Below are positions 1 through 64,000 of a stretch of 64,000 bases of DNA, in pieces. Under the pieces are notes generated by a model, which was not told where the DNA came from, did no database searches, and worked only from the letters and a program-made list of their open reading frames with translations. The position numbers and the translations under genes are program-made. This stretch comes from Geothrix terrae (GTDB lineage: Bacteria; Acidobacteriota; Holophagae; Holophagales; Holophagaceae), in the NCBI RefSeq assembly GCF_022808775.1, contig NZ_JAKZLA010000009.1, positions 103,805 to 167,804 of the forward strand, in the 5' to 3' direction. Every line of letters begins with the position of its first letter. The stretch's first letter is position 1.

Positions 1-332
1 GCGATGCGGTAGGCCTTGGCCTGGTTCTCGGTCAGGTGCTCCAGCATGATGGTCGGCACCGCCTCCCACCCGAGTTTTTGTGCCGCCTGAAGGCGCCCAT
101 GTCCAGCCACGATCTGACCATTCCGGTCGACCAGAATCGGAACATTGAACCCCCACGTCTCGATGCTCCGAGCGATCTTCGTGATCTGCCGTGGGGAGTG
201 CTTCCGAGGGTTGCGTGGGTCGGGACTGATCTCCCCCAACGGCCGCATAACCACTTGAAGAGTCGTATTCCCACAACTTGATGCCCTACACGGGTCCAGC
301 CCAGTTACGAGCGTTGATGCCTTGCCCACCAT
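1..332 (-). CDS. ParB-like N-terminal domain protein, 3' part cut by window edge
   Basis: Reading leftwards, the frame gives the ParB/Srx core seen in phage-borne DNA methylases: a PLGEI..DPRNPRKHSPRQI segment, then GFNVPILVD and the AGHGRLQAA motif, followed by EHLTENQAKAYRI at the edge. The same core occurs in the complete ParB-methyltransferase at 33483-34823, so this is probably the start of a second copy of that kind of gene. I chose the ATG at 332 because GGAG lies nine bases upstream; an ATG at 248, closer to the conserved domain, is the alternative. The C-terminal part, including any methylase domain, is outside the window. Confidence 0.6.
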   Translation of the reverse strand, partial: MVGKASTLVTGLDPCRASSCGNTTLQVVMRPLGEISPDPRNPRKHSPRQITKIARSIETWGFNVPILVDRNGQIVAGHGRLQAAQKLGWEAVPTIMLEHLTENQAKAYRI

Positions 333-926
333 GATGATGATCTCCGATGCAACATCCCCACGATGGGGCTGTGCAATCAGATGATTTCAGATGACCTATG
401 TTTTGCTTGTTCGCCTAGGCGAAAAGAATTCTCAGCTGGCTTCAGATAGAATGCCGGACCATTCCACCAGGTACCTGCACACCGAGAACTAGGTGCTCGT
501 GGGCAAGGGTGGAACGGTGTAATCGTAGGCAGCCAAACCACCCGTGGCTTGACGAATGCTTCACCGGCCAGCAGATACCTGCTTGATATCCGCACTGGAC
601 CAGCGAGCTCGGACGACTGAGTCATTCCGGCTGGATCCTTGGAGGCCGGGGTATCTGCGCGAGGCGCTAATCCGCACTCGCTGTGGAAACCAAGTAGGCT
701 TCCAGCACCAAGTCCTTGGAGGGATAAGCCCTCGGGCGTTGCCCTCCTGGCGAGGCGGCAAAAATGCCTAGATCTAAACACAAGAATGCGTGGCTCTCGC
801 CGGAGATCTATGGAAGTAGAACGGGAAAGCAGAAGGCCCGCCCCAAGGGCGTACAGGTCTTCTGCTGTTCCACGGAATTCATGATTCGGCCCTCTGGAGG
901 TAGCCAGATTCCCAGTCAATTCCAGA
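333..926. other. Gene-free stretch, nothing recognised
   Basis: Roughly 590 bases between the ParB-like start and the DUF3187 gene. A long open frame runs through on the minus strand into the DUF3187 gene but its product is arginine- and serine-rich without any domain and it is out of frame with the real gene. I see no RNA gene or clear hairpin. Confidence 0.4.
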
Positions 927-2069
927 TCAGAAGGAGGCCGTGAGGCTTGCCCCAAACCCCATGTCGGCCGTGTTCTCGTTGTGGGTGATGTTATTGAGAT
1001 ACCGGAATGTGAAAACCAAGTCCTTCTTGATCTGCCAGTGAAATCCCAGATCGTGCTGAAGGCTGGGCCGGTCCAACTTCTGATAGGGCTGTTTCGGGAG
1101 GAAGCCACTCTGAAGATAGAGTTGGAGGAAGGGGCGAACCTTGTGCCATCGACGGTATTCCCAAGCGACATGGGTGCCCCATGCGTCGCGGAAACTGCCA
1201 AATGCCATGGTGTTGTACGCAGCAGATCCACCGGGTCGATGAATGAATCCGAATCCGCCGTAGAAGACGTGTTGCAGGCTGGGCTGCCACCTACCTGTGA
1301 GCCCAAGAGACTGATCCCAGCCGGAGCGAAAGACATCATAGGTTGTGGTCAAGGGCGGCTTGATTGACAGATAGGTGGACAAGGTCCAGGTTGGCCCTTC
1401 TGACAATCGGTGGAGCAGCCCAATCGTCGGATCCTCCGTCTTCCCCCGGATGTGTTGATCACTATAGAAAACCAAATGGCCATGGGTCATCACCATGAGC
1501 GTCACTTGGTTTTGCTTCACCAGATCTCGCCCGAACTGCTCAAATCCAAGCTTATGAAAATCCTCGATAACACCATCCAGGAAACCACCCCCTTGGCTCT
1601 GGAAAGGAAGCTCGGCCCAAACCTCGGTCTGGTCCGTGAGGCCATAACGAACCCGAAGTGAGGTCCGGGCAGTCTCCTCATCGAAGAAGAAAACGAGGGG
1701 GATCGAGGCGTACTCTGAGGCATGCGCGAGCACGAATTCTCGGGTAATCGCAAGCCGACCCTGAGCATCACGCGGCGCCTGGTCCTTCAGGATGTCTGAG
1801 AATTCAAACGTGTTCGCCTGCATGTGATCCAGAGAGATCCGCCAGCGTCCCCGCCCTACGGGAGTGGGGTCCACCGGTTGGTAGACCATTGGGAGCAAGA
1901 AAAGAGGGAACATCTCTCTCGTCGGGGAGGGGCCCATTTCCATCGGCTGCTGGGCACAGAGAGGGATGAGACTTCCCGACATGAGTGCCAAGTGAAAACC
2001 GAGTCTTTTCACCCAAGTGGCTGATGATGCCTGGTTGGATCGCATGTGGCATTCTCCAATTCTCGCCAA
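927..2069 (-). CDS. DUF3187-family outer-membrane protein
   Basis: A 380-residue protein whose leader (hydrophobic stretch LGFHLALMSGSLIPLCAQ, about residues 23-40, with the N-terminal 20 residues probably not translated) predicts export. The mature part is rich in alternating beta strands with aromatic girdles, contains a long acidic loop around a PRDAQGRLAITREFVLAH segment, and ends in TADMGFGASLTASF, a terminal strand with C-terminal Phe as in barrel proteins recognised by BamA. The pattern (YGLTDQTEVWAELPF, then F-ENTADMGF near the end) fits the DUF3187 family, which has no known function. It stands alone, with gene-free DNA on both sides. Start choice is uncertain; a later Met (MRSNQ) is also possible. 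Confidence 0.7.
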   Translation of the reverse strand: MARIGECHMRSNQASSATWVKRLGFHLALMSGSLIPLCAQQPMEMGPSPTREMFPLFLLPMVYQPVDPTPVGRGRWRISLDHMQANTFEFSDILKDQAPRDAQGRLAITREFVLAHASEYASIPLVFFFDEETARTSLRVRYGLTDQTEVWAELPFQSQGGGFLDGVIEDFHKLGFEQFGRDLVKQNQVTLMVMTHGHLVFYSDQHIRGKTEDPTIGLLHRLSEGPTWTLSTYLSIKPPLTTTYDVFRSGWDQSLGLTGRWQPSLQHVFYGGFGFIHRPGGSAAYNTMAFGSFRDAWGTHVAWEYRRWHKVRPFLQLYLQSGFLPKQPYQKLDRPSLQHDLGFHWQIKKDLVFTFRYLNNITHNENTADMGFGASLTASF

Positions 2070-2534
2070 TCCTTTTCAGGCCAGAGCGGTGCTCCGTTTC
2101 TCGCAATCAGATGCCGTGACTCAAGACGAATGGGCCCTGTTGCTGAATGAAAGGCGCTGTCCTCCGAATTGCTTGTTGGTAGAGATGGCTCGAAGAGTTC
2201 GAATGCAGCAGACGAAATACGCTGAATGGCGGTGGACCGCCTCCTTCAGAACAACTTTTGAATTCCGTCTTGATTGATAATTTCTCTAAGAAGGCGTTTG
2301 AGCAGTCCCTGTATGATGGCCAACCGAATCGAGTCAGGCTAAAACATCCCCCCAGGCTCAACAGTGAGCAGATCCACGGCTGGACAGAAGATCAGGAATC
2401 GGTCGTGGAATTCGGTACAAGCCCCTGTTGGGGCGGCGGGGAGGGAGACGATCTGTGATCGCCTCCCTCCCTGCCTAGATCACGCCTTTGGAACGAGTTG
2501 ATGGGTCAGCCTGCGTTCCTAAGAGACATCCTGT
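2070..2534. other. Intergenic stretch with one stem-loop
   Basis: No supported gene. Short frames on both strands have no start signal or domain. The only structure I see is the hairpin at 2440-2470. Confidence 0.4.
2440..2470 (-). terminator. Stem-loop downstream of the barrel gene at 2535
   Basis: GGAGGGAGACGATC and GATCGCCTCCCTCC form a 14-bp stem with one mismatch around a TGT loop. It lies about 65 bases past the stop of the leftward gene 2535-3122. There is no U-run, so it may be a transcript-stabilising hairpin instead of a classic intrinsic terminator. Confidence 0.5.
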
Positions 2535-3122
2535 TCAGAATCGAAAGATGAAGCTCGCATTGATGGCAGGCGCATCTACCGTGGGCTTGCCGGTGTAACC
2601 CCGAGGAGCGAAATCGGCCACTTCGGGCTTGTACCGGCTCCAGGTGTAGCGCAGCTCGGCGCCCAGGTTCTTGGTGAACATCCAGCCTCCCTCCACAGCG
2701 CTGTAGACAGATTTCGGGGTGTCGCTGGAGGAATATCCGCGGCCGGTGAGCTCGAATTTGGCCAAGCCGAACCCGAGGCCGGCGCCAAGGTAGGGCCCCT
2801 CGTTCACCTTCCCGCGGAGGAAGTAGTTGTAGTCCGCGCCGATCTGATACGTCTGGACCTTGCGGTCCACCCCGGACTCCGACTTCTTGAAATAGGTGTA
2901 GTCGAACCGGGGCACGATGGCATGGCCTCCCTGGAAACCGATGACCATGTGGGCACCGATGCCCGCTCCTGGCTTACCGTCCAGCCAATCCTTACTGGAC
3001 AGAGGGCCCACTGGGATGGCCGCAGAAACCTGCCCGCCGAAGCTTAAATCCTGGGCAGAGAGGGAGGCGCCGCTGATCACGAGCGCTGACAGGCCGAGGG
3101 CCAGGTGGTGGACTTTACGCAT
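2535..3122 (-). CDS. Small outer-membrane beta-barrel protein (opacity/OmpW-like)
   Basis: 195 residues. A clear signal peptide (MRKVHHLALGLSALVISG, cleavage after SLSAQ) is followed by short amphipathic strands: GGQVSAAIPVG, GAGIGAHMVIGFQ, a GPYLGAGLGFGLAKFEL strand typical of the eight-stranded porin_OMP family, and a last strand INASFIFRF ending in Phe. AAGGAG stands seven bases before the ATG and fixes the start. Likely a structural or adhesin-like surface protein; the fold is seen, the role is not. It is monocistronic. Confidence 0.7.
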   Translation of the reverse strand: MRKVHHLALGLSALVISGASLSAQDLSFGGQVSAAIPVGPLSSKDWLDGKPGAGIGAHMVIGFQGGHAIVPRFDYTYFKKSESGVDRKVQTYQIGADYNYFLRGKVNEGPYLGAGLGFGLAKFELTGRGYSSSDTPKSVYSAVEGGWMFTKNLGAELRYTWSRYKPEVADFAPRGYTGKPTVDAPAINASFIFRF

Positions 3123-3289
3123 GATTCACTCCTTGGTGATGACACATCCCAGATTGGGATGAGGGGTTAATTCCGATCGCTGGATCGGAAGGGAAAAGAG
3201 GCATTCCTGTTAGGTCTTGATGGCGACCGTCTGTCGAAGGCACCGACCATCCATAGACAACGTCTATTGGGGATTCCGATGCTTCCGGT

Positions 3290-4024
3290 TCATGGCGACT
3301 CGGGTTCGAGGTAATAGTCTGGGATTCTCAATCCATTCAGGTTGAACCTGAGGAAGTGGGTCACCAGGCGCGGCACGTCGTCCTCGTCACAGGGCGGCTC
3401 ATTCAGAAGCCGGGCAAGGATGTCCTGGTGGCAGAGGAAGAAGATCAACTGTGCATGAATGCTCATGCCCATCCGCACCAAGCCATCGTGATCCAGGTCG
3501 GATCTGAGAACGCGAAGGCAGCGGTTCAAATACTCAATGTGTGGCTGAATCGCTTCCATCAAACTGCTCATCGATTCTTCAGGTGGGTAGATCATGGATT
3601 TCGCGATGAGAACCAGGATGGCTCGTTCAAGTTCAGGATCTTTGTCGGGGGGCAGGTTGGACTTCTGGCGGAGGCTCATCCGGATGAATTCGCGAATGTA
3701 GGCTCGAAGTGCGGTGACCGCTTGTCGAAGCACCGCAGCCTTGCCCGCAAATGGGCCGACTGGCAATGGCGGCATTGGCAATGTCTTGGCGGTGTGTATC
3801 GCCATCCGAGAGGCGAGGTGAAGTGAGGCGGCATGCAGACCGGCCTTTCCTCCGAAGTGGAAGGAGATGAGGCTGCTGTTGACTCCTGCCGCATCGGCGA
3901 TCTCTCGGATGGAGGCGCCTTCGAACCCCTTCTCGGCGAAGATGCGGATGGCGGCCTTCAATAGCATCAGTCTCGAGTTCGTGATCGGCGCAGGCGTGTT
4001 CAGGTTGTCTCTGGAGTCAGTCAT
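3290..4024 (-). CDS. TetR/AcrR-family repressor of the efflux operon
   Basis: 244 residues. The N-terminal TetR helix-turn-helix is plain: RLMLLKAAIRIFAEKGFEGAS, then IREIADAAGVNSSLISFHFG with the GVNSSLISFHFGGK recognition helix (residues about 17-62). The longer C-terminal part resembles the CecR/DUF1956 type of ligand domain. Its ATG overlaps the stop of the RND-TolC gene by four bases (ATGA), so it is the last gene of the efflux operon and probably the drug-sensing autoregulator of that operon. The effector is unknown. Confidence 0.85.
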   Translation of the reverse strand: MTDSRDNLNTPAPITNSRLMLLKAAIRIFAEKGFEGASIREIADAAGVNSSLISFHFGGKAGLHAASLHLASRMAIHTAKTLPMPPLPVGPFAGKAAVLRQAVTALRAYIREFIRMSLRQKSNLPPDKDPELERAILVLIAKSMIYPPEESMSSLMEAIQPHIEYLNRCLRVLRSDLDHDGLVRMGMSIHAQLIFFLCHQDILARLLNEPPCDEDDVPRLVTHFLRFNLNGLRIPDYYLEPESP

Positions 4025-7000
4025 TGGTTCAGGCCTCCTCCGAGCAGTCGATCCAGCTCGGCGCGCGTGAGATCAAGCCCCAGGCGAGCGGCGAGAAGTT
4101 CGGCCTCGGAAACATTGGCCTCGGCATCCGCTTCCAACTTTTTTGAGACTGGGATCAGTCCGGACTTGTGCTGATTCTCAGCCAGGCGGGCCTTTTCTGC
4201 GTTCATGGCATACGCATCTTCAGCGGCCTCTGACAGGATTCGCGCCGTTTCCACCTTACGGAGCAGCCGATCGAGATCGATCTCAGTACGGTTGCGCACC
4301 CGGTCGTAGTTGCTCGAGGCTTGGCTCGCAAGGGCAGCCCGCTGGTGGACCACACCGGATCGCTTGCCCCAGTCAAAAATGGTCCAACTCAGGGAGAGCC
4401 CGTAGGAGGTGGAGTTGGCTTGGACGAAAGGGAGTCCATCTTGGTGGGTCTGACGGATGAAGGCACCCAGTTCCGGAATGTATTCGGATTTGCCTGCCTT
4501 GAGGGCGCTGCGGCTCTTCTCGAGAGAGGCCTGGGCTACTGCCAGATCGGGATTGGACTTCCGGATCTGATCCAGCATCGCTTCACGCGCTGGAAGCGGC
4601 CGTGCTTCAGTGGAGACAGGGGCAAGGTCCAGACGTGTCTGAAGGGGTTCACCCATCAAGTCGTTGAGTTCCGACGTGAGATCAGAGGCGGTGGCCTGAG
4701 CGGTACTCAGCTTGTAGCGGTTCTGAAGGAGCTTTGCCCGACTCCCGATTTGCTGCACCTTCAGGGCATTCCCCGCTTTGACGGCATCTTGGGCATCCAG
4801 ATCCTGGGATTCGGCCGCAGCCACGCCTGCCTGAGCAGCCGTGATTTGGGCCTGAGCGATCAGAAGGCCGTAGTAAGCCTGGCGTGTCTGATAGGCGATC
4901 TCGGTCTCCATCTTTCGCAGCTCGGCCGTTGCCACCCGCTCCTCGGCAGAGGCGACCTCGTTCCCATGGTGGATCTTGAAAAGCTGGGTGAGGGGCTGAC
5001 TCAAGGTGATGTTCTGATAGAAAAGATGCGTCTTACCCTGGCCCAGATTGGCATCCTGGGTCGGGAAGGGCCCCAGGCCCGGCACGGTTCCGAGGGAGCC
5101 TGCTGGAACGGTCATGAATGGCTGATCGTTGCGCTTCAACCACGTGGCATCCATTGCGAGTTGCGGGAAGTAGTCGGCTCGCGCCGTGCGTTTCTTCCCC
5201 GCTGCCTCATCGACCTTGGCCCGGGCGATGCGGATTGCCGCACTGTGGTCGAGGGCGCTGGCCACAGCCTGCTCGAGAGTCAGGTGCTTCGGTTCCGACC
5301 CCCCCGCACTGAGCGGGGACGCCAGGACCAAGGCCAGGATGAACATCGGGACGACCGAAACCACCCGACTTCCAGTGGATGAGCTCTCTTTGGATCGGAA
5401 CACGAGCACGTAGATGACGGGGACCACCAGAAGCGTGAAGAACATCGAGAAGATCAGACCGACCGCGAGGACGCTGGCCAGAGGGCTCCACATCTTCGAG
5501 CCCGAAAGAACCATGGGTGTTACGCCGACGGCCGCAGCCATGGTGGTGAGGAAGATGGGTCGCAGTCGACGCTCACCGGCGAGGGTGGCGGCCTCCACAA
5601 GGGGGATACCCTCGCGCAGCTTCTCCTTGATGTAGTCGATAAGGATGATGGCGTTCCGGACCACGATGCCGCAGAGGCTGATCATGCCCATGAAAGCCGT
5701 GAAACCGAAGGAATTGCGGGTTATGAGGAGGCCCACGACCACACCAAAGAGCGAAAGTGGAATGGAAGCCATGACGACCAGGGGTTCGACCAGGTTCCGG
5801 AACTGGATCATGAGGATGAAGAAGATGGCCAGGAGACTGATGCCAAGGGCCACAACCATCTCGGGCTGTGTTTCTTCCTGGTTGGCAAATTCGCCGCCCA
5901 GTTCGAGCCGGTACCCGGGAGGAAGCTTCAGAGCCTTCACCTTCGGCAGAGCGTCCTTGAGGATGGAAGAGGCATAGGTCCTCGGTGCCTGGAGGCAGCG
6001 GACGGTCAGGGTGCGCACGCCGTTCCTGCGCACGAGACGGCTGGTCTGCCAGGTGGGAGCAAGATCCGCGATGGCCCGCAGGGGTACCTTCCCGTTGGTG
6101 ATGGAAGAACCGACGTACGTGTTTCGCACATCATCGAAGGTGGCACGGTGGGCAGGGTCGACCCTCAGGACGAGGTTCACCGCCCGGTCGCCCTCCCAGA
6201 ACGTGCTGACGGGTGCACCATCGAAGGCGCCATAGAGGAGGTTCGACACGCCCATGTGGGTGATGCCCAGGCGGTTGGCCAGCTCCGTATTAAGGTCCAC
6301 ATTGATCATGGGGGAGTCGTTCCGGTAGTCGGTGTGGAGGAACTGGGCCCGGGGGTCTTTCTGGAGGATGTCCCCGATCTGCTCACCGATGGCTTTCAGC
6401 TTCGCCTCGTCATCCCCGGAGATCCGGAACTCGATGGGCGCCTCCATCACAGCTCCCTGCTGGAGTTCCTGAACCAGGACCATGCCCTCGGGCGCCAGAC
6501 GTGCCAGGCGTGACCGGAGCTCCTCCACGAGCGCCGTGGTGGCCTTCACGTCCACCGTGTTCACGATGAACTGGCCGTAGGCAGGATCGGGCTGCTGTGG
6601 GTTCACGTTGTAGTAGAAGCGGGGGGAGCTCTGCCCCACGAAGCCGGCAAGGTGAGTCACCCGCTTGTCGCGGAGGAGTTCGCCCTCGATGCGCTTCATG
6701 GTGGCGTCCGTGGCCTCGATGCGTGTTCCCTGGGGCATCCAGAGGTCAACGACGAACTGGTTGCGTTCGGCGTTGGGGAAGAATTCCTGGGGGACAAACC
6801 GGAATAGGAAGGCACCCAGGACAATTCCTGCCACGCCCAGGCCGACCGCGAGCATGGGCTTGGACATGAAGTACGTAATGGCCTTCTTGTAGGCGACCTG
6901 GAGGAGATCCAGGGCATTGAACTTCTTGACGTGATCCGTGGGCTCCGCGTCGTGGTCGTGCAAACCTTTATGGATGAAGGTCCTGCAGAGGAGGGGGGTG

Positions 7001-8451
7001 ACAAAGACCGCCACGAGGAAGGAGACGGAGAGGGCTACCGCCACGGTGATGGGGAGGGCCAGGATGAACTCACCGGCACTGCCTGAGATGATGATCAGGG
7101 GCAGGAAGGAGGCGATGATCGTGAGGGTCGCCGCCAGCACCGGCACGAGCACTTCCGTGGCAGACCGCCAGGCAGCTTCGGGTCGCGGGACCTTGTGATC
7201 CAGTAGCTCCACGTAGTTGTCGGCGATGACGATGGCGTCGTCCACGACGATGCCGAGCACCACGATCAGGGCTGCGATGGAGACCTGGTGGAGTTGGATC
7301 CCGAAGACGTTCATGACGGCGATGGTCGTCAACATGGTCGTTGGGATGGCCAGTGCCGCGATGAGCGAGACCCGGAACGGCAGCAGGAGGACCGTCACGA
7401 CGATGACGCACCCGATAGCGATGAGGAACTCACGGCCCATGTGGGTCATCCGCTCTTCCACGACTTGCGGCTGGTTCGCGATGTAGTCCATGTGGAGATC
7501 GGGCGGGAGCATAGGTTTGACCCGGTGGTTGAGCACCTCGGTCACCTTGTCGCCCATCTCGACGATGTTGTGCCCTTTCTGCATCTCCACGGAGATCATC
7601 AGGGCGGGCTTGCCGTCGTAGCGGACCATGAATTCCGGATCCTGGTACCGACGCTCCACACTGGCGAAGTCCCCGATGTAGATTGGCTGCCCGGTCGGGG
7701 ACATGCCGACCATCACCTTCTTGATCTGTTCTTCCGTGTTGAAGGACCCCGTCGTGTGGAGGGGGATCTGGCCGTTGTCCGTGCGGGCGTTCCCGGCGGC
7801 CTGAATCTCGTTTCTCTGATTCAGCGCTCCCACGATTTGCCGGGGATCCGTGAAGTACTGGCTCATGCGCTCGAGGCTGCTGGTCACCCAGATCTGTTCG
7901 TTCTGCCGGCCGTAGACCGCGATCTTACCGACCTCGGGCACGGTGCGAAGGGCATCCTGGATCGTGTCCACGTAATCGCGCAGCTCACGGTAGCCGTAGC
8001 GTTCGCCGCTCACGCAGATGAGCATGGCCACGGTGTCTCCGAAATCCGAATCCACCACCGGTCCCATCACCTCGCCCGGCAATTCTGTGGCCTTCACCAG
8101 GTTCATCTCGTGGCGCAGCTTCGCCCAGAACACATCCGGAGTCTTGACATTCTTCTCCAGCTCCACGTTGATGATCGCGAGGCCAGGTCGGCTGGTGGAG
8201 TAGGTCTTCTCCTTACGCACTTCCTGGAACTTGAAGATGTGCGATTCCAGAGTCTTGGTGACCTGCTTCTCCACCTGTTCCGTGGTGGCACCAGGATACA
8301 TGGCGGCGACGATACCGGTCCGGATGGTGATGCTCGGGTCCTCGGTACGAGGCATGCCCATCAGGGCGTGAATCCCCAGCGCCACGGCCATGATGACGAG
8401 AATGGCCGTGATGGTCGGGTAGCGTAGGAAGGCTTTGATGGCTTTGTTCAT
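4021..8451 (-). CDS. RND efflux permease fused to a TolC-type outer-membrane channel
   Basis: 1476 residues in one frame. Residues 1 to about 1030 are an AcrB-like proton-driven pump: N-terminal membrane helix, TM4 with the proton-relay pair Asp404-Asp405 (GIVVDDAIVIADN), and TM10 with GIVVRNAIILID, where Arg932 stands where AcrB has Lys940. After the last helix and FRSKESS a hydrophobic signal-like segment follows (about 1030-1052, VVPMFILALVLASPLSAGG). Residues 1055-1476 are a full TolC/OMF domain beginning HLTLEQAVASALDHSAAI and rich in coiled-coil heptads. Fusions of CusA-type pumps to TolC are known in other phyla. The internal leader suggests the channel half is re-exported, perhaps cleaved off. 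Start ATG is two bases after the adaptor stop. Substrate is unknown; HAE1-like by motif. Confidence 0.9.
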   Translation of the reverse strand: MNKAIKAFLRYPTITAILVIMAVALGIHALMGMPRTEDPSITIRTGIVAAMYPGATTEQVEKQVTKTLESHIFKFQEVRKEKTYSTSRPGLAIINVELEKNVKTPDVFWAKLRHEMNLVKATELPGEVMGPVVDSDFGDTVAMLICVSGERYGYRELRDYVDTIQDALRTVPEVGKIAVYGRQNEQIWVTSSLERMSQYFTDPRQIVGALNQRNEIQAAGNARTDNGQIPLHTTGSFNTEEQIKKVMVGMSPTGQPIYIGDFASVERRYQDPEFMVRYDGKPALMISVEMQKGHNIVEMGDKVTEVLNHRVKPMLPPDLHMDYIANQPQVVEERMTHMGREFLIAIGCVIVVTVLLLPFRVSLIAALAIPTTMLTTIAVMNVFGIQLHQVSIAALIVVLGIVVDDAIVIADNYVELLDHKVPRPEAAWRSATEVLVPVLAATLTIIASFLPLIIISGSAGEFILALPITVAVALSVSFLVAVFVTPLLCRTFIHKGLHDHDAEPTDHVKKFNALDLLQVAYKKAITYFMSKPMLAVGLGVAGIVLGAFLFRFVPQEFFPNAERNQFVVDLWMPQGTRIEATDATMKRIEGELLRDKRVTHLAGFVGQSSPRFYYNVNPQQPDPAYGQFIVNTVDVKATTALVEELRSRLARLAPEGMVLVQELQQGAVMEAPIEFRISGDDEAKLKAIGEQIGDILQKDPRAQFLHTDYRNDSPMINVDLNTELANRLGITHMGVSNLLYGAFDGAPVSTFWEGDRAVNLVLRVDPAHRATFDDVRNTYVGSSITNGKVPLRAIADLAPTWQTSRLVRRNGVRTLTVRCLQAPRTYASSILKDALPKVKALKLPPGYRLELGGEFANQEETQPEMVVALGISLLAIFFILMIQFRNLVEPLVVMASIPLSLFGVVVGLLITRNSFGFTAFMGMISLCGIVVRNAIILIDYIKEKLREGIPLVEAATLAGERRLRPIFLTTMAAAVGVTPMVLSGSKMWSPLASVLAVGLIFSMFFTLLVVPVIYVLVFRSKESSSTGSRVVSVVPMFILALVLASPLSAGGSEPKHLTLEQAVASALDHSAAIRIARAKVDEAAGKKRTARADYFPQLAMDATWLKRNDQPFMTVPAGSLGTVPGLGPFPTQDANLGQGKTHLFYQNITLSQPLTQLFKIHHGNEVASAEERVATAELRKMETEIAYQTRQAYYGLLIAQAQITAAQAGVAAAESQDLDAQDAVKAGNALKVQQIGSRAKLLQNRYKLSTAQATASDLTSELNDLMGEPLQTRLDLAPVSTEARPLPAREAMLDQIRKSNPDLAVAQASLEKSRSALKAGKSEYIPELGAFIRQTHQDGLPFVQANSTSYGLSLSWTIFDWGKRSGVVHQRAALASQASSNYDRVRNRTEIDLDRLLRKVETARILSEAAEDAYAMNAEKARLAENQHKSGLIPVSKKLEADAEANVSEAELLAARLGLDLTRAELDRLLGGGLNQ

Positions 8452-8453
8452 GG

Positions 8454-9533
8454 CTACTTACCCCCCTGGACGGGTTCGGCGCTCATGCCGTTACGCAGGG
8501 TGTTCTGGCCGGCCACCACGATGGATTCGTTCCCTGTAAGGCCGGATCGAATCTGGATGCTGCGCCCGTACACCGCCCCCACTTCCACTCGCTTTGAGTA
8601 GACTCGCTGCTGATCGGGGAAGAACTGAAATACCTGGGTGGCGCCTTGGGGATCCCGAACGATGGCTTCGGAGGGCAGGGTTAGCATGTCCAAATGCTGC
8701 GATCCGGTGATGGAGACCTCGGCAACCATGCCCACCTTGAGCTCACGTTGCGGATTGGGGACGCTGACGCGAGCCATGTAGGTGCGCGTCGCCGGATCGG
8801 CTGAAATGTTCACCACCCGCACGCGGCCCTGGAAGAGGCGGCCGGGTAAAGCGGGAATCGTGACCGAGGCGGACTGCCCCACCTTCACGAGCCTTACGTC
8901 GGTTTCTGGGATTCCGACGTTCACCTCAATGGGATCCAGCTGCGCGATTTCGAAGACGGGCTGGCCTGCGCCCACCATGACGCCCGGCTCCACCATCCGC
9001 CGCGCGATGAAACCGTTGATGGGTGCCACCAGTCTGGCTTCGGCCAGGTTCTTGCGAGCCACGCCTTCCCCAGCGATCGCCTGCTGAAGCTGCTCGCGGG
9101 AGGCGTCCCGGGCCGCAGTAAACTTTGCGAAATCATTGGGCGCTAGGCTCTGAGTGTCGAACAGCTGCTTCATGCGGCGGAATTCCTGGTCTGCCTGGTC
9201 CGCTCCCGCCCTTGCAGCCGCCACCTGGGCACGGGCTGCTTCCACTGCATGGGCGAGGTTCTCGGCATCTAGGACGGCCAGGAGCTGTCCCTTCCGCACT
9301 GGCTCGCCTTCCCTCAGAAGGACCTGAACCGCCCGGCCCGGCACCTGAAAGGCCACCATGGAGGATCCACCCTGGGGCGTCAGGGTGCCGCTGACGCCAA
9401 CGCGTTCCAGTTCCTGGACACGGGTGGGCTGTGCCACCGAGATATTGACCTTGGCGGTCTCGACGGCCTCCCGGTGGCTCCCGCAGGCAAGGATCAGGCA
9501 CAGAGGAGATAGGATGAGAAGTTTGCGTTGCAT
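8454..9533 (-). CDS. HlyD/MFP-family periplasmic adaptor lipoprotein
   Basis: 359 residues from the ATG at 9533, which has AGGAG six bases upstream; the frame is open further upstream but lacks a leader. MQRKLLILSPLCLILAC gives a lipobox with Cys17, so the protein is a lipid-anchored adaptor. Then come the barrel-sandwich (biotinyl-lipoyl-like) halves around VPGRAVQVLLREGEPVRKGQLLAVLD and VAPINGFIARRMVEPGVMVGAGQ, an alpha-hairpin rich in Ala/Gln between them, and the beta-barrel and membrane-proximal domains at the end. It would bridge the pump and its TolC part encoded just downstream. Confidence 0.9.
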   Translation of the reverse strand: MQRKLLILSPLCLILACGSHREAVETAKVNISVAQPTRVQELERVGVSGTLTPQGGSSMVAFQVPGRAVQVLLREGEPVRKGQLLAVLDAENLAHAVEAARAQVAAARAGADQADQEFRRMKQLFDTQSLAPNDFAKFTAARDASREQLQQAIAGEGVARKNLAEARLVAPINGFIARRMVEPGVMVGAGQPVFEIAQLDPIEVNVGIPETDVRLVKVGQSASVTIPALPGRLFQGRVRVVNISADPATRTYMARVSVPNPQRELKVGMVAEVSITGSQHLDMLTLPSEAIVRDPQGATQVFQFFPDQQRVYSKRVEVGAVYGRSIQIRSGLTGNESIVVAGQNTLRNGMSAEPVQGGK

Positions 9534-9558
9534 GGAATTCTCCTGAAATGGGAAAAGG

Positions 9559-9843
9559 TCAGTCCTTGGAAAGGGATTCGACTTCCTCAATGACGGCTTC
9601 GATGAATGGAGTTGGACCTTGCAGCAAACACCCGGCTCGGCGCATGGCCGCGAGCATGGCTTTGCCACGGGCATCCACAAAAGAAACCTCCGATAAGTCC
9701 ACGACTACTTCCCAGTGACCGGGAATTCGGGGGGAGGCATCCATCCACACCCTGAAGAGTTCGTCCACCCATGGATGGATGACCTTCCCTTCTAGGCGCA
9801 GCCGCACAGTTTCTTGTTCAGATTCAACATGGATTCTCAGCAC
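9559..9843 (-). CDS. STAS-domain protein, first gene of the efflux operon
   Basis: 94 residues from the GTG at 9843, chosen because GGAGG stands six bases before it (an ATG at 9897 in the same frame has no such site). The sequence follows the anti-sigma-factor-antagonist/STAS pattern: VRLRLEGKV, then WEVVVDLSEVSFVDARGKAMLAAMRRAG, where the usual D-S phosphorylation site of SpoIIAA reads VDARG, so the classical serine is missing. It may be a non-phosphorylated STAS regulator. The adaptor gene follows after 25 bases. A STAS protein leading an RND operon is unusual and its role is not evident. Confidence 0.65.
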   Translation of the reverse strand: MLRIHVESEQETVRLRLEGKVIHPWVDELFRVWMDASPRIPGHWEVVVDLSEVSFVDARGKAMLAAMRRAGCLLQGPTPFIEAVIEEVESLSKD

Positions 9844-10289
9844 ACAGAACCTCCATTCACGGAGCCCTATGCGCACACTTGATGCCAGTTTGTTCAAATT
9901 TTTTAACTCTTTTTATATTAATATTTGTATCAACAGATCCTGCCTCTGCTCCGAAGACGACATCGTCGCCACGAGACGACATGGAGTCTCGCGACTTCAT
10001 GTCGTCAGTTGGCTCGGCCAAAGCGAGTCATTGTGTCTCGGCGTGAGAGATGCCGTGTTTCAGCCCAGGAAGGGCGTCGATGCCTCCGGCTCACCCAGGC
10101 AGTGGAGGCACAGCGGGCTGGGTAGAACGAGCCGTATGGGAAGTCCTTCCCCAACCTCCCTAGTGATCATGTTCCCGTACGAGTTCCGAAGGGCCCGAGG
10201 CCCCATAGGCCTCATGCAGCAAGGATCCCTTCACCCTTCGATTCATGAAGAGAATTTGAACCTTCGATCAAGGAAGGAACCACTTCGCG
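9844..10289. pseudogene. Intergenic DNA with a decayed copy of the 3' end of the sigma54 activator gene
   Basis: Positions about 9971-10085 align with 10991-11100, the 3' end of the activator gene plus its palindromic terminator. Read leftwards the remnant still gives LGLKHGISHAETQ and then a stop, against LGLKRTTLNSKMKRLGL in the intact gene. The rest of the stretch holds no supported gene; an AT-rich patch at 9895-9930 probably carries the efflux operon promoter. Confidence 0.5.
9975..10006. repeat. Palindromic element, copy 1
   Basis: GACGACATGGAGTC and GACTTCATGTCGTC around TCGC, differing by one base from the perfect palindrome at 10995-11026. It marks the end of the decayed activator remnant. 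Confidence 0.7.
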
Positions 10290-10901
10290 TCAATCCCGAA
10301 GCATGGAGCGGGATGGGGTGCGATCGGATTCAGTGTGGGGTGGTATGAGGTCCAGCAGCCCCGTCAAAGCGGGTTGATTCCTCACCCCTTGTCTCGGATC
10401 CAGCTTGTAAGGAATCTCGGCGTGCCCCCACCAGAGCTTTCGTGCGCCGTGTCGCTCGAATATCTCCATGACTGGAACCCGGGTGCGTGGGGACGACTCC
10501 TCAGTGAACGTGGTCAGGACAATTTGAAAATCCGCCTCCTGAGGCAGCGCCATCCGGTAACCCTTCTCCATGAGTCGGTCAGACACCAATGGCTTCAACT
10601 CTTCGAAGGGAATGGTCCGCATATTCCAGATGCAAAGCGCTGAATCTGGCTGGCTATCGATGCAGAATGTCTTCAGGGTGGTGAGGCGATCCTCCTCCAG
10701 GGAGGTGCCGGTGAAATTGAGCCTCCTGCATGAGAGCAGTGCCTGGAGTAGAAGCAGAGCACACAGGAACGCCACACCTCGAATCAGCGTTCGCACTGCT
10801 TGACTCGGAGGAGCACTGGCCCGCCTTTCGGCCTGGTGCCCTTTTTCATCGTGGATTCGTGGCACCTCGGGCCTCCAATCATGAAGCCCTTGAGCACACA
10901 C
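10290..10901 (-). CDS. Putative lipoprotein, DUF4136-like
   Basis: The frame holds a leader TLIRGVAFLCALLLLQALLSC with a lipobox-like LLSC, so the mature protein would start at that Cys. The mature part has a TFCID..ALCIWNMRTI segment, then LVSDRLMEKGYR and DFQIVLTTFTEE, which resembles the DUF4136 pattern (conserved small lipoprotein, unknown function). The start is uncertain: a GTG at 10865 with GGAGG six bases upstream gives a 191-residue product; the first ATG is at 10901. The gene lies between the activator and its decayed remnant. Confidence 0.55.
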   Translation of the reverse strand: MCAQGLHDWRPEVPRIHDEKGHQAERRASAPPSQAVRTLIRGVAFLCALLLLQALLSCRRLNFTGTSLEEDRLTTLKTFCIDSQPDSALCIWNMRTIPFEELKPLVSDRLMEKGYRMALPQEADFQIVLTTFTEESSPRTRVPVMEIFERHGARKLWWGHAEIPYKLDPRQGVRNQPALTGLLDLIPPHTESDRTPSRSMLRD

Positions 10902-10994
10902 GATGCCAATCTTCCAATAGCACTCAAATCGCTAAATCAATGCGATTTAGCTCGTACCTGTCGACTCCATTCATGGACCATTCTGCTTTGGCGA

Positions 10995-11026
10995 GACGAC
11001 ATGAAGTCTCGCGACTTCATGTCGTC
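10995..11026. terminator. Perfect palindrome at the end of the activator gene (copy 2)
   Basis: GACGACATGAAGTC / GACTTCATGTCGTC, a 14-bp perfect stem with a TCGC loop. It overlaps the first base of the stop codon of the leftward gene 11025-12698, and works as a likely transcription end or mRNA stabiliser although no U-run follows. A near-identical copy is at 9975-10006. Confidence 0.65.
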
Positions 11027-12698
11027 ATTTGGGCCGATCGAGTCCGAGGCGCTTCATCTTGGAATTCAGGGTTGTGCGTTTCAGGCCAAGGCGCGCAGCT
11101 GCGCCGTGGGGCCCCCCCACCGCACCCCCGCTCGCCTTCAGAGCCTCCAGGATGCCCTGGCGTTCCAGGTCTTCGTAGGTCTGGGCAGCGGCGACTGGCG
11201 AGTGGACCGCCGGCAGGATCATCTCACCCATGGGCACATGCAGGTCCGGACCTGGGCTGAGGATCACCGATCGCTCCACCAGGTTCTGCAATTCCCGGAT
11301 GTTTCCAGGCCAAGGCCATCGAACCAGGAATTCCATGGTTTCGGCAGGAATGCGCACGATGCGCTTGTCCATGGCCCTGGCAAACTTCTGAGTGAAATAT
11401 CGGACCAAGTTGGGAATGTCCTCCTTGCGATCACGCAGCGGCGGGACTCGGACCGGAAACACATTTAGGCGGTAAAACAGGTCCCGGCGGAAGGTCCCAT
11501 TCTCGACCATCTGTGCCAGGTCCTGATGAGTCGCGGCGATCAGCCGCACGTCGACTCGAAGGGTTCGGGTGCTGCCCAGGCGTTCAAATTCTCGCTCCTG
11601 AAGGGCGCGTAGAAGCTTTGGCTGAAGCTCCAGGGGGAGGTCACCAATTTCGTCCAGGAACAGGGAACCCAGGTGGGCCAACTCGAATCGGCCGACCTTT
11701 CTGGCGATGGCTCCTGTGAAGGCCCCTCGTTCATGGCCGAACAGCTCGCTCTCCACCAGACCCATGGGGATGGCCGAGCAATTGAGTTTGATAAAGGTGC
11801 GCTCCTTCCGTTTGCTCCGCTCATGGATGGCTCGCGCCAGCAGTTCCTTGCCAGTTCCGGTTTCTCCCAGCAGGAGGACCGTGGCGTCGGAGGGGGCCAC
11901 AGTTTCAATCTGCTGCAGGACCTTTGCGAAAGATGGGCTAGCACCGACCATCTCTTGGGTTGCGAAGTCCTGGGCCCTTTCCTCTTCCAGATAGAGCTTT
12001 TCCTCCACCAGTTTATCGTGTGAGTGGCGGATGTCCTGGAAGGCCATGGCATTGTCCAGGGCGAGGGCAATCTGGCCCGCCACGAGTTCCAGCAGACGCA
12101 AGGTGGGGCCCTGGAAGGCATTCTCCTTTTGGCTCCCAAGGCTGATCACCCCGAGCGCTTTGCCTCTGGAGTGCAAGGGAATGAGGCAGATGGACTGGAT
12201 GTGCTCCTGCTGTAGCAGTCGGGCAAGCTCAGGCGGTTGAAGAGCGGCGATCCGCGCCGGATCGAGGATATCGATCTGCTTGGTGTCCAGGGCCCTGCTA
12301 GCCAACTCCAGGGATTCAGGGACCTGATCGCCAATTCTGAACTGCCCCCGAGAGCGAGTGAAGTCCAAGAGCCGAAGACGCTCCATGGTACCTTTCGACT
12401 CCAGTGTGCTCAGGGTCATGAAATCGTGGTGCGTGCGCTCCCATAAGGCCGACGAGATGGCCACGAAAAGCTGCTCTGGGTCCAGGTTGTTCAGAAGAAG
12501 CTTGTTGATGTGCAGCACGAGTCGCAGCTCGTCGCGTTCTTGCGCCAGCTGATCCAATCGACGACGGAGCCCCTGGAGCACCATCAGTTTGCGAGATACA
12601 CCTTGCCACCTGCGGTGACCCGCGAATTTCTCTCCCGCCGCGTTCTGATTCGGACTCCGGCCATGGTGGGAGGGGGGTGTCACGTGGTCGTCTTGCAT
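11025..12698 (-). CDS. Sigma54-dependent transcription activator with GAF domain (FhlA/NifA type)
   Basis: 557 residues. Residues about 55-220 form a GAF sensor domain (LFVAISSALWERTHHDFMTL ... LIPLHSRGKALGVISLGS). A coiled linker leads to the AAA+ domain: Walker A GETGTGKE from Gly278, the sigma54-contacting GAFTGA loop at 325-330, Walker B LFLDEIGD, and the sensor region FRRDLFYRLNVFPV. The C-terminal Fis-type helix-turn-helix is AAARLGLKRTTLNSKMKRLGL. It would bind enhancer DNA and open RNA polymerase-sigma54 promoters on a small-molecule or redox cue. The likely target is not obvious; the divergent porin gene at 13031 is the nearest candidate. Confidence 0.9.
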   Translation of the reverse strand: MQDDHVTPPSHHGRSPNQNAAGEKFAGHRRWQGVSRKLMVLQGLRRRLDQLAQERDELRLVLHINKLLLNNLDPEQLFVAISSALWERTHHDFMTLSTLESKGTMERLRLLDFTRSRGQFRIGDQVPESLELASRALDTKQIDILDPARIAALQPPELARLLQQEHIQSICLIPLHSRGKALGVISLGSQKENAFQGPTLRLLELVAGQIALALDNAMAFQDIRHSHDKLVEEKLYLEEERAQDFATQEMVGASPSFAKVLQQIETVAPSDATVLLLGETGTGKELLARAIHERSKRKERTFIKLNCSAIPMGLVESELFGHERGAFTGAIARKVGRFELAHLGSLFLDEIGDLPLELQPKLLRALQEREFERLGSTRTLRVDVRLIAATHQDLAQMVENGTFRRDLFYRLNVFPVRVPPLRDRKEDIPNLVRYFTQKFARAMDKRIVRIPAETMEFLVRWPWPGNIRELQNLVERSVILSPGPDLHVPMGEMILPAVHSPVAAAQTYEDLERQGILEALKASGGAVGGPHGAAARLGLKRTTLNSKMKRLGLDRPK

Positions 12699-13030
12699 GG
12701 GACATCCTTCTTCGGGGTTACATCATCGGGGCAGGATGGAGATCTGCAAACCACTTTTCCCGAAACCCTTCGGTTCGAAATCCAAGAGGTTGGCCCGCCA
12801 GGCGAAGGTGGGCTGGTATCGAGGTAGTCACCCTTCCCCTCCAAACGAATCAAGTGTCGGCGTCCGCGCGTTAAGGCGGTGTTGGGATGCGGGCGTTCGG
12901 CATTAAGAACTCATGAAGAGTCATGTTCCTAATGCCATCTTTACGAGATCTAGCTCCATTTTAGCGCTGCTTTAACGCTGGCCATGGGCACCTTGTTCGG
13001 CTGGCGTTTGGCGCCTGTGTTGGAGCCGTG
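12699..13030. promoter_or_regulatory. Divergent intergenic region with an inverted repeat
   Basis: Between the activator (left) and the porin (right). At 12899-12936 GGCATTAAGAACTCATGA is matched in inverse by TCATGTTCCTAATGCC (two-base bulge, one mismatch). This is a candidate activator or operator site about 95 bases before the porin start. I could not find a convincing -24/-12 sigma54 promoter. Confidence 0.4.
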
Positions 13031-14407
13031 ATGAAAACCCCCCTTCTGCCACTCATCCTTGTCGGGCTTCCGAGCATGGCGCAAACCGCCGCAACGCCTC
13101 AGGCGACACCGGTTCCCGCGGCTCCGGCCGCTCAATTGGTCAAGCCCGCCGAGCCATTTGCGTTCGCCGATTTCACATGGCTCAACGGGAACAGTCGCCA
13201 GAAGGACGCCATTCTCGATTCCAAATATTTCACCGGCGAGTTCCGGGCAGACCTGAACCTGGTCTACGACTTCAACCACCCCAAGGACCATACTCTGGGG
13301 GGCTCCAGCGAACTTGGCCGCACCAACGAAGTGCACGTCCAGCAGCTGGGCATCGGTGGGGACTTCCACTGGGAGAACGTGCGAGGACGGCTCATGACCC
13401 AGTTCGGCCTGTACTCCACCATGACGCCACGCAACGATGCCAGCACTGCTAACGGCCAGTGGCAAACGGACAACGCCTATCGCTACGTATCCGAGGCCTA
13501 CGGTGGCTACCACTTCAATGTGATGAACGGTCTCAACCTCGATGCCGGCATATTCATGTCCTACATCGGCCTCTTCAGCTACTACAACTTCGATAACTGG
13601 GCCTATCAGCCCTCGTACGTGTCATCCAACACACCTTGGTTCTTCAACGGCATCCGCGTCCAGTTGTTTCCCAGCGACAAGCTGAAGCTGGAGTTGTGGC
13701 TCACGAACGGCTGGCAGTCCTACAACACCTTCAACAACACCCCGGGCATCGGCGGATCGGTGACCTACCGGCCCAACGGGAACTGGTGCTTCATCTCCAA
13801 TGATTACTTCCTGGGGGCCGACACCCTCGGCAACCAGAAGCGCACGCGGCGCCACACCGACAACAGCATCGAGTGGAAGTACTGGGACAAACCGGAGCAT
13901 CTCCTTTCCAAGATGGCTACGTCCTTCACCTTCGACCTCGGTGACGAACAGGGCGGTGGCGTGAGCCGGAACAGCCACGATCCAAACAACCCCAAACAGT
14001 ATTTCGTCGGGTGGATGCTCTACCAGCGCTTCTGGTTCGACCATGACCGCCAGGCCCTCACCTTGGGCGGCGGCGCCATCACCAACCCCGGTCGCTACCT
14101 GGTGCTGATGCCACCCATCAACGGGGCCACCGCCGCCTCGGGCACCCCGTACTTCACCCAGAACCCCGGGGATACCTACCATGCCTGGGATTGGTCTCTC
14201 ACCTACGACGTCATGCCGAACCAGTGGATCACCTTCCGCGGAGAGTTCAACCGCCGCGGCGCCAACGTGCCCTACTTCTCAGGCCCCGGTGGCGTGACAC
14301 CTCCCGGCGGCAACCAGGGCGCACCGGGTTCGGCCGTGGCCGGATGGACCCCAGACCTTCGCAAGACCGAGAGTCGCCTCACCCTCGCCATGCTTGTGAA
14401 GTTCTAG
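13031..14407 (+). CDS. Outer-membrane porin, BBP2-like
   Basis: 458 residues from the ATG at 13031 (TGGAG five bases upstream; an adjacent GTG at 13028 is too close to it). The signal peptide is MKTPLLPLILVGLPSMAQ, followed by an Ala/Pro-rich linker. The barrel part carries the pattern of putative beta-barrel porin-2 proteins: GGDFHWENVRGRLMTQFGLY, YVSEAYGGYHF, GIFMSYIGLFSYYNFDNWAYQPSY, then TPWFFNGIRVQLFPSDKLKLELWLTNG, and a last strand LTLAMLVKF ending in Phe. It would form a passive channel for small solutes. Possibly controlled by the divergent sigma54 activator. Confidence 0.85.
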   Translation: MKTPLLPLILVGLPSMAQTAATPQATPVPAAPAAQLVKPAEPFAFADFTWLNGNSRQKDAILDSKYFTGEFRADLNLVYDFNHPKDHTLGGSSELGRTNEVHVQQLGIGGDFHWENVRGRLMTQFGLYSTMTPRNDASTANGQWQTDNAYRYVSEAYGGYHFNVMNGLNLDAGIFMSYIGLFSYYNFDNWAYQPSYVSSNTPWFFNGIRVQLFPSDKLKLELWLTNGWQSYNTFNNTPGIGGSVTYRPNGNWCFISNDYFLGADTLGNQKRTRRHTDNSIEWKYWDKPEHLLSKMATSFTFDLGDEQGGGVSRNSHDPNNPKQYFVGWMLYQRFWFDHDRQALTLGGGAITNPGRYLVLMPPINGATAASGTPYFTQNPGDTYHAWDWSLTYDVMPNQWITFRGEFNRRGANVPYFSGPGGVTPPGGNQGAPGSAVAGWTPDLRKTESRLTLAMLVKF

Positions 14408-14676
14408 GAAGCGCGGCAGTGGGTTACCTAACGTCTCACCAGCCATTCCCCCATTCCCAAACGACTTGAACCCGGTCATGGCTCGTGGCCACGATGAAAG
14501 ACTTTCCCGTGACGAAATAAAGTCGTTAAGACGAAATGAAACCCTCAAATCATGGATTGACTCGTGAGTGCTTGGCTTTTGTCTTTTATAAACATTTAAA
14601 TATTTATAGTTACAAATCGAATTCCATTTGGCATCTTACCTGCTCTGATCGCACCGACCCGATTGGGAGGTGAGTT

Positions 14677-15174
14677 GTGCGGGAGATTCATGAGGGAACT
14701 CTGGCAAGGAACAGGGGGCGCGGCCTTCAGCGTACCCCAGGGGGACTCCCAATCCGTGGATTGAGGTTTCTGCCGCTGATCGCCTCGGCCCTGGCCGCCG
14801 CTTCCAGCCTCACCGCTCAGCCTCCTGGTCAAGGCGACCGGGCGGCTGAACGGATGCAGGCGACCAGGAGAGTTCCCAAGCAGCCGCAGGCCAGGGACCA
14901 GGACAGGGAGCGGGCCAACCTCGCCCTTCGCAGCGTCTCGTCTCGGAGTACCGGTCCCACAGTACGTTTCCTTGTGGATGCGGGGCCTGTCTCCAACGTC
15001 ATCACGATGTTCGTGGACCTGAACGGGATGATGGTTCAGGGATCCCTCGTTCCTGTGCAGGCCGCTAAGGCGCCGAGCGAGATTCAAGATCTAAGTAACA
15101 GGGACCGCCTAGAGGACGGTGCCCCCCGATGCGTCCGGCGTGAAGCAGGCATTCGGACCACCTGCAGGTTCTAG
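14677..15174 (+). CDS. Small putative secreted protein
   Basis: 165 residues from a GTG at 14677 preceded at six bases by GGGAGGTGA, a strong ribosome site that argues for real coding. An internal leader-like stretch LRFLPLIASALAAASSLTAQ (residues about 29-48) suggests export, so the true start may lie nearer to it. The rest is charged, then VRFLVDAGPVSNVITMFVDLNGMMVQGSL. I recognise no family. The same DNA is also open on the other strand, but without a start signal. It ends about 75 bases before the next gene. Confidence 0.45.
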   Translation: MREIHEGTLARNRGRGLQRTPGGLPIRGLRFLPLIASALAAASSLTAQPPGQGDRAAERMQATRRVPKQPQARDQDRERANLALRSVSSRSTGPTVRFLVDAGPVSNVITMFVDLNGMMVQGSLVPVQAAKAPSEIQDLSNRDRLEDGAPRCVRREAGIRTTCRF

Positions 15175-15251
15175 GGAAAGCGAAAACACGGTTCCCTGGC
15201 CCTGAGGCAAGGGCAGGGAATGCCATCTGGATTCAAAAAAAAAGGACGCTC

Positions 15252-16034
15252 ATGCGAACAGTTCTGCCGTCGATTCTTGCGATCATGCTCTCCGCCGCCA
15301 GCCTCCTGGCAGCCGATCTCACACTGACCCAGACCGGCGTGGGTCACGGTCATGAATGGGAACAGATCCAGCTTTGGTCGTCCCGATACATGCGTATCAA
15401 CCAACCTGGAAACCAAGTGGATTTTCTGGTCGATTTCACCCAGGGAGTTTCCTACCACATCGATCACGACAAGAAGCTCATCCAGAAGATGAACTGGGAT
15501 GACCTTGAAATTGCAGCGAAGGTTCTTGGAGAGAAGTTGAAGAACCTGCCTCCCTTGATTCAGAAGGCGTTGGGTGCCAACGATGCTCCCGTCTCCGTGG
15601 TAGACCAAGGTTCTGAGATCATCCTCGACCGCGAGTGCCACAAGTGGAAGATCGTCGTGGGCCCGACGACCATCGAGACCAGCAACGATCCGTCGATCAC
15701 TCCTCCGGTTCCCGCGATCCCCTATCAGCGCTTTCTCAGGCTTCATAACGTCATCGGCCAGCCACAGACCAATGCTGCCCCACTCCTCAAAGCCGGTGAA
15801 GAACTGACCAGAGTGCAAGGCCTCGCGCTGAAGTACTGCATCGTACTACCCATTGCCGGGCAGACGACCACCCTCACCACTCATATCGAAGAAGGGCCCA
15901 TCCCTCCCTCAGCCTTCGAACTGCCTTCGGACTACCAGGTGGAAGACTCGGGCAAGAAGGTGCTGGAGAACCTGGGCGTATACGTCAGTCATTCTGTTCC
16001 TGTAAGCCAGGTCCAGCCGTGTTCAGGGATTTGA
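15252..16034 (+). CDS. Periplasmic protein, DUF4412-like, first gene of an MscS/patatin operon
   Basis: 260 residues with signal peptide MRTVLPSILAIMLSAASLLAA. After it the chain has beta-strand segments: SRYMRINQPGNQVDFLVDFTQGVSYHIDHDKKLIQKMNW, which fits the LolA-like/DUF4412 pattern of periplasmic proteins, and a DRECHKWKIVV segment. AAAGGA lies five bases before the ATG. The next gene starts with a GTG sixteen bases inside this gene, so the two are translationally coupled. Ligand unknown. Confidence 0.65.
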   Translation: MRTVLPSILAIMLSAASLLAADLTLTQTGVGHGHEWEQIQLWSSRYMRINQPGNQVDFLVDFTQGVSYHIDHDKKLIQKMNWDDLEIAAKVLGEKLKNLPPLIQKALGANDAPVSVVDQGSEIILDRECHKWKIVVGPTTIETSNDPSITPPVPAIPYQRFLRLHNVIGQPQTNAAPLLKAGEELTRVQGLALKYCIVLPIAGQTTTLTTHIEEGPIPPSAFELPSDYQVEDSGKKVLENLGVYVSHSVPVSQVQPCSGI

Positions 16035-17434
16035 GGACCGTTGTCAGCCCGTGGCGGCGATGGGTGGCCATTGGCCTGCTACTGACGGCAGGCGTTCTGG
16101 CCGTCTCAGCACTGGGCGATGGCCACGGCTACCCTGTGCTGGTGCGGGTGCGTGAGCTTGTGGTCTGGGCTCTGGGCTCCTATCTGGGAATCCGGGTCTT
16201 CACCCACGTGTTGCTGGACCCGCTGTTGAGCCACTGGCGCACCTCCACCCCTGGGTTCGCCCGGGATCTGGTGGTGGTGACCCTGTATTTGGGTACCGCC
16301 GTGTTCCTGCTTCACAAGTCGGTAGGCGTGAACCTGGGCACCCTGATGAGCACCGGTGCCATCGCCGCCGCGGTATTGGGTCTTTCCATGCAGGAGACTT
16401 TGGGCAACCTGTTCGCCGGCGTCTCTATGAGCCTGGCCCCGGCGTTCCGCGTGGACGACTGGGTGGAGGTCACAGGCAACCTGAGGGGCGGCAGCGGTCA
16501 AGAGACCTTCATCGGTCGCGTGGATGCCATGACCTGGCGCACGGTCCAGATCATCACCGAGAACGGCGACACCAGCATCTTTCCGAACCGGATCCTCGCC
16601 CAGGCGGTGGTCACCAACCTCTATGCCCCTTCCGGTCTGCACCGGCGCACCCTGAAGGTGACCGTGGCGCCCCACGACACCATGGTAGCCACTCTGGCGG
16701 CCCTGGAGCAGGCCCTGGGTGGCATCCCCCACCCTCCAGACCACAAGCCCGAGGTCAGATCCCACAGCTTCGACATGGGCGGGGTGGTGTTAGAGATTCG
16801 GTTCTGGGCCCTGGGTTGGCGTCACGGCCGGGCCGCCAACTTCCAGGCGGTGCGCCTAACCCAGACGGTGTTGAACCGCCTGGGGGTGCCTCTGCTGGGA
16901 CCTCACGGGCCCACCCCCACCAGGACCCACCCAGTGTTGCTCCAGGACGGGGTCTTGGAGGACATCCTGGAACGCTTCGGGCTGCCGGGAGAGTTGGCCC
17001 AGGAGCTCAAGGAACGTGTGGTCCTGCGCCGGACGGAACCAGGCGAGGGAGTAATCCGGGAAGGGGATCCGGGCGAATCCCTATTCATGGTCATGGCCGG
17101 CACTCTTCAGGCCATGAAGGTGGTCGAGCGCTTCGAGCCCTACACCGGGCTGTTCTGGGAGGGGATCGGAGAACTCGGTCCCGGGGACTGGTTCGGCGAA
17201 GGGTCCCTGCTCACGGGCGCCCCCCGCCGGGCCACAGTGGTGGCTGCGACGGTCTGCGAGCTGGTGGAGGTGCCCAAGGCCGCCTTCGAACACGTCCTGC
17301 GCAGCGCCCCCCATCTGGTGGAGGGCCTGGTCGAACTGAAGGAATCCAGGTCCGGACACATGGCTGACTTGCCCAAGACGGCCAATCGCCGAGACTTGGC
17401 GCGGGTGGAGATCAAGCGCTGGTTCGGGCTCTAA
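16019..17434 (+). CDS. Mechanosensitive channel (MscS) with C-terminal cyclic-nucleotide-binding domain
   Basis: 471 residues. Four hydrophobic segments in the first 130 residues end in the pore helix TGAIAAAVLGLSMQETLGNLFAG, the Gly/Ala-rich TM3 of MscS. The beta domain follows (RVDDWVEVTG ... RTVQIITENGDTSIFPN). After about residue 320 a cNMP domain is seen: GEGVIREGDPGESLFMVMAG, then a phosphate-binding cassette reading FGEGSLLTGAPRRATVVA. This makes a ligand-modulated osmotic channel (as in MscCG-like or cyanobacterial fusions). GTG start; overlaps the preceding gene by sixteen bases and is followed after six bases by the patatin gene. Confidence 0.9.
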   Translation: MFRDLRTVVSPWRRWVAIGLLLTAGVLAVSALGDGHGYPVLVRVRELVVWALGSYLGIRVFTHVLLDPLLSHWRTSTPGFARDLVVVTLYLGTAVFLLHKSVGVNLGTLMSTGAIAAAVLGLSMQETLGNLFAGVSMSLAPAFRVDDWVEVTGNLRGGSGQETFIGRVDAMTWRTVQIITENGDTSIFPNRILAQAVVTNLYAPSGLHRRTLKVTVAPHDTMVATLAALEQALGGIPHPPDHKPEVRSHSFDMGGVVLEIRFWALGWRHGRAANFQAVRLTQTVLNRLGVPLLGPHGPTPTRTHPVLLQDGVLEDILERFGLPGELAQELKERVVLRRTEPGEGVIREGDPGESLFMVMAGTLQAMKVVERFEPYTGLFWEGIGELGPGDWFGEGSLLTGAPRRATVVAATVCELVEVPKAAFEHVLRSAPHLVEGLVELKESRSGHMADLPKTANRRDLARVEIKRWFGL

Positions 17435-17440
17435 ATCCAT

Positions 17441-20101
17441 ATGCGAAGTTTCCTTGCCATCCTCTTCCTGAGTTTCTGCTTCGGGGCGCAGGCCCAGGAA
17501 CGCCTCGCGCTGACCGTGAGTCCACCGGACCAGCGGTTCCGTTTCCTGCCGGTGCTCCACGCCCCCGGCGAGCGCCCCCTCGTGCTGGCTCTGCGGGGCG
17601 GGAGTGCCAAGGGCTTGGCCCATGCCGGCGTGCTGCGGCGCCTTGAGGAGGAAGGCTGGCACCCCGAGGGAATCGTGGGCACCAGCGCCGGCAGCTTCGC
17701 GGCGGCGCTCTACGCCAGCGGTTTCGGTGGGGTCGGGGCCGAGCGGATCTTCTTGCGCCGGGACTACTCCCTGGTGCTCGATGATCGACGGCGGACGCCG
17801 GGCCTGAGCGCCTCCGAGGACGAAGAACGGCACGGCACCTTGATGGGACTCTCCTTCGTCGGCGGTCGACCCATCCTTGTGCCCGGCGAGGACCGAGCGC
17901 GCCGCCTGCGGATCGCCCTGTTCGAAACCCTGGCCCGGGCTCAGGCGCTGGGTGGCTCGGACTTCGACCGGCTTGGTTCACGCCTGCGGATTGTGACTTC
18001 CAGCCTCACGCGGGGCGAGGCCCGAATTCTGGCCCAGGGGGACCTGGTGGATGCGGTGAAGGCCTCCATGTCCATTCCGGGTTTGTTGGCCCCCGTAGCC
18101 ATCGGCGATGAGCGCCTGGTGGACGGCGGCCTAGTGGAGAACCTGCCCGCCATGGCAGCCCGCTCGGCCTTTCCCGGCGCTCGCATCCTCGCCGTGAACA
18201 TCGGGCGCACCTGGGATGCCACACCACCTTCCGACATCCTAGCCCTGCTGGACCGCAGCCTCGACCTGGCCATGCGGGTCACCGAAGCGCGGAGCGAGGC
18301 GAATTCGGATCTGGTGATCCGGCCCGAGACCGACAAGGTGGACGAGTTCGCCTACCGGGGCAAGGAGTCCCTGCTCTTCGAGGCTGGCGCGACCGCCCTG
18401 AGTGGCGCCCTGCCCCAGTTGGAGTCCCTCCTGATGTCGGATGCCGGGGTTCCGGCCGCAGCCACCCTGAGGGTGGATGGCCCCGGCCATCCTGATCTGG
18501 CTGGGTTGCTGGCAGACACCCGACCGGCCGCCGGTCCCTGGTGCCGCGCCGACCTCTGGCGCCTGCTCCGCCGCGCCCACCGGAGGCTGCCTCTGGACCG
18601 GGCCTGGGTGGACCTGCCCGCCACTCCTGAAGGCGAGGCGACCTTCCACTGGGAGCCTGCGGATCTCATCCGGCGGGTACAGTTGGACCTGCCCGCGGAC
18701 TGGGCCACGGCCTACAAGGCCCGAGTGGCCCAGAGCCTGCATGAGCGGGGCCTGGTCCCGGGGCAGCCCTTCCACGCCGCACGCTTCGGACTGGCTGAAC
18801 AGGAACTCCTCGCCGAGGCCGTCGGCAAGGGCGCAGCCATGCTAGATCTGCGGGGCAGCGGTTTCGCCAATGGGGTGCTCACCCTCGCGGTGCGTGAGCC
18901 CCGCCTGGTGCGCGTCGAAGTGGAGCCTGGCCCCGTGGCAGCCCCTACCCATGCCATTGCCCAGGGACTGGAAGGTCAGGCGCTTCGCGCCTCGGAACTG
19001 GAGGAGGTGCTGGGACGCGCCCAGGACCGCATGGGCATTCAGCGGCTGGAGACGCGCCTCCAAGAGCGCGAAGAGGGCCTTGTCCTCAACCTCCGCCCCG
19101 TGGGCAGCCAACCCACCCTGCTGAACCTCACCCTGGCCTACGAAAGTGACTGGGGCCCGCACGGCGGCGTCCTTATGCGAGGCCGGAACCTCTTCGGCGG
19201 CGGCGAGAGCGGCTCCATCGAAGCGGTGGCCGACAACCTCCAGAAGCGCCTGGAGGGACACGTGGCCTGGAGCTTCCCCTCCCTTCCGGCCTTGTCGCTG
19301 GGGGCCTTCGGCTCCTGGTCGCAAAACGACGTGCGTGGCGGCGTCCTGTTCGTGGAGCCCATGGCGGACCTAGCCTCGCGCTTCACCCGGAAGGAATTGG
19401 GCGTGGAGGCCATCCTGCGCTGGGGCAAGGAGGATCGAGCCCGCTTCGGCCTCGCGGCCTTCCAGCACAGGGGCACCTTCACCCGCGCAGGGACCGACAT
19501 CGACACGCCGAATGCAACGGTGGTGAGGGGCTGGCTGGAGTGGGACGATCTGGACTTCCACACCATCCCCACCGAAGGCACCCTCCTGCGCTTTTCGGCG
19601 GATCGGAGCCTCTCCGTGGAAGGCGAGGCCTACCCGTACTGGCGCAGCTATGCCCGGGCCAAACGCCACCAGCCCCTGAGTTCCAACTGGGGACTGATGG
19701 TGGACACCGAAGTGGCCCTGTCGAAGGATGCGCCGCCGGATCGCCTGTGGATCGCGGGCGGCAGCGATTCCTTCATCGGCACCCGAAGTGCCGCCTACCT
19801 AATGCCGAACTTGGCGGCCCTAAAGATCGGCCTGCCCTACACCAAGGCTTCAATGGTGGGCACGGGCTGGCAGATCGGCCCCCGCTTCGACCTGGGTCGG
19901 GCCTCTGACCAGCCGTCCACCCTGGGCGATGGCCTGCGCATCGAAGGGTTGGGCCTGGTGGCCAGAACCGGCTTCCGGGAATTCTTCATGGAGCTATCTG
20001 CCGGCCGGGTGCACCTCCATCGAGGCTCCGCCTCCCAGCACGAGAACCGCGTGTCGATCCTCCTGGGCGCCCGGCCATTCGATCTCTGGCGGCGGAAGTA
20101 G
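17441..20101 (+). CDS. Patatin-like phospholipase fused to POTRA and outer-membrane barrel (PlpD type)
   Basis: 886 residues with signal peptide MRSFLAILFLSFCFGAQAQ. The patatin domain has the oxyanion loop RGGSAKG (52-58), nucleophile Ser82 in GTSAGS, and catalytic Asp228 in VDGGLVENLP. A POTRA-like region around 390-560 is followed by a 16-strand-type BamA/TamA barrel (VLMRGRNLFGGGESGSIEAVA ... ILLGARPFDLWRRK). This is type Vd secretion architecture as in PlpD: the barrel carries the lipase across the outer membrane. It follows the MscS gene by six bases in the same operon; no strong ribosome site is visible. Confidence 0.9.
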   Translation: MRSFLAILFLSFCFGAQAQERLALTVSPPDQRFRFLPVLHAPGERPLVLALRGGSAKGLAHAGVLRRLEEEGWHPEGIVGTSAGSFAAALYASGFGGVGAERIFLRRDYSLVLDDRRRTPGLSASEDEERHGTLMGLSFVGGRPILVPGEDRARRLRIALFETLARAQALGGSDFDRLGSRLRIVTSSLTRGEARILAQGDLVDAVKASMSIPGLLAPVAIGDERLVDGGLVENLPAMAARSAFPGARILAVNIGRTWDATPPSDILALLDRSLDLAMRVTEARSEANSDLVIRPETDKVDEFAYRGKESLLFEAGATALSGALPQLESLLMSDAGVPAAATLRVDGPGHPDLAGLLADTRPAAGPWCRADLWRLLRRAHRRLPLDRAWVDLPATPEGEATFHWEPADLIRRVQLDLPADWATAYKARVAQSLHERGLVPGQPFHAARFGLAEQELLAEAVGKGAAMLDLRGSGFANGVLTLAVREPRLVRVEVEPGPVAAPTHAIAQGLEGQALRASELEEVLGRAQDRMGIQRLETRLQEREEGLVLNLRPVGSQPTLLNLTLAYESDWGPHGGVLMRGRNLFGGGESGSIEAVADNLQKRLEGHVAWSFPSLPALSLGAFGSWSQNDVRGGVLFVEPMADLASRFTRKELGVEAILRWGKEDRARFGLAAFQHRGTFTRAGTDIDTPNATVVRGWLEWDDLDFHTIPTEGTLLRFSADRSLSVEGEAYPYWRSYARAKRHQPLSSNWGLMVDTEVALSKDAPPDRLWIAGGSDSFIGTRSAAYLMPNLAALKIGLPYTKASMVGTGWQIGPRFDLGRASDQPSTLGDGLRIEGLGLVARTGFREFFMELSAGRVHLHRGSASQHENRVSILLGARPFDLWRRK

Positions 20102-20109
20102 ACGAAGCT

Positions 20110-20202
20110 ATGAATGCTGCCTGGATCTCGAGCCTGATCGGGGCCGGTGTCGGGGCGATTCTGGCGAACGCTGCAACAGATCCCGGGAAAGCCCGGCGAT
20201 AG
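20110..20202 (+). CDS. Possible 30-residue hydrophobic peptide
   Basis: An ATG eight bases after the patatin stop opens MNAAWISSLIGAGVGAILANA followed by a charged tail. The Gly/Ala helix could insert in a membrane. No ribosome site is obvious, so this is a weak call. Confidence 0.25.
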   Translation: MNAAWISSLIGAGVGAILANAATDPGKARR

Positions 20203-20587
20203 GAATCCCCAAGTCGTTAGAGGTGGCCACTTGACAGGGTTACAGAAATAGTCGCGTAATTCATTGCATCCAAGGTGCTCATCACCTTGGGACAACCCTC
20301 CTTTGCCGGTTAACCCGGCCCTCCGGAGACAACCATGATTGACCGCGCCGAAAGGCCCGGGGTCCAAGCCGAAAGCGCTTGTGGAACTCCGGTGCAACCG
20401 ATGCTCTTCGCCCCCAGAGAACTTGGCCTCACTGATCCGTGGGCCGACTTCCTGGATGATCTTCGCACTGGAAATGTCGACACTCTGCCAGCCGCATAGA
20501 ATGGCCACCCAGATCGAGGAAATGGCGCGACATCGCATTCCACTTCGAAGGCAGCGCCATGAACAGCCCTGATGGTGGGGTTTGTCC

Positions 20588-20805
20588 AATTCCCTGTATT
20601 CCCTGCTCTGGCCTCGAAATTCCCTGCTCCGATGTATAGGGAATTCAGACTGTCTGTGCCCGGAAACACAGCCTGGGGCGCGCTTACTGGTTTCCGTTCC
20701 TTGGTCCGTTGCCCTTGAAATGAGAGAAATCCCTGCAGAATTCCCTGAAACGGGAATTTTCTGGCCGACGATCAGTCTGAAGGATTCACTGCACTACCAA
20801 TCAAA
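20588..20805 (+). repeat. TTCCCTG-rich non-coding module, copy A
   Basis: Repeated TTCCCTG words at about 20591, 20599, 20623, 20741 and inverted GGGAATT. The part 20729-20805 (ATCCCTG..ATTCCCTGAAAC, later AGGATTC..CACTACCAA) matches 61217-61305 in the same direction. A terminator hairpin follows directly, as at the other copy. Confidence 0.6.
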
Positions 20806-20833
20806 AGGGCCGACTGCATGTCGGCCCTTTTGA
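20801..20833 (+). terminator. Strong terminator-like hairpin
   Basis: TCAAAAGGGCCGAC / GTCGGCCCTTTTGA, a perfect 14-bp stem with TGCAT loop; A-rich on one side and T-rich on the other, so it could act in both directions. Confidence 0.7.
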
Positions 20834-21201
20834 TTAAGTTACGAGAACCCGCCAGCCCGTAGGCTGAGACCCGACCAAACAAGATTTGAACATCGACCAT
20901 TCCGGGGTGATTGAGCCAATTTTCACCTACGGAATCCCTGGATCTGCGGAATTCTCGGGGGCCTTTGGGCGCCAGAAAGTGCTCTGAGTTAAGGATCCGA
21001 GAGTTCGCGCCCGGATCGCTCTCTAGGCAGTTCATCCTTAACACGACTCCTGTCACCTTTCTGTCACTCACTGGGCCAACCCAAGTGATTCAAAGTAGGA
21101 AAGGGCGAACCGTGAGAACTTCACAACAATCCCCCTTGAGTGAGGTATGAGGTCTGGACGAGATGGGCGAATAGGTTTCCATTCCCCATCTAATTGAAGA
21201 T

Positions 21202-21228
21202 AAGGTGATTAGGAAATTCATTCACCTT
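21202..21228. promoter_or_regulatory. Inverted repeat before hsdR
   Basis: AAGGTGA and TCACCTT separated by 13 bases, about 20 bases before the hsdR ATG. A candidate operator; no cognate regulator gene is next to it. Confidence 0.3.
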
Positions 21229-21249
21229 TGAGATGGTCGTCAACTCATC

Positions 21250-23610
21250 ATGCCCACCGAAGCCGACACCTGTAGAAAGCACGTCGTGCCCCTCCTGCAG
21301 GCGGCGGGTTGGGATTCTGAGCCTCACTCCATCGCAGAGCAGCGATCCATCACGGATGGCCGGATTGTTCCCGTGGGTAAAGGGTTCATTCGGCGTCCCC
21401 CCAAACGAGTGGACTACTTGCTCCGCTTCCGGCGGGACTTCCCCATTGCCGTTGTGGAGGCAAAGGCCGAGTACAAATCCGCGTCAGACGGACTTCAACA
21501 GGCCAAGGATTACGCGGAGATGCTGGGCCTGAAGTTCGCCTATGCGACCAATGGCCCAGACATCATCGAGTTCGACTACTTCACGGGGCTAGAAACCCAT
21601 CTGACGAGCTACCCCACACCTGATGAACTCTGGCGTCGTTACCAACAGGGAATCGGACTGGCTGATGGAACAGCCGAACGGATCCTCGAACCCGGCAACC
21701 ATTCGGTAGGCAAAGGGGAGCGCTACTACCAACAAATCGCCATCAACCGAACCGTTGAGGCAGTCATCAAGAGCCAGAGCCGGATGCTCCTGACCATGGC
21801 TACCGGCACAGGTAAGACGGCCGTCGCGTTCCAGATCTGCTGGAAGCTCTGGAACGCCCGATGGAACCGCACCGGCGAGTATCGCCGCCCCAAAATCCTC
21901 TACCTGGCCGACCGGAACATTCTGGTGGACCAGCCCAAGGACGGCATCTTCGCGGCCTTTGGCGATGCCCGGTGCAAGATCGAATCAGGTGAGGTGCTGA
22001 AGAGCCGGGAAATGTACTTCGCCATTTACCAGGCTCTGGCCGAAGACGAGCGCCGGGATGGTCTCTTCAAACAGTTCTCACCCGATTTCTTCGACCTTGT
22101 GATCGTGGACGAATGCCACCGGGGCAGCGCGCGGGACGACAGCTCGTGGCGAGCGATCCTCGATTACTTCGAACCGGCCTTCAAGCTCGGTATGACGGCC
22201 ACCCCCCTGCGGGAAGACAACCGGGATACGTACAACTACTTCGGTGAGCCTCTCTACACCTACAGCCTGCGCCAGGGCATCGAGGATGGCTTCCTCGCAC
22301 CCTACCGCGTCCACCGGGTCATCACGGAATGGGACGCAGCCGGCTGGAGACCCAGCCAGGGCGACCTGGACCGCTACGGGCGCGCTATTCCCGACGAGGA
22401 GTATCAGACCCAGGACTTCGAGCGTGTGGTGGCCCTTCGGGCTCGCACGGAAGCCATCGCCAAGCATCTCACCCAATTCCTAAAGAGCACGGATCGTTTC
22501 GCCAAGACCATCATCTTTTGCGTGGACCAGGAACATGCCAGCGAAATGCGGGGCTGCCTGAACAACCTCAACGCGGATCTCGTCACCCAGTACCCGGATT
22601 ATGTCTGCCGCGTCACTTCAGACGAAGGCGACATCGGCAAGGGCCATCTCGGACGATTCCAGGACGTGGACACCACCACGCCAACCATCCTCACCACATC
22701 CCAGCTCCTGACCACAGGCGTGGATGCCCCCACCTGCAAGAACGTAGTGCTGGCCCGAATCGTGAATTCCATGAGCGAATTCAAGCAGATCGTAGGCCGC
22801 GGCACCCGGGTCCGTGACGACTACGGCAAGCTCTGGTTCAACATCGTGGACTATACCGGCAGTGCCACGCGCCTGTTCGCAGATCCCTCCTTCGATGGGG
22901 ACCCAGTCCGCGTCACGGAAGATGAGACTGATGCAGAGGGCACGGTGACAGAGACTACCGTCATCACCGAAGCCTGTGATGCGGAGGACAACCCTGAGAG
23001 CCGGGCAGGCGAAGTTATCGAGCCCGCGTACACCGATCGCCGGAAGTTCTACTACGACGGCGGACAAGTCGAGATCGCGGCCCACCTGGTCTATGAGCTG
23101 GATCCAGACGGCAAACAGCTCCGGGTGGTGCGTTACACCGATTATGCCGCCGACAAGGTTCGATCCCTATGCGCCACGGCTCCGGCGCTGCGGGCCGAAT
23201 GGGCTGATCCTGTCAAGCGGGCCGAGATCATCCAGAAGCTGGCGGAACGCGGTGTGGATTTTCAGGCGCTGGCCGAGTCCGCGAACCAGCCGGAGGCCGA
23301 CCCCTTCGACCTCCTCTGCCATCTGGCCTTCAACGCCCCCCTGAAGACCCGGCGTGAACGGGCGCAGGCACTTAAATCCGAGCGAATGGACTTCTTCGAC
23401 CAGTACGCCCCGGAGGCCCGTGCGATTCTGGAAGAACTTCTGGAAAAGTACGCCGAACACGGCGACGCCCAGTTTGTGCTGCCCGATGTGCTGCACGTCC
23501 CGCCCATCTCTTCCCATGGAACGCTGGGCGACATCCTCAACCTCTTCGGGGGCGCCGAGAAACTCCGCGCCGCCGTGAATGCTCTCCAGGCCGCTCTCTA
23601 TGCCGCGTAA
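21250..23610 (+). CDS. hsdR: Type I restriction enzyme, R (motor/nuclease) subunit
   Basis: 786 residues. An N-terminal PD-(D/E)XK nuclease is visible (Asp55 in VDYLLRF, Glu70 and Lys72 in VVEAKAEY). The SF2 translocase has Walker A ATGTGKT from 184, DECH box from Asp287, motif III TATPLR and motif VI QIVGRGTRVR. The C-terminus (EVIEPAYTDRRKFYYDGGQVEI ... LGDILNLFGG) fits the EcoEI_R_C domain of the type IB/EcoEI class. It cuts unmodified DNA far from the site after ATP-driven translocation, in complex with HsdM and HsdS encoded next. hsdM starts inside its last codons. Confidence 0.95.
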   Translation: MPTEADTCRKHVVPLLQAAGWDSEPHSIAEQRSITDGRIVPVGKGFIRRPPKRVDYLLRFRRDFPIAVVEAKAEYKSASDGLQQAKDYAEMLGLKFAYATNGPDIIEFDYFTGLETHLTSYPTPDELWRRYQQGIGLADGTAERILEPGNHSVGKGERYYQQIAINRTVEAVIKSQSRMLLTMATGTGKTAVAFQICWKLWNARWNRTGEYRRPKILYLADRNILVDQPKDGIFAAFGDARCKIESGEVLKSREMYFAIYQALAEDERRDGLFKQFSPDFFDLVIVDECHRGSARDDSSWRAILDYFEPAFKLGMTATPLREDNRDTYNYFGEPLYTYSLRQGIEDGFLAPYRVHRVITEWDAAGWRPSQGDLDRYGRAIPDEEYQTQDFERVVALRARTEAIAKHLTQFLKSTDRFAKTIIFCVDQEHASEMRGCLNNLNADLVTQYPDYVCRVTSDEGDIGKGHLGRFQDVDTTTPTILTTSQLLTTGVDAPTCKNVVLARIVNSMSEFKQIVGRGTRVRDDYGKLWFNIVDYTGSATRLFADPSFDGDPVRVTEDETDAEGTVTETTVITEACDAEDNPESRAGEVIEPAYTDRRKFYYDGGQVEIAAHLVYELDPDGKQLRVVRYTDYAADKVRSLCATAPALRAEWADPVKRAEIIQKLAERGVDFQALAESANQPEADPFDLLCHLAFNAPLKTRRERAQALKSERMDFFDQYAPEARAILEELLEKYAEHGDAQFVLPDVLHVPPISSHGTLGDILNLFGGAEKLRAAVNALQAALYAA

Positions 23611-25369
23611 AGCCAAAGATGCCCCCAAGACCACCACCCAGGCCCTGGGCAGTTTGCTCAAGTCCGCCCGGGACATCATGCGCAAGGACAAGGGTCTGAA
23701 CGGCGACCTCGACCGCCTACCCCTCCTCACCTGGATCATGTTCTTGAAGTTCTTGGATGACCTGGAGCGCCAGCGCGAGGATGAAGCCACCCTCAGCGGA
23801 AAGAAGTTCCGCCCGGCCATCGATCCGCCCTATCGCTGGCGGGATTGGGCCATCAATCCCCAGGGCATCACCGGAGATGAGCTGCTGGCCTTTATCAACC
23901 AGGATGAGGCCATTCGCCCCGATGCCACCAAGGGAGCGGGCCTCTTCGCGTACCTTCGGCAGCTCACCAACGCCAATGGTGATGATCGCCGCGAGGTGAT
24001 TGCCACGGTCTTCAAGGGCGTGGATAACCGCATGAAGAGCGGCTATCTGCTGCGGGATGTCATCAACAAGGTCTCCGACATCCACTTCACCTCCAGCGAG
24101 GAACTACACACCCTCGGCGCCCTGTATGAATCCATGCTGCGGGAAATGCGGGACGCTGCCGGGGATTCCGGCGAGTTCTACACGCCCCGCGCCGTCGTGC
24201 GCTTCATGGTGGCCGTCACCGACCCACAGCTCGGCGAAACGGTCCTGGATCCAGCTTCGGGAACCGGCGGCTTCCTGGTGGAGGCCTACAACCACCTGGC
24301 CGCCCAGGTGAAGACTGTCCAAGACCGCAAGACGCTCCAGGAGCGCTCGCTTCTGGGTTGCGAACCCAAGTCCCTCCCCTACCTGCTTTGCCAGATGAAC
24401 CTCCTCCTGCACGGCCTCAACGCCCCGCAGATCGATCCCCATAACGCCTTACGATTCAAGCTCACGGAGATCGGTGAGAAGGATCGGGTGGATGTGATCC
24501 TCACCAATCCCCCCTTCGGCGGCGAGGAGGAGAAGGGCATCCAGGGCAACTTCCCTGACGATCGCCAGACGGCGGAAACGGCGCTGCTCTTCCTTCAGCT
24601 CATCATGCGCAAGCTGCACCGTCAGCCCACCAGCGTGGGACGTACTGCGCGAGCCGCCGTGATCGTTCCTAATGGAACCCTCTTCGGTGATGGCGTCTGT
24701 GGTCGGATCAAGGAAGAGCTGCTCAAGAGCTTCAACCTTCACACCATCGTGCGGCTACCCCAGGGGGTCTTTGCGCCCTATACCGACATTCCCGCCAACC
24801 TGCTGTTCTTCGAAGCCGGCGGCCCCACCCGAGACATCTGGTATTACGAACTGCCTCTTCCGGAAGGGCGCAAGAAATACAGCAAGACGGCTCCTTTGCA
24901 GTTCGAGGAGTTCGCGCCTGTTCTGGATTGGTTGAAGGCTCGCGAGGAAGGCCCCCAGGCCTGGAAGGTGGATTTCGCCGCCAAGCGTGCCACGGCTTTG
25001 GAATCGGCCACACCCCTGTGGGAAAAGGCCGAGGCAGAACGATCGTCCAGCGCCAGCTTGTCCAGGTCCATCCGCGAGCTTGAACAGCAACTCGCAACCG
25101 CCATCGGTTCCACGGGCGACCGGCCCGCCTCCTTGCGCGACCTCAAACGGCAACAGCAAGCCCACGATCAAGCCGCCAGAACGGCCCAGGCGGAGGGGGA
25201 TGTCGCCTACTGGCCCATCTATAACCTCGACCTGAAGAACCCCAACACCCGAGCCGGCCTTGAACATGCAAATCCTAAAGCCCTGGTCGCTTCCATGCGC
25301 AGCCAGGAAGCCGAGGTTATGCGCCTACTGAGCGAGATTGAGAAGCTGGTGGCCGAGGTCGAGGCATGA
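23600..25369 (+). CDS. hsdM: Type I restriction-modification, M (adenine methylase) subunit
   Basis: 589 residues from the ATG at 23600, which overlaps the hsdR end by eleven bases; an earlier in-frame start at 23579 is less likely. The N-terminal helical HsdM domain (LGSLLKSARDIMRKDKGLNGD) precedes the methylase: GEFYTPRAVVRFMV, SAM motif I DPASGTGGFL and catalytic motif IV NPPFGG. The C-terminal third is a long coiled-coil region ending in EIEKLVAEVEA. It protects host DNA by N6-adenine methylation at the site chosen by HsdS. Overlaps hsdS by four bases. Confidence 0.95.
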   Translation: MPRKAKDAPKTTTQALGSLLKSARDIMRKDKGLNGDLDRLPLLTWIMFLKFLDDLERQREDEATLSGKKFRPAIDPPYRWRDWAINPQGITGDELLAFINQDEAIRPDATKGAGLFAYLRQLTNANGDDRREVIATVFKGVDNRMKSGYLLRDVINKVSDIHFTSSEELHTLGALYESMLREMRDAAGDSGEFYTPRAVVRFMVAVTDPQLGETVLDPASGTGGFLVEAYNHLAAQVKTVQDRKTLQERSLLGCEPKSLPYLLCQMNLLLHGLNAPQIDPHNALRFKLTEIGEKDRVDVILTNPPFGGEEEKGIQGNFPDDRQTAETALLFLQLIMRKLHRQPTSVGRTARAAVIVPNGTLFGDGVCGRIKEELLKSFNLHTIVRLPQGVFAPYTDIPANLLFFEAGGPTRDIWYYELPLPEGRKKYSKTAPLQFEEFAPVLDWLKAREEGPQAWKVDFAAKRATALESATPLWEKAEAERSSSASLSRSIRELEQQLATAIGSTGDRPASLRDLKRQQQAHDQAARTAQAEGDVAYWPIYNLDLKNPNTRAGLEHANPKALVASMRSQEAEVMRLLSEIEKLVAEVEA

Positions 25370-26535
25370 GCAGGTGGACGAAAGTCGCTCTAGGGGATCT
25401 GCTCCGCCGATCCGATGAGCCTGCCATCATTGATCCAGACGCCGAATATCACGAAGTCACGATTAAGCTTTGGGGGAAAGGCGTCGTCAGTCGGAGGAAG
25501 GTGCGCGGAGGCGAGGTTCTCACGCCCCGTCGTGTGGCTCGCACCAATCAGTTGATACTGTCCAAGATTGATGCCCGGAACGGTGCCATCGGCTTGGTTC
25601 CTCCAGAATTGGATGGCGCCATCGTCAGCAATGATTTCCCATCCTTCGACTTCAAAGACCCCTCCCGATGCCATCCTGGTTTTCTTGGCTGGCTGGTTCG
25701 GTCCGCTCCGTTTGTGGAGTTGTGCAAAGCCTCCAGCGAAGGAACTACCAACAGGGTGCGAATCAAAGAAGATCGCTTCCTCAGCCAGGAAATCCGGCTT
25801 CCTCCTTACGACAAGCAAGAATCCCTGTACGCCCAACTCGAGGTCTTGGCCGAGAGAACCCGGCAGATCGAAGCGCATCTGGACGCCGTCGAAAAGGACT
25901 CCTTGCGCCTACTGGTAACGATGGCGACTCGCTTCGATATAAGCGGTGAACAGCGACAGATATCTGGCTGGCGACAGAGAACCATCGCTGACATTGCTGC
26001 AATGGCGCTATGTCCAGAGACGGTGGATATAAATCGATCCTACCCAAACGTAGGCATTCTGAGCTATGCAAAAGGCATTTTTGGAAAGGCCCCTATTGAA
26101 GGAGCGACCACCAGCGCCAAGACCCTGTACCGGATCAAATCCGGTCAGTTCATATATAGTCGTCTATTCGCTTTTGAAGGGGCGTATGCATTGGTACCTG
26201 ACAAATTCGATGGATGCTATGTCTCCAACGAGTTCCCCACCTTCGATGTCAATGAGGATCTCGCATCTGCGAAGTTCCTCATGACTTTGTTCATGTCCGA
26301 AAACGATTGGCATGAAATGCGAGCGTCGACGAAAGGAGTCGGCGACCGCAGGCTCAGAATTCAACCGGAGCACATTCTTTCAAGGGCGATTTTGCTTCCG
26401 CCGCGGAGCGAAATGGCCCGTATCGACGCCCTGTTTGATTGCCACTTTGACCTCAAAGCCAAGCATGCCGCCATCCGCCAATCCAATGCTGCCCTGCTCC
26501 CGGCCACGCTGGAGCGGATGTTCGCCTCGGCCTGA
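25366..26535 (+). CDS. hsdS: Type I restriction-modification, S (specificity) subunit
   Basis: 389 residues with two target-recognition halves: the first ending in EIRLPPYDKQESLYAQLEVLAERTRQIEAHLDAV (helical spacer), the second ending in ILLPPRSEMARIDALFDCHFDLKAKHAAI. Each half carries the ARTNQLILSKIDARNGAIGLVP / SGQFIYSRLFAFEGAYALVP type motif, showing an internal duplication. The ATG overlaps the hsdM stop (ATGA). The Dsr1-like gene starts two bases after its stop, so the defence gene is in the same operon. The recognised sequence cannot be read from the protein. Confidence 0.9.
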   Translation: MSRWTKVALGDLLRRSDEPAIIDPDAEYHEVTIKLWGKGVVSRRKVRGGEVLTPRRVARTNQLILSKIDARNGAIGLVPPELDGAIVSNDFPSFDFKDPSRCHPGFLGWLVRSAPFVELCKASSEGTTNRVRIKEDRFLSQEIRLPPYDKQESLYAQLEVLAERTRQIEAHLDAVEKDSLRLLVTMATRFDISGEQRQISGWRQRTIADIAAMALCPETVDINRSYPNVGILSYAKGIFGKAPIEGATTSAKTLYRIKSGQFIYSRLFAFEGAYALVPDKFDGCYVSNEFPTFDVNEDLASAKFLMTLFMSENDWHEMRASTKGVGDRRLRIQPEHILSRAILLPPRSEMARIDALFDCHFDLKAKHAAIRQSNAALLPATLERMFASA

Positions 26536-26537
26536 CC

Positions 26538-29500
26538 ATGCAGTTCATCGCCCAGGGTCCTGACGTTCCCGAAGCGCTGTTACAGGCCCAGGAAGAGGGA
26601 CGCGTGGCGTTCTTCTGCGGCGCGGGGATTTCATACCCTGCCGGACTGCCCGGTTTTCAGGGGCTGGTTGATGGGATCTATCGCGAGGTTGGAACGAAAC
26701 CAACTGCAATGGAGCAGGGAGCCTACGAAATCTACCGGTACGACGCCGCCCTGGATTTGCTTGAGCGGCGCCTTCCCGGCCAGCGATTGGCCGTTCGCAC
26801 CAAACTGGCCGAGGTCCTGAAACCCAAGCTACGCCGAAAGGGGGCTATCGACACCCATGCGGCGCTTTTGCAGTTGGCCCGGAGCCAAGAGGGTGCCCTG
26901 CGCTTGGTGACGACAAACTTCGACCGAGTGTTCGAAGCGGCGGCCAAGCGCACCAAGCAGTCGATCCAAACCTATGCCGCACCGATGCTCCCCATTCCCA
27001 AGAACAGCCGATGGAATGGACTGGTCTACCTGCATGGGGCTCTGCCCCAACGCCCGGACGAAAGTGCCCTGAATCGGCTGGTGGTCACGAGTGGTGATTT
27101 CGGATTGGCGTACCTCACCGAGCGCTGGGCGGCGCGCTTCGTCAGTGAGTTGTTTCGGAATTTTGTGGTCTGCTTCGTTGGGTACAGCATCAATGACCCG
27201 GTGCTGCGCTACATGATGGATGCCCTCGCAGCGGATCGCATGTTGGGGGAAGCGACCCCCCAGGCCTACGCGTTCGGCGACTGCGCACCAGGTCAGGAAG
27301 CCCTCAAAACCACAGAGTGGGAAGCCAAGGGTGTTGTCCCCATTCTCTACGATCCCGCGAACAGCCACTTCGCACTGCATGAGACCTTGAAGGCCTGGGC
27401 TGCAACTTGGAGCAACGGCACCCTGGGCAGGGAGCGCATCGTGGTCAATTACGCGATCACACGACCCTCCGCCAGCACGAAACAGGACGATTTTGTGGGG
27501 CGCATGCTTTGGGCGATGGCAGACGATACGGGTTTGCCCGCCAAGCGCTTCGCGGAATTCAACCCGGCGCCGTCGTTGGAGTGGCTGGAGGCATTCTCGG
27601 AGGAGCGGTTCCGCCACGCGGACCTGGCACGTTTCGGAGTCCCACCTCGTACAGAGGTGGGCACCAAGCTAGCCTTCAGTATGATTCGCCGCCCCGCACC
27701 TTATCTCTTGGCACCCCGGATGACTCTGGTCTCTGGTGGCACCGAGGAAGGCGGATGGGACGCCGTAATGTTCCACCTGGCACGCTGGCTCCTGCGTCAC
27801 TTGAACGACCCGAAATTGATCCATTGGGTGGCCCAACGAGGGGGGCAACTGCATCCCCGCTGGGGGCTTCTTATCGAGCAGGAACTTGACCGCTTCTCCC
27901 GCCTGAAACAGGAAGGCAAAACGGCAGAATTGGACGAAGTGCGGACGCAGGCCCCCAATGCCATCCCGGATGCCATGCTCGGCACCCTGTGGCGATTGCT
28001 GCTGACCGGGCGTATCCAGTCATTCAGGGGTGAGTTTGGCCTCTACCAATGGAAGGACCGCCTGAAACGAGAAGGCCTCAATGCCTCGCTTCGGCTGGAA
28101 TTACGTGAATTTCTCGCGCCAAGGATCGCCCTTAAGAAACCCTTCCGATGGAGTGAGGAAGAAATACCAACCGATGCGCCAAGGAGTTTCCGCCAGCTTG
28201 TGGACTGGGAACTCGTCTTAGCTGCCGACCATGTCCATTCGGCCCTTCGTGATTTCGCGGATGAACACTGGCAAAGATCTTTGCCCCTCCTCCTCGAAGA
28301 CATCCAGCACCTGTTGCGGGATGCCCTTGACCTCCTTCGCGAGCTCGGCGAGGCCGAAGACCGCAACGACCGATCTCCCTGGGACCTACCTTCGATTTCT
28401 CCACACTGGCAGAACCGTGGCTTCCGAGATTGGGTGACTCTAATCGAACTCCTTCGCGACAGTTGGCTAGCGGTTCGTAATACAGATCCAGACCGTGCAA
28501 CGCGAATCGCCCAAGCCTGGTTCGATATTCCCTATCCGACCTTCAAGCGCCTTGCATTATTTGCGGCCAGCCAGGATGGCTGCGTTTCACCAGATCAATG
28601 GGTGGAATGGTTATTAGCGGACGATGCGTGGTGGATGTGGACCGTGGATTCCAAACGAGAGGTCATGCGCCTCATGGTGCTTCAGGGGAATCACCTCGCC
28701 TCACAGACACAAGCAAGGCTGGAAGAGGCCATCTTGTTGGGGCCGCCTCGCAAGATGTATCAGGAAAATCTCGAAAGTATGAGTTGGCAAGAAATTGTCG
28801 ATCGGTCGGTGTGGCTTCACTTGGCGAAACTGAACACTTCGGGCATCACGTTGGGGTCGGAAGCCAGTGTTCGATTGAAAGCCTTGTCGGAGGCCAATCC
28901 TGAGTGGAGAGTTGCCACCGACCAAAGCGACGAATTCTCAAGCTGGATGAGCGGTACCGGTGACCCAGACTACGAGGAAAACCGAGACGTCGATATCGCC
29001 CCCAGGAAGCGACACGAACTTGTGCGCTGGTTGACAAAGCCACCGCCGGAACGGCGACCATTCTACGAGGACACCTGGGGCGATGTTTGTCGGACCAGGT
29101 TCTTTCACAGTCTTTACGCGTTATGCGATCTGTCGAAGGAAGGCGTGTGGCCCGTGGGCCGCTGGCGGGAGGCACTCCAGGAGTGGAGCAAGGATGATCA
29201 AGCGGCTCGTTCTTGGCGCTTTGCCGCGCCGCTTCTCTCATCCATACCAGACGATGTTTTCCAAGAACTTACCCGCACCATCACGTGGTGGATGGAGGCG
29301 AATTCCAAGTCCTGTGACATCCATGAATCCATTCTTGTGGGTCTGTGTCGCCGGGTTCTAGACCTGCCCTTGGAGGCGGGTACTGGGATTTTGAGGAATG
29401 GGGAACCATTGGATGAAGCCGTCAGCGAAGCCATCAACCATCCGGTGGGCCAAGTCGCGCAGACTTTGCTGAACCTCTGGTTCAAGGGGCACCCTAACGA

Positions 29501-30353
29501 CAACGATCGACTGGCGTCTCCGTTCGAGCCCCTATTCACCCAGCTCTGCGACACGCGAGTGGAACGGTTCCGCCACGGGAGGGTACTGCTGGCCTCGCAA
29601 CTCCTCCCGCTATTCCGTGTGGATCGCACCTGGACGGAAAGCTATCTCCTTCCGTTGTTCGATTGGAATTCGGATGCGACAGAAGCAAGGGCTGCCTGGG
29701 AAGGATTTCTCTGGGCTCCTCGCCTCTACCCGCCCCTATTGGTGGCGATCAAGCCTCAATTCCTAGAGACTGCAGGCCATTTTGAGGAACTCAAGGAGCA
29801 CCGGAACCAATTCGCGGCCTTCCTGACCTATGCGGCCTTGGATCCGGTGGAAACCTATACACCTCAAGACTTTCAAACCGCCATTAGCAACCTTCCCCTG
29901 GAAGGTTTGCAGCAGGTGGCCCGTGCGCTCTCTCAAGCCCTCGAAGGTGCCGGAGAACAGCGGGAAGGCTATTGGAAGAACCGTGTCCTTCCCTTCTGGC
30001 AGAACATCTGGCCAAAGTCCCGTGAACTGGCTTCTAAAGAAATCTCTGCTTCATTTGTACGGCTATGTATTGCAGCGGGTGCCGAATTCCCCGTCGCATC
30101 GAAGACAGTTAAAGACTGGCTGCAACCGATTGACCACATGCACTATGAAGTTGGCCTGTTGGATGAATCGGGGTTGTGCGGGAAGTTCCCAACCGAAGCC
30201 CTGGAGTTGTTGCACACCATTACAGATGACCAGCCATGGCCATCCGAAGAATTTGGTAAATGTTTAGCTGCGATAGCCAAGGCTGATCCTTCCTTACTCA
30301 ACGATGCCCGGTACCGTCGCCTAGACGTCTATTTTCGACAAAACAGAATTTAG
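26538..30353 (+). CDS. dsr1: Large SIR2-domain defence protein, Dsr1-like
   Basis: 1271 residues. The first 280 residues are a sirtuin/SIR2_2 fold: FFCGAGISYPAGLPGF from Phe25 (nucleotide loop GAGIS at 28-32), TTNFDRVFE, and the candidate catalytic His166 in YLHGAL, then CFVGYSINDP. The remaining thousand residues are helical and unannotated, as in defence-associated sirtuins, which deplete NAD+ when they sense a phage protein and so abort infection. Length, N-terminus and position after hsdS fit the Dsr1 group; assignment to Dsr1 rather than a sister clade is from memory. It ends in a 4-base overlap with the convergent HTH gene. Confidence 0.8.
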   Translation: MQFIAQGPDVPEALLQAQEEGRVAFFCGAGISYPAGLPGFQGLVDGIYREVGTKPTAMEQGAYEIYRYDAALDLLERRLPGQRLAVRTKLAEVLKPKLRRKGAIDTHAALLQLARSQEGALRLVTTNFDRVFEAAAKRTKQSIQTYAAPMLPIPKNSRWNGLVYLHGALPQRPDESALNRLVVTSGDFGLAYLTERWAARFVSELFRNFVVCFVGYSINDPVLRYMMDALAADRMLGEATPQAYAFGDCAPGQEALKTTEWEAKGVVPILYDPANSHFALHETLKAWAATWSNGTLGRERIVVNYAITRPSASTKQDDFVGRMLWAMADDTGLPAKRFAEFNPAPSLEWLEAFSEERFRHADLARFGVPPRTEVGTKLAFSMIRRPAPYLLAPRMTLVSGGTEEGGWDAVMFHLARWLLRHLNDPKLIHWVAQRGGQLHPRWGLLIEQELDRFSRLKQEGKTAELDEVRTQAPNAIPDAMLGTLWRLLLTGRIQSFRGEFGLYQWKDRLKREGLNASLRLELREFLAPRIALKKPFRWSEEEIPTDAPRSFRQLVDWELVLAADHVHSALRDFADEHWQRSLPLLLEDIQHLLRDALDLLRELGEAEDRNDRSPWDLPSISPHWQNRGFRDWVTLIELLRDSWLAVRNTDPDRATRIAQAWFDIPYPTFKRLALFAASQDGCVSPDQWVEWLLADDAWWMWTVDSKREVMRLMVLQGNHLASQTQARLEEAILLGPPRKMYQENLESMSWQEIVDRSVWLHLAKLNTSGITLGSEASVRLKALSEANPEWRVATDQSDEFSSWMSGTGDPDYEENRDVDIAPRKRHELVRWLTKPPPERRPFYEDTWGDVCRTRFFHSLYALCDLSKEGVWPVGRWREALQEWSKDDQAARSWRFAAPLLSSIPDDVFQELTRTITWWMEANSKSCDIHESILVGLCRRVLDLPLEAGTGILRNGEPLDEAVSEAINHPVGQVAQTLLNLWFKGHPNDNDRLASPFEPLFTQLCDTRVERFRHGRVLLASQLLPLFRVDRTWTESYLLPLFDWNSDATEARAAWEGFLWAPRLYPPLLVAIKPQFLETAGHFEELKEHRNQFAAFLTYAALDPVETYTPQDFQTAISNLPLEGLQQVARALSQALEGAGEQREGYWKNRVLPFWQNIWPKSRELASKEISASFVRLCIAAGAEFPVASKTVKDWLQPIDHMHYEVGLLDESGLCGKFPTEALELLHTITDDQPWPSEEFGKCLAAIAKADPSLLNDARYRRLDVYFRQNRI

Positions 30354-30712
30354 AAAATTGTTCTTTGAACCCTCCAGTCTGAGGTTCGCGCGGGAACTAG
30401 CAATTGATGAGTATTCGGTCCTTCTCCAGCAATCCCGGCCCAAAGGATTTTCTCCTGTATATCAGGCGCTAAGAACGTCAACGCCACCAGCATGGATACC
30501 CGAGGCTGACTCACCCCCATCCGCCGAGCCACTTCCGAGAAATCACGAACTTCCCCGGTTTCCACCGCTCTTACGATTCGGTGTCCCAGAGCCAGAGCGC
30601 GGGCAGCGGCGCACACCTTTTCAAGAGCCAGAGGATGCGCCTCCTGTCGCTCTGCAAAGCCCACACACTTACCTCTGCGGACGCGAATCAGAGGGACTTC
30701 AAAGGTCAGCAT
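30350..30712 (-). CDS. Small HTH protein linked to serine recombinase
   Basis: 120 residues. A helix-turn-helix is clear: DFSEVARRMGVSQPRVSMLVAL, followed by FLAPDIQEKIL, a combination seen in small partners encoded after large serine recombinases of integrative elements. Its start overlaps the recombinase stop by fourteen bases, so it is the third gene of that leftward operon. It probably helps regulation or directionality of recombination; this is inferred from context. Confidence 0.65.
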   Translation of the reverse strand: MLTFEVPLIRVRRGKCVGFAERQEAHPLALEKVCAAARALALGHRIVRAVETGEVRDFSEVARRMGVSQPRVSMLVALTFLAPDIQEKILWAGIAGEGPNTHQLLVPARTSDWRVQRTIF

Positions 30713-31997
30713 CGAAGGCCTCGTCAGGCGGCAGAGCTCTCAGGTCCCGAAATCGGACACTGAGCTTGCCCTGGAACTGGTCCACTCGGGCCTCCTCGAC
30801 CAACAGGCCAATCAATCTCCGGCGATTCGATAAGGTCAAGGCCTCCCACAGACTGGCCAGCCCCAACTTCGGGGGCCGCAGCCCAATTGCATCCAACTGT
30901 CTCTCAAGCAAGGGCCGCATCTCCGGGTCCACAAGGGCGTCCTGAACCCGGTCCACCACAAAGGCCTCAATGGCTTCTGCCGGTAGCTGCCGAGTCTGAC
31001 AGGCCTTCTTGCCCTGCTTGTCCCGGTTTGAGCAGCGATAGTAACGATGCAGCCGCCCCAGCCTGAAGGTGCTGGCACTGGTCATGGCCGAACCACAGAG
31101 GCCACACCGGAGGGTCCCCCGCATGAGGTAGGTGGGGTTCCGACATTCATGACGCAGCCGGCGATTCTTGGGCACAAGCATGGCTTGGACGCGGTCAAAG
31201 GTCTTCTGGTCGATGAGGTCAGGATGCTCAGCTACAACGAATTCTCCCTGACAGGAAATTTCCCCAAGGTAGAGCCGATTCCGAAGGATGCGGAGCACCA
31301 GGTCCTTAGTCCAGGGGTTGGGTCGGGGCCGTTGGACGGTCTTGAGGGGCACCCCGGCTTCATTGAGGCGCTGGCCAATGTTCAGGGCGCTTACCCCATC
31401 GAGATACCAGCGAAAGACCTGTTTCACCCAGGGGGCTTCTTCTTCATGAATCAGGAGGTGGGACTTCTCGGAACGATAGCCGAGAGGTGCGTTTCCACCC
31501 GTCCATTGCCCTTTCCGCCGTGTCGCCCTGATCTTGTCGCGAATGCGCTCGGCGATCATCTCCCGCTCAAATTCCGCAAAGCTCATGAGCATATTTAGGG
31601 TCAATCGCCCCACGGGATCAGTGGTGGAGAAGTGCTGGGTTACACTTACAAATCCCACTCCGTGCTTGTTGAAATGCTCCATCACCTGGGCAAAGTCCAA
31701 TAGTGACCGGGAGAGACGATCCACCTTGTAGATCACCACCACGTCCACCCGCTTCCTAGATACCCAATTGAGCAATTTCTGGAAGGCAGGCCGGTCGGTA
31801 TTGGCCCCGGTATAGCCACCGTCATCGAAGGACTCCGCTACCACTTCCCAATTTTCGTGGGCGTGAGTCTTGATGTAGGCCTCGCAGGCCTCCCGTTGGG
31901 CATCGAGTGAGTTGAAGTCCTTCTCCAAACCAGCGGAGGTGGACTTCCGGGTGTAGATGGCACACCTCACAACCTTCGATGGCTCATTCTTGGCCAT
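30699..31997 (-). CDS. Large serine recombinase (site-specific integrase/invertase type)
   Basis: 432 residues. N-terminal resolvase domain with catalytic Ser19 in IYTRKSTS, the arginine-bearing YKVDRLSRSLLDF and FSTTDPVGRLTLNMLMSFAEFEREMIAERI helix E region. Then a recombinase domain (APLGYRSEKSHL ... NPWTKDLVLRILRNRLYLGEI) and a zinc ribbon (CGLCGSAM ... CSNRDKQGKKAC). This is shorter than phiC31-type integrases. It can catalyse strand exchange through a serine-phosphate link and is the likely mobility gene of this part of the island. DUF2924 gene precedes with a fourteen-base overlap. Confidence 0.92.
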   Translation of the reverse strand: MAKNEPSKVVRCAIYTRKSTSAGLEKDFNSLDAQREACEAYIKTHAHENWEVVAESFDDGGYTGANTDRPAFQKLLNWVSRKRVDVVVIYKVDRLSRSLLDFAQVMEHFNKHGVGFVSVTQHFSTTDPVGRLTLNMLMSFAEFEREMIAERIRDKIRATRRKGQWTGGNAPLGYRSEKSHLLIHEEEAPWVKQVFRWYLDGVSALNIGQRLNEAGVPLKTVQRPRPNPWTKDLVLRILRNRLYLGEISCQGEFVVAEHPDLIDQKTFDRVQAMLVPKNRRLRHECRNPTYLMRGTLRCGLCGSAMTSASTFRLGRLHRYYRCSNRDKQGKKACQTRQLPAEAIEAFVVDRVQDALVDPEMRPLLERQLDAIGLRPPKLGLASLWEALTLSNRRRLIGLLVEEARVDQFQGKLSVRFRDLRALPPDEAFDADL

Positions 31998-32520
31998 CGG
32001 ACTTCTCCTTCTTCAGGCCGAAGAACCCGAATCCATTCCAGGGGGTTCCTGTGATCTCCTTGGCGATGCTGGACAAGCTGGTGTAGGTTCTTCCGCGATA
32101 CCGGAACCGGTCCTCTTCGACTTCCACCTCGTAGCTGAAGCCCTTGTAATCACGCCTCAACACAGATCCTGCTTCAGGAAGCCTGGGGTCCCTGGGCTGA
32201 GGGGGTTTCGGTTCGGGTGGGGGTACCTTGACCCGGCCAGCTCGAGCCTGTGCTTCCGGAAGTGTCACAGGCGCCAGTTCCTCGATTCGAGCCAAGGCAG
32301 CGGGCGATAGACCGCCTTCAACCTGCTCCTGAAGCCGGAAGGCCAGTTTCTTTCGCAGGAATGGCAGATTCTTCGAGCGGGCCTCCTCGCCAAATAAGGC
32401 CTTGTACCGCACCCTCAACTCCGCGAGAACCATCCCCTCTAACTCTTGTAACTGACGACCCAATTGCCGCAGGATCCCGGCCTCCTCGGCCAGGGCTTCG
32501 CCCGGGTTCTTCTGACCCAT
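31984..32520 (-). CDS. DUF2924 protein, partner of the serine recombinase
   Basis: 178 residues: helical N-terminus (LGRQLQELEGMVLAELRVRYKALFGEEA, then NLPFLRKKLAFRLQEQ), a proline-rich linker PPPEPKPPQPRDPRLP, and the compact C-terminal DUF2924 core: LRRDYKGFSYEVEVEEDRFRYRGRTYTSLSSIAKEITGTPWNGFGFFGL, which resembles a small RAMA-like fold. GGAGGTGA three bases from the ATG is a very strong start. DUF2924 genes usually sit beside recombinases in integrative elements; function unknown. Confidence 0.85.
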   Translation of the reverse strand: MGQKNPGEALAEEAGILRQLGRQLQELEGMVLAELRVRYKALFGEEARSKNLPFLRKKLAFRLQEQVEGGLSPAALARIEELAPVTLPEAQARAGRVKVPPPEPKPPQPRDPRLPEAGSVLRRDYKGFSYEVEVEEDRFRYRGRTYTSLSSIAKEITGTPWNGFGFFGLKKEKSDGQE

Positions 32521-32536
32521 AATTCACCTCCGTGAG

Positions 32537-32552
32537 ACCCCGATCTCGGGGT
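32537..32552. promoter_or_regulatory. Short palindrome covering the start region of the gene at 32558
   Basis: ACCCCGA-TC-TCGGGGT lies between the divergent DUF2924 and hypothetical genes and includes the GGGGTGA that would serve as ribosome site for the rightward gene. It could be an operator or a translation-blocking hairpin. Confidence 0.35.
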
Positions 32553-32557
32553 GACAC

Positions 32558-33400
32558 ATGGACGCTCCCTACCTAGAGAAGATCAAGCTCTTTCCGAATC
32601 AAGGCCAAACCGCGGACAATCAACCTATGCCCAAGGTTAAATTCACACCCCCAGTTACCGACTGGGATGCCATAACTCTCATTGCGATTCGACATTGGCC
32701 CACGGACGAGGCCAAACAGCTGAACCTGCTAAGAGCTTGCTTCCCAAAATTCCTAGCTATCCAACAGCAGACGAACCCCGAGAGCTATGCGACGAAGGAA
32801 TCCTGGGATCGGGTCAACTATCTCTGTGGTGCCTTGGGTGGCTGGGAGGCCATTGCCGATGCGCCTCGCTATTCCGAGTTCAAGGAGGAAATAGCGGGAC
32901 TAAGTGAGTCAGGGGCAATTACGGGGATAGCCCTGGTACTTGCCGAACAACTCATCTCTCAAGGAGTCTCCCCCGAATACGTATCTCTCAACCGGATGGC
33001 ATACCTCCTGGGTGAGTTCGGAGAGCACCTTATTGGGAAGTCGATTCCTGAGGACACCTTCATGAGGGCCTGGATAAATTTCAAGCCAGTGGCTCATCTC
33101 TGGGCAGGTTTCCTGACCGGATCTGGCCTCTGGGATGGTGGGCACCTTCACGATCCTTTGGAGCCGTTGAGTGGGCTGGGACAACAATTTGAACGGTCCA
33201 TGCTTAATCAATTCCTGTATTCTCAGCAGTTCTACCGCTTTGGGACTTCCTACCGACCTCCGAAGGGACGGTCAACCATTCTGGATCCCAGTACGGCCTA
33301 TGAGCTGGAAGCCGAGGTCGAAGGGGACCCTTTCAAGTTGGCGCCCCTCCACCCCGTTCTCATCGAAGCCTTGAAGGCCTATCCGAAGACCAAACACTGA
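32558..33400 (+). CDS. Hypothetical protein beside the packaging cassette
   Basis: 280 residues, soluble, without signal or membrane segment. Visible pieces: an N-terminal leader with MPKVKFTPPVTDWDAITLIAIRHWP, helical middle with YLCGALGGWEAIADAPRYSEFKEEI, then LNRMAYLLGEFGEHLIGKSI and WINFKPVAHLWAGFLTG. I do not recognise a family. The ATG at 32558 has GGGGTGA three bases before it; MPKVKF (72 bases later) is an alternative. A hairpin follows its stop directly. Confidence 0.6.
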   Translation: MDAPYLEKIKLFPNQGQTADNQPMPKVKFTPPVTDWDAITLIAIRHWPTDEAKQLNLLRACFPKFLAIQQQTNPESYATKESWDRVNYLCGALGGWEAIADAPRYSEFKEEIAGLSESGAITGIALVLAEQLISQGVSPEYVSLNRMAYLLGEFGEHLIGKSIPEDTFMRAWINFKPVAHLWAGFLTGSGLWDGGHLHDPLEPLSGLGQQFERSMLNQFLYSQQFYRFGTSYRPPKGRSTILDPSTAYELEAEVEGDPFKLAPLHPVLIEALKAYPKTKH

Positions 33401-33424
33401 CTGGTGCGCAAGCTCGCGCACCAG
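33401..33424 (+). terminator. Hairpin after the hypothetical gene
   Basis: CTGGTGCGC / GCGCACCAG, nine perfect pairs around AAGCTC, one base after the TGA. No U-run. Confidence 0.55.
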
Positions 33425-33482
33425 TTCCGGGTTACCCCAAGCTGCTCCCGCCGAACAGTCGGCCATTTGACAGGGAGAAGCC

Positions 33483-34823
33483 ATGGCAACCCACCTCTGC
33501 ATCCAGCAGGTTTCGATTGGTGATCTGCACCCATCCAGCTCGAACCCCCGCGTCCACACCCGGAAGCAGGTCCGCCAGATCGCCGAGAGCATCAAGGCCT
33601 TCGGCTTCAATGTGCCCGTGCTGGTGGATGGTCAGAACCGGGTCATCGCAGGCCATGGACGCCTCCAAGCCGCCACCCTGCTGGGTTGGACGGAGGTGCC
33701 CACCATCTGCCTGGAGCACCTGACCGAGGCCCAGGCCAAGGCGTTCATGGTGGCCGACAACAAGCTGACCGAGAACGCGGCCTGGGATGACCGCCTCCTG
33801 GGTGAGGCCTTCCGGGACCTGTCTCTCCAGGAGCTGGAATTCAGCCTGGAGACCACGGGCTTCGACATGGGCGAGATCGATCTGCTCATCGAAGGGTTGG
33901 AAGAGGCGCCGCCTGGAGACGACCCCGCCGATGATTTGGGGCCCGCGGCCGGACCCGCGGTCTCGTGCCGGGGGGACCTCTGGCTCCTGGGCCCGCACCG
34001 CCTGCTCTGCGGCAGCGCCTTGAAGAGCGAAGACCTCGATCAGCTCATGGATGGGAGCCAGGCCTCGGTGATGTTCACCGACCCGCCCTACAACGTGCCC
34101 GTCCAGGGGCATGTGAGCGGCCTAGGGCGAATCCAGCACCGGGAGTTCGCCATGGCCTCGGGCGAGATGGACGCGGCCCAGTTCACGGAATTTCTCACGA
34201 CCGCCTGTGGCCTCCTGGCCCAGCACTCGGTGAACGGGTCTCTGCATTACCTCTGCATGGACTGGCGCCACGTCGGCGAATTGTTAGCCGCAGGCAAGGC
34301 GACCTACACCGAGCTTAAGAATCTCTGCGTCTGGGCCAAGGACAACGCCGGCATGGGCTCCTTCTACCGCTCTCAGCATGAGCTCGTCTTTGTCTTCAAG
34401 AACGGCACGGCCCCCCACCAGAATCACGTTCAGCTGGGCCAGTACGGCCGGTATCGCTCCAACGTCTGGCGGTACGCCGGGGTCAACTCCTTCAGCCGGG
34501 CGACCGAAGAAGGCAACCTCCTCGAGCTGCACCCCACGGTGAAGCCGGTGGCCCTGGTGGCAGACGCCCTGAAAGACGCCTCCAGCCGGGGTGAGATCGT
34601 CCTGGATACTTTCCTGGGGAGCGGCACCACCCTCATGGCCGCCGAGCGGACAGGCCGGGTGTGCTGTGGGCTGGAGCTGGATCCCCTGTATGTGGACGTG
34701 GCCGTCCGGCGCTGGCAGGCGTTCACCAATCAGGCGGCAGTTCATTCGGAATCCGGCCTAACCTTCGACCAGGTTCAGGCAGAGCGCCTGCCGGGTTCCG
34801 GCCACGAGGTAGGCCATGTCTGA
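33483..34823 (+). CDS. ParB-domain DNA methyltransferase of phage type
   Basis: 446 residues. Residues 1-95 are a ParB/Srx domain (VPVLVDGQNRVIAGHGRLQAA). After a linker the beta-class amino-methylase follows: motif IV DPPY at 200-203 and SAM motif I DTFLGSGTT at 375-383, so it methylates adenine N6 or cytosine N4. AGGGAG five bases before the ATG. Such fused proteins usually lie next to terminase genes in prophages and mark phage DNA before packaging, as here: the DUF5681 gene overlaps it by eight bases. Sequence specificity unknown. Confidence 0.92.
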   Translation: MATHLCIQQVSIGDLHPSSSNPRVHTRKQVRQIAESIKAFGFNVPVLVDGQNRVIAGHGRLQAATLLGWTEVPTICLEHLTEAQAKAFMVADNKLTENAAWDDRLLGEAFRDLSLQELEFSLETTGFDMGEIDLLIEGLEEAPPGDDPADDLGPAAGPAVSCRGDLWLLGPHRLLCGSALKSEDLDQLMDGSQASVMFTDPPYNVPVQGHVSGLGRIQHREFAMASGEMDAAQFTEFLTTACGLLAQHSVNGSLHYLCMDWRHVGELLAAGKATYTELKNLCVWAKDNAGMGSFYRSQHELVFVFKNGTAPHQNHVQLGQYGRYRSNVWRYAGVNSFSRATEEGNLLELHPTVKPVALVADALKDASSRGEIVLDTFLGSGTTLMAAERTGRVCCGLELDPLYVDVAVRRWQAFTNQAAVHSESGLTFDQVQAERLPGSGHEVGHV

Positions 34824-35238
34824 CCCGGGCTACAAGGTGGGCTACCGCCGCCCGCCCATCGCCACGCGCTTCAAGAAGGGCCAGTCGGGCAACCCGAAGG
34901 GTCGGCCCAAGGGGTCCGTGAACCTGGATACGACACTGGAGCGCGAGCTGAACCAGCGGGTCACGGTCAAAGAGCACGGCCAGACCCGGACCATTACCAA
35001 GTTCGAAGCCTGCATCAAGCAGCTGGTGAACAAGGCTGCCTCGGGCGACGCGAAAGCCATCCAGTTCCTGATCAGCCTGCTGAATCTCTCGGCGGGGGGT
35101 ACGGGGGCGGACCAGGCGCTCGCCCTCTCCACTGAAGCCGACCAGGCCGTCATGGCCACCCTCCTGCAGCGCTTCGGCCCGCAGGCCCCTTCCACTCTCA
35201 CTTCATCCAAGGAGGCCCCTCATGAACCTGGACCCTGA
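34816..35238 (+). CDS. DUF5681 protein, putative small-terminase-like partner
   Basis: 140 residues. The N-terminus has the DUF5681 signature YKVGYRRPP..TRFKKGQSGNPKGRPKG, a basic strip likely to touch DNA, followed by a helical part (KFEACIKQLVNKAASGDAKAIQFLISLL). GAGGT stands before the ATG. The position directly before the large terminase suggests a packaging recognition role, but the family is uncharacterised. Overlaps both neighbours. A tandem version of the same signature is encoded at 60343-60846. Confidence 0.88.
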   Translation: MSDPGYKVGYRRPPIATRFKKGQSGNPKGRPKGSVNLDTTLERELNQRVTVKEHGQTRTITKFEACIKQLVNKAASGDAKAIQFLISLLNLSAGGTGADQALALSTEADQAVMATLLQRFGPQAPSTLTSSKEAPHEPGP

Positions 35239-36886
35239 ACCGCAGCGCCGGCCCAAATTATTGGGAGGGCCTCCCCTCACCCCCGAGGTCTACGGAGTCC
35301 TGCTGCGGCAGGACTTCATGACCTTCACCCAGCGGTGCTTCTTCCAGCTGAACCCCCAAGGGGGGTATATGCACAACTGGCACCTGGACCTGATCGCGGA
35401 TCAGTTGGAGGCCTGCCGGAGGCGGGAAATTCGGCGGCTCATCATCAACGTGCCGCCCCGGAGCATGAAATCCATTCTGGCCTCGGTGGCTTTCCCGGCC
35501 TTCTGGCTGGGGCACGACCCCTCGGCCCAGATCCTCTGTGCCAGCTATGGCCAGGATTTGGCTGAAAAGCTGTCCTTGGACTGTCGCCAGGTCATCGGCA
35601 GCGATTGGTTCCGCGCCATCTTCCCCACCCGCCTGTCTCGGACCCGGAATGCTGCCCATGAGTTCATCACCACGGCCAACGGCAGCCGGATGGCCACCTC
35701 GGTGGGAGGAGTGGTCACGGGGCGCGGGGCCGACCTCATCATCATCGACGATCCCCTGAAGCCCGAGGAGGCCGTCTCGGATCTCCAGCGGCAGAAAGTG
35801 AACGACTGGTACGACAGCACCCTGTTCAGCCGGCTGAATAGCAAGGATCAGGGCGTCATCGTGGTCATCATGCAGCGGCTTCACCTGAACGATCTTGTGG
35901 GCCACCTGGCCGAGCGTGGGGGGTGGGAGGTGCTGAGCCTGCCCGCCATCGCGGAGGGGCCGGAGGAGTGGCATTTCAGGACCATGCAGGGACCACAGTG
36001 CCATATGAGGACGCCGGGAGACCTGCTTCACCCGGAGCGCGAGTCACAGGCCGTTCTGAACGAGCTGAGGTCCAACCTAGGGGAATACGACTTCGCCAGT
36101 CAGTACCAGCAGTCCCCAGTTCCGAAGGGGGGCGCGTTGGTGAAGGAGAACTGGCTCATGGTCTACGACCCCCTCCAGCAGCCCGAGCATTTCGACCAGA
36201 TGATCCTAAGCTGGGACACGGCCAACAAGCCCAGTGAGTTTGCCGACTTCAGCGTGTGCACAGCCTGGGGAGTGAAGGGCAAAGCCATCTACCTGGTGGA
36301 CGTGCTCCGCAAGAAGCTCGACTACCCGGGGCTCAAGCAGGCGGTGAAGGAGATGTCTGAGCGATGGCGGCCCACGAAGGTGCTGATCGAGGACAAGGCC
36401 TCAGGCACCCAGTTGGTCCAGGAACTGTTCAGCGAGGGAGTTTCGGGGGTCGAGGGGGTCAAGCCCGAGGGCGACAAGATCATGCGCATGCACGCCCAGA
36501 CTGGGTTCTTTGAACAAGGCCGAGTCTATCTGCCCAGCCAAGCGCCGTGGCTCGAGGACTACCGGAAGGAGTTGCTGTCCTTCCCCGTCGGCAAGATGGA
36601 CGACCAGGTGGACGCCACCTCGCAGGCCTTGAAGTGGATCCACCAGCACGGACAAGAGGCCGGGATCATGACCTATTATCGGTCGGAAGCGAGAAAGATG
36701 TTTGAGGCCGGTGAACTCGGCATCAAGAACGAGGAAGAGATCAATGCCATGTATGAAAACTTCTGGGAGTCAGAGGAAGACCACGTCAAGAACCGCGACC
36801 ACCGCGGCCCCGACAATCGGCTCCTGCCGCACTTTTACCCGCCGGGACACCAACTTTGGAAGCCGAAACCTCCGAACGTCGCGTAG
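35222..36886 (+). CDS. Phage terminase large subunit
   Basis: 554 residues. ATPase: Walker A-like NVPPRSMKS (77-84) and Walker B DLIIIDDP (171-178). C-terminal RNase H-like nuclease: Asp332 in SWDTANK, a VLIEDKASGTQL middle acid, and Asp460-Asp461 in KMDDQVDATSQA. AAGGAGG before the ATG. It would cut and pump concatemeric phage DNA into proheads. No portal, capsid or tail gene follows: the next gene is convergent and unrelated, so this is an orphan packaging cassette. Confidence 0.95.
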   Translation: MNLDPEPQRRPKLLGGPPLTPEVYGVLLRQDFMTFTQRCFFQLNPQGGYMHNWHLDLIADQLEACRRREIRRLIINVPPRSMKSILASVAFPAFWLGHDPSAQILCASYGQDLAEKLSLDCRQVIGSDWFRAIFPTRLSRTRNAAHEFITTANGSRMATSVGGVVTGRGADLIIIDDPLKPEEAVSDLQRQKVNDWYDSTLFSRLNSKDQGVIVVIMQRLHLNDLVGHLAERGGWEVLSLPAIAEGPEEWHFRTMQGPQCHMRTPGDLLHPERESQAVLNELRSNLGEYDFASQYQQSPVPKGGALVKENWLMVYDPLQQPEHFDQMILSWDTANKPSEFADFSVCTAWGVKGKAIYLVDVLRKKLDYPGLKQAVKEMSERWRPTKVLIEDKASGTQLVQELFSEGVSGVEGVKPEGDKIMRMHAQTGFFEQGRVYLPSQAPWLEDYRKELLSFPVGKMDDQVDATSQALKWIHQHGQEAGIMTYYRSEARKMFEAGELGIKNEEEINAMYENFWESEEDHVKNRDHRGPDNRLLPHFYPPGHQLWKPKPPNVA

Positions 36887-36901
36887 AAATCAGCAGGTTG
36901 G

Positions 36902-36925
36902 ACGAGGGCGGGAAACCGCCCTCGT
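36902..36925. terminator. Bidirectional terminator between terminase and nuclease genes
   Basis: ACGAGGGCGG-GAAA-CCGCCCTCGT: ten perfect pairs with a GAAA tetraloop between two convergent genes. Confidence 0.75.
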
Positions 36926-36931
36926 AGTTGA

Positions 36932-37891
36932 TTAGGCCAGCGGGGGGACGCTGTAGTCGAAGGCGAGGGCATCCAGATCCGCGGAGTCGATTTGCCATGG
37001 GGAAATGATGCGCAGGGTGCCGTTCCTGGCCTCCGGGGCCTCCTTGGTGCCGCGAAGCTCGATGCCGGAGACAATCACCAACACCGAGACGGCGGCGGTG
37101 CTGTGGTGGTGCTTGACCTCTCCCCTGGTCAGGACCACTTTCTCCCCGGTCGTACAGGTGCCCTTCACTTCAACATGCATCTCCTCTCCGGACCGCCGCG
37201 CGCGCATGTCGAAGGGGTTCCCCTGGCTCGTATCCTCGACCTTCCAGCCCTCGCTCTCCAGGGCCTGCCTGGCGGCCTCCATGGCGCGTAGCTCGATGGC
37301 CTTCTTCTGGGCAGCATTGAGGCCCGGGGCAAAGCCTCGCCCCTTTCGGGGCTTGCCCAGGAATGCCGAGAGCTCCTGCTCCACTTCGTCCCCAGGGGAG
37401 GGGGTGCCTAGGAGCTGATCAAGCCGGTCACCATCGAGCGGGCGGATGGCGTTCTGCACAGCCTTGTTCGCGAAGGGGATCTCAAAGGTATCCCGCGAGA
37501 AGGGTGGGTCAAAGGGTGCCCATTGGGGCCCATAGAAAGCCCGGAATTCGGTCACCACCTTGGTGATGGTTTTCGGGGCATCCCAGACCTTCTTGCAATT
37601 GCTGCACCGCGAACCAGGTTTCGTCTTCCTGGGACTCAGGGTGGCGGTCTCGCACTCGGGGCAGACCTTCATGACCTTGTTGGCGGAGCCGGAGGTGATC
37701 TTGTCGATCAGGGACGTGCCATAGACCAGGTTTCTGTCGATGATCAAAATCCGATCGCCTTCTTTTACCCGCAGCGAGTTCGCGACTTGGTTGTCGAAGG
37801 AGAGGTACTCGCCGAGTTTGTCCTCATAGCCCTCATTGCCCTGAAAGGACCGCTCACCGTCCTGGCTGGAATACAGAGCCCACGTCTTCAT
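36932..37891 (-). CDS. EVE-like / zinc ribbon / DUF3883 nuclease, putative modification-dependent restriction enzyme
   Basis: 319 residues. Residues 1-75 resemble the EVE/PUA-type reader that precedes HNH domains in modified-DNA restriction enzymes (MKTWALYSSQDGERSF ... VKEGDRILIIDRNLVYGTSLI). A zinc ribbon has Cys77, Cys80, Cys96, Cys99. The C-terminal part carries the DUF3883 pattern with a PD-(D/E)XK-like set: Asp228 (NPFDMR), Glu241 and Lys243 (HVEVKGT). Together: a base-modification reader joined to a nuclease. Such enzymes cut phage DNA with modified cytosines. TTGGAG five bases before the ATG. Specificity is inferred from fold only. Confidence 0.7.
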   Translation of the reverse strand: MKTWALYSSQDGERSFQGNEGYEDKLGEYLSFDNQVANSLRVKEGDRILIIDRNLVYGTSLIDKITSGSANKVMKVCPECETATLSPRKTKPGSRCSNCKKVWDAPKTITKVVTEFRAFYGPQWAPFDPPFSRDTFEIPFANKAVQNAIRPLDGDRLDQLLGTPSPGDEVEQELSAFLGKPRKGRGFAPGLNAAQKKAIELRAMEAARQALESEGWKVEDTSQGNPFDMRARRSGEEMHVEVKGTCTTGEKVVLTRGEVKHHHSTAAVSVLVIVSGIELRGTKEAPEARNGTLRIISPWQIDSADLDALAFDYSVPPLA

Positions 37892-38192
37892 AAATTCTCC
37901 AAGATCAGTTCAACACGCATCCGGGTTAAAGATGTTTGCTACACAGCGACCACGTTTCCAAGTCAATCCCCACGCGTCAAAAGCTCCCATCCTTGTAGCG
38001 ATAAGTTACAAACCCGCTGGTTGAACATTGAGTATCAGCAACCCAGGAAAGGTCCGAACATTTCCAACCTGGTTCCGCAATCAGTCGTTGTGCGAAATAT
38101 GCCTACATGCTTACAATGCCTGGAGTATTCGCTTCAATGACCTATTGCTCTTCTCCGCAGATCTGGGTACAAAAAATAAGAAAGAGGTCTAT
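37892..38192. other. Upstream region of the ParA-SIR2 pair
   Basis: Base composition turns AT-rich about 38150. No gene. The promoter for the pair should be here, but I cannot point to one convincing -35/-10 pair. Confidence 0.35.
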
Positions 38193-39209
38193 ATGAAATC
38201 GATTGTATTTTTTAACAATAAGGGTGGCGTTGGTAAAACAACGCTTTCTTGCAATGTCGCATACGCAATCGCCTCGATGGGGCGAAAAGTACTCGTTATT
38301 GATTGCGACCCACAATGCAATGCAAGCCAACTGATTTTATCGGACGACCAGTGTGAATTAGTGTATGAAAAAAACATCGGCTTTCCTACAATTAATGATG
38401 TTATACAGCCAATTGTAACTTATGGCGAATCTCGAATTCAAAAACAAATAGATTTCTCGGACTGGCCGAATAATCGTTTTGGAGTTTCTTTAATCGCTGG
38501 TCATCCAAGACTTTCCTTTTTTGAAGATGAATTAAGCAAGGCTTGGGCTGATGTTCCAAGTGGCAATCCTGGTGGGATGATAAAAACAAATTGGTTTTTT
38601 TCATTACTTCATTCTTATGGAAGGGATTATGACGTTGCAATCATTGATGCAAGTCCGAGCCTCGGCGCTTTAAATCGAACGCTATTACTCGGTTGTGACC
38701 ATTTTCTTACCCCAATGGGTTGTGATGTATTTAGCCTAATGGGAATAAGGAATATATACGATTGGATCAGCACTTTCTCACGCGATTATCGAAATGGGTT
38801 ATCACAATGGGATGAACGTCATGCAGTTGATGATTTGTCAGGTGATATTCGACGAATTATCAACATTGAGAACGGATATATTGGATATACCATACAGCAG
38901 TATAGTTCAAAATTCGACAAAGATGGTCAAAGAAGACCGATTAAAGCCTATGAACGCATTCACCAGCGCATCCCTTCAGAGGTAAGCAGTACTCTCGCTA
39001 GTTTCGCACCTAAAGATATTTCCTTACGTTTGGGCGATATACATCATATGTATAGTCTCGTGCCCCTTGCTCAAATCAAGCATTCACCGATTGCGGGTCT
39101 AAAATCTGCTGATGGTCTAGTTGGAATGCAATTTGGAGCTGTTGCGGATGCAAAGGAAGCACTCGAAGCTTTAGCCGTCAACATTCTTTCTAACATTGGG
39201 GTTCAATAA
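38193..39209 (+). CDS. ParA/MinD-like ATPase paired with SIR2
   Basis: 338 residues from the ATG at 38193 (AAAGAGGT four bases upstream; the frame is open earlier without start signal). Deviant Walker A KGGVGKTT at residues 10-17, then VLVIDCDPQCNAS (switch I region) and VAIIDASPSLGALNR (Walker B/switch II), so a dimerising P-loop ATPase of the AAA_31 class. The C-terminal 150 residues lack similarity I recognise. No ParB or parS site is nearby, arguing against plasmid partition. DNA is much more AT-rich than the flanks. Its stop TAA shares a base with the next ATG (TAATG), so both proteins are made together. Confidence 0.85.
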   Translation: MKSIVFFNNKGGVGKTTLSCNVAYAIASMGRKVLVIDCDPQCNASQLILSDDQCELVYEKNIGFPTINDVIQPIVTYGESRIQKQIDFSDWPNNRFGVSLIAGHPRLSFFEDELSKAWADVPSGNPGGMIKTNWFFSLLHSYGRDYDVAIIDASPSLGALNRTLLLGCDHFLTPMGCDVFSLMGIRNIYDWISTFSRDYRNGLSQWDERHAVDDLSGDIRRIINIENGYIGYTIQQYSSKFDKDGQRRPIKAYERIHQRIPSEVSSTLASFAPKDISLRLGDIHHMYSLVPLAQIKHSPIAGLKSADGLVGMQFGAVADAKEALEALAVNILSNIGVQ

Positions 39210-40078
39210 TGAGATACCCAACGTTGGTTGAAGAACTTGCTGGAAGACGTGCGATAATTGTTATAGGATCTGGTGTATCTGCAGGATGTAATAGCCATAT
39301 TGATACAAGCAAAAAAATGCCAACCTGGAAAGAACTGCTCAATGCGCTTTCCGGAGCCGCTCACCTAACCCCAGAAGATAAACGAGAATATGATGAACTA
39401 TTGTTAAAAGATAAATTTTTGGAAGCTGCTGAAATAATTGAATCAAAAATGTCGTCAGCCGATATCTCAAGAGTTTTATCATCTCTGTTTATTTCACCAA
39501 AATTCATACCATCAAAATGGCACCAAATTTTAACAAAATTTGATCTTAAAATTTATATCACGACAAATTATGATAATTTATTTGAAACAGCTATTTCGGA
39601 CGCTGGATCTGTAGATGGTTTCAAATTCTATTCCATTAATGAAAATGGTCTTGTTTCGGGATTGCGATCTAGTTCAAGGCTTGTAATTAAGGCCCATGGG
39701 TCCTTGACATCGCCAGATGTTAAAATTATTTTATCGAAATCAGGTTACTTCACCGCTAAAAAGCAATTTGGTACTTTTTATGAAATTCTCGATGCTCTAT
39801 TCTTAGTAAATACAGTGTTTTTTGTTGGTTGTGGCATGTCCGATCCTGATTTTTTGTTACTTATGGAAAATTCAAATATTCGTGTTCCCCACGACTGTCG
39901 TCATTATGCTCTCGTTCCGGAGGGCCGCCACTCCGCGATTCGTGAAGCAATGAAATTTGCTTATAACCTCGAATTAATTGAATATTCGATTGCTGCAGAT
40001 GGTTCGCATGATAATGGATATGATATATTGGCGGAATTACTGGAGCAAGTTGAAGATCTACGAATAATTCCTAGTTGA
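39209..40078 (+). CDS. Short SIR2-family protein, putative NAD-dependent defence effector
   Basis: 289 residues, a single SIR2_2 domain: IIVIGSGVSAG with the nucleotide loop at 20-24, ITTNYDNLFE at 118-126 (Asn120, Asp122), candidate catalytic His163 in IKAHGS, and FFVGCGMSDPDF. Such stand-alone sirtuins in defence loci hydrolyse NAD+. It is coupled to the ParA-like gene by a TAATG junction. I know SIR2 partnered with HerA, with Argonautes, with Thoeris TIR-type genes, but not commonly with a ParA ATPase, so this pair may be an undescribed two-component system. AT-rich like its partner. Confidence 0.8.
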   Translation: MRYPTLVEELAGRRAIIVIGSGVSAGCNSHIDTSKKMPTWKELLNALSGAAHLTPEDKREYDELLLKDKFLEAAEIIESKMSSADISRVLSSLFISPKFIPSKWHQILTKFDLKIYITTNYDNLFETAISDAGSVDGFKFYSINENGLVSGLRSSSRLVIKAHGSLTSPDVKIILSKSGYFTAKKQFGTFYEILDALFLVNTVFFVGCGMSDPDFLLLMENSNIRVPHDCRHYALVPEGRHSAIREAMKFAYNLELIEYSIAADGSHDNGYDILAELLEQVEDLRIIPS

Positions 40079-40158
40079 TATTATTGATTACAACTCGGAG
40101 AAATGTATTATATTTCATTCATGATTATAGTTTCTATCGACCATTACAATAACAAAAA

Positions 40159-40196
40159 GTAACCGTGCAGTGGTTCTGATTCGAACCCCCGGTTAC
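40159..40196. terminator. Nested hairpin with a tRNA T-arm-like core
   Basis: Outer arms GTAACCG (40159-40165) and CGGTTAC (40190-40196) enclose GGTTC..GAACC. On the minus strand the core reads GGGGTTCGAATC, like a tRNA T-arm. It sits between convergent genes and can serve as terminator; origin from a tRNA end is a possibility only. Confidence 0.45.
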
Positions 40197-40206
40197 ATAA
40201 CACTAG

Positions 40207-41283
40207 CTATGCAAAGTGAGCTTTTCGATGGCAATTAGGACAAGCCGCCACAGCGTTCTGTACGCTGTCCTCTCCCCCATCTGATAGCTGGATCTTGTGA
40301 TGAACTTCCAAATAGGGGCTCCCGTCCTTTTCCCTTAGGAAGGGTGCTTGTTTTTTGCAAATCTCGCAGTACCCCTTGGCTCGAAACAAAACCTCAGCGA
40401 TGACATCAGGACTCCGTAGGTAGCCCTTGCTAACGATTCGAATTTCCTTGGGGATAGATGAGGCGAGAGCAAGCCGCTTGGCGCGTTCAGTCTGAGAGTC
40501 CTGTGACGCGGCTCTGACTTTCTCGCCAAGCTCAGCTTCGTAATGAGCCCTGTCTTCCAAAACCTGGAGGGGTACCTGGTCCCATTTGACCAGCTCGAAC
40601 CATTTAGATTGATCCTCCTCCACATGAAGAGCCTCATTCCTGAAGATTCCTTCAAGAAGGTAGGCTCCTTCGGTGGTCTCCCGCGTGAATACATACACCG
40701 GAACATTCGGGAACTCGAGGACAGCTCTGTTCTCCACGTGCGCGGGATCGAACACCACTACCCCAGTGTGGGGATTGGTTCGGCTCTTGAGGTAGGCCTT
40801 GAGGCGTTGACCAGGCTCGAGCCAGGCATTGGGATAACTTTCGCCCGAAAGATTCACCTTCAGAAAAACCGCCTCATGATTCGGCACCTGGCCAATCACT
40901 AGAATTCCGCCGGAGCGGTTGTCATAGGTCTTCGTAAAAATGGCGAGATCAAAGGAGGAGTAGGACTTCCCAACCACAAAATCCGCAAGCCGAGTTTGGT
41001 CTTCCTTCCATCGACCAAACCGACGATCGAATTCTGGCCAGAGAGATTCAAAGGTCTTCAGGCCTGCCTGGGTGAGTTCTCTGTAGACTTCACTGCTGCT
41101 TGGAGTCTGAAACCGCTCCAGGTACGTCCAGAGATCTCCCACGCGCTGGAATTTGGGGATCCACTGCTTGGAACGCTTGACCGCGGCATGGGCCTTCTTG
41201 CTCAAGGAGGGTGCATTGATCGCTGGATCCAGGACCTCCGAAATGACGAATACCTTAGCTAGTTCAACATCCATGATTCCCAT
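40207..41283 (-). CDS. HNH endonuclease with N-terminal sensor part (McrA-like)
   Basis: 358 residues. The last 53 residues are a zinc HNH nuclease: CEICKK (Cys306, Cys309), EVHHKIQLSDGG (His328-329), Asn343, and CPNCHRKAHF (Cys348, Cys351). The preceding 300 residues include FQTPSSSEVYRELTQAGLKTFESLWPEFDRRFGRW and a beta-rich middle. I see no known reader domain, but this layout is common for 5-methylcytosine-type restriction nucleases. Start at the first ATG, or three codons later. Surrounded by other nucleases. Confidence 0.75.
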   Translation of the reverse strand: MGIMDVELAKVFVISEVLDPAINAPSLSKKAHAAVKRSKQWIPKFQRVGDLWTYLERFQTPSSSEVYRELTQAGLKTFESLWPEFDRRFGRWKEDQTRLADFVVGKSYSSFDLAIFTKTYDNRSGGILVIGQVPNHEAVFLKVNLSGESYPNAWLEPGQRLKAYLKSRTNPHTGVVVFDPAHVENRAVLEFPNVPVYVFTRETTEGAYLLEGIFRNEALHVEEDQSKWFELVKWDQVPLQVLEDRAHYEAELGEKVRAASQDSQTERAKRLALASSIPKEIRIVSKGYLRSPDVIAEVLFRAKGYCEICKKQAPFLREKDGSPYLEVHHKIQLSDGGEDSVQNAVAACPNCHRKAHFA

Positions 41284-41469
41284 CCCGAAGCTAAGCTTGG
41301 TGAAACAATCCCATAATAATTCCGCAATAGGTCAAGTATCTATAGAATCCCTAAATATAGATCTTTCACCTACCACACCCCACCTGATCTTGCTCCTTGT
41401 CGTAATTCGACATGAAGGAATCGTGCGTTGACCTCATCTACTTATTCTTATTCGTCCTGAAACAGCATA

Positions 41470-42723
41470 ATGATCATGGTGCCGCCCATGCTTGAACGAG
41501 AGATCCAGGATTACCTCTTCCAGCACCCCAACACCCTGTTTCCTGGTCAAGTAATCCAGGAAAAGCAGCGGGAGTACTCCATTCAGGGGAAACGAATCGA
41601 CCTCCTTTTCCGGGTGGATGACGTTCGCTACATCGTGGAGTTGAAGCGAAACACCATTGAACGTGATCACATCGGTCAGATCGTCGAGTACTACGGATTA
41701 ATGCGTGAGGTGCTTCACTCAGAGCAGATTCGAATGATCTTGGTTGCCCCGAAGATCCCCTCCTTCCGAAAGGTGTATCTCGAAGAACTTGGCATTCGAT
41801 GCGTCGAGCTCACCATGCCTCTCGAAGCCCCCAATGCCTCGAAACAGCTCATGGCCGAGAGCGTTTCATACCGAAAATCCTTTGACGCCCGTCAAAGCCT
41901 TGAACATCTGTTCCCAGAAGGAAGCTCGATCACTTTTTCCGAACTCAGCCAACCGGCGACCCCACTCGCCTTGGCCATGACCCACAGAGTCCTGAGGGAT
42001 TCCCTCGAAAGTGTCCGGAGGACATTCCAAGGGTATGAAACCGTTCCCATTCGAATGATTCATTCGAGCTCACCAGACCAGATCGCGTGGCCTGCACCTA
42101 TGAGGCTGGAGAAATTGCCCACGTTTCTTCGTGGGGGAGCTTGGTGGGCCTATGCCTTTGGCCAATCCGACACGATGCCGAAAAACGATGTCCCCAATAT
42201 CTCGGTCGCGAGCATGCCAGGTAGCCTCGATCTCACAGTGAACTCAGAGCTCCAGACTTCCCAGCGCGTGCTGATCAACCAAATCACCAAATCACCGGCG
42301 GAGTTTGACCGTCTTCTCCAAGCCCATGGAGGCTTGGACCTTCAGGCGTGGCTGAAGCTTGAGCATCAACCACGCTTTTACCATTGGATTCCCGTCTGTA
42401 CGGCCGCGGCCGGAACCTGGGACGCTCGCCACCTACTCTCAAATCACAAGAACCTTGAGGCCCAATTTAAGGAACTCCGAGGGCAGTGGATCACCTGGCT
42501 CAAAACGCACCGACCAGACCTGACATCAGGTCAGCGATCCCACATGGAGAAATCCAACCGTAGCCTGAATGTCGCGCTCCGGCTCGCGAGGCCATTTCGT
42601 AGCAGCGATCCCATATGGAAGCAGGACTACAAGGACCAAATCAGAACCCTTGAGAAAGAAATCGCCCAGCTCAAACCGTTCATTGATTTCTTTGTTGGCA
42701 ATGCGGCAGGACTTCGAAATTGA
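41470..42723 (+). CDS. NucS/DUF91-like PD-(D/E)XK nuclease with long C-terminal extension
   Basis: 417 residues. Residues 7-115 match the NucS-type nuclease core: LEREIQDYLFQHPNTLF, KRIDLLFR with Asp44, YIVELKR with Glu57 and Lys59, and HIGQIVEYYGLM. The following 300 residues, including WWAYAFGQSDTMPKNDVPNISVASMPGSLDLTVNSEL and a C-terminal coiled coil, have no family I recognise. NucS itself acts on mismatched or branched DNA; here the context suggests defence. No ribosome site is evident; ATGs at 41476 and 41488 are alternatives. Confidence 0.65.
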   Translation: MIMVPPMLEREIQDYLFQHPNTLFPGQVIQEKQREYSIQGKRIDLLFRVDDVRYIVELKRNTIERDHIGQIVEYYGLMREVLHSEQIRMILVAPKIPSFRKVYLEELGIRCVELTMPLEAPNASKQLMAESVSYRKSFDARQSLEHLFPEGSSITFSELSQPATPLALAMTHRVLRDSLESVRRTFQGYETVPIRMIHSSSPDQIAWPAPMRLEKLPTFLRGGAWWAYAFGQSDTMPKNDVPNISVASMPGSLDLTVNSELQTSQRVLINQITKSPAEFDRLLQAHGGLDLQAWLKLEHQPRFYHWIPVCTAAAGTWDARHLLSNHKNLEAQFKELRGQWITWLKTHRPDLTSGQRSHMEKSNRSLNVALRLARPFRSSDPIWKQDYKDQIRTLEKEIAQLKPFIDFFVGNAAGLRN

Positions 42724-42894
42724 AGCCGATCCTACACCAGACGTGACGCCCCCCCCCCCATCTGCGACAAGGCTGCCCGATAGCCCCCTGACCCCCTCGC
42801 GGTGACCATGTAGAAGCGCTCCATGCCGGGACCCGGCACGGGCGTGCGATGCCACCCCCATTTACACCAAATTAAAAGCCTCAAACCTACGCAG

Positions 42895-43659
42895 CTAGAA
42901 CGTGAAATTCAGCCCCACGATGATCGACGATTCGTCCTTCTCCACGATGCTGGGGTGGCCGATGCTCCGATTGATGCTGCCCTCAAGGAAGAACCCACCT
43001 TCCAGCTTGCCCTTTATTTGGGTTTGGCTCACGAGGCGCCCCCGGACCAGGAACCTGCTCTGGGCCTGCGTGTAAAACTCGTCTTTGAGGTAGGCTATTT
43101 CGACGAAGGTGCCTCGGTATGAGGTGTCGGGTTTATCATTCCGGAGCTGGATCCCGAATTTTCCGGAAGAAATGGAGCGGTCTATCCAGGTGTTCGTGAC
43201 GGCCCCGGTGGAGGTATTGAACTCCGTCTGAGTCACATTCCTGAAGGTCACCGATGTCACGAGGTACAGGCGCGTCACGGGACGTGCGAGGCCTCCATCC
43301 CCTTGCGGGAAGGGCGCCCAACGCAGACCGACTTCCGCCGAGTAGTTGCCGGTCTCTTTCACCACGGATTTTGAGTAGCCCAACACCTCCGAATCGGCAC
43401 TCGGGGTGTAAGCAGCCTGGTTCTTGCCTTCCAGGATGATGGAGCCGAACAGGGCCAGGGGCCTTGTGTTCGCTGACCAGGTACTTTGGGTCTCGACCAT
43501 GAAGAACCCGCGCTGGCCAAAGAAGTTGTCACCCTGGCTGTTGTCCCGGTAGTAGTTCGAGGCTTTCATGCCGAAGTAGAAATTGGCCTCGAAGGCTTGA
43601 GGATCCCCGGCGAACGCGGCCAAGGCGATAAACCCGAAAAGTAGGGATCGGAATCTCAT
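42895..43659 (-). CDS. Outer-membrane barrel-like protein following the membrane patatin gene
   Basis: 254 residues with signal peptide MRFRSLLFGFIALAAFAG. Amphipathic strands follow (FEANFYFGMKASNYYRD ... GFFMVETQSTWSANTRPLALFGSIILEG ... YSAEVGLRWAPFP), and the chain ends in SSIIVGLNFTF, a C-terminal Phe strand as for BamA substrates. AAGGAG lies eight bases upstream. Its ATG overlaps the stop of the patatin gene by four bases, so both are in one leftward operon. No named family. Confidence 0.6.
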   Translation of the reverse strand: MRFRSLLFGFIALAAFAGDPQAFEANFYFGMKASNYYRDNSQGDNFFGQRGFFMVETQSTWSANTRPLALFGSIILEGKNQAAYTPSADSEVLGYSKSVVKETGNYSAEVGLRWAPFPQGDGGLARPVTRLYLVTSVTFRNVTQTEFNTSTGAVTNTWIDRSISSGKFGIQLRNDKPDTSYRGTFVEIAYLKDEFYTQAQSRFLVRGRLVSQTQIKGKLEGGFFLEGSINRSIGHPSIVEKDESSIIVGLNFTF

Positions 43660-46376
43660 GATTGGGGCTCCTTGGAACAGAACATCCAGATGGGGTCCAG
43701 ATCCAGGCGCTCACCTTGGAAGAGCCGTCGACCGATGTATTCGCCCAACCGGCGATAGCTCTCCCACTGGGCCTCGTTGTAGAACTGGTTCTGGGTTCCT
43801 TCATGGGGGAAGTCGGGGTGGTGCTCGTGGTACTTCCTCACGTCCAGCGGGAGGCCGTCATGGACCTGGCCCGCCTTGAGCAAAGTCGGTTTGATGTAGA
43901 GGATCCAGCTTCCGCCGGCGGCCATCTCTCGGTAGGTCACTCGGGCCAGGGACGCATGGCAACGGGAGAAGCCTTGGCACCCCTCCTTGGCCAGCATCTC
44001 GCCATCCCAGTCTCCACGCCGCAACCAGTCCAAGGGACCAAGAATGGCTTGCCCCTCGACGACCTCAACAAAGGGCTTTAGGGGGGAGTCCTTCCCATCC
44101 TGTCCACTGGCGAAGGTTTTGAGTTCCTCGGCGGAGAGGAAATGAACGTCGGCATCCAGGTCCACCCGGGCCAAGCGAACGAGGTTTTCCAGATCTCCGA
44201 GGTCTGATTTCGGATCGGCGCCCGCGTCCACGGAGATGATGAACGGGACCCGCCTCCGCAGCAGCTCATGGAGGCCCAGATTCTCGAAATGACCTCCATC
44301 GCTTACTGGCCATAGCTGGGTAGAGGTGCCGGGGAAGCGCCCCAGAAATTCATCCAGGATGTGCAATTGAACAGAAAACGCCGTTCTGAAAGGACGAACC
44401 AGAAGCCGCTTGCTCATGCGGAGCATGCGCAACCTCGGACGGATGCCGCTGTCCCACCAGTGACCCAGCCGCGCGTTCAAGATCCCGAAAAGAAACGAGA
44501 GGCCCCGGTTGCTGGCATGTCCCATCCCCGTCCCGACGGCGGCACCCGAAATCCCCATCCACTGGCCCACCGTGAGTTTTTCCGGGTTGAAAGTCTCGTC
44601 TCTCCTTACCTGGAAGACCCCGTAGGCTCCAGATCCTCCTTTGGGTAATGGCTTCTCCCATAAGGCGTGGTGCCTCACCCCAACGCTCACGCCCGCCGGA
44701 CCCACCGCCAGCGCCATGCCTTTGCGGTCTCGCTGGGTGACCTGGGATTCGCCCCCGGTGGTCTCGTTGAGACAGACGTTGATGAGGTGAAGCGGTCCAC
44801 CATGTTCATGGGGTCGGTAATCTCGCCAGGATAGGTCGTCCCCATCCACGACGTACGGGGCGCTTTCCGCCCCCGCGTGGCGGACTCCGTTGGACGCGCC
44901 CAGGTAGGCGCGGGTGAGCATCTCGGTGTAGAAGGGCCCCAAGGTTGACTGGTTCAGGAAGGAGAACGTGCGTCCGAAGGCGACGCTCAAGACGAGCGCC
45001 ACGAGGATGAGGGGCCACAACCGGTCGATGGATTCCTCCCCGAGGAAGGTCCAGCCGGAACCCAGCCCATGGGCCAAGTAGGCCAGGATGGCCAGGATGA
45101 GGGTCGCGAGAAGGAACGCGAGGACCCCCGCGAGCAGGCTCCACGGGACCCGGATCCGGCCTTGGGGAGCATCCTGCACCTTCTTTGCGAGGAATGTGCG
45201 GATGGACTGGGTCTTGGAGGCGAGGACACCCAGGACCGCCACCGCGGTGCCGATCATGGAACTCACGGAGTGCCGGGCGTGGTGGCCGTACAGGGCCAGG
45301 GCGAGTGTGTCGATCAGCGTCAGGAATAGTCCCCCAAGGATGAGGAAGAAACCCCACCTCAGGACCGACGTGAGCCTGTGCCTGGGGCTCAACTCGGCAT
45401 GCTCGTCGGCCTGTTCCGAACGGTGGGTCAAGGTCCGCGTTCCCCAATCGATTGCCAGCCAGAGGAAGGCCAGAAAGGCCTCGAGGGCCAAGAAGAAGCA
45501 GAGGCCAGTGGTCCAAGGACCCAGAACGGGTGTCACATACCCCGCCCAGGAAAGGTAGCCCAGGATTGAACCGGCTAGGCCGAGCGCAAGGGCCGTGGCC
45601 CAGGCCGGAGGCCGGAAGGGTTTCCAGGATCCGAAGTCTCCGGCCAACCAATACGCCCAGCCCGCGGGAATGGCCACGAGGGTGGCTGCCAGGCCCGGGA
45701 GAAGGATCCAACCACTGAGCTCAACTCCCCAGAGGCAGTACGCACGTTGCAGGGAGAAGTGGCCGGTGACCAGGGCCAGGACCAGGTCCAGGCAGAGGAA
45801 CCAAAGGAAGGCGAAGACGCCCATCACGATATGGAGGGCCACGAAGTTCCGGATGGCGACCGCCGCTGCCCTCATGAAATCCCCGGAACCCCCGGGGGTG
45901 AGATAGCGCCCGTTTTCCCGTAAGAATCTGAGGGGCGTGCTATGAGGATCACGAAGGCCATCCAGCACCTGTTCAGCCTTCTCGCGGGGTTCCCCTATCT
46001 CCTGACTTTTGTGCCCGCCGTTTTCCGCTTTCCGCGCCAGGAAGAGCCCGCCGAGGAACGAACCGATATACCCGCCACCGCTCACGGTGGAGAGGATGTC
46101 GATGGCCAGCAACCTGGAAGGCTCCTTCTTTAGGGGGGAAGCCAAAGCCTGGAGAATGCCTAGGGAAAACGTGGCGCTCCGGATGCCGCCTCCTGAGAGG
46201 GCCAAACCGACCTTGCCCTTCCAGGGCGAGAGATCCCCCTCCGCCTTGTCCGGATCCAGACCCCTGCGTTTCGCGAGACATCGGGCTTCCGCCTTTCGGA
46301 GCCCATCCGGGTATCTGGAAAGCTCTAGGACTGGGTCCTCCATGCCGCTCGTCGTTCCAGTTTTCTCCTGAACCAT
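43656..46376 (-). CDS. Membrane-embedded patatin-like phospholipase
   Basis: 906 residues. Split architecture: the N-terminal half of a patatin fold (oxyanion loop LALSGGGIRSATFSLGILQAL and nucleophile segment STVSGGGYIGS), then around ten hydrophobic helices (about residues 175-470), then the second half with the catalytic Asp in VSDGGHFENLGLHELLRRR and a long cytoplasmic tail. The helices inserted between the two catalytic parts are typical of a little-studied large patatin group. GAGGAGGAGGT before the ATG. A lipase acting at the inner membrane is the simplest reading; substrate unknown. Confidence 0.8.
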   Translation of the reverse strand: MVQEKTGTTSGMEDPVLELSRYPDGLRKAEARCLAKRRGLDPDKAEGDLSPWKGKVGLALSGGGIRSATFSLGILQALASPLKKEPSRLLAIDILSTVSGGGYIGSFLGGLFLARKAENGGHKSQEIGEPREKAEQVLDGLRDPHSTPLRFLRENGRYLTPGGSGDFMRAAAVAIRNFVALHIVMGVFAFLWFLCLDLVLALVTGHFSLQRAYCLWGVELSGWILLPGLAATLVAIPAGWAYWLAGDFGSWKPFRPPAWATALALGLAGSILGYLSWAGYVTPVLGPWTTGLCFFLALEAFLAFLWLAIDWGTRTLTHRSEQADEHAELSPRHRLTSVLRWGFFLILGGLFLTLIDTLALALYGHHARHSVSSMIGTAVAVLGVLASKTQSIRTFLAKKVQDAPQGRIRVPWSLLAGVLAFLLATLILAILAYLAHGLGSGWTFLGEESIDRLWPLILVALVLSVAFGRTFSFLNQSTLGPFYTEMLTRAYLGASNGVRHAGAESAPYVVDGDDLSWRDYRPHEHGGPLHLINVCLNETTGGESQVTQRDRKGMALAVGPAGVSVGVRHHALWEKPLPKGGSGAYGVFQVRRDETFNPEKLTVGQWMGISGAAVGTGMGHASNRGLSFLFGILNARLGHWWDSGIRPRLRMLRMSKRLLVRPFRTAFSVQLHILDEFLGRFPGTSTQLWPVSDGGHFENLGLHELLRRRVPFIISVDAGADPKSDLGDLENLVRLARVDLDADVHFLSAEELKTFASGQDGKDSPLKPFVEVVEGQAILGPLDWLRRGDWDGEMLAKEGCQGFSRCHASLARVTYREMAAGGSWILYIKPTLLKAGQVHDGLPLDVRKYHEHHPDFPHEGTQNQFYNEAQWESYRRLGEYIGRRLFQGERLDLDPIWMFCSKEPQS

Positions 46377-46631
46377 GTCGACCTCCTCCTCAACAGGAAG
46401 GTTCTTCGCGTCATCGCCTGAAGAAAGGGGACACCGGCAAGCCTTTGAGACCCTTGTGTTTGGAGCGAACGCGAGGGAGGCCGGAGGTGTCTTGGGAGCA
46501 GTGTTTCTGCGTGTTGGGGAGATGTGGGGCTATACCCGCGAAGGCTGAGATCTCAGACCATCCAAGGGACATCGTGTTCGAACCTCACATCACGAAATCA
46601 GGCTAGGTGACTTCAAAGGCGAGACGGCCCT
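46377..46631. other. Short intergenic stretch
   Basis: 255 bases between two leftward genes; I see nothing specific. Confidence 0.3.
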
Positions 46632-48131
46632 CTAGCGGGGGAATCTCTTGACCCAATCGCTGGCAATGCGGCCCAGATGCGCAGTAGCAGCGGCCACCCG
46701 GGCGTTGAATTGAACCTTGTAGACGTCCGGTGGGTACAGGACGTGACTCTTCTTTGGCGTGGAATTGTCCACGGCAATCTCGTCGTGGTGAGGCAGAGCA
46801 CCACGATCCGGGTAATCAGGCCGATCACGCAGGACCTTCGGAATGTAGGTGAAACGCTCAGCGTCCAACCAACCCTGCTTCGGGTCGCCGTTCTGTGCGA
46901 ACCGCCCACTGATAATCTGCCCCGCCCACCTGGCTACAGCCTGATCCTTTGTGCCCTTCCAGATGGCTGGATTCACACTGAACTCTGCCCTCCGAAGATC
47001 GAAGGGCTTCTCCATGTAGGCCGGCGGCCCCGAGAGGGCCTTGGCTGGATCCTGTCCGAACTTGCCATTGTCGAAGGGCGGGATGGAGCCTCCTTTGATT
47101 GCAAAGTGCCCATAGGACGTGTGGGCGTAGAAGTCGCCGATCCCGTGCCCGGCAAGCGCAAAATCATGCAGGCTCCCGGTGCTCAAACGATCAGCGATTC
47201 GTGCCCAGCTCTCTTGGACAAATGCATTATCGAAATGGTCCCGCGAGTCGTAGCCGAGGAAGTTGGCATCGACGGCGAGGCTGGTCGCCTTGATGAACGC
47301 CAGCTCCGCCTCACTGAACATGGAATGTAGGGCACTATCGAAGATGTCGTTGTGCGCTTGAACGCCAAAGGCCGGATCAAATCGGGTCCAGAAGCGGCGA
47401 TTGGAGATGTAGTCCCTGAGCCCACCCTCAAGGCCGGATTGATACACCTTCCACAGGTGCGCATCGTTGAACACGAAGTGGGGAACGTATTCAAGCGCGG
47501 TGGATCCTTTGGGGCCAGCATTCAAATCATTCACGGCACGCTGCTGAGTCCTCACGTCGACTGCCTGAACGGTATGCAGCAGGGGATCCAGAAGGAGCCA
47601 TAGGCCGGCTTCGCTTTTGTACATGACCCAGGCATGGTCATGAGGAGCTTTGTTCGGTTTCGCCAAATCGCGAACTTCGCCGAGCGCGACTCGGATCACG
47701 TAGCCGCTGATCCCCATGGCCAGGAGAAACGAGGCAAGGAGAAAGGCCAAGTCCTCGCAATCCCCGCCACCGTTTGCCAGGGTCTCGTCCGGGTACATCC
47801 ACGTGTCGTATCCTCGGCTCTTCCCCTTCTTGTATTTCACTCGCGTCATCAGGTAGCCCAACGCCTGGCGGACCCTCTCGTCATAAGTCCCCGGTGAGAC
47901 GGAGGAGAGAAGGTCCTGTTTCTTGGGTGGGAGACCATGCACCAGATCTGCGATTGCTTTTCTGAGCACCGCGTTCCGAGGAAGGGACAGGTACTCCCGG
48001 ATGTCGACTGGGTATTCCCTCGAGGTGCCCGGTATCTGCCTCCCTCGTTCGATGATGCAGTCGTTAACGATTTCGCTGCCTTCCCAATTCCATTGGCTAG
48101 AGGAGCGAACGGATGAGGTAGCGAGGCACAT
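46632..48131 (-). CDS. Transglutaminase-like cysteine protease joined to a HET-C-like domain
   Basis: 499 residues. Residues about 90-190 form a transglutaminase-like core: NGGGDCEDLAFLLASFLLAMG (Cys nucleophile) and HDHAWVMY (His). The second half contains HDFALAGHGIGDFYAHTSYGHFA, close to the helical HET-C/phospholipase-C-like signature of fungal incompatibility proteins and their bacterial relatives, where the histidines and Asp bind metal. No signal peptide is visible. The combination suggests a processed toxin or lipase. Start uncertain: only a weak GGGGGA precedes the first ATG. Placed upstream of the membrane patatin, another lipid-active protein. Confidence 0.65.
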   Translation of the reverse strand: MCLATSSVRSSSQWNWEGSEIVNDCIIERGRQIPGTSREYPVDIREYLSLPRNAVLRKAIADLVHGLPPKKQDLLSSVSPGTYDERVRQALGYLMTRVKYKKGKSRGYDTWMYPDETLANGGGDCEDLAFLLASFLLAMGISGYVIRVALGEVRDLAKPNKAPHDHAWVMYKSEAGLWLLLDPLLHTVQAVDVRTQQRAVNDLNAGPKGSTALEYVPHFVFNDAHLWKVYQSGLEGGLRDYISNRRFWTRFDPAFGVQAHNDIFDSALHSMFSEAELAFIKATSLAVDANFLGYDSRDHFDNAFVQESWARIADRLSTGSLHDFALAGHGIGDFYAHTSYGHFAIKGGSIPPFDNGKFGQDPAKALSGPPAYMEKPFDLRRAEFSVNPAIWKGTKDQAVARWAGQIISGRFAQNGDPKQGWLDAERFTYIPKVLRDRPDYPDRGALPHHDEIAVDNSTPKKSHVLYPPDVYKVQFNARVAAATAHLGRIASDWVKRFPR

Positions 48132-48225
48132 TTGGTTCCCCCGGTTCAGCCAAATCTATTGAGGCGATCCAGAAGCTTTCCTTCAGTTGAACAAAGCGTG
48201 AAAAGGCGAGGACGCTGTCGAGGTG

Positions 48226-48861
48226 TTACCCACGCAATGCAACCAAGAATCGCTTCAGAGATCCTTGGGCCTTTGGCGGCTGCACGGGCTTTCCTTTGGG
48301 CGCAGGTTTCTCTGCTGCCGGAGCCGGCGTACCATGCCCTGGTTCTCCACCGGCAACGCCTGCTTGGGAGGTGCGTGCTTGATCCTCGGGAGGTGGGGGA
48401 GGTGGGGGAGGCGCGGCAAGGACCGGTGCGGGAGCTGGGGTCCGGAGCAACAGGTGCTGTGGATGGCTTTGAACACCTCCCATCGTCCCGGGCTGCGCCG
48501 GGGCCTGTGGGACGGACTTATCGGCGGACGGTGCACTTTGTTCTTCGCTCGATGCTTGACTAGGTGCAAAGACTGACGCTCCGTCTTGCGAAATAACCCC
48601 ACGAACGAACCCGGGAGCGATGACTCCAGCGAGAAAAATGGCTTTCGCGGTTTTGAGCGTGGTCTTCATGAAGACTGCGACCATCCCCCCAAGCGCGAAC
48701 AGCGCTCCGGTCCGAATGCACCATCCAAGCAGGCCTTCCGCAGAGGGGTGCGTGAAGTACTGGAGATCTTTCCCGACTGCGAGCGTGTACAGCGTCGGGA
48801 GCAGGGACCCAAGCCCTCCGTATGCGAACCGACGTGTGCTTGGGATGGTGTGCCCGTTCAT
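48226..48861 (-). CDS. Small membrane protein with proline-rich tail
   Basis: 211 residues from the ATG at 48861, chosen for GGGAGGT four bases upstream. Two or three hydrophobic segments (YGGLGSLLPTLYTLAVG, LLGWCIRTGALFALGGMVAVFM, AIFLAGVIAPGFV) are followed by a low-complexity tail rich in Ala and Pro including an eight-Pro run, and a basic end. No family recognised. Same direction as the transglutaminase/HET-C gene, about 95 bases upstream of it. Confidence 0.6.
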   Translation of the reverse strand: MNGHTIPSTRRFAYGGLGSLLPTLYTLAVGKDLQYFTHPSAEGLLGWCIRTGALFALGGMVAVFMKTTLKTAKAIFLAGVIAPGFVRGVISQDGASVFAPSQASSEEQSAPSADKSVPQAPAQPGTMGGVQSHPQHLLLRTPAPAPVLAAPPPPPPPPEDQARTSQAGVAGGEPGHGTPAPAAEKPAPKGKPVQPPKAQGSLKRFLVALRG

Positions 48862-49484
48862 GGCGACCTCCCTATAGGTGAAGTGACCTTCTGGTGACGC
48901 CTCCATCCGGCTCTTTGAGAGGGAGAAACCCTCCTGTTGTCCCGAGATGGCCTCCCGAGGCCGTCTCTAGCTTCGTTTTTGGAAACGACGGTACTTGAGA
49001 GGAATTGGCGAGGACTTGTTGGTTTGGTGTTCTTGTTCAGCGGGTAAAGATAGGTCCAAATTCGCCTGGGTATGAATCGAAAGGGCCGAACGGGCTATTT
49101 TTGGCTCCGAACGGTAGACCCAAACTACCCATATCTAAGGATTACTAGGTCCATTAACCCATAATGCCTACTATTTGCTACAGCAGCTGACTCGAAGCAG
49201 TCACGCAGTCACTCACTCACCGATGGGATGGAATACCTCGCCCTGCTGCTAGATCTGAGGCAAGAAATGGTGAGTTCATTACTATATGCAATATTTATAA
49301 ATAATTATAAACAAATTATTTAACATATATTCAACTCCAGGAGTTACCCATCAATTGTGGCCCTGACTCAACCAATCAAGCCGGAAGGTCATGTTCTTTT
49401 CATTGGCCGCATCAATTTTATCTAAGAAATCCAATCTAAATCACAATATCAATCATTACTATACCTACATTATGACGGCTAAAT
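48862..49484. other. AT-rich gene-free stretch
   Basis: From about 49270 to 49480 the DNA is strongly AT-rich with repeated TATTTATAAATAATTATAAA-like words, resembling a boundary or a bent-DNA region. No gene or RNA is supported. Confidence 0.4.
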
Positions 49485-49823
49485 TTAGGCACTTCGCGAG
49501 CAAGAATCCTTTGAGTCAGCGGTTGAAGCGCCCCAGGAAGTGACTGCCTTTTTCGTACTTGTTGGGAGGGTGAAATGCGAATCCGGAGGGAGCTTCTGAC
49601 TTGGTAGTCCCGATGCCACCATTTCTAGATAGACCCTGTGCTTCCGACGAAGATCCGATCCCGGAGCGGCGAGCTTGATCAGTTTTGCCTTGATGTCTGG
49701 GGTCAGGTTCGTCCCCTCCAGAACATCGCTGTCCTTCGTCCCTCGCACATAGGTCGTCTGAATCATCAGGGCAGCGGAGCCGATGATGCTCAGCCGGATC
49801 TTCTCGGACCCGGTCCATCCCAC
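49485..49823 (-). pseudogene. Remnant of a nucleotidyltransferase-like gene
   Basis: The leftward frame reads KIRLSIIGSAALMIQTTYVRGTKDSDVLEGTNLTPDIK, which looks like the GSAALM..RGTKDSDVLE start of small nucleotidyltransferase-like proteins found in toxin-antitoxin and defence loci, then loses similarity after VYLEMVASGLP. A neighbouring frame continues FHPPNKYEKGSHFLG and stops, suggesting frame loss and truncation. Family naming is from memory. Confidence 0.4.
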
Positions 49824-49980
49824 CGCCGATCTAGATCCTTGATCAAGTTCCTAATGGGCGACACGGCTGGCTTTCAATGCTTCGAGGAAATCCTCGTTCT
49901 GAATGCTCGTCACGATTCCCCATCCGACTGTGACTGTGGAATCTCAATCGGCGTTGCTGCGTATGACCGTCGCCTCGGGG

Positions 49981-50542
49981 TCACGTGCGCTTTCGCTTCG
50001 GAGGCCGTGGCCGTTCACCAGCCCTGCGAAGGGCATCCTCACCTTCCCGCAGGGCCACAGGATCGCCGGCTTCGCGAAGCATTCGGCGTTCGATGGGATC
50101 CCGAGGCTTGCGGGCGGCGCTCTCAGCCAGCCGATCTCCGTAGCCGGTCAGTACCTCCTTCAGCGCGATGACCGGCCGGGACCGGTTTTCCTGGATGCGT
50201 CGAATGGCATCCAGGGTGCGCGCGACCGTGCGCGGGCGGAGACGCCGCAGCGGCTGTTCCTGACGGCTGAGCATGGGCTGACTGATGCGCAGGGCCTGTG
50301 AGAGATCCGACTGCGTGATGCCCGCCGCTTCTCGGGCCGCACGGATGGGGTTCACCGGGAGGGCTAATTCCAGGCAGGTCGCCGGGCTTGCCGTCAAACG
50401 CACCAACGCAACCCCCCTCTTCCTTGGTGGCAGGTGGACTGGGTTCGAGCCGGCGCCGACCCGAGGGCACCTCCTGGGCCACGGGCACGAGGGCCAGGAT
50501 GCGCCGCCCCTTCTCGTCCGTGACATAGCCCACCGGTTGCAC
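49981..50542 (-). pseudogene. Antitoxin-like HTH protein, frame broken at a run of six C
   Basis: A GTG at 50542 with GGAGGT four bases upstream opens MQPVGYVTDEKGRRILALVPVAQEV, a Phd-like antitoxin start. The frame leaves coding sense near 50412-50417 (six C on the plus strand). Removing one base there joins it to LELALPVNPIRAAREAAGITQSDLSQALRISQPMLSRQE, an XRE-type helix-turn-helix, and continues to RPRPPKRKRT at 49981. So it was, or is by slippage, one protein of about 186 residues. No toxin gene is adjacent. Confidence 0.55.
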
Positions 50543-50638
50543 GTCGACCTCCGGAAGGATTTATAACCTTTTTTCCAGGCCGGAATCCCGGTGCCTGACC
50601 CCCCACGAGCCGCGACATGGCCCGCCCCCGCTTGGCGG

Positions 50639-51646
50639 TCAGACCTTCTTCCCCTTCCGCCCGCGGCTGAGAACCTGATCCAACACCGCGTCCGCATGAT
50701 CGGTGTTGACGTGAATCCAGAGCGGCAGGTGATCGGACAGTTCGTAGGTGAGCCCCTTCGAGCTGGTGCCCTTGATGCCTTGGTAGAGGTCCTTCAGACC
50801 CTGGACCCCCGCCGGCCCCGCGAAGTCCAGGACCCCGCCCTTCCCTGTGAACGCTTCCTCGAACACCTTCGAGGGGAGATGCAGCAGCTGGTCGTACCGC
50901 TTGTCTTTGGCCAGGTTGCTGCCGGTGACGCCGCGGAGGGCTTTGGGGATCTGGAGCCCCGTGGAGGTGATGGCCTTGAAGGCGGGTCCCGTGACCGTGG
51001 GAATGTTGAAGTCGCCGAGGATCACCAGGTCCTTGTCCGTGACGTACTTCTCCTTGGCCTTGGCGCCCACCCACTTGGCCAGCTTGGTCAGCTCCCGGGC
51101 CCGCGCCTCCTCCCCGGGGTTCCCATCGCCTCCCCACCGGATGTGCGCCACCACGAGGATGAAGTCGAAACTCCCCGCCTGGAATCCGGCCAGATACGGG
51201 GGCCGCCACCAGTCGATGTCCGAGACGTAGTCCTGTTTTGCGTTCTTCGTGCGATCGGAGGCAACCACATGGCTGGCCAGCCCCGTGAACGTCACCGCGC
51301 GCGTGTCATGGATGAACGCCAACCGCTCGTGGTTCCCTCCCGGATCCGCGGAGTAATCAGAGTAGACCACGTCCCAGTAGGGGCCGAGGTACTCCAGCAC
51401 CGTTCGGAGTTGCTGGAGGTTGTCCCGAAGCTCGACCACGGAGACCAGATCGAACTGCCCGAGAATCTCGGCGATGTAGTGGAGGGAGGCCTCCGTGCGC
51501 GGCCCGGCCCCGAATTCGCGGATGTTCCAGGTCGCGAGGTTGATGGTTTCGTCCAGCTTGGAGGAGGGGATCCTGGCGTCGACGAGACGAGCCCGCAGGC
51601 GCTTCAAGCCGGCGGCAATGGCTGGAGAGATCGTTCCGTGGTGCAC
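50639..51646 (-). CDS. Endonuclease/exonuclease/phosphatase (DNase I-like) family protein
   Basis: 335 residues from a GTG with GGGAGG five bases upstream. The EEP fold motifs are in order: LATWNIREFG, the acid in LVSVVELRDN, WDVVYSDYS, VVAHIRWG, LVILGDFNIPT and SDHLPLWIHV. It probably hydrolyses phosphodiester bonds in DNA with a metal ion. No signal peptide, so intracellular. Neighbours are nuclease and broken antitoxin genes; specific role unknown. Confidence 0.85.
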   Translation of the reverse strand: MHHGTISPAIAAGLKRLRARLVDARIPSSKLDETINLATWNIREFGAGPRTEASLHYIAEILGQFDLVSVVELRDNLQQLRTVLEYLGPYWDVVYSDYSADPGGNHERLAFIHDTRAVTFTGLASHVVASDRTKNAKQDYVSDIDWWRPPYLAGFQAGSFDFILVVAHIRWGGDGNPGEEARARELTKLAKWVGAKAKEKYVTDKDLVILGDFNIPTVTGPAFKAITSTGLQIPKALRGVTGSNLAKDKRYDQLLHLPSKVFEEAFTGKGGVLDFAGPAGVQGLKDLYQGIKGTSSKGLTYELSDHLPLWIHVNTDHADAVLDQVLSRGRKGKKV

Positions 51647-51769
51647 GGGAACCTCCCGGAAAGAGCCACATGGGATCGAGCTGGAGAAGCGTCTGGATCA
51701 TACTCCCATCCCCGCTCGAGGCGCGACCGGGGTCCGGCCGCGCCCGCCACCGGAAGGGGTCCCCGCCCC

Positions 51770-51794
51770 TTTCGCGATTCGCGAAACGCGAAAG
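51770..51794. promoter_or_regulatory. Overlapping CGCGAAA inverted repeats
   Basis: TTTCGCG-ATT-CGCGAAA followed directly by CGCGAAAG, about 125 bases upstream of the DNase I-like gene. A possible operator with alternative pairing. Confidence 0.35.
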
Positions 51795-51923
51795 CCGTTG
51801 GTTCAGACGAAACGAGTTATTTCCAACAGCGCGCCAAACGGTTCAGGAATCAAAGGTTGAACGAAGGAGTCGAAGCCAGCTTTCGATAACGCCAAGGGTG
51901 TCGCATGCGCTTACGAGGGCTTG

Positions 51924-52793
51924 CTAGTTCGCATTGAGCCCGAAAGGCTCCCGGGTGTGTAAGCGATCTTTCCAACTCGATTCCAACGCAATGACATCTT
52001 CGGCGGGCATATCCGGCGCAACCAGTTGGAGGATGGTGAATCGAAAGCCGATAGGGTCTCGGGCCTTTAGGTGCTTGTTCCCACCATGTCCTGAGGCCGC
52101 GTAGTTGGTCCATCGCCCCAATAGGTTCTGACGACCATAGGCTGATCCCACATAACCCTTGCCGTCGGCCTCGTCGAAGATCAGGTAGATTCCACGCCAC
52201 TGCCTTAGGGCTTCTCGCCACTTCCCCGGCAGAAGGCTCAGTTCTTCCCATGCGAGTGAAATCTGATTCCAAGCAGCCATCTCGGGGTTCAATAAGTCTT
52301 CCTCAAGAATGGCAGAGATGGGTATGTGGTTACGTTCGGACCATCGCCACCAAGAGCGATCGATGCCGGGCCAGTCCACGATCAGCTTCCCGGCCCATTC
52401 GGAATAGAACTTCATCCGTTCAAGTTCAAACCAGAGAATTGGATCGCGGCCCCCTTGGTAACCAGTCATGCCAAATTTCTTGAGTTCCTTGTGGCAGGGG
52501 AGTTCCCAATATTGTTTAAAAGTCAGTGGGAGTGAACCCGCATTTCGATAAAGCCCTACGAAAAAAGCTTTCCCAGCGCTGTGTCCCACAAAAGAAGCCA
52601 CATAGGGAGCTTTCAGCATGGCCGCTTGTACCTGCGGGGTCTGGGTCTGTTGGTATGCGTTGTAAAGGTCCGGGCGATCAGCAGCCATTAAGGGAAGGGC
52701 CCTATGCAGCCGTGGTTCCTTGGGCCGATGCCGCAAGACGAGCACCTGTTTGGGATCGATGTTCTGCTTGGCCAGGAGGTCATTGAATTCCAT
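51924..52793 (-). CDS. GIY-YIG nuclease
   Basis: 289 residues from the ATG at 52793 (AGAGGGA four bases upstream; frame open earlier). The GIY-YIG core is near the C-terminus: RGIYLIFDEADGKGYVGSAYGRQNLLGRW, then HLKARDPIGFRFTILQL and the ALESSWKDRLHTREPFGLN end with the metal-binding Glu. The N-terminal 190 residues (HRPKEPRLHRALPLMAADRPDLYNAYQQTQ ...) are similar to the front parts of other GIY-YIG proteins of defence loci, but I know no name. Likely cuts nucleic acid; perhaps restriction. Confidence 0.8.
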   Translation of the reverse strand: MEFNDLLAKQNIDPKQVLVLRHRPKEPRLHRALPLMAADRPDLYNAYQQTQTPQVQAAMLKAPYVASFVGHSAGKAFFVGLYRNAGSLPLTFKQYWELPCHKELKKFGMTGYQGGRDPILWFELERMKFYSEWAGKLIVDWPGIDRSWWRWSERNHIPISAILEEDLLNPEMAAWNQISLAWEELSLLPGKWREALRQWRGIYLIFDEADGKGYVGSAYGRQNLLGRWTNYAASGHGGNKHLKARDPIGFRFTILQLVAPDMPAEDVIALESSWKDRLHTREPFGLNAN

Positions 52794-52957
52794 GGATCCC
52801 TCTAAGGTGTCTTGGTGGTACAGCAAGCAGTCGGCCCTCATCATGCATCAAGAGCCAACTAATTCCCGTCGGCCCAAATTATCGCCGGCACCTCAAGGGT
52901 GAAGGCCAGTGGTCTAGGAAGATGTCTCTTCACCAGCCACTGGCCATGCATTCAAGT

Positions 52958-53461
52958 TCATCCGTCTGTCAGTGCATGGAAGCGTTCCATCAGGAGCGCG
53001 CGTTGTGAACGAATGGCCGATCGGAGTTGCATCCCTGCCTGCTCTGGAGTCCTGCCACCTTTGTGAGCATTGCATTCGCGGCAGCACGCGACCAGGTTTG
53101 CCCAGGTGCTCGGCCCGCCCTGGCACCGGGGGATGACATGGTCCACTGTGGTCGCCCGCCGCGTACACCCCAGGTACTGGCAGCGGTGACCATCACGCCG
53201 GAGGATGCTGGCATTGCCACGCCCGAACCCGAGCTTCGATTCAGTCACAGCCTTGGCCTTCGAGAAGACCACGGCGTGGAAGGGCTGTGAAGCCACGTCC
53301 TGCAGGCCGAGCTTCGACCAGGTCTTGAGGTCGAGCGCATGGGCCCGGCCTGTGGCCATGGCCTTCAGCGCCTTCCGGCGGGACATCTCAACCATGGGCA
53401 TGAAGTGACAGTCCAGGGCGAGGACGGTCTGGGTGTGGTGCTTCTTGGTGTGTCTTGACAT
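52958..53461 (-). CDS. HNH endonuclease directly after the tRNA array
   Basis: 167 residues from the ATG at 53461 with GAGGT four bases upstream; the open frame reaches into the tRNA-Leu gene, which is not translated. C-terminal HNH: CQYLGCTRRATTVDHVIPRCQGGPSTWANLVACCRECNAHKGGRTPEQAG with zinc cysteines and His of the DHVIPR strand. The N-terminal part (VLALDCHFMPMVEMSRRKALKAMATGRA) is typical of the IscB-like/ HNH group found in many genomes. Twelve bases separate it from the last tRNA, so it may be read with the array. Confidence 0.8.
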   Translation of the reverse strand: MSRHTKKHHTQTVLALDCHFMPMVEMSRRKALKAMATGRAHALDLKTWSKLGLQDVASQPFHAVVFSKAKAVTESKLGFGRGNASILRRDGHRCQYLGCTRRATTVDHVIPRCQGGPSTWANLVACCRECNAHKGGRTPEQAGMQLRSAIRSQRALLMERFHALTDG

Positions 53462-53473
53462 GGGGACCTCGGT

Positions 53474-53551
53474 TGGTGCGGGCGGTGGGAGTCGAACCCA
53501 CAGGAAATCCAGGTTTGAGCTGGAGGCGTATGCCAGTTCCGCCACGCCCGC
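53474..53551 (-). tRNA. tRNA-Leu(CAA)
   Basis: Acceptor GCGGGCG/CGCCCGC, anticodon loop CTCAAAC, T-arm GTGGG-TTCGACT-CCCAC, encoded CCA. The variable region is only six bases (TTTCCT), although bacterial leucine tRNAs normally carry a long arm. Last tRNA of the array. Confidence 0.9.
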
Positions 53552-53553
53552 GA

Positions 53554-53627
53554 TGGAGCCTTCTCCGGGAATCCAACCCGGCCTTCCGCCTTACGAGAGC
53601 GGCGTCACGGCACGTGACCAAGAAGGC
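53554..53627 (-). tRNA. tRNA-Thr(CGT)
   Basis: Acceptor GCCTTCT/AGAAGGC, anticodon loop CTCGTAA on a CCGCT/GGCGG stem, T-loop variant TTGGATT, encoded CCA. Two bases from tRNA-Leu(CAA). Confidence 0.88.
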
Positions 53628-53660
53628 AAACTTCACATCGGGATAACTGCTGGTGGAATT

Positions 53661-53736
53661 TGGAGCCCAAGGCCGGATTCGAACCGGCGGCCGCCCACTT
53701 ACCAAGCGGGTGCTCGACCAACCGAGCTCCTCGGGC
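53661..53736 (-). tRNA. tRNA-Thr(GGT)
   Basis: Acceptor GCCCGAG/CTTGGGC, anticodon loop TTGGTAA, T-arm GCCGG-TTCGAAT-CCGGC, encoded CCA. Confidence 0.92.
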
Positions 53737-53739
53737 GAA

Positions 53740-53816
53740 TGGAGCATCAGGAGGGACTCGAACCCCCTAAGACGGAATTTGCAGTCCCGCGCTTCGTCCG
53801 CTTCGGCTTCTGGTGC
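53740..53816 (-). tRNA. tRNA-Cys(GCA)
   Basis: Anticodon loop CTGCAAA on CGGGA/TTCCG, T-arm GGGGG-TTCGAGT-CCCTC, encoded CCA. Acceptor GCACCAG/CTGATGC has one C-A mismatch. Confidence 0.88.
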
Positions 53817-53820
53817 AGGG

Positions 53821-53894
53821 TGGAGCGGGTCAGGGGAGTTGAACCCCTCTCTTCGGCTTGGAAGGCCGAGGCCCGGCCGCTGGACCAGACCCGC
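53821..53894 (-). tRNA. tRNA-Gly(TCC)
   Basis: Acceptor GCGGGTC/GACCCGC, anticodon loop CTTCCAA on TCGGC/GCCGA, T-arm GGGG-TTCAACT-CCCC, encoded CCA. First of the five tRNAs downstream of the slipin gene. Confidence 0.93.
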
Positions 53895-53900
53895 GAGGGT

Positions 53901-53931
53901 GGGGGGTGCAATGGATGGACTCACACCCCCC
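53901..53931 (-). terminator. Stem-loop between slipin gene and tRNA-Gly
   Basis: GGGGGGTG / CACCCCCC, eight perfect pairs with a 15-base loop, 13 bases after the slipin stop. More likely a processing or stability element than a stop, since tRNAs follow in the same direction. Confidence 0.45.
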
Positions 53932-53943
53932 GGATAAAACGCC

Positions 53944-55035
53944 TCAATCCTTGTTCAGGCCTCCCAGGCTGCGAAGCAGGTCCGGCTGGCCCATCACGAG
54001 GGTGAGGTTGGGGATCGCGGACGCGATCTCCTTGAAGGCTTCCAGTTCCTTCAGGCGCAGGAGCGCAGGGTTGCGCTCGAGCATCTGAGCAGTGTTCGCC
54101 ATGGAACGGGTCGAGGCAACTTCCTCGCGACGCATGATGACCTGCGCCGCGGCCTTCTTCTCGGCCTCGATGACCTGGTTGAGGAGCAGCTTCATCTCGC
54201 CGGGGAGGACCAGGTCCTTCACGTCGAGCTTCAGCACCTCCGCACCCCAGGACGCTGCGCGTTCCCGCAGGGCTTCCGCCATGGGGGCCACGGCCTCTGA
54301 GCGGCGCTCCAGGAGCTGGTCCAGGCTCAGCTCGGCCACGAAGTGCCGGGCGGACATCTGGGCCTCGCTGTACAGCGCATCCCGCAGCGAAGCCACGGAC
54401 TGCACAGCCTTCACCGGGTCGGTGACCCGGAACTTCACGACGAGGTTCAGGCGGAGGGTGACCTTGTCACGGGTCATGAGCTCCTGGCCGAGGATCTGCA
54501 CTTCCTGCTCGCGCAGGTCCACCCGCATCACCTCAAGCTTGCGGTTGAGGGTGCTGTAGATCGCGCGGCCCTCGGAGAGGACCTCGCGAAGCACACCGTC
54601 GACGTGGACGAGGGCGCGCTCGAAGGGCAGAACCAGAACGGTCTGGACCTGGGCGGTGGGCACCAGGGCCCAGAAGCCTTCGGGGATCGAAGGGCGCAGG
54701 GGCTCGAGGCTCACCACGTCCAGGGTCACCTTGGACGCGAGCTGCCAGAGCAGGTAGCGGCCAGGCTGGAGGACGGCCTTGGGCACGCCGTCCGCCCGCA
54801 GGAGGCCCAGGTGGGTCTCAGGCACGAAGGCCTCCACGGCAGCGCCAGAAGGGGCCACGGCCATCAACTCCGGCGTGAACAGGGTCTGGAGGGTGTCGCG
54901 GTTGAAGAGACGCAGTTCCAGGCGGGACAGGCCCCGGAACACCCGGTGGCGGCCGGGTTCCAGCCAGCGGACAAGCTGACCGTTGCGGACCAGGAGACCA
55001 CGCTCCTGGTCAGAGATGACATAACGCTGATACAT
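53944..55035 (-). CDS. Slipin (SPFH/band-7) family protein of the RNA repair operon
   Basis: 363 residues. The SPFH domain is clear: VISDQERGLLVRNGQLVRWLEPGRHRVFRG at the start, later LREQEVQILGQELMTRDKVTLRLNLVVKFRVTDPVKAV, then a helical C-terminal part with the usual VIEAEKKAAAQVIMRREEVASTRSMANTAQML stomatin motif. No N-terminal membrane helix is present, so it may be peripheral or cytosolic, as noted for slipins in rtc operons. AAAGGA is nine bases before the ATG. Slipin genes beside rtcB are known in bacterial RNA repair operons; the molecular role there is unknown. tRNA genes lie on both sides. Confidence 0.9.
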   Translation of the reverse strand: MYQRYVISDQERGLLVRNGQLVRWLEPGRHRVFRGLSRLELRLFNRDTLQTLFTPELMAVAPSGAAVEAFVPETHLGLLRADGVPKAVLQPGRYLLWQLASKVTLDVVSLEPLRPSIPEGFWALVPTAQVQTVLVLPFERALVHVDGVLREVLSEGRAIYSTLNRKLEVMRVDLREQEVQILGQELMTRDKVTLRLNLVVKFRVTDPVKAVQSVASLRDALYSEAQMSARHFVAELSLDQLLERRSEAVAPMAEALRERAASWGAEVLKLDVKDLVLPGEMKLLLNQVIEAEKKAAAQVIMRREEVASTRSMANTAQMLERNPALLRLKELEAFKEIASAIPNLTLVMGQPDLLRSLGGLNKD

Positions 55036-55507
55036 CGTTGGATTCCTTTCTTGGTGAGACTTCAGCCGAGGCCCCGGGGGTGTCTCGACGGGGCCTCCGG
55101 CGGGATCTGGACCTGGGCGCGAAACGGCATGCGCCTGAAGATCCGGGGCCGGCCCCTGCCCACATGGGCAGGTGGAGACCGCTGGCCGGGCTGCCCCCTG
55201 CCCTCGGGACGAATCCCTCGGGCTGGGGCCTGGGCAGAAGTGGTGGGTGGTTCCGAGCGCTTCTTAGGCGCATGCAACCAGTGCACGGATTAACAGTCCG
55301 TTGGGGAGTCGAACCCCTGATCGTGGGAATGTGCGTCTTCCCCGTACGGGAGGGCTCCTCCTGGTTCGAATCGCGGGACACCACCGGCCGACCAGGAACC
55401 CATGAGGTTCCGTGGGCCGGGGATGCCGCACTTGCCAGGCCCCCCCTCCTGACCCACGCCCAGGTTGGAAGCCCAGGCGCGGGTGGTCTTCTTGCTCCAG
55501 GAAGGGA
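55036..55507 (-). ncRNA. Structured spacer between rtcB and slipin with tRNA-like parts
   Basis: 470 bases without a gene but full of stems on the transcribed strand: CCTGCCCA/TGGGCAGG (55155-55172), an Asn-type anticodon arm ACGGA-CTGTTAA-TCCGT (55286-55302) fused to a T-arm GGGG-TTCGACT-CCCC (55304-55318), and a two-step stem CCGGCC..GGAACC/GGTTCC..GGCCGG (55384-55420). No complete cloverleaf can be drawn. It could be a degenerate tRNA or a tRNA-mimicking RNA like those of Ro/rtc operons. Confidence 0.5.
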
Positions 55508-56674
55508 CTACCCCTTCACGCAGAGCACCTGCTTCAGTTCGAACCGGATGTCGACGAGGTCAGCCTGGTTGCGCATGACCTCATCGATGTCCTTGTAGCA
55601 GCCTGGAATTTCATCCAGCACACCAGCATCCTTCCGGCACTCGACCCCTTCGGTCTGACGGGCGAGGTCCTGCACGCTGAAGTGCTTCTTGGCGGCATTG
55701 CGGCTCATCTTTCGGCCGGCGCCGTGGGACGCCGATTCGAAGGATTCGGGGTTCCCCTTGCCCTGGACGATGAAGCTGCGGGCGCCCATGGAACCCGGGA
55801 TGATGCCCCATTCACCGCGTCCGGCCCGGATGGCTCCCTTGCGGGTCACCAGGACCTCCTCGCCGAAGTGGACTTCTTCCGACACGTAGTTGTGATGGCA
55901 GAGGATGGGAGGCTCGAAAGCCACTTCGGGGAAGTGGGCCTTCACGACATCCTTCACTTGGGCCAGCATGGCCTCGCGGTTGAGGAAAGCGTACCGCTGG
56001 GCCCAGAACAGATCCCGGCGGTAGGCCGCCATCTCCTTCGTGCCCTTGAGGAACACGGCCAGGTCACGGTCAGGCAGACCCTGGTTGTGGGCCAGCTTCT
56101 GCGCGACCTCGATGTGGATCTTGGCCAGCTCGTTGCCGATGTTCCGGCTGCCCGAGTGGAGCATGATCCACACGCCCTGGTCCTGGTCCAGGCAGACCTC
56201 GATGAAGTGGTTGCCGCCTCCCAGGGTTCCCGCCTGACGGCGGGCCTTTCCGAAGAGGTTCTGCACCCGTGCATCCAGGTCCTCGAACTCGTCCCAGAGG
56301 GGGTTCCGTTCGATGGCATCCAGGGGATCCCGGTACTGGTTGAATCCCACAGGAATGGCCTGCTCGATACTGAGCCGCAGGGCCTTGAGGCTTTCAGGAA
56401 GATCCGAGGCCCTGAGGTTGGTCTTCAGAGCGGCCATGCCGCAGCCAATGTCCACGCCGACCGCGGCAGGCGCGATGGCGTCCTTCATGGCGATGACGGA
56501 TCCCACCGTGGCGCCCTTCCCGAAATGGACGTCGGGCATGACGGCCACATGCTTGAACACCCACGGAAGGGCCGCGATGTTCTTGAGCTGGGTGAGAGCC
56601 TGGGATTCGACTTCGTGGACGGGGGTCCACATCTTGATGGGGGCGACAGCCCCCTGGAGGGTTGCGAGGGACAT
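55508..56674 (-). CDS. rtcB: RtcB RNA ligase
   Basis: 388 residues from the ATG at 56674 (AAAGGAGG five bases upstream; the frame opens earlier inside non-coding DNA). All RtcB landmarks are present: VGVDIGCGM with metal-binding Cys78, GGGNHFIE at 152-159, LHSGSRNIGN, CHHNYV, GSMGARSFIVQGKGN, and the guanylylated His317 in ASHGAGRKMSR. RtcB joins 2',3'-cyclic-phosphate or 3'-phosphate ends to 5'-OH ends using GTP and Mn2+, the ends left by anticodon nucleases. It sits within a tRNA array and before a slipin gene. No rtcA or rtcR gene is in the window. Confidence 0.97.
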   Translation of the reverse strand: MSLATLQGAVAPIKMWTPVHEVESQALTQLKNIAALPWVFKHVAVMPDVHFGKGATVGSVIAMKDAIAPAAVGVDIGCGMAALKTNLRASDLPESLKALRLSIEQAIPVGFNQYRDPLDAIERNPLWDEFEDLDARVQNLFGKARRQAGTLGGGNHFIEVCLDQDQGVWIMLHSGSRNIGNELAKIHIEVAQKLAHNQGLPDRDLAVFLKGTKEMAAYRRDLFWAQRYAFLNREAMLAQVKDVVKAHFPEVAFEPPILCHHNYVSEEVHFGEEVLVTRKGAIRAGRGEWGIIPGSMGARSFIVQGKGNPESFESASHGAGRKMSRNAAKKHFSVQDLARQTEGVECRKDAGVLDEIPGCYKDIDEVMRNQADLVDIRFELKQVLCVKG

Positions 56675-56763
56675 GGTCGCCTCCTTTCGTAACAGGGTTT
56701 TGGATTGAAGCCCACACATTGCGGGCCGGGTTGGCTCACCACGGAGAGGTCCCGGATGAGATT

Positions 56764-56840
56764 TGGTCGGCGTGGCCAGGATCGAACTAGCGACCTCCTG
56801 CTCCCGAAGCAGGCGCGCTCCCAGGCTGCGCTAAACGCCG
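56764..56840 (-). tRNA. tRNA-Pro(CGG)
   Basis: Acceptor CGGCGTT/CACGCCG, anticodon loop TTCGGGA on CCTGC/GCAGG, Pro-type D-arm GCGCAGCCTGGGAGCGC, encoded CCA. Nearest tRNA upstream of rtcB. Confidence 0.9.
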
Positions 56841-56843
56841 GAT

Positions 56844-56919
56844 TGGTACCGCAGGCCGTAGTCGAAACGGCGCGCTCCCGGGTAAGAACCGGGTGCTCTT
56901 CCACCTGAGCTACTGCGGT
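56844..56919 (-). tRNA. tRNA-Lys(CTT)
   Basis: Acceptor ACCGCAG/CTGCGGT, anticodon loop TTCTTAC on CCCGG/CCGGG, T-arm GCCGT-TTCGACT-ACGGC, encoded CCA. Confidence 0.93.
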
Positions 56920-56925
56920 GTGGAT

Positions 56926-57001
56926 TGGCGAACCGTGAGGGACTTGCACCCTCTTTCACCAGCTTGAAGGGCTGGCCGCTTACTCCGACGCGTCACGGTC
57001 C
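56926..57001 (-). tRNA. tRNA-Glu(TTC), C33 variant
   Basis: Acceptor GGACCGT/ACGGTTC, anticodon loop CCTTCAA on CCAGC/GCTGG: position 33 is C instead of U. T-loop TGCAAGT. Encoded CCA. Confidence 0.88.
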
Positions 57002-57002
57002 A

Positions 57003-57077
57003 TGGTGCCCTCGGCTGGTGTCGATCCAGCCGCCTCCCGCGCGTCGGGCGGGCGCTCTGCCGATGAGCTACGAGGGC
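57003..57077 (-). tRNA. tRNA-Val(GAC), C33 variant
   Basis: Acceptor GCCCTCG/CGAGGGC, anticodon loop CCGACGC on CCCGC/GCGGG, so C33 and G37. Encoded CCA; one base from tRNA-Glu. Confidence 0.88.
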
Positions 57078-57081
57078 GAAG

Positions 57082-57156
57082 TGGTACTCCCGGGGGATCT
57101 TGAAACCCCGACCTCCTGGGTGTGGGCTAGGCGCTCTGCCTCTGAGCTACAGGAGT
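57082..57156 (-). tRNA. tRNA-Val(CAC), C33 variant
   Basis: Acceptor ACTCCTG/CGGGAGT, anticodon loop CCCACAC on CCTAG/CCAGG (one A-C mismatch), C33. T-arm GGGGT-TTCAAGA-TCCCC. Encoded CCA. Confidence 0.85.
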
Positions 57157-57157
57157 G

Positions 57158-57236
57158 TGGTCAGCCCGGCCCGATTTGAACGGGCGCTCTCCGGTCCCCC
57201 AGACCGGCGCTTTCGCCTGGCTAAGCTACAGGCTGA
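57158..57236 (-). tRNA. tRNA-Pro(GGG)
   Basis: Acceptor TCAGCCT/GGGCTGA, anticodon loop CTGGGGG on CCGGT/ACCGG, T-arm GCCCG-TTCAAAT-CGGGC, encoded CCA. Confidence 0.9.
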
Positions 57237-57238
57237 TG

Positions 57239-57314
57239 TGGAGCCGCCTCCCGGTCATGATCCGGGTGCCCCCCGCTTACAAGGCGGGCGCTCTGCCAGA
57301 TGAGCTAAGGCGGC
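57239..57314 (-). tRNA. tRNA-Thr(TGT)
   Basis: Acceptor GCCGCCT/AGGCGGC, anticodon loop CTTGTAA on CCCGC/GCGGG, T-loop variant ATCATGA, encoded CCA. Confidence 0.9.
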
Positions 57315-57316
57315 AC

Positions 57317-57393
57317 TGGTGTCCTCGGGCGGATTCCAACCGCCAACCTGCCCCTTAGGAGGGGGCTGCCTCATGCAGTTCGGCTTCGAGGAC
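57317..57393 (-). tRNA. tRNA-Arg(CCT)
   Basis: Acceptor GTCCTCG/CGAGGAC, anticodon loop CTCCTAA on GCCCC/GGGGC, T-loop variant TTGGAAT, encoded CCA. Confidence 0.9.
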
Positions 57394-57394
57394 C

Positions 57395-57468
57395 TGGTAC
57401 CCCCACCGGTTTCGACACCGGGACCTCGGCCTTCGGAGAGCCGCGTTCTTCACCTGAACTATGAGGGT
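57395..57468 (-). tRNA. tRNA-Arg(CCG)
   Basis: Acceptor ACCCTCA/TGGGGGT, anticodon loop CTCCGAA on CGGCT/GGCCG, encoded CCA. One base from its neighbour on each side. Confidence 0.88.
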
Positions 57469-57469
57469 G

Positions 57470-57548
57470 TGGTGGGCTGGGTCAGAGTCGAACTGACATC
57501 CTCCGGATTTTCAGTCCGGCGCTGCATCCACGTTTCAGCTTCCAGCCC
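57470..57548 (-). tRNA. tRNA-Phe(GAA)
   Basis: Acceptor GGGCTGG/CCAGCCC, anticodon loop CTGAAAA on CCGGA/TCCGG, T-arm GTCAG-TTCGACT-CTGAC, encoded CCA. D-arm slightly long. Confidence 0.9.
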
Positions 57549-57552
57549 GTGG

Positions 57553-57626
57553 TGGTGTGACGTAACGGAATCGAACCGATGCATCCGCGTTCACAGCGCG
57601 GTGCTCTGCCACTGAGCTAACGTCAC
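57553..57626 (-). tRNA. tRNA-His(GTG)
   Basis: Acceptor GTGACGT/ACGTCAC, anticodon loop CTGTGAA on CCGCG/CGCGG, T-arm ATCGG-TTCGATT-CCGTT, encoded CCA. Confidence 0.92.
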
Positions 57627-57633
57627 CGTCTGG

Positions 57634-57651
57634 GGGCCCATCACTGGGCCC
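57634..57651 (-). other. Small hairpin between tRNA genes
   Basis: GGGCCCA-TCAC-TGGGCCC, seven perfect pairs in the 28-base spacer between tRNA-His and tRNA-Asn; possibly a processing signal. Confidence 0.45.
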
Positions 57652-57654
57652 GAT

Positions 57655-57729
57655 TGGCGAACTGGACGGGATTCGAACCCGCATCGGGCGCCTTAACAGG
57701 GCGCTGCTCAACCATTGAGCTTCCAGTCC
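57655..57729 (-). tRNA. tRNA-Asn(GTT)
   Basis: Acceptor GGACTGG/CCAGTTC, anticodon loop CTGTTAA on GCGCC/GGCGC, T-arm GCGGG-TTCGAAT-CCCGT, encoded CCA. Confidence 0.93.
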
Positions 57730-57778
57730 ACTGGTTTGGATCGGTCAGGGTTGATGCTTCAAACCGATCTTGCGTGAT

Positions 57779-57855
57779 TGGTGCGCCCGGAGGGACTCGA
57801 ACCCCCATGAACCCAGCTTCGTAAACTGGTGCTAATCCCGTTCAGCTACGGGCGC
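57779..57855 (-). tRNA. tRNA-Arg(ACG)
   Basis: Acceptor GCGCCCG/CGGGCGC, anticodon loop TTACGAA on CCAGT/GCTGG, T-arm GGGGG-TTCGAGT-CCCTC, encoded CCA. The 49-base spacer before tRNA-Asn can fold (GATCGGT/ACCGATC). Confidence 0.93.
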
Positions 57856-57866
57856 GTGAATGTTGG

Positions 57867-57935
57867 TGGTTCCCCGTACAGGAGTCGAACCTGCCGTTCG
57901 GGTTTAGAAGACCCTGGCCCTCCCTGGGACGGGGC
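57867..57935 (-). tRNA. tRNA-Arg(TCT) with shortened D-arm
   Basis: Acceptor GCCCCGT/ACGGGGA (first pair mismatched), anticodon loop CTTCTAA on GGGT/ACCC, T-arm GCAGG-TTCGACT-CCTGT, encoded CCA. Only about eleven bases are left for the D-arm, so 66 bases before CCA. Confidence 0.75.
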
Positions 57936-57939
57936 AGAA

Positions 57940-58033
57940 TGGCGGCGAGTGGGAGACTTGAACTCCCAGACCCTCGGGGCAGAGGGCCAGTCCGCTTTCG
58001 GGGCGGGTGCGATACCGTTCCGCTCAACTCGCC
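57940..58033 (-). tRNA. tRNA-Ser(CGA), C33 variant
   Basis: Acceptor GGCGAGT/ACTCGCC, anticodon loop CCCGAAA (C33), long class II variable arm (CCCTC..GAGGG), T-arm GGGAG-TTCAAGT-CTCCC, encoded CCA. Confidence 0.9.
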
Positions 58034-58038
58034 TTGAA

Positions 58039-58114
58039 TGGTGGATCCACCCGGAGTTCAACCGGGTTCTCGCGGATGCCATCCGCGTGTGTCACGCCGC
58101 AACACCTTGGACCC
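58039..58114 (-). tRNA. tRNA-Ala(GGC)
   Basis: Acceptor GGGTCCA/TGGATCC, anticodon loop ATGGCAT on CGCGG/CCGCG, T-arm CCCGG-TTGAACT-CCGGG, encoded CCA. Lacks the G3-U70 pair in the usual orientation: it has G3-T70, which matches the Ala identity pair. Confidence 0.88.
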
Positions 58115-58119
58115 ATGAA

Positions 58120-58197
58120 TGGTTGCCGCCCTGGGGATCGAACCCAGACCCTCTCGCTTATCGGGCGAGCGCTCTACCAGATTGGAGCTAGGCGGCA
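58120..58197 (-). tRNA. tRNA-Ile(GAT), C33 variant
   Basis: Acceptor TGCCGCC/GGCGGCA, anticodon loop CCGATAA on CTCGC/GCGAG (C33), T-arm CTGGG-TTCGATC-CCCAG, encoded CCA. Confidence 0.9.
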
Positions 58198-58204
58198 CTG
58201 AGGA

Positions 58205-58276
58205 TGGCGACCCACCGGGGAATCGAACCCCGCCCGGCTGGATTTGGAGTCCGGCCTGCGCCCTGGCGCGCGAGTC
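58205..58276 (-). tRNA. tRNA-Trp(CCA) with compact D-arm
   Basis: Acceptor GACTCGC/GTGGGTC, anticodon loop CTCCAAA on CCGGA/TCCAG, T-arm CGGGG-TTCGATT-CCCCG, encoded CCA. D-arm reduced to GCGC-CAGG-GCGC. Confidence 0.8.
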
Positions 58277-58278
58277 AG

Positions 58279-58372
58279 TGGAGGTGAGTCCCGGATTCGA
58301 ACCGGGACGCCCTCAGGACAGAGGGCGAGACCGTCTTCCAGACGGATGCGATGCCATTCCGCTCAACTCACC
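58279..58372 (-). tRNA. tRNA-Ser(GGA)
   Basis: Acceptor GGTGAGT/ACTCACC, anticodon loop CTGGAAG, long variable arm (GCCCTC..GAGGGC), T-arm CCCGG-TTCGAAT-CCGGG, encoded CCA. Confidence 0.92.
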
Positions 58373-58467
58373 TAGGTCTTGACGTGACCCGATCGGGGAC
58401 GGCTGGTCGTGTCCCTCACGATCCCCCCAGAGCCCCACACTGAAGGGAACCGGACGGGCCGTGCGAT

Positions 58468-58546
58468 TGGTACCCCAGGTCCGAGTCGAACGGACAGAAA
58501 CACCACTTTCTGAGAGTGGCCGCGATACCTGATAGCGTACTGGGGC
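58468..58546 (-). tRNA. tRNA-Leu(CAG)
   Basis: Acceptor GCCCCAG/CTGGGGT, anticodon loop CTCAGAA on CCACT/AGTGG, T-arm GTCCG-TTCGACT-CGGAC, encoded CCA. Variable region only seven bases (TGTTTCT), no class II arm. Confidence 0.88.
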
Positions 58547-58588
58547 ATGGTTCCTGGGCTGGATGCGTTGACCTGGCCCTGGGGAGAT

Positions 58589-58662
58589 TGGTTGCGGGTG
58601 AGGGAGTTGAACCCTACTTCCACCTTTGGGTTATGAGCCCAAGGGCCACCACTGGACCCGCA
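58589..58662 (-). tRNA. tRNA-Met(CAT)
   Basis: Acceptor TGCGGGT/ACCCGCA, anticodon loop CTCATAA on TTGGG/CCCAA, T-arm TAGGG-TTCAACT-CCCTC, encoded CCA. Paired first base and no GGG/CCC initiator stem, so elongator; a lysidine-type Ile tRNA cannot be excluded. Confidence 0.85.
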
Positions 58663-58668
58663 TTGGAT

Positions 58669-58744
58669 TGGTGCCTCCAGCGAGCCTCGAACTCGCTACC
58701 CACCGGTTAAAGGCCGGTTGCTCGTCCACATGAGCTTTGGAGGC
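58669..58744 (-). tRNA. tRNA-Lys(TTT), C33 variant
   Basis: Acceptor GCCTCCA/TGGAGGC, anticodon loop CCTTTAA on ACCGG/CCGGT (C33), T-arm AGCGAG-TTCGAGG-CTCGCT, encoded CCA. Lys(UUU) is the target of PrrC-type nucleases. Confidence 0.9.
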
Positions 58745-58752
58745 GCTTGGAT

Positions 58753-58826
58753 TGGAGAGGCTGACGGGATTTGAACCCGTGTCTGGGCGATGGCGGCGCC
58801 CGATCCTGCCGCTAGACGACAGCCTC
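58753..58826 (-). tRNA. tRNA-Gly(GCC), C33 variant
   Basis: Acceptor GAGGCTG/CAGCCTC, anticodon loop CCGCCAT on GGGCG/CGCCC (C33), T-arm ACGGG-TTCAAAT-CCCGT, encoded CCA. Confidence 0.9.
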
Positions 58827-58828
58827 AT

Positions 58829-58903
58829 TGGTCTGGGTGACAGGATTCGAACCTGTGTAGGCCTGCTCCCAAGGCAGGTGGCCAACCGCTGGCCCACGCC
58901 CAG
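58829..58903 (-). tRNA. tRNA-Pro(TGG)
   Basis: Acceptor CTGGGCG/CACCCAG, anticodon loop CTTGGGA on CCTGC/GCAGG, T-arm ACAGG-TTCGAAT-CCTGT, encoded CCA. Confidence 0.92.
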
Positions 58904-58905
58904 AA

Positions 58906-58990
58906 TGGTGCCGCCCCAGGGAATCGAACCCTGTTGCATCTCTGCGCCGGGTTTACGGTCCGGTGCCCCGCCCAGTGAGGCGCGAGCGGC
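58906..58990 (-). tRNA. tRNA-Tyr(GTA), C33 variant
   Basis: Acceptor GCCGCTC/GGGCGGC, anticodon loop CCGTAAA (C33), class II variable arm GCAGAGATGC, T-arm CAGGG-TTCGATT-CCCTG, encoded CCA. Confidence 0.9.
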
Positions 58991-58994
58991 ATGA

Positions 58995-59071
58995 TGGTAC
59001 GAGTGGAGGGATTCGAACCCTCATGACCACGGCTCTCAACCGTTGGTGTATGCCGTTTCCGCCACACTCGC
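58995..59071 (-). tRNA. tRNA-Leu(GAG)
   Basis: Acceptor GCGAGTG/CACTCGT, anticodon loop TTGAGAG on ACGG/CCGT, T-arm GAGGG-TTCGAAT-CCCTC, encoded CCA. Short variable region (about six bases), again no class II arm. Confidence 0.88.
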
Positions 59072-59079
59072 ATTGGACT

Positions 59080-59154
59080 TGGCAGGAGCAGCGGGATTCG
59101 AACCCGCGGTTGCCTGGCTGAGAACCAGGTGCCTTACCGTTTGGCCATGCTCCC
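59080..59154 (-). tRNA. tRNA-Glu(CTC)
   Basis: Acceptor GGGAGCA/TGCTCCT, anticodon loop TTCTCAG on CCTGG/CCAGG, T-arm GCGGG-TTCGAAT-CCCGC, encoded CCA. Confidence 0.92.
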
Positions 59155-59159
59155 TAGAC

Positions 59160-59235
59160 TGGTGGATCCGCCGGGGATCGAACCCGGCCCTCCTGCTTGC
59201 AAAGCAGGCATGCCACGCAACAACACTTCGGACCC
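59160..59235 (-). tRNA. tRNA-Ala(TGC)
   Basis: Acceptor GGGTCCG/CGGATCC with the G3-T70 Ala pair, anticodon loop TTTGCAA on CCTGC/GCAGG, T-arm GCCGGG-TTCGATC-CCCGGC, encoded CCA. Confidence 0.93.
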
Positions 59236-59240
59236 GAATT

Positions 59241-59319
59241 TGGCGGAGCGTACGGGATTCGAACCCGTGATGTGTGCATAGACAGTGCACCGAGGACGGC
59301 CAGGCTCCTCCAACGCTCC
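59241..59319 (-). tRNA. tRNA-Asp(GTC)
   Basis: Acceptor GGAGCGT/ACGCTCC, anticodon loop CTGTCTA on GTGCA/TGCAC, so position 37 is a pyrimidine, which is unusual. T-arm ACGGG-TTCGAAT-CCCGT, encoded CCA. Confidence 0.88.
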
Positions 59320-59325
59320 CGAGAA

Positions 59326-59348
59326 CCCTGTCGGTCATGCCGACAGGG
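59326..59348 (-). terminator. Strong hairpin inside the tRNA array
   Basis: CCCTGTCGG-TCATG-CCGACAGGG, nine perfect pairs, six bases upstream of tRNA-Asp at the end of a 216-base spacer. It could be an attenuator separating the three promoter-proximal tRNAs from the rest, or an RNase site. Confidence 0.5.
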
Positions 59349-59535
59349 GTACTGCGGGCAGACGAACGTCCTCACTTGCCGGTGATGCGCCCAGGTATGC
59401 CTGAAGCGGTGATCTGCCGGGTCAGAAGGCTCTCGCCTGCCCTTGATTCCACCTTTCCGATCATCCTCAAACGACCAGAAATAGCAGTTATCCAAAATAT
59501 GAAGTTTTCAATGAACAAGAATTGATGAAATGCAA

Positions 59536-59628
59536 TGGCGGTGGGGTTAGGATCGAACTCACATGGAGATATAACTTCCCCAACCCGGATAGCAACCGGG
59601 GCCGATACCGATTTCGGTTGACCTCACC
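59536..59628 (-). tRNA. tRNA-Ser(GCT)
   Basis: Acceptor GGTGAGG/CCCCACC (one A-C mismatch), anticodon loop TTGCTAT on CCCGG/CCGGG, long variable arm, T-loop TTCGATC, encoded CCA. T-stem is weak. Confidence 0.85.
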
Positions 59629-59638
59629 GTGGGTGGAT

Positions 59639-59712
59639 TGGCTGGGGGACCTGGAATCGAACCAGGGTCTCGGGAGCCAAAGGCCCGCGTCCTGCCGCTG
59701 AACGATCCCCCA
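59639..59712 (-). tRNA. tRNA-Gln(TTG)
   Basis: Acceptor TGGGGGA/TCCCCCA, anticodon loop CTTTGGC on CGGGC/TCCCG (closing mismatch), T-arm CCTGG-TTCGATT-CCAGG, encoded CCA. Confidence 0.9.
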
Positions 59713-59723
59713 TCAGTGGATGG

Positions 59724-59799
59724 TGGTAGGGGCGAGAGGACTCGAACCTCTGATTGCCTGGATCAGAGCCAGGTGCCGTAGCCGCTGGGCCACGCCCCT
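59724..59799 (-). tRNA. tRNA-Gln(CTG), first tRNA of the array
   Basis: Acceptor AGGGGCG/CGCCCCT, anticodon loop CTCTGAT on CCTGG/CCAGG, T-arm AGAGG-TTCGAGT-CCTCT, encoded CCA. Confidence 0.92.
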
Positions 59800-59917
59800 A
59801 TGGGCCGTTCGCTTCAACCATGTTCCGGTATGCCTGATGCTGCGGACCCATGCCCCTGGGTTCTTCAGGTCTTCCGGTGGCGCCAGTTCTGGGGTGTGAA
59901 CCCGGCCTGGAAACGCC

Positions 59918-60100
59918 TTACACGGTCGGAATCAAGTTCCCTTGACTCTTTAGGTGGCGATAGCCCCTTCGGGACTTCGGTTCCTGGGAACCTGACCACT
60001 CCGAGCACCGGGTATCAAATCCCAGCGCCGTGAGCATCGCCACGCGACGCGCGGGTGCGCTCGCTGTGCCATGCAGGCTGAGGTGGGATTTGAGGAACAC
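59918..60100 (-). CDS. Leader ORF of the tRNA-rtcB array, 60 residues
   Basis: A GTG at 60100 has the perfect site AAAGGAG seven bases upstream and opens MFLKSHLSLHGTASAPARRVAMLTALGFDTRC, a basic peptide without a known domain. It is the first open frame after the presumed promoter and 118 bases before the first tRNA. The coding DNA also forms hairpins (GGTTCC-CA-GGAACC, TCAAG-GGAA-CTTGA), so it may be a regulatory leader where translation controls folding of the downstream RNA. Whether the peptide has a function of its own cannot be told. Confidence 0.5.
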   Translation of the reverse strand: MFLKSHLSLHGTASAPARRVAMLTALGFDTRCSEWSGSQEPKSRRGYRHLKSQGNLIPTV

Positions 60101-60144
60101 GGTGAATCTCCTTTGAGGGCCGGTTGACAACCAGGCAGATTCAG

Positions 60145-60174
60145 AATGTAGCCGATCGAATATCGTTCAGTCAA
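60145..60174 (-). promoter_or_regulatory. Sigma70-like promoter of the tRNA-rtcB array
   Basis: On the minus strand TTGACT (60174-60169) and TACATT (60150-60145) are 18 bases apart, in an AT-rich patch. A GGTTG-A-CAACC palindrome at 60122-60132 just downstream is a possible operator. Known rtc operons use sigma54 with RtcR; that is not seen here. Confidence 0.5.
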
Positions 60175-60342
60175 TATTTTTTGGATAATTTTTTTCTAAC
60201 TTAGTTTCAAGCCGACCTTCCTGCTGGCCACTCGGGTTCTAGCTATCAACGTTGGCTATGGACCCTAGGCTCTACGGGCAAGGCTGCACGCCCCACAGGG
60301 TACTCTTGGCATTGTCAGAGTCACGAACAGTGCAATGGGGAC

Positions 60343-60846
60343 CTATCGTTTTCGAGCCTCAAGCAGGTGGCTCTGGAGTTCAAGGGAGAGCTTCCGAGCG
60401 GCGAGCCGACTCTCCATGCCGATGCCGAATTCACAGATCCATTCCATCACCTCGCGGAACGCAACGACATCTCCTTCAAGGGCCTTCATGACCATGGCCC
60501 GCACCATGGCTTCCAAGTTGGTGCATGCCCGGCTCCGGGTTGCTGCGGTAGGCGCTGTGGCACTGAACAACACCTTGCTAAGGATGGATTCAACGAAATG
60601 TCTTTCTGCTTTCCTGCCGTAGGGGTTCCCAGATACTCCTTTCCTGAACTGCGTTGACCTGGGCGGCTGCTTGAATCCGATGTCATAAGTTGTGGTCAGT
60701 TCGTCTGCTTCGCTCGAGTTGGAAGGGGCCCCTTGGGGTCTCCTTCCCAGCGGATTTCCAGAAACCCCTTTCTGGAACTGAGTGTTCTTGGGAGGCCTCC
60801 CGAAGCCGACCTCGTAGGACTCGGATGGATCATCTGCGTCGGTCAT
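60343..60846 (-). CDS. Tandem DUF5681 protein
   Basis: 167 residues from the ATG at 60846 (GAGGG four bases upstream). The DUF5681 signature occurs twice: YEVGFGRPPKNTQFQKGVSGNPLGR and YDIGFKQPPRSTQFRKGVSGNPYGR, about 45 residues apart, followed by a helical part (LEAMVRAMVMKALEGDVVAFREVMEWI). In the cassette at 34816 the same signature occurs once, before the terminase. Here no terminase or methylase gene is adjacent, so it is an isolated phage-type gene. Probably DNA-binding. Confidence 0.75.
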   Translation of the reverse strand: MTDADDPSESYEVGFGRPPKNTQFQKGVSGNPLGRRPQGAPSNSSEADELTTTYDIGFKQPPRSTQFRKGVSGNPYGRKAERHFVESILSKVLFSATAPTAATRSRACTNLEAMVRAMVMKALEGDVVAFREVMEWICEFGIGMESRLAARKLSLELQSHLLEARKR

Positions 60847-61104
60847 TTCACCCTCCGATCCATGTCGTCGCTCCAACCGAACCAAAATGGAAGTGGATAA
60901 GTGCTGATCAATTCGATCACCGGGGGCCCCTTCTACCTTGCGGATGCCGGGTAGGGCTCGAAGGCGACAGCCAGGCTCTATCCCCGGGAAGGATCTGTGA
61001 TTCGATCCGCCCCGTGGTTCGGAATCAAATTAAAGCTCCAGGCTGGGCGGCAGCGCCTGGAGGTAGCTCCTTGATGCCGGCGCTGGATTCCTTGATCAGT
61101 GCAG

Positions 61105-61305
61105 GGACATTCCCTGATTGAGTTGATAGGGAATCCCGTTCCGAACAGTCCCAAAGGCCCGCCCTACCTGCATCCGAGAAGTGGGTAATCCTCGAAGTAG
61201 GTCGGGAAAGCGCGCGATCCCTGTAAATTTCCCTGAAACAGGCAATCCGGGCCCATCCTCAGTGCAGGGATCAGTTAGTAGGATTCGTCACACTACCAAC
61301 CAAGA
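61105..61305 (+). repeat. TTCCCTG-rich non-coding module, copy B
   Basis: Contains ATTCCCTG, AGGGAAT, TTTCCCTGAAAC and GTGCAGGGA, then AGGATTC..CACTACCAACCAA. The segment 61217-61305 corresponds to 20729-20805 in the same orientation, 40.5 kb away. A terminator follows as in copy A. Confidence 0.6.
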
Positions 61306-61308
61306 ACG

Positions 61309-61336
61309 CCGCCGTCATTGAGTTGCGGTTTTTTTT
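61309..61336 (+). terminator. Terminator after module B
   Basis: A weak CCGC/GCGG stem followed by eight T at 61329-61336, in rightward direction. It stands at the same place relative to CACTACCAA as the hairpin of copy A. Confidence 0.5.
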
Positions 61337-61730
61337 ATCTGCGTGACCACAAGGCATCAGGCGCGGCGATACTCCGGGATCACTCTAGGAAACTCAATTC
61401 AGACACTTCTAGTGATGAACCTAAGGACGGCTGGATACACCCCCTTCTGAATCCAGTTCCACGGCCCCGCCATTGATCCCAGGTTCAAGAACCGCCGAGC
61501 CGGGGTGTGGATGCAGATGGCGGAATGGGTCAAGCGTGGCGGTGCGCTGCCCAATATGCCCGAGTTGGTGGGTGATGCTTGGCGGGAACCGCAAAACCAG
61601 TCGAAAGTCCCGATCCCCGGCCGCCCCTGCCAGGAACTGAGGCCGGAAACAAACGGGGATCGGGTATTCAGGAAGGCGTCAAACCTGTGTCGGCCCCGGA
61701 GCAAGTGCGCCGGGGCCGGAGGGGTAAGCA

Positions 61731-64000
61731 TCAAGGTAGCGGCAGGACCACGCGGAAACCTGAGTATTCGTTGGCGGGAGTGGGAACTGGATTGATGGGA
61801 TAGGCCCCACGTCGCTTGGACTGGCCATCGCTCGCGGGACCGGCCCAGGACCCGCCCTTGTAGGAGTGCTGGATGTTCGGCGTGGCATCCAGCCAGGCAC
61901 TGCCATCAATCGGGAGCGGGGGGATGCCTGCTCCAGTGACGGAATAATCGGCGTGCCAATCATCCCGGTTGAGCTCCCACACGTTGCCGATCATGTCGTA
62001 CAAGCCCCAGGCGTTGGGGAGTTTCTTGGCTACCGGCTGAGTGGTCAGGTTGCTGTTGTCGGTACACCACATGTACTGTTGGATGAGCAGGATGACGGTC
62101 GGGTCTCCACCACCCGGATCATAGGAGCCGAAATAGTAATTATTGTCCAAGGGATTTGGGACGTTCAACACGGTGGATTCACTCCCGGCCCGGCAGGCGT
62201 ACTCGTACTCGGCTTCCGTGGGCAGACGGAAGGAACTGCCCGCTAGTGGGCCCGTCAGAACCGACGCCGCGGCCGAGTTCAGCATGTCCAGGAAGCCTGT
62301 ACCGGTGGTGGTGATGGCGTTGAAGTCCACTGTTTCCACAGGTCGAGTCAGCTCGTCCGGATCCGGGAATCCATTGCCCGTTGTGAAATGCGCGGGGTTG
62401 TTGTTCATGATGGCCACCCACTGGGCCTGGGTGCAGGGCACCTTCGCGATGTAGAACGCCTTGCCCAAGGTCACGCCATGTGAAGGCTGTGTCGAGGGAT
62501 CTGACCCGACAACAGACTCTGTTTCGCCCATGGTGAAGGTTCCCGCCGGGACCAGGACCAAGTCGATCGAGGTGCTGAGGATAGGCACCGCCGGGTCCGC
62601 AGGTACCGTTACGGTCAGGTACGGGGCGGGATAATCCACGGCCACCGTGGCGGTATTGGTGCCAGCGAGGGCGAGGGTCTGGGTCAGTGAAAGCACGGCG
62701 GGGTAGCGTTGTAGGTTGGCGGGTCCCAAGGTACCTGGAGTGCCGGTGCCATCCGCGCCTCGCCCCTGGCCAGGTTGGCTCGGGTCCGTGACAGTAGCGG
62801 GGGTGATCGTATAGACGCCGTCCGCCAGGCCCGAAAGCGTTTGCGTGGCAGCGGTAAGCACCGCGCTGGTGTAGCCGCTGGGTCCAGTGACAACCACGTT
62901 GCCTGGCAGGTTGCCCAGACCCGTGATGTTCACGGTGAGGGTGTTGCCCACGGTCACGGTGGCCGTGGCTGTGGCTGTGGCGGGAGTGGTCGCCGTATTG
63001 GCCACGGTCAAGGTGAAGGTGGTCGTGGTCGTCAGATTGCCCGTAGTCTCGGCAACTGCGGAAGTCACGGCACCGACGCCATGGTCAACAGAGCCCGTTC
63101 CGCCGGTGAATGCCCCGGTCAGGGTCGTGCTGGTGCCCGAAGCGATGGGCGAGTTCGCGGCCGTGAAGCTGGTTATCACGGGCGGGTCCACCACATTCAC
63201 GGTCACCTGCGCTGTAGCGGGAGTGCTCACGCCATTGGTCACGGTCAGGGTGTAGGTCGTGGTGACTGTCGGGCTCACATTCTTTGTTCCGAGGCTTGTG
63301 ACGGAGCCCACGCCCTGATCGATGGAACCCGTGCCTCCACTGAAGGTGAACGACAGGGTGGTGCTAAAGCCATTGGTGATGGTGATGGTGCTGAGGCCGC
63401 CACTTGCGGTGAAGTCGGTGATGGCAGGAGCGGCCACGATGGTGCAGGTGGCTGTTCCGGCAGTGGAGGCCGTGCCGGCCGCGTTGGTGACGATGCAGGA
63501 GGGGATGGTGCTGCCTGAGGCTCCCGCCGTGAACGTGATGCTGGTCGTGGTGGCACCGGCCGTGATGCTTCCATTCGTGATGGTCCAGGCATAGGTGCTA
63601 CCTGCCTGAGCCGGGACCGACGCGGTGTAACCGGCCTGGCTGGCAGTCACATTGGCTGGGGCCGTGACCACCGGAGTCGCCGGCGCGGCCACGATGGTGC
63701 TGGTGGCTGTTCCCGCAGTGGAGGCCGTGCCGGCCGCGTTGGTGACGATGCAGGAGGGGATGGTGCTGCCTGAGGCTCCCGCCGTGAACGTGATGCTGGT
63801 CGTGGTGGCACCGGCCGTGATGCTTCCATTCGTGATGGTCCAGGCATAGGTGCTACCTGCCTGAGCCGGAATTGACGCGGTGTAACCAGCCTGGCTGGCA
63901 GTCACATTGGCTGGGGCCGTGACCACCGGAGTCGCCGGCGCGGCCACGATGGTGCTGGTGGCTGTTCCGGCAGTGGAGGCCGTGCCGGCCGCGTTGGTGA
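61731..64000 (-). CDS. Ig-like repeat protein with C-terminal SUMF1/FGE-sulfatase domain, 5' part outside window
   Basis: More than 750 residues visible; the frame enters from the right edge. N-terminal side: near-identical 85-residue repeats (PVVTAPANVTASQAGYTAS ... TSTIVAAPA), then more divergent Ig/PKD-like domains rich in Thr. The last 270 residues are a formylglycine-generating-enzyme-like domain: LVLVPAGTFTMGETESVVGSDPSTQP, AFYIAKVPCTQAQWVAIM, SFRLPTEAEYEYACRAG, GLYDMIGNVWELNRDDW, SYKGGSWAG and YSGFRVVLPLP. Such surface proteins often bind ligands; FGE catalytic cysteines are not evident, so sulfatase activation is unlikely. Probably secreted. Confidence 0.85.
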   Translation of the reverse strand, partial: TNAAGTASTAGTATSTIVAAPATPVVTAPANVTASQAGYTASIPAQAGSTYAWTITNGSITAGATTTSITFTAGASGSTIPSCIVTNAAGTASTAGTATSTIVAAPATPVVTAPANVTASQAGYTASVPAQAGSTYAWTITNGSITAGATTTSITFTAGASGSTIPSCIVTNAAGTASTAGTATCTIVAAPAITDFTASGGLSTITITNGFSTTLSFTFSGGTGSIDQGVGSVTSLGTKNVSPTVTTTYTLTVTNGVSTPATAQVTVNVVDPPVITSFTAANSPIASGTSTTLTGAFTGGTGSVDHGVGAVTSAVAETTGNLTTTTTFTLTVANTATTPATATATATVTVGNTLTVNITGLGNLPGNVVVTGPSGYTSAVLTAATQTLSGLADGVYTITPATVTDPSQPGQGRGADGTGTPGTLGPANLQRYPAVLSLTQTLALAGTNTATVAVDYPAPYLTVTVPADPAVPILSTSIDLVLVPAGTFTMGETESVVGSDPSTQPSHGVTLGKAFYIAKVPCTQAQWVAIMNNNPAHFTTGNGFPDPDELTRPVETVDFNAITTTGTGFLDMLNSAAASVLTGPLAGSSFRLPTEAEYEYACRAGSESTVLNVPNPLDNNYYFGSYDPGGGDPTVILLIQQYMWCTDNSNLTTQPVAKKLPNAWGLYDMIGNVWELNRDDWHADYSVTGAGIPPLPIDGSAWLDATPNIQHSYKGGSWAGPASDGQSKRRGAYPINPVPTPANEYSGFRVVLPLP
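63436..63945 (-). repeat. Tandem 255-bp repeat (85 codons) within the Ig-like protein gene
   Basis: Units at 63436-63690 and 63691-63945 are nearly identical, and a third begins at 63946 and leaves the window. High identity means recent expansion and possible copy-number variation or assembly collapse. Confidence 0.85.

What the first reader, a model, noticed from the sequence alone, without database searches (positions are those of the whole stretch)
53474..60174. A 37-tRNA array wrapped around rtcB and a slipin: a candidate tRNA repair-and-replace system
Seen: 32 tRNA genes, rtcB, a structured spacer, slipin and five more tRNA genes, all on one strand with spacers often of 1-10 bases, preceded by a promoter-like site and a leader ORF. 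Known: RtcB reseals the ends made by anticodon nucleases, rtc operons with slipins exist, and tRNA arrays occur on integrative elements. Inference: the two merge here into an inducible unit that both repairs cut tRNAs and supplies new ones when a toxin or a phage-triggered nuclease destroys the host pool. A complete set together with the ligase is, to my knowledge, not described as a system.
Basis: partly seen in the sequence, partly recalled or inferred. Interest (0 to 1): 0.93.

Follow-up and report, generated by a model that had tools for sequence, protein, structure and literature searches.

The report
Spare tRNA set with repair ligase
A bacterium of the Geothrix group carries, besides its ordinary tRNA genes, a second set of 37 tRNA genes covering all 20 amino acids, wrapped around the gene for the RNA-repair enzyme RtcB; it is likely an emergency kit that would replace and mend tRNAs when a toxin or a virus-triggered enzyme cuts them.

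Summary
There are 37 tRNA genes on one strand (32 before rtcB, 5 after the slipin gene), with 37 different anticodons and all 20 amino acids. The genome has 45 other distinct tRNA sequences, so the array is a redundant second set.

The unit is a discrete cassette: homology with a sister genome runs from promoter and leader ORF to a terminal HNH gene and stops at both ends. Embedding recurs: of 35 Acidobacteriota genomes with this RtcB (396 searched), 12, in two families, have at least 7 tRNA genes within about 10 kb of rtcB; recA contexts in 20 of the 35 gave 0.

New here: 8 of 37 array tRNAs have C instead of the near-universal U33; host 0 of 45.

The idea is partly known: in Anabaena a silent tRNA array, rtcB, a slipin and an HNH gene share one stress regulon, but scattered (PMC10272220). 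I found no paper on their physical merger. Likely function: stress-induced tRNA replacement plus repair; induction, cleavage resistance and mobility are inferred. Phage-like genes in the window keep a counter-defence reading open. New variant of a known kind.

The parts
60145..60174 (-). promoter-like site TTGACT-18-TACATT, preceded by an A-rich stretch
   Evidence: 9 of 12 matches; 1 found, 0.8 expected in shuffles; region conserved in G028 (L068) and only loosely in L069
59918..60100 (-). leader ORF, GTG start, 60 aa ending NLIPTV, with Shine-Dalgarno-like AAAGGAG
   Evidence: the motif CTTGATTCCNACCGTGTAAGGCG around its stop is also in L061/L068 and L069
56764..59799 (-). tRNA block 1: 32 tRNA genes, Gln-CTG to Pro-CGG
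   Evidence: C33 in 8 of them, checked on the Rfam model for 5
55508..56719 (-). rtcB, RNA ligase (403 aa from 56719; the more likely start is ATG 56674 behind AGGAGG)
   Evidence: PF01139 E 1.5e-123; aligned to PDB RtcB chains; the only PF01139 match in the genome
55036..55507 (-). structured spacer between rtcB and slipin; tRNA-like domain 55241-55381 with a T-arm-like and two anticodon-loop-like hairpins
   Evidence: confident matches to a model of the domain only in the window and L061 among 28 sources
53944..55035 (-). slipin, SPFH/Band_7 protein
   Evidence: PF01145 E 7.5e-28; 96% identical in G028
53474..53894 (-). tRNA block 2: Gly-TCC, Cys-GCA, Thr-GGT, Thr-CGT, Leu-CAA
52958..53461 (-). 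HNH endonuclease gene closing the cassette
   Evidence: PF14279/PF01844 (scanned as 52958-53545); cassette homology with G028 runs to 52975; related HNH genes adjoin tRNA arrays in 4 of 7 plasmid regions opened, of 73 records matched

Best explanation
The unit is a cassette of 37 tRNA genes with rtcB, a slipin gene and an HNH gene, all on one strand behind a promoter-like site and a leader ORF, and it is likely a repair-and-replace kit that would be switched on when translation fails, so that RtcB would reseal cut tRNAs while the array would supply a second tRNA set. Shown: the parts, the single orientation, redundancy with the host set, a leader conserved in relatives, a cassette with sharp ends, recurrence of rtcB inside arrays, and anticodon loops that differ from the host's (C33 in 8 of 37). 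From named families: RtcB joins 2',3'-cyclic-phosphate and 5'-OH ends such as ribotoxins leave. Inferred: one transcript from the promoter-like site; induction by tRNA damage or stalled ribosomes, perhaps sensed at the leader ORF; C33 and other loop changes making the spare tRNAs poor nuclease substrates; the slipin acting as a membrane partner of RNA repair; HNH-assisted spread of the cassette.
For: Near-complete set without duplicates: 37 anticodons, 20 amino acids; by simple wobble rules, counting the array Met for AUG, it would read 98.6% of 10,736 sense codons in 18 window ORFs, missing only TTA, TCA, CTA, ATA, GTA. tRNAs under constraint: 177 of 185 anticodon-stem pairs (37 tRNAs) and 224 of 231 acceptor pairs (33 tRNAs with automatic cuts) form, although mean identity to the best host isoacceptor is only 68%. 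Recurrence: 12 of 35 rtcB-bearing Acidobacteriota genomes in the survey (3 of 4 in family f1, 9 of 14 in f22, 0 of 17 in the others); recA control 0 of 20 contexts. Repair companions in relatives: Ro60/TROVE in L069, L098, L266, L270, L272, L277; YrlA Y RNA in L098 and L272; RlaP in L143. Redundancy also elsewhere: G160, G264, G122 have 74, 68, 66 tRNA matches in all against 30, 23 and 23 ARAGORN tRNAs at the rtcB locus. Anticodon loops: C33 8 of 37 versus 0 of 45 host tRNAs, Fisher p 0.0011; C33 shared with L069 in Val-GAC, Val-CAC, Gly-GCC at about 71% tRNA identity. In print: Anabaena TrcR regulon (PMC10272220); phage tRNAs with altered anticodon loops against tRNA nucleases (PMC10264068, passages read).
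Against: No expression, induction or protection data. The genome has no Ro60, RtcR or archease match, so the usual rtc regulator is absent, and no TrcR-like TGTAGTAT site lies at the promoter. The slipin is not a constant partner. The 9 f22 cases are one family and need not be independent; 5 of 14 f22 rtcB loci have no array (three with no tRNA, two with one), and G200, in the window's own genus, has rtcB without an array. Four HNH-marked plasmid arrays have no rtcB match in the 16 kb opened. C33 is frequent only in the f1 arrays, L149 and L270; it is 0 of 16 in the Tolypothrix array and 0 of 27 in Mycolicibacterium, and tRNAs lying scattered in the fetched loci also show 2 non-U33 of 55 against 19 of 230 clustered ones, so drift or lineage habit is possible. 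The window-G028 leader ORF has 9 substitutions in amino-acid-changing codons and 2 synonymous ones. rtcB and slipin could have promoters of their own. Phage-like genes in the window (a terminase at 35222-36886) fit the counter-defence rival.
Confidence: 0.56

Rival explanations
1. Counter-defence cargo: the array and RtcB serve a mobile element or phage-derived island, keeping its own translation going when the host's anticodon nucleases destroy tRNAs during its invasion; the bacterium benefits only by accident.
For: 10 to 18 tRNA genes near rtcB in 3 of 42 rtcB-bearing viral contigs; jumbo phages combine tRNAs with RtcB and TROVE (PMC7824862, passages); mycobacterial arrays on plasmids and phages are called putative antidefence (PMC12803027, passages). 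In the window a phage-type terminase large subunit (35222-36886, PF17289 E 2.9e-16) with a DUF5681 gene beside it, a serine recombinase (30699-31997) and restriction genes lie 15-30 kb from the cassette, and another DUF5681 gene (60343-60885) adjoins its promoter side.
Against: No capsid, tail or conjugation family among the 35 window proteins scanned with Pfam (about 46 ORFs listed, so not all). In G028 the same cassette has unrelated flanks. In f22, 6 of 9 array loci share a Pro-GGG tRNA gene on the other strand ahead of the array, which fits resident loci rather than fresh elements.
Confidence: 0.24
2. Selfish or neutral tRNA cassette: the HNH endonuclease spreads the array by homing, and the tRNAs, rtcB and slipin are passengers with little effect, or merely boost translation by tRNA dosage.
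For: Sharp ends at the promoter side and the HNH stop with unrelated flanks in G028; relics in G020 (299 bp, 93%) and G013 (HNH fragment); HNH-type endonucleases are the most widespread array companion in mycobacteria (PMC5966550, passages); rtcB absent from 35 of 36 same-genus genomes in the first sample.
Against: tRNA stems are kept while sequences diverge; rtcB, slipin and leader are kept in a sister genome, and rtcB recurs in divergent arrays. An HNH relative of about 50% identity is in 35 of 36 same-genus genomes, and 28 such loci (about 1.5 kb each side) hold no tRNA, so HNH alone does not imply homing.
Confidence: 0.13
3. Chance neighbours: rtcB and slipin happened to land in a tRNA array and are transcribed separately.
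For: rtcB and slipin have ribosome-binding-site-like sequences of their own (read), and the 472-nt spacer could hold a promoter.
Against: No promoter-like site other than 60174-60145 in 53300-60400; rtcB in arrays 12 of 35 versus recA 0 of 20.
Confidence: 0.05

Closest known systems
Anabaena sp. PCC 7120 trn operon / L-array and TrcR regulon (PMC10272220, PMC9938897; passages and one section read)
   Same: Silent redundant tRNA array with an adjacent HNH gene (all8564); rtcB (all3526) and a slipin (alr0740) respond together with it.
   Different: There the array is on a megaplasmid while rtcB and slipin lie on the chromosome, joined by the TrcR repressor; here they sit inside the array. No TrcR-like site was seen here. 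A Tolypothrix plasmid array with a related HNH shows no C33.
rsr-yrlBA-rtcBA RNA repair operon (PMC7790460, passages read)
   Same: RtcB; relatives of the cassette carry Ro60 and, in two loci, a YrlA-type Y RNA close to rtcB.
   Different: The window genome has no Ro60, RtcR or archease match; the passages read mention no tRNA array.
tRNA array units of mycobacteria, their plasmids and phages (PMC5966550, PMC12803027; passages read)
   Same: Dense tRNA array, redundant with the host set, HNH companion, patchy distribution.
   Different: The word ligase does not occur in either text; no RtcB match in the 16 kb around the Mycolicibacterium array opened.
Phage tRNAs that evade tRNA-cutting defences (PMC10264068, passages read)
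   Same: Anticodon loops differ from the host's; a tRNA ligase is the other known answer to tRNA cutting.
   Different: Here a near-complete set on a bacterial contig, and the change is at U33, which a search of that paper's text did not find.

Membership tests
tRNA array unit | many tRNA genes at high density | tested here: met
   37 tRNA genes in 6.3 kb
tRNA array unit | redundant with the host's tRNA set | tested here: met
   36 of 37 anticodons also among 45 distinct host tRNA sequences
tRNA array unit | HNH endonuclease companion | tested here: met
   52958-53461
tRNA array unit | carried by a mobile element | tested here: inconclusive
   cassette ends and relics suggest movement; a terminase and a serine recombinase lie 15-25 kb away, none directly beside it
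Anabaena-type TrcR tRNA regulon | silent tRNA array with rtcB, slipin and HNH | tested here: inconclusive
   all four components present, in one cassette; silence under normal growth not testable here
Anabaena-type TrcR tRNA regulon | TrcR operator overlapping the -10 box | tested here: not met
   no TGTAGTAT within one mismatch near 60145; nearest of 7 chance-level matches at 47804; a TrcR homologue was not searched for
Anabaena-type TrcR tRNA regulon | induction by translation inhibitors | not testable with these tools
   needs expression data
rsr-yrlBA-rtcBA / RtcR-controlled repair operon | RtcB ligase with catalytic motifs | tested here: met
   PF01139; alignment to PDB chains covers the DIGCG, GGGNHFIEV, HSGSR, HN and SHGAGRKMSR stretches (that these are catalytic is recalled)
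rsr-yrlBA-rtcBA / RtcR-controlled repair operon | Ro60 (Rsr) protein | tested here: not met
   no TROVE match in G000 or G028; present in L069, L098 and four f22 array loci
rsr-yrlBA-rtcBA / RtcR-controlled repair operon | RtcR activator | tested here: not met
   no PF06956 match in the genome
rsr-yrlBA-rtcBA / RtcR-controlled repair operon | RtcA cyclase | not tested
   PF01137 was not searched
phage-type nuclease-evading tRNAs | anticodon loops altered against host tRNAs | tested here: met
   C33 in 8 of 37 versus 0 of 45, plus changes at 32, 37 and 38
phage-type nuclease-evading tRNAs | insensitivity to a tRNA nuclease | not testable with these tools
   needs a cleavage assay

The most novel reading that the evidence does not exclude
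A transferable translation rescue system of Acidobacteriota: one inducible transcript would deliver a near-complete set of cleavage-resistant tRNAs marked by C33 anticodon loops, the ligase RtcB to mend what is cut, and a tRNA-mimic RNA between rtcB and slipin whose anticodon-loop-like hairpins are exchanged between species (CUGUUAA to CUACGCA, CUAAGAA to CUUGUAA) and would act as bait or sensor for anticodon nucleases, with a leader ORF that reads out stalled translation.
Probability: 0.18. Interest if true: 0.93.

Novelty: new variant of a known kind. Interest (0 to 1): 0.72.

Why it matters
tRNA cutting is a common weapon of bacterial toxins and of phage-defence systems. If this reading is right, bacteria keep a transferable back-up translation kit that both repairs and replaces tRNAs, which would explain why large tRNA arrays persist beside full host sets and would tie together three lines studied apart: tRNA arrays, RtcB/Ro60 RNA repair, and nuclease-evading anticodon loops. 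C33 would be a directly testable mark of cleavage resistance.

Tried and rejected
Ideas dropped: (1) the array as the host's only tRNAs, rejected by 45 other distinct tRNA sequences. (2) The ARAGORN tmRNA at 57130-57562: spurious, spans several tRNAs. (3) The RF02553 YrlA hit at 57099-57213 (27.4 bits, gathering 69): it lies across two adjoining tRNAs. (4) The spacer as a known RNA family: two irrelevant matches up to E 5; a model of its tRNA-like domain found no third copy in 28 sources (other matches E 0.43 or worse); the local similarity to L069 9434-9741 was marginal (score 30, best of 100 shuffles 29). (5) The leader motif in viral contigs: 14 matches by pattern, none with a tRNA gene in the locus. 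(6) Covariation of the spacer's tRNA-like domain rests on two sequences; 58 of 500 shuffles do as well, so it is supportive only. (7) Association test: the 20 genomes of the recA control were chosen from the 35 rtcB-bearing ones and include all 12 with arrays, so the Fisher value printed is biased; the plain figures are 12 of 35 versus 0 of 20. (8) A host tRNA nuclease as the fixed partner: a PrrC-like AAA_13 protein is in the genome but absent from G028 and G160, which have arrays.

I lowered the main reading from 0.60 to 0.56 and raised the counter-defence rival from 0.20 to 0.24 for that reason.

The permuted-tRNA readings in L069 (about 7790-7870) and L098 (about 9755-9870) are mine by eye, no tool.

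Papers: my searches for rtcB with tRNA array, cluster, island, slipin, HNH, Ro60 or RNA-repair terms and for Acidobacteriota tRNA arrays listed no paper whose title or abstract start describes rtcB inside a tRNA array; one search listed 25 of 320 papers and 10 of 144, and I read passages or sections of nine papers only. The library lacks most subscription papers, and two likely sources were not held.
Full report
WHAT IS THERE. On the minus strand, in order of the inferred transcript: a promoter-like site 60174-60145; a 60-aa leader ORF 60100-59918; 32 tRNA genes 59799-56764; rtcB 56719-55508 (more likely start 56674); a 472-nt spacer; a slipin gene 55035-53944; five tRNA genes 53894-53474; an HNH gene 53461-52958. 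ARAGORN finds 31 of the tRNAs; the other six were placed from Rfam hits (Cys, Glu-TTC above the gathering score; Met, Tyr, Ser-GCT weak) or by eye (Arg-TCT). The 37 anticodons are all different and cover 20 amino acids. CCA is encoded in 33 by the automatic cuts and, by my reading, in the other four as well.

REDUNDANCY. The genome (3.43 Mb, 14 contigs, 97.7% complete) has 71 tRNA matches over the Rfam threshold. From fetched loci I get 45 distinct tRNA sequences outside the array. All array anticodons but Leu-GAG also occur there. The array's tRNAs are on average 68% identical to the best host isoacceptor (36 compared), 71% to the array of L069 (30) and 96% to that of L061 (26), so they are not recent copies of host genes. 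By simple wobble rules, counting the array Met for AUG, the array would read 98.6% of the sense codons of 18 window ORFs; TTA, TCA, CTA, ATA and GTA are not covered. The array Met has the three G-C pairs of an initiator anticodon stem (my reading), so internal AUG reading is uncertain.

THE CASSETTE. Contig lengths identify G200 with Geothrix fuzhouensis SG12, and G200 is listed as the same genus as the window, so the window genus is Geothrix in the genome collection's sense; by the same reasoning G028 is record JACPYP010000028.1 and G160 is JACPUT010000006.1. Between window and G028 homology covers 52975-60271 in pieces of 89-98% identity, except about 58550-58742 (no homologue in G028) and an insertion of about 2.5 kb in G028; the flanks do not match. 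Of 36 same-genus genomes in the first sample only G028 has rtcB; G200, in the phylum sample, has rtcB with one tRNA in 19.9 kb. G020 keeps a 299-bp relic of the slipin end and tRNA-Gly, G013 an HNH fragment with a stop. An HNH relative (about 50% identical) is in 35 of 36 same-genus genomes; 28 such loci, about 1.5 kb each side, had no tRNA gene.

RECURRENCE. I searched 396 Acidobacteriota genomes with the window RtcB: 35 matched at E 1e-80 or better. Their contexts are the window, G028, G160 (L069), G038 and G040 and 30 newly fetched stretches. 12 of 35 have at least 7 ARAGORN tRNAs within about 10 kb (some stretches are cut by contig ends; in G184 the seven include a flanking Pro-GGG): 3 of 4 in family f1, 9 of 14 in f22, 0 of 17 elsewhere. 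One f22 contig matches a record named Pyrinomonadaceae (G391 and L100). recA contexts from 20 of the 35 genomes, all 12 array genomes among them, gave 0 with 7 or more (at most 2). Of the 80 best rtcB loci in named genomes (409 candidates), 4 have 7 or more tRNAs: L068 and L069 (the G028 and G160 loci again), L098 and the gammaproteobacterial L143, where slipin, a PcfJ-like gene, rtcB, a GOLLD RNA, six tRNAs, HNH and RlaP follow one another. Of 42 viral contigs with rtcB, 3 loci have 10 or more tRNAs. Ro60/TROVE genes lie in or near arrays of L069, L098, L266, L270, L272, L277; YrlA is over threshold in L098 and L272 (L277 was not scanned for RNA families). Conversely, HNH-marked plasmid arrays need no rtcB: 4 of 7 opened HNH regions hold 16-33 tRNAs (L207, L209, L212, L216), and none of the four has an rtcB match; the Pseudarthrobacter plasmid has rtcB elsewhere.

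LEADERS. The window leader ORF is kept in G028 (87%) and loosely in L069 (42% over 43 residues, E 0.064), with CTTGATTCCNACCGTGTAAGGCG around the stop in all three. Substitutions between window and G028 are mostly amino-acid changing (9 against 2), so the conserved unit may be the end of the peptide or the RNA. In f22 a different leader ORF of about 54-60 aa precedes the array in 8 of 10 loci tested (L098, L266, L267, L271, L272, L274, L276, L277; three of these gave the queries). A leader ORF ahead of the array is thus found in both families. I infer, untested, that ribosome progress on the leader tunes transcription of the array.

ANTICODON LOOPS. Position 33 is C in 8 of 37 array tRNAs (Glu-TTC, Val-GAC, Val-CAC, Ser-CGA, Ile-GAT, Lys-TTT, Gly-GCC, Tyr-GTA) and in 0 of 45 host tRNAs. 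The Rfam alignments put the five checked ones (Glu-TTC, both Val, Lys-TTT, Gly-GCC) in the U33 column. Non-U33 counts elsewhere: L061 6 of 26, L069 5 of 30, L098 2 of 28, L143 0 of 7, L149 3 of 11, L175 2 of 18 (one an unassigned call), L185 1 of 10; f22 survey loci 8 of 126, of which L270 5 of 23; L207 1 of 32, L209 0 of 16, L212 1 of 33, L216 0 of 27; pooled over loci other than the window, 19 of 230 clustered and 2 of 55 scattered tRNAs. That U33 is nearly universal is recalled knowledge. Drift is a fair alternative, but stems are preserved and three C33 are shared with L069 at about 71% identity.

THE SPACER. The window and G028 spacers are 93% identical. The alignment has 150 predicted pairs, 4 with changes on both sides and none broken. 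A hairpin with the 7-nt loop CUGUUAA in the window reads CUACGCA in G028 with two compensating stem pairs, and a second goes from CUAAGAA to CUUGUAA: both keep the C32-U33...A38 frame of an anticodon loop while the middle changes. A T-arm-like hairpin is identical in both. With two sequences the statistics are weak.

SETTING. The window is rich in defence and mobile genes: a type I restriction system 21250-26535, a serine recombinase 30699-31997, a type II methyltransferase 33483-34823, a DUF5681 gene and a phage-type terminase 34816-36886, a type IV-like enzyme 40207-41283, and a UzuA-type GIY-YIG protein 51924-52844 next to the HNH gene; a second DUF5681 gene, 60343-60885, adjoins the promoter side. 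Elsewhere the genome has a PrrC-like AAA_13 protein.

MECHANISM. Most likely, damage to tRNAs or blocked translation raises transcription of the cassette; RtcB reseals tRNAs cut with 2',3'-cyclic-phosphate ends; the array replaces those lost, with loops that would be cut less. Co-regulation of the same four parts in Anabaena, where the array is induced by translation-targeting antibiotics, is the strongest outside support (PMC10272220). Anticodon-loop changes in phage tRNAs as nuclease evasion are proposed in PMC10264068, and tRNA fragments as the signal for rtc operons in PMC7790460; the regulator of that operon is missing here.

NOVELTY. A new variant of a known kind: tRNA array units and RtcB repair operons are both known, and a regulon joins them in Anabaena; their merger in one cassette, its recurrence with Ro60 and Y RNA, the C33 loops and the leaders were not found in the searches listed under Tried and rejected.

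Noticed in passing
window 51924-52844: GIY-YIG protein matching PADLOC UzuA (E 1.8e-76) directly downstream of the cassette's HNH gene.
   Followed up: no
window 30699-36886 and 60343-60885: Serine recombinase, DUF2924, methyltransferase, DUF5681 and a phage-type terminase large subunit in a row; a second DUF5681 gene sits at the cassette's promoter side.
   Followed up: partly
window 21250-26535: Type I restriction system (R, M, S subunits by PADLOC), followed by a SIR2_2-domain protein 26538-30353.
   Followed up: no
window 50639-51646 and L069 16448-17449: Endonuclease/exonuclease/phosphatase-family gene downstream of the array in both genomes (79% DNA identity), though the cassettes themselves differ.
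   Followed up: partly
L061 5377-7938 (G028) and window 20271-20456: G028 has an insertion of about 2.5 kb inside its tRNA block with two ORFs lacking Pfam matches; its end matches 186 bp of the window at 76%, far from the array.
   Followed up: no
L313 1438-3708 (own genome, contig C7): PrrC-like AAA_13 ATPase; PADLOC best model PDC-S06 (E 6.7e-268), PrrC model E 6.5e-13; found in 1 of 24 related genomes searched (G200). A possible resident tRNA nuclease, not shown.
   Followed up: partly
L143 6522-14846: Gammaproteobacterial MAG: tRNA, slipin, PcfJ-like gene, rtcB, GOLLD RNA (154 bits, gathering 150), tRNAs, HNH and RlaP in a row.
   Followed up: partly
L098 9498-9628 and about 9755-9870: YrlA Y RNA over threshold just before rtcB, and behind it what looks by eye like a circularly permuted tRNA-Leu.
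   Followed up: partly
L266-L277: Small f22 arrays keep mostly Leu-TAG, Asp, Asn, His, Lys-TTT, Gln and Arg-ACG, recalling known targets of tRNA-cutting toxins (targets recalled, no call; tRNA lists); shared ancestry could explain it.
   Followed up: no
L149 (viral contig, 45 kb): Eleven tRNA genes and rtcB (61% identical) with three C33 anticodon loops.
   Followed up: no
window 61731-63947: FGE-sulfatase-domain protein with repeated segments, near the contig's end.
   Followed up: no
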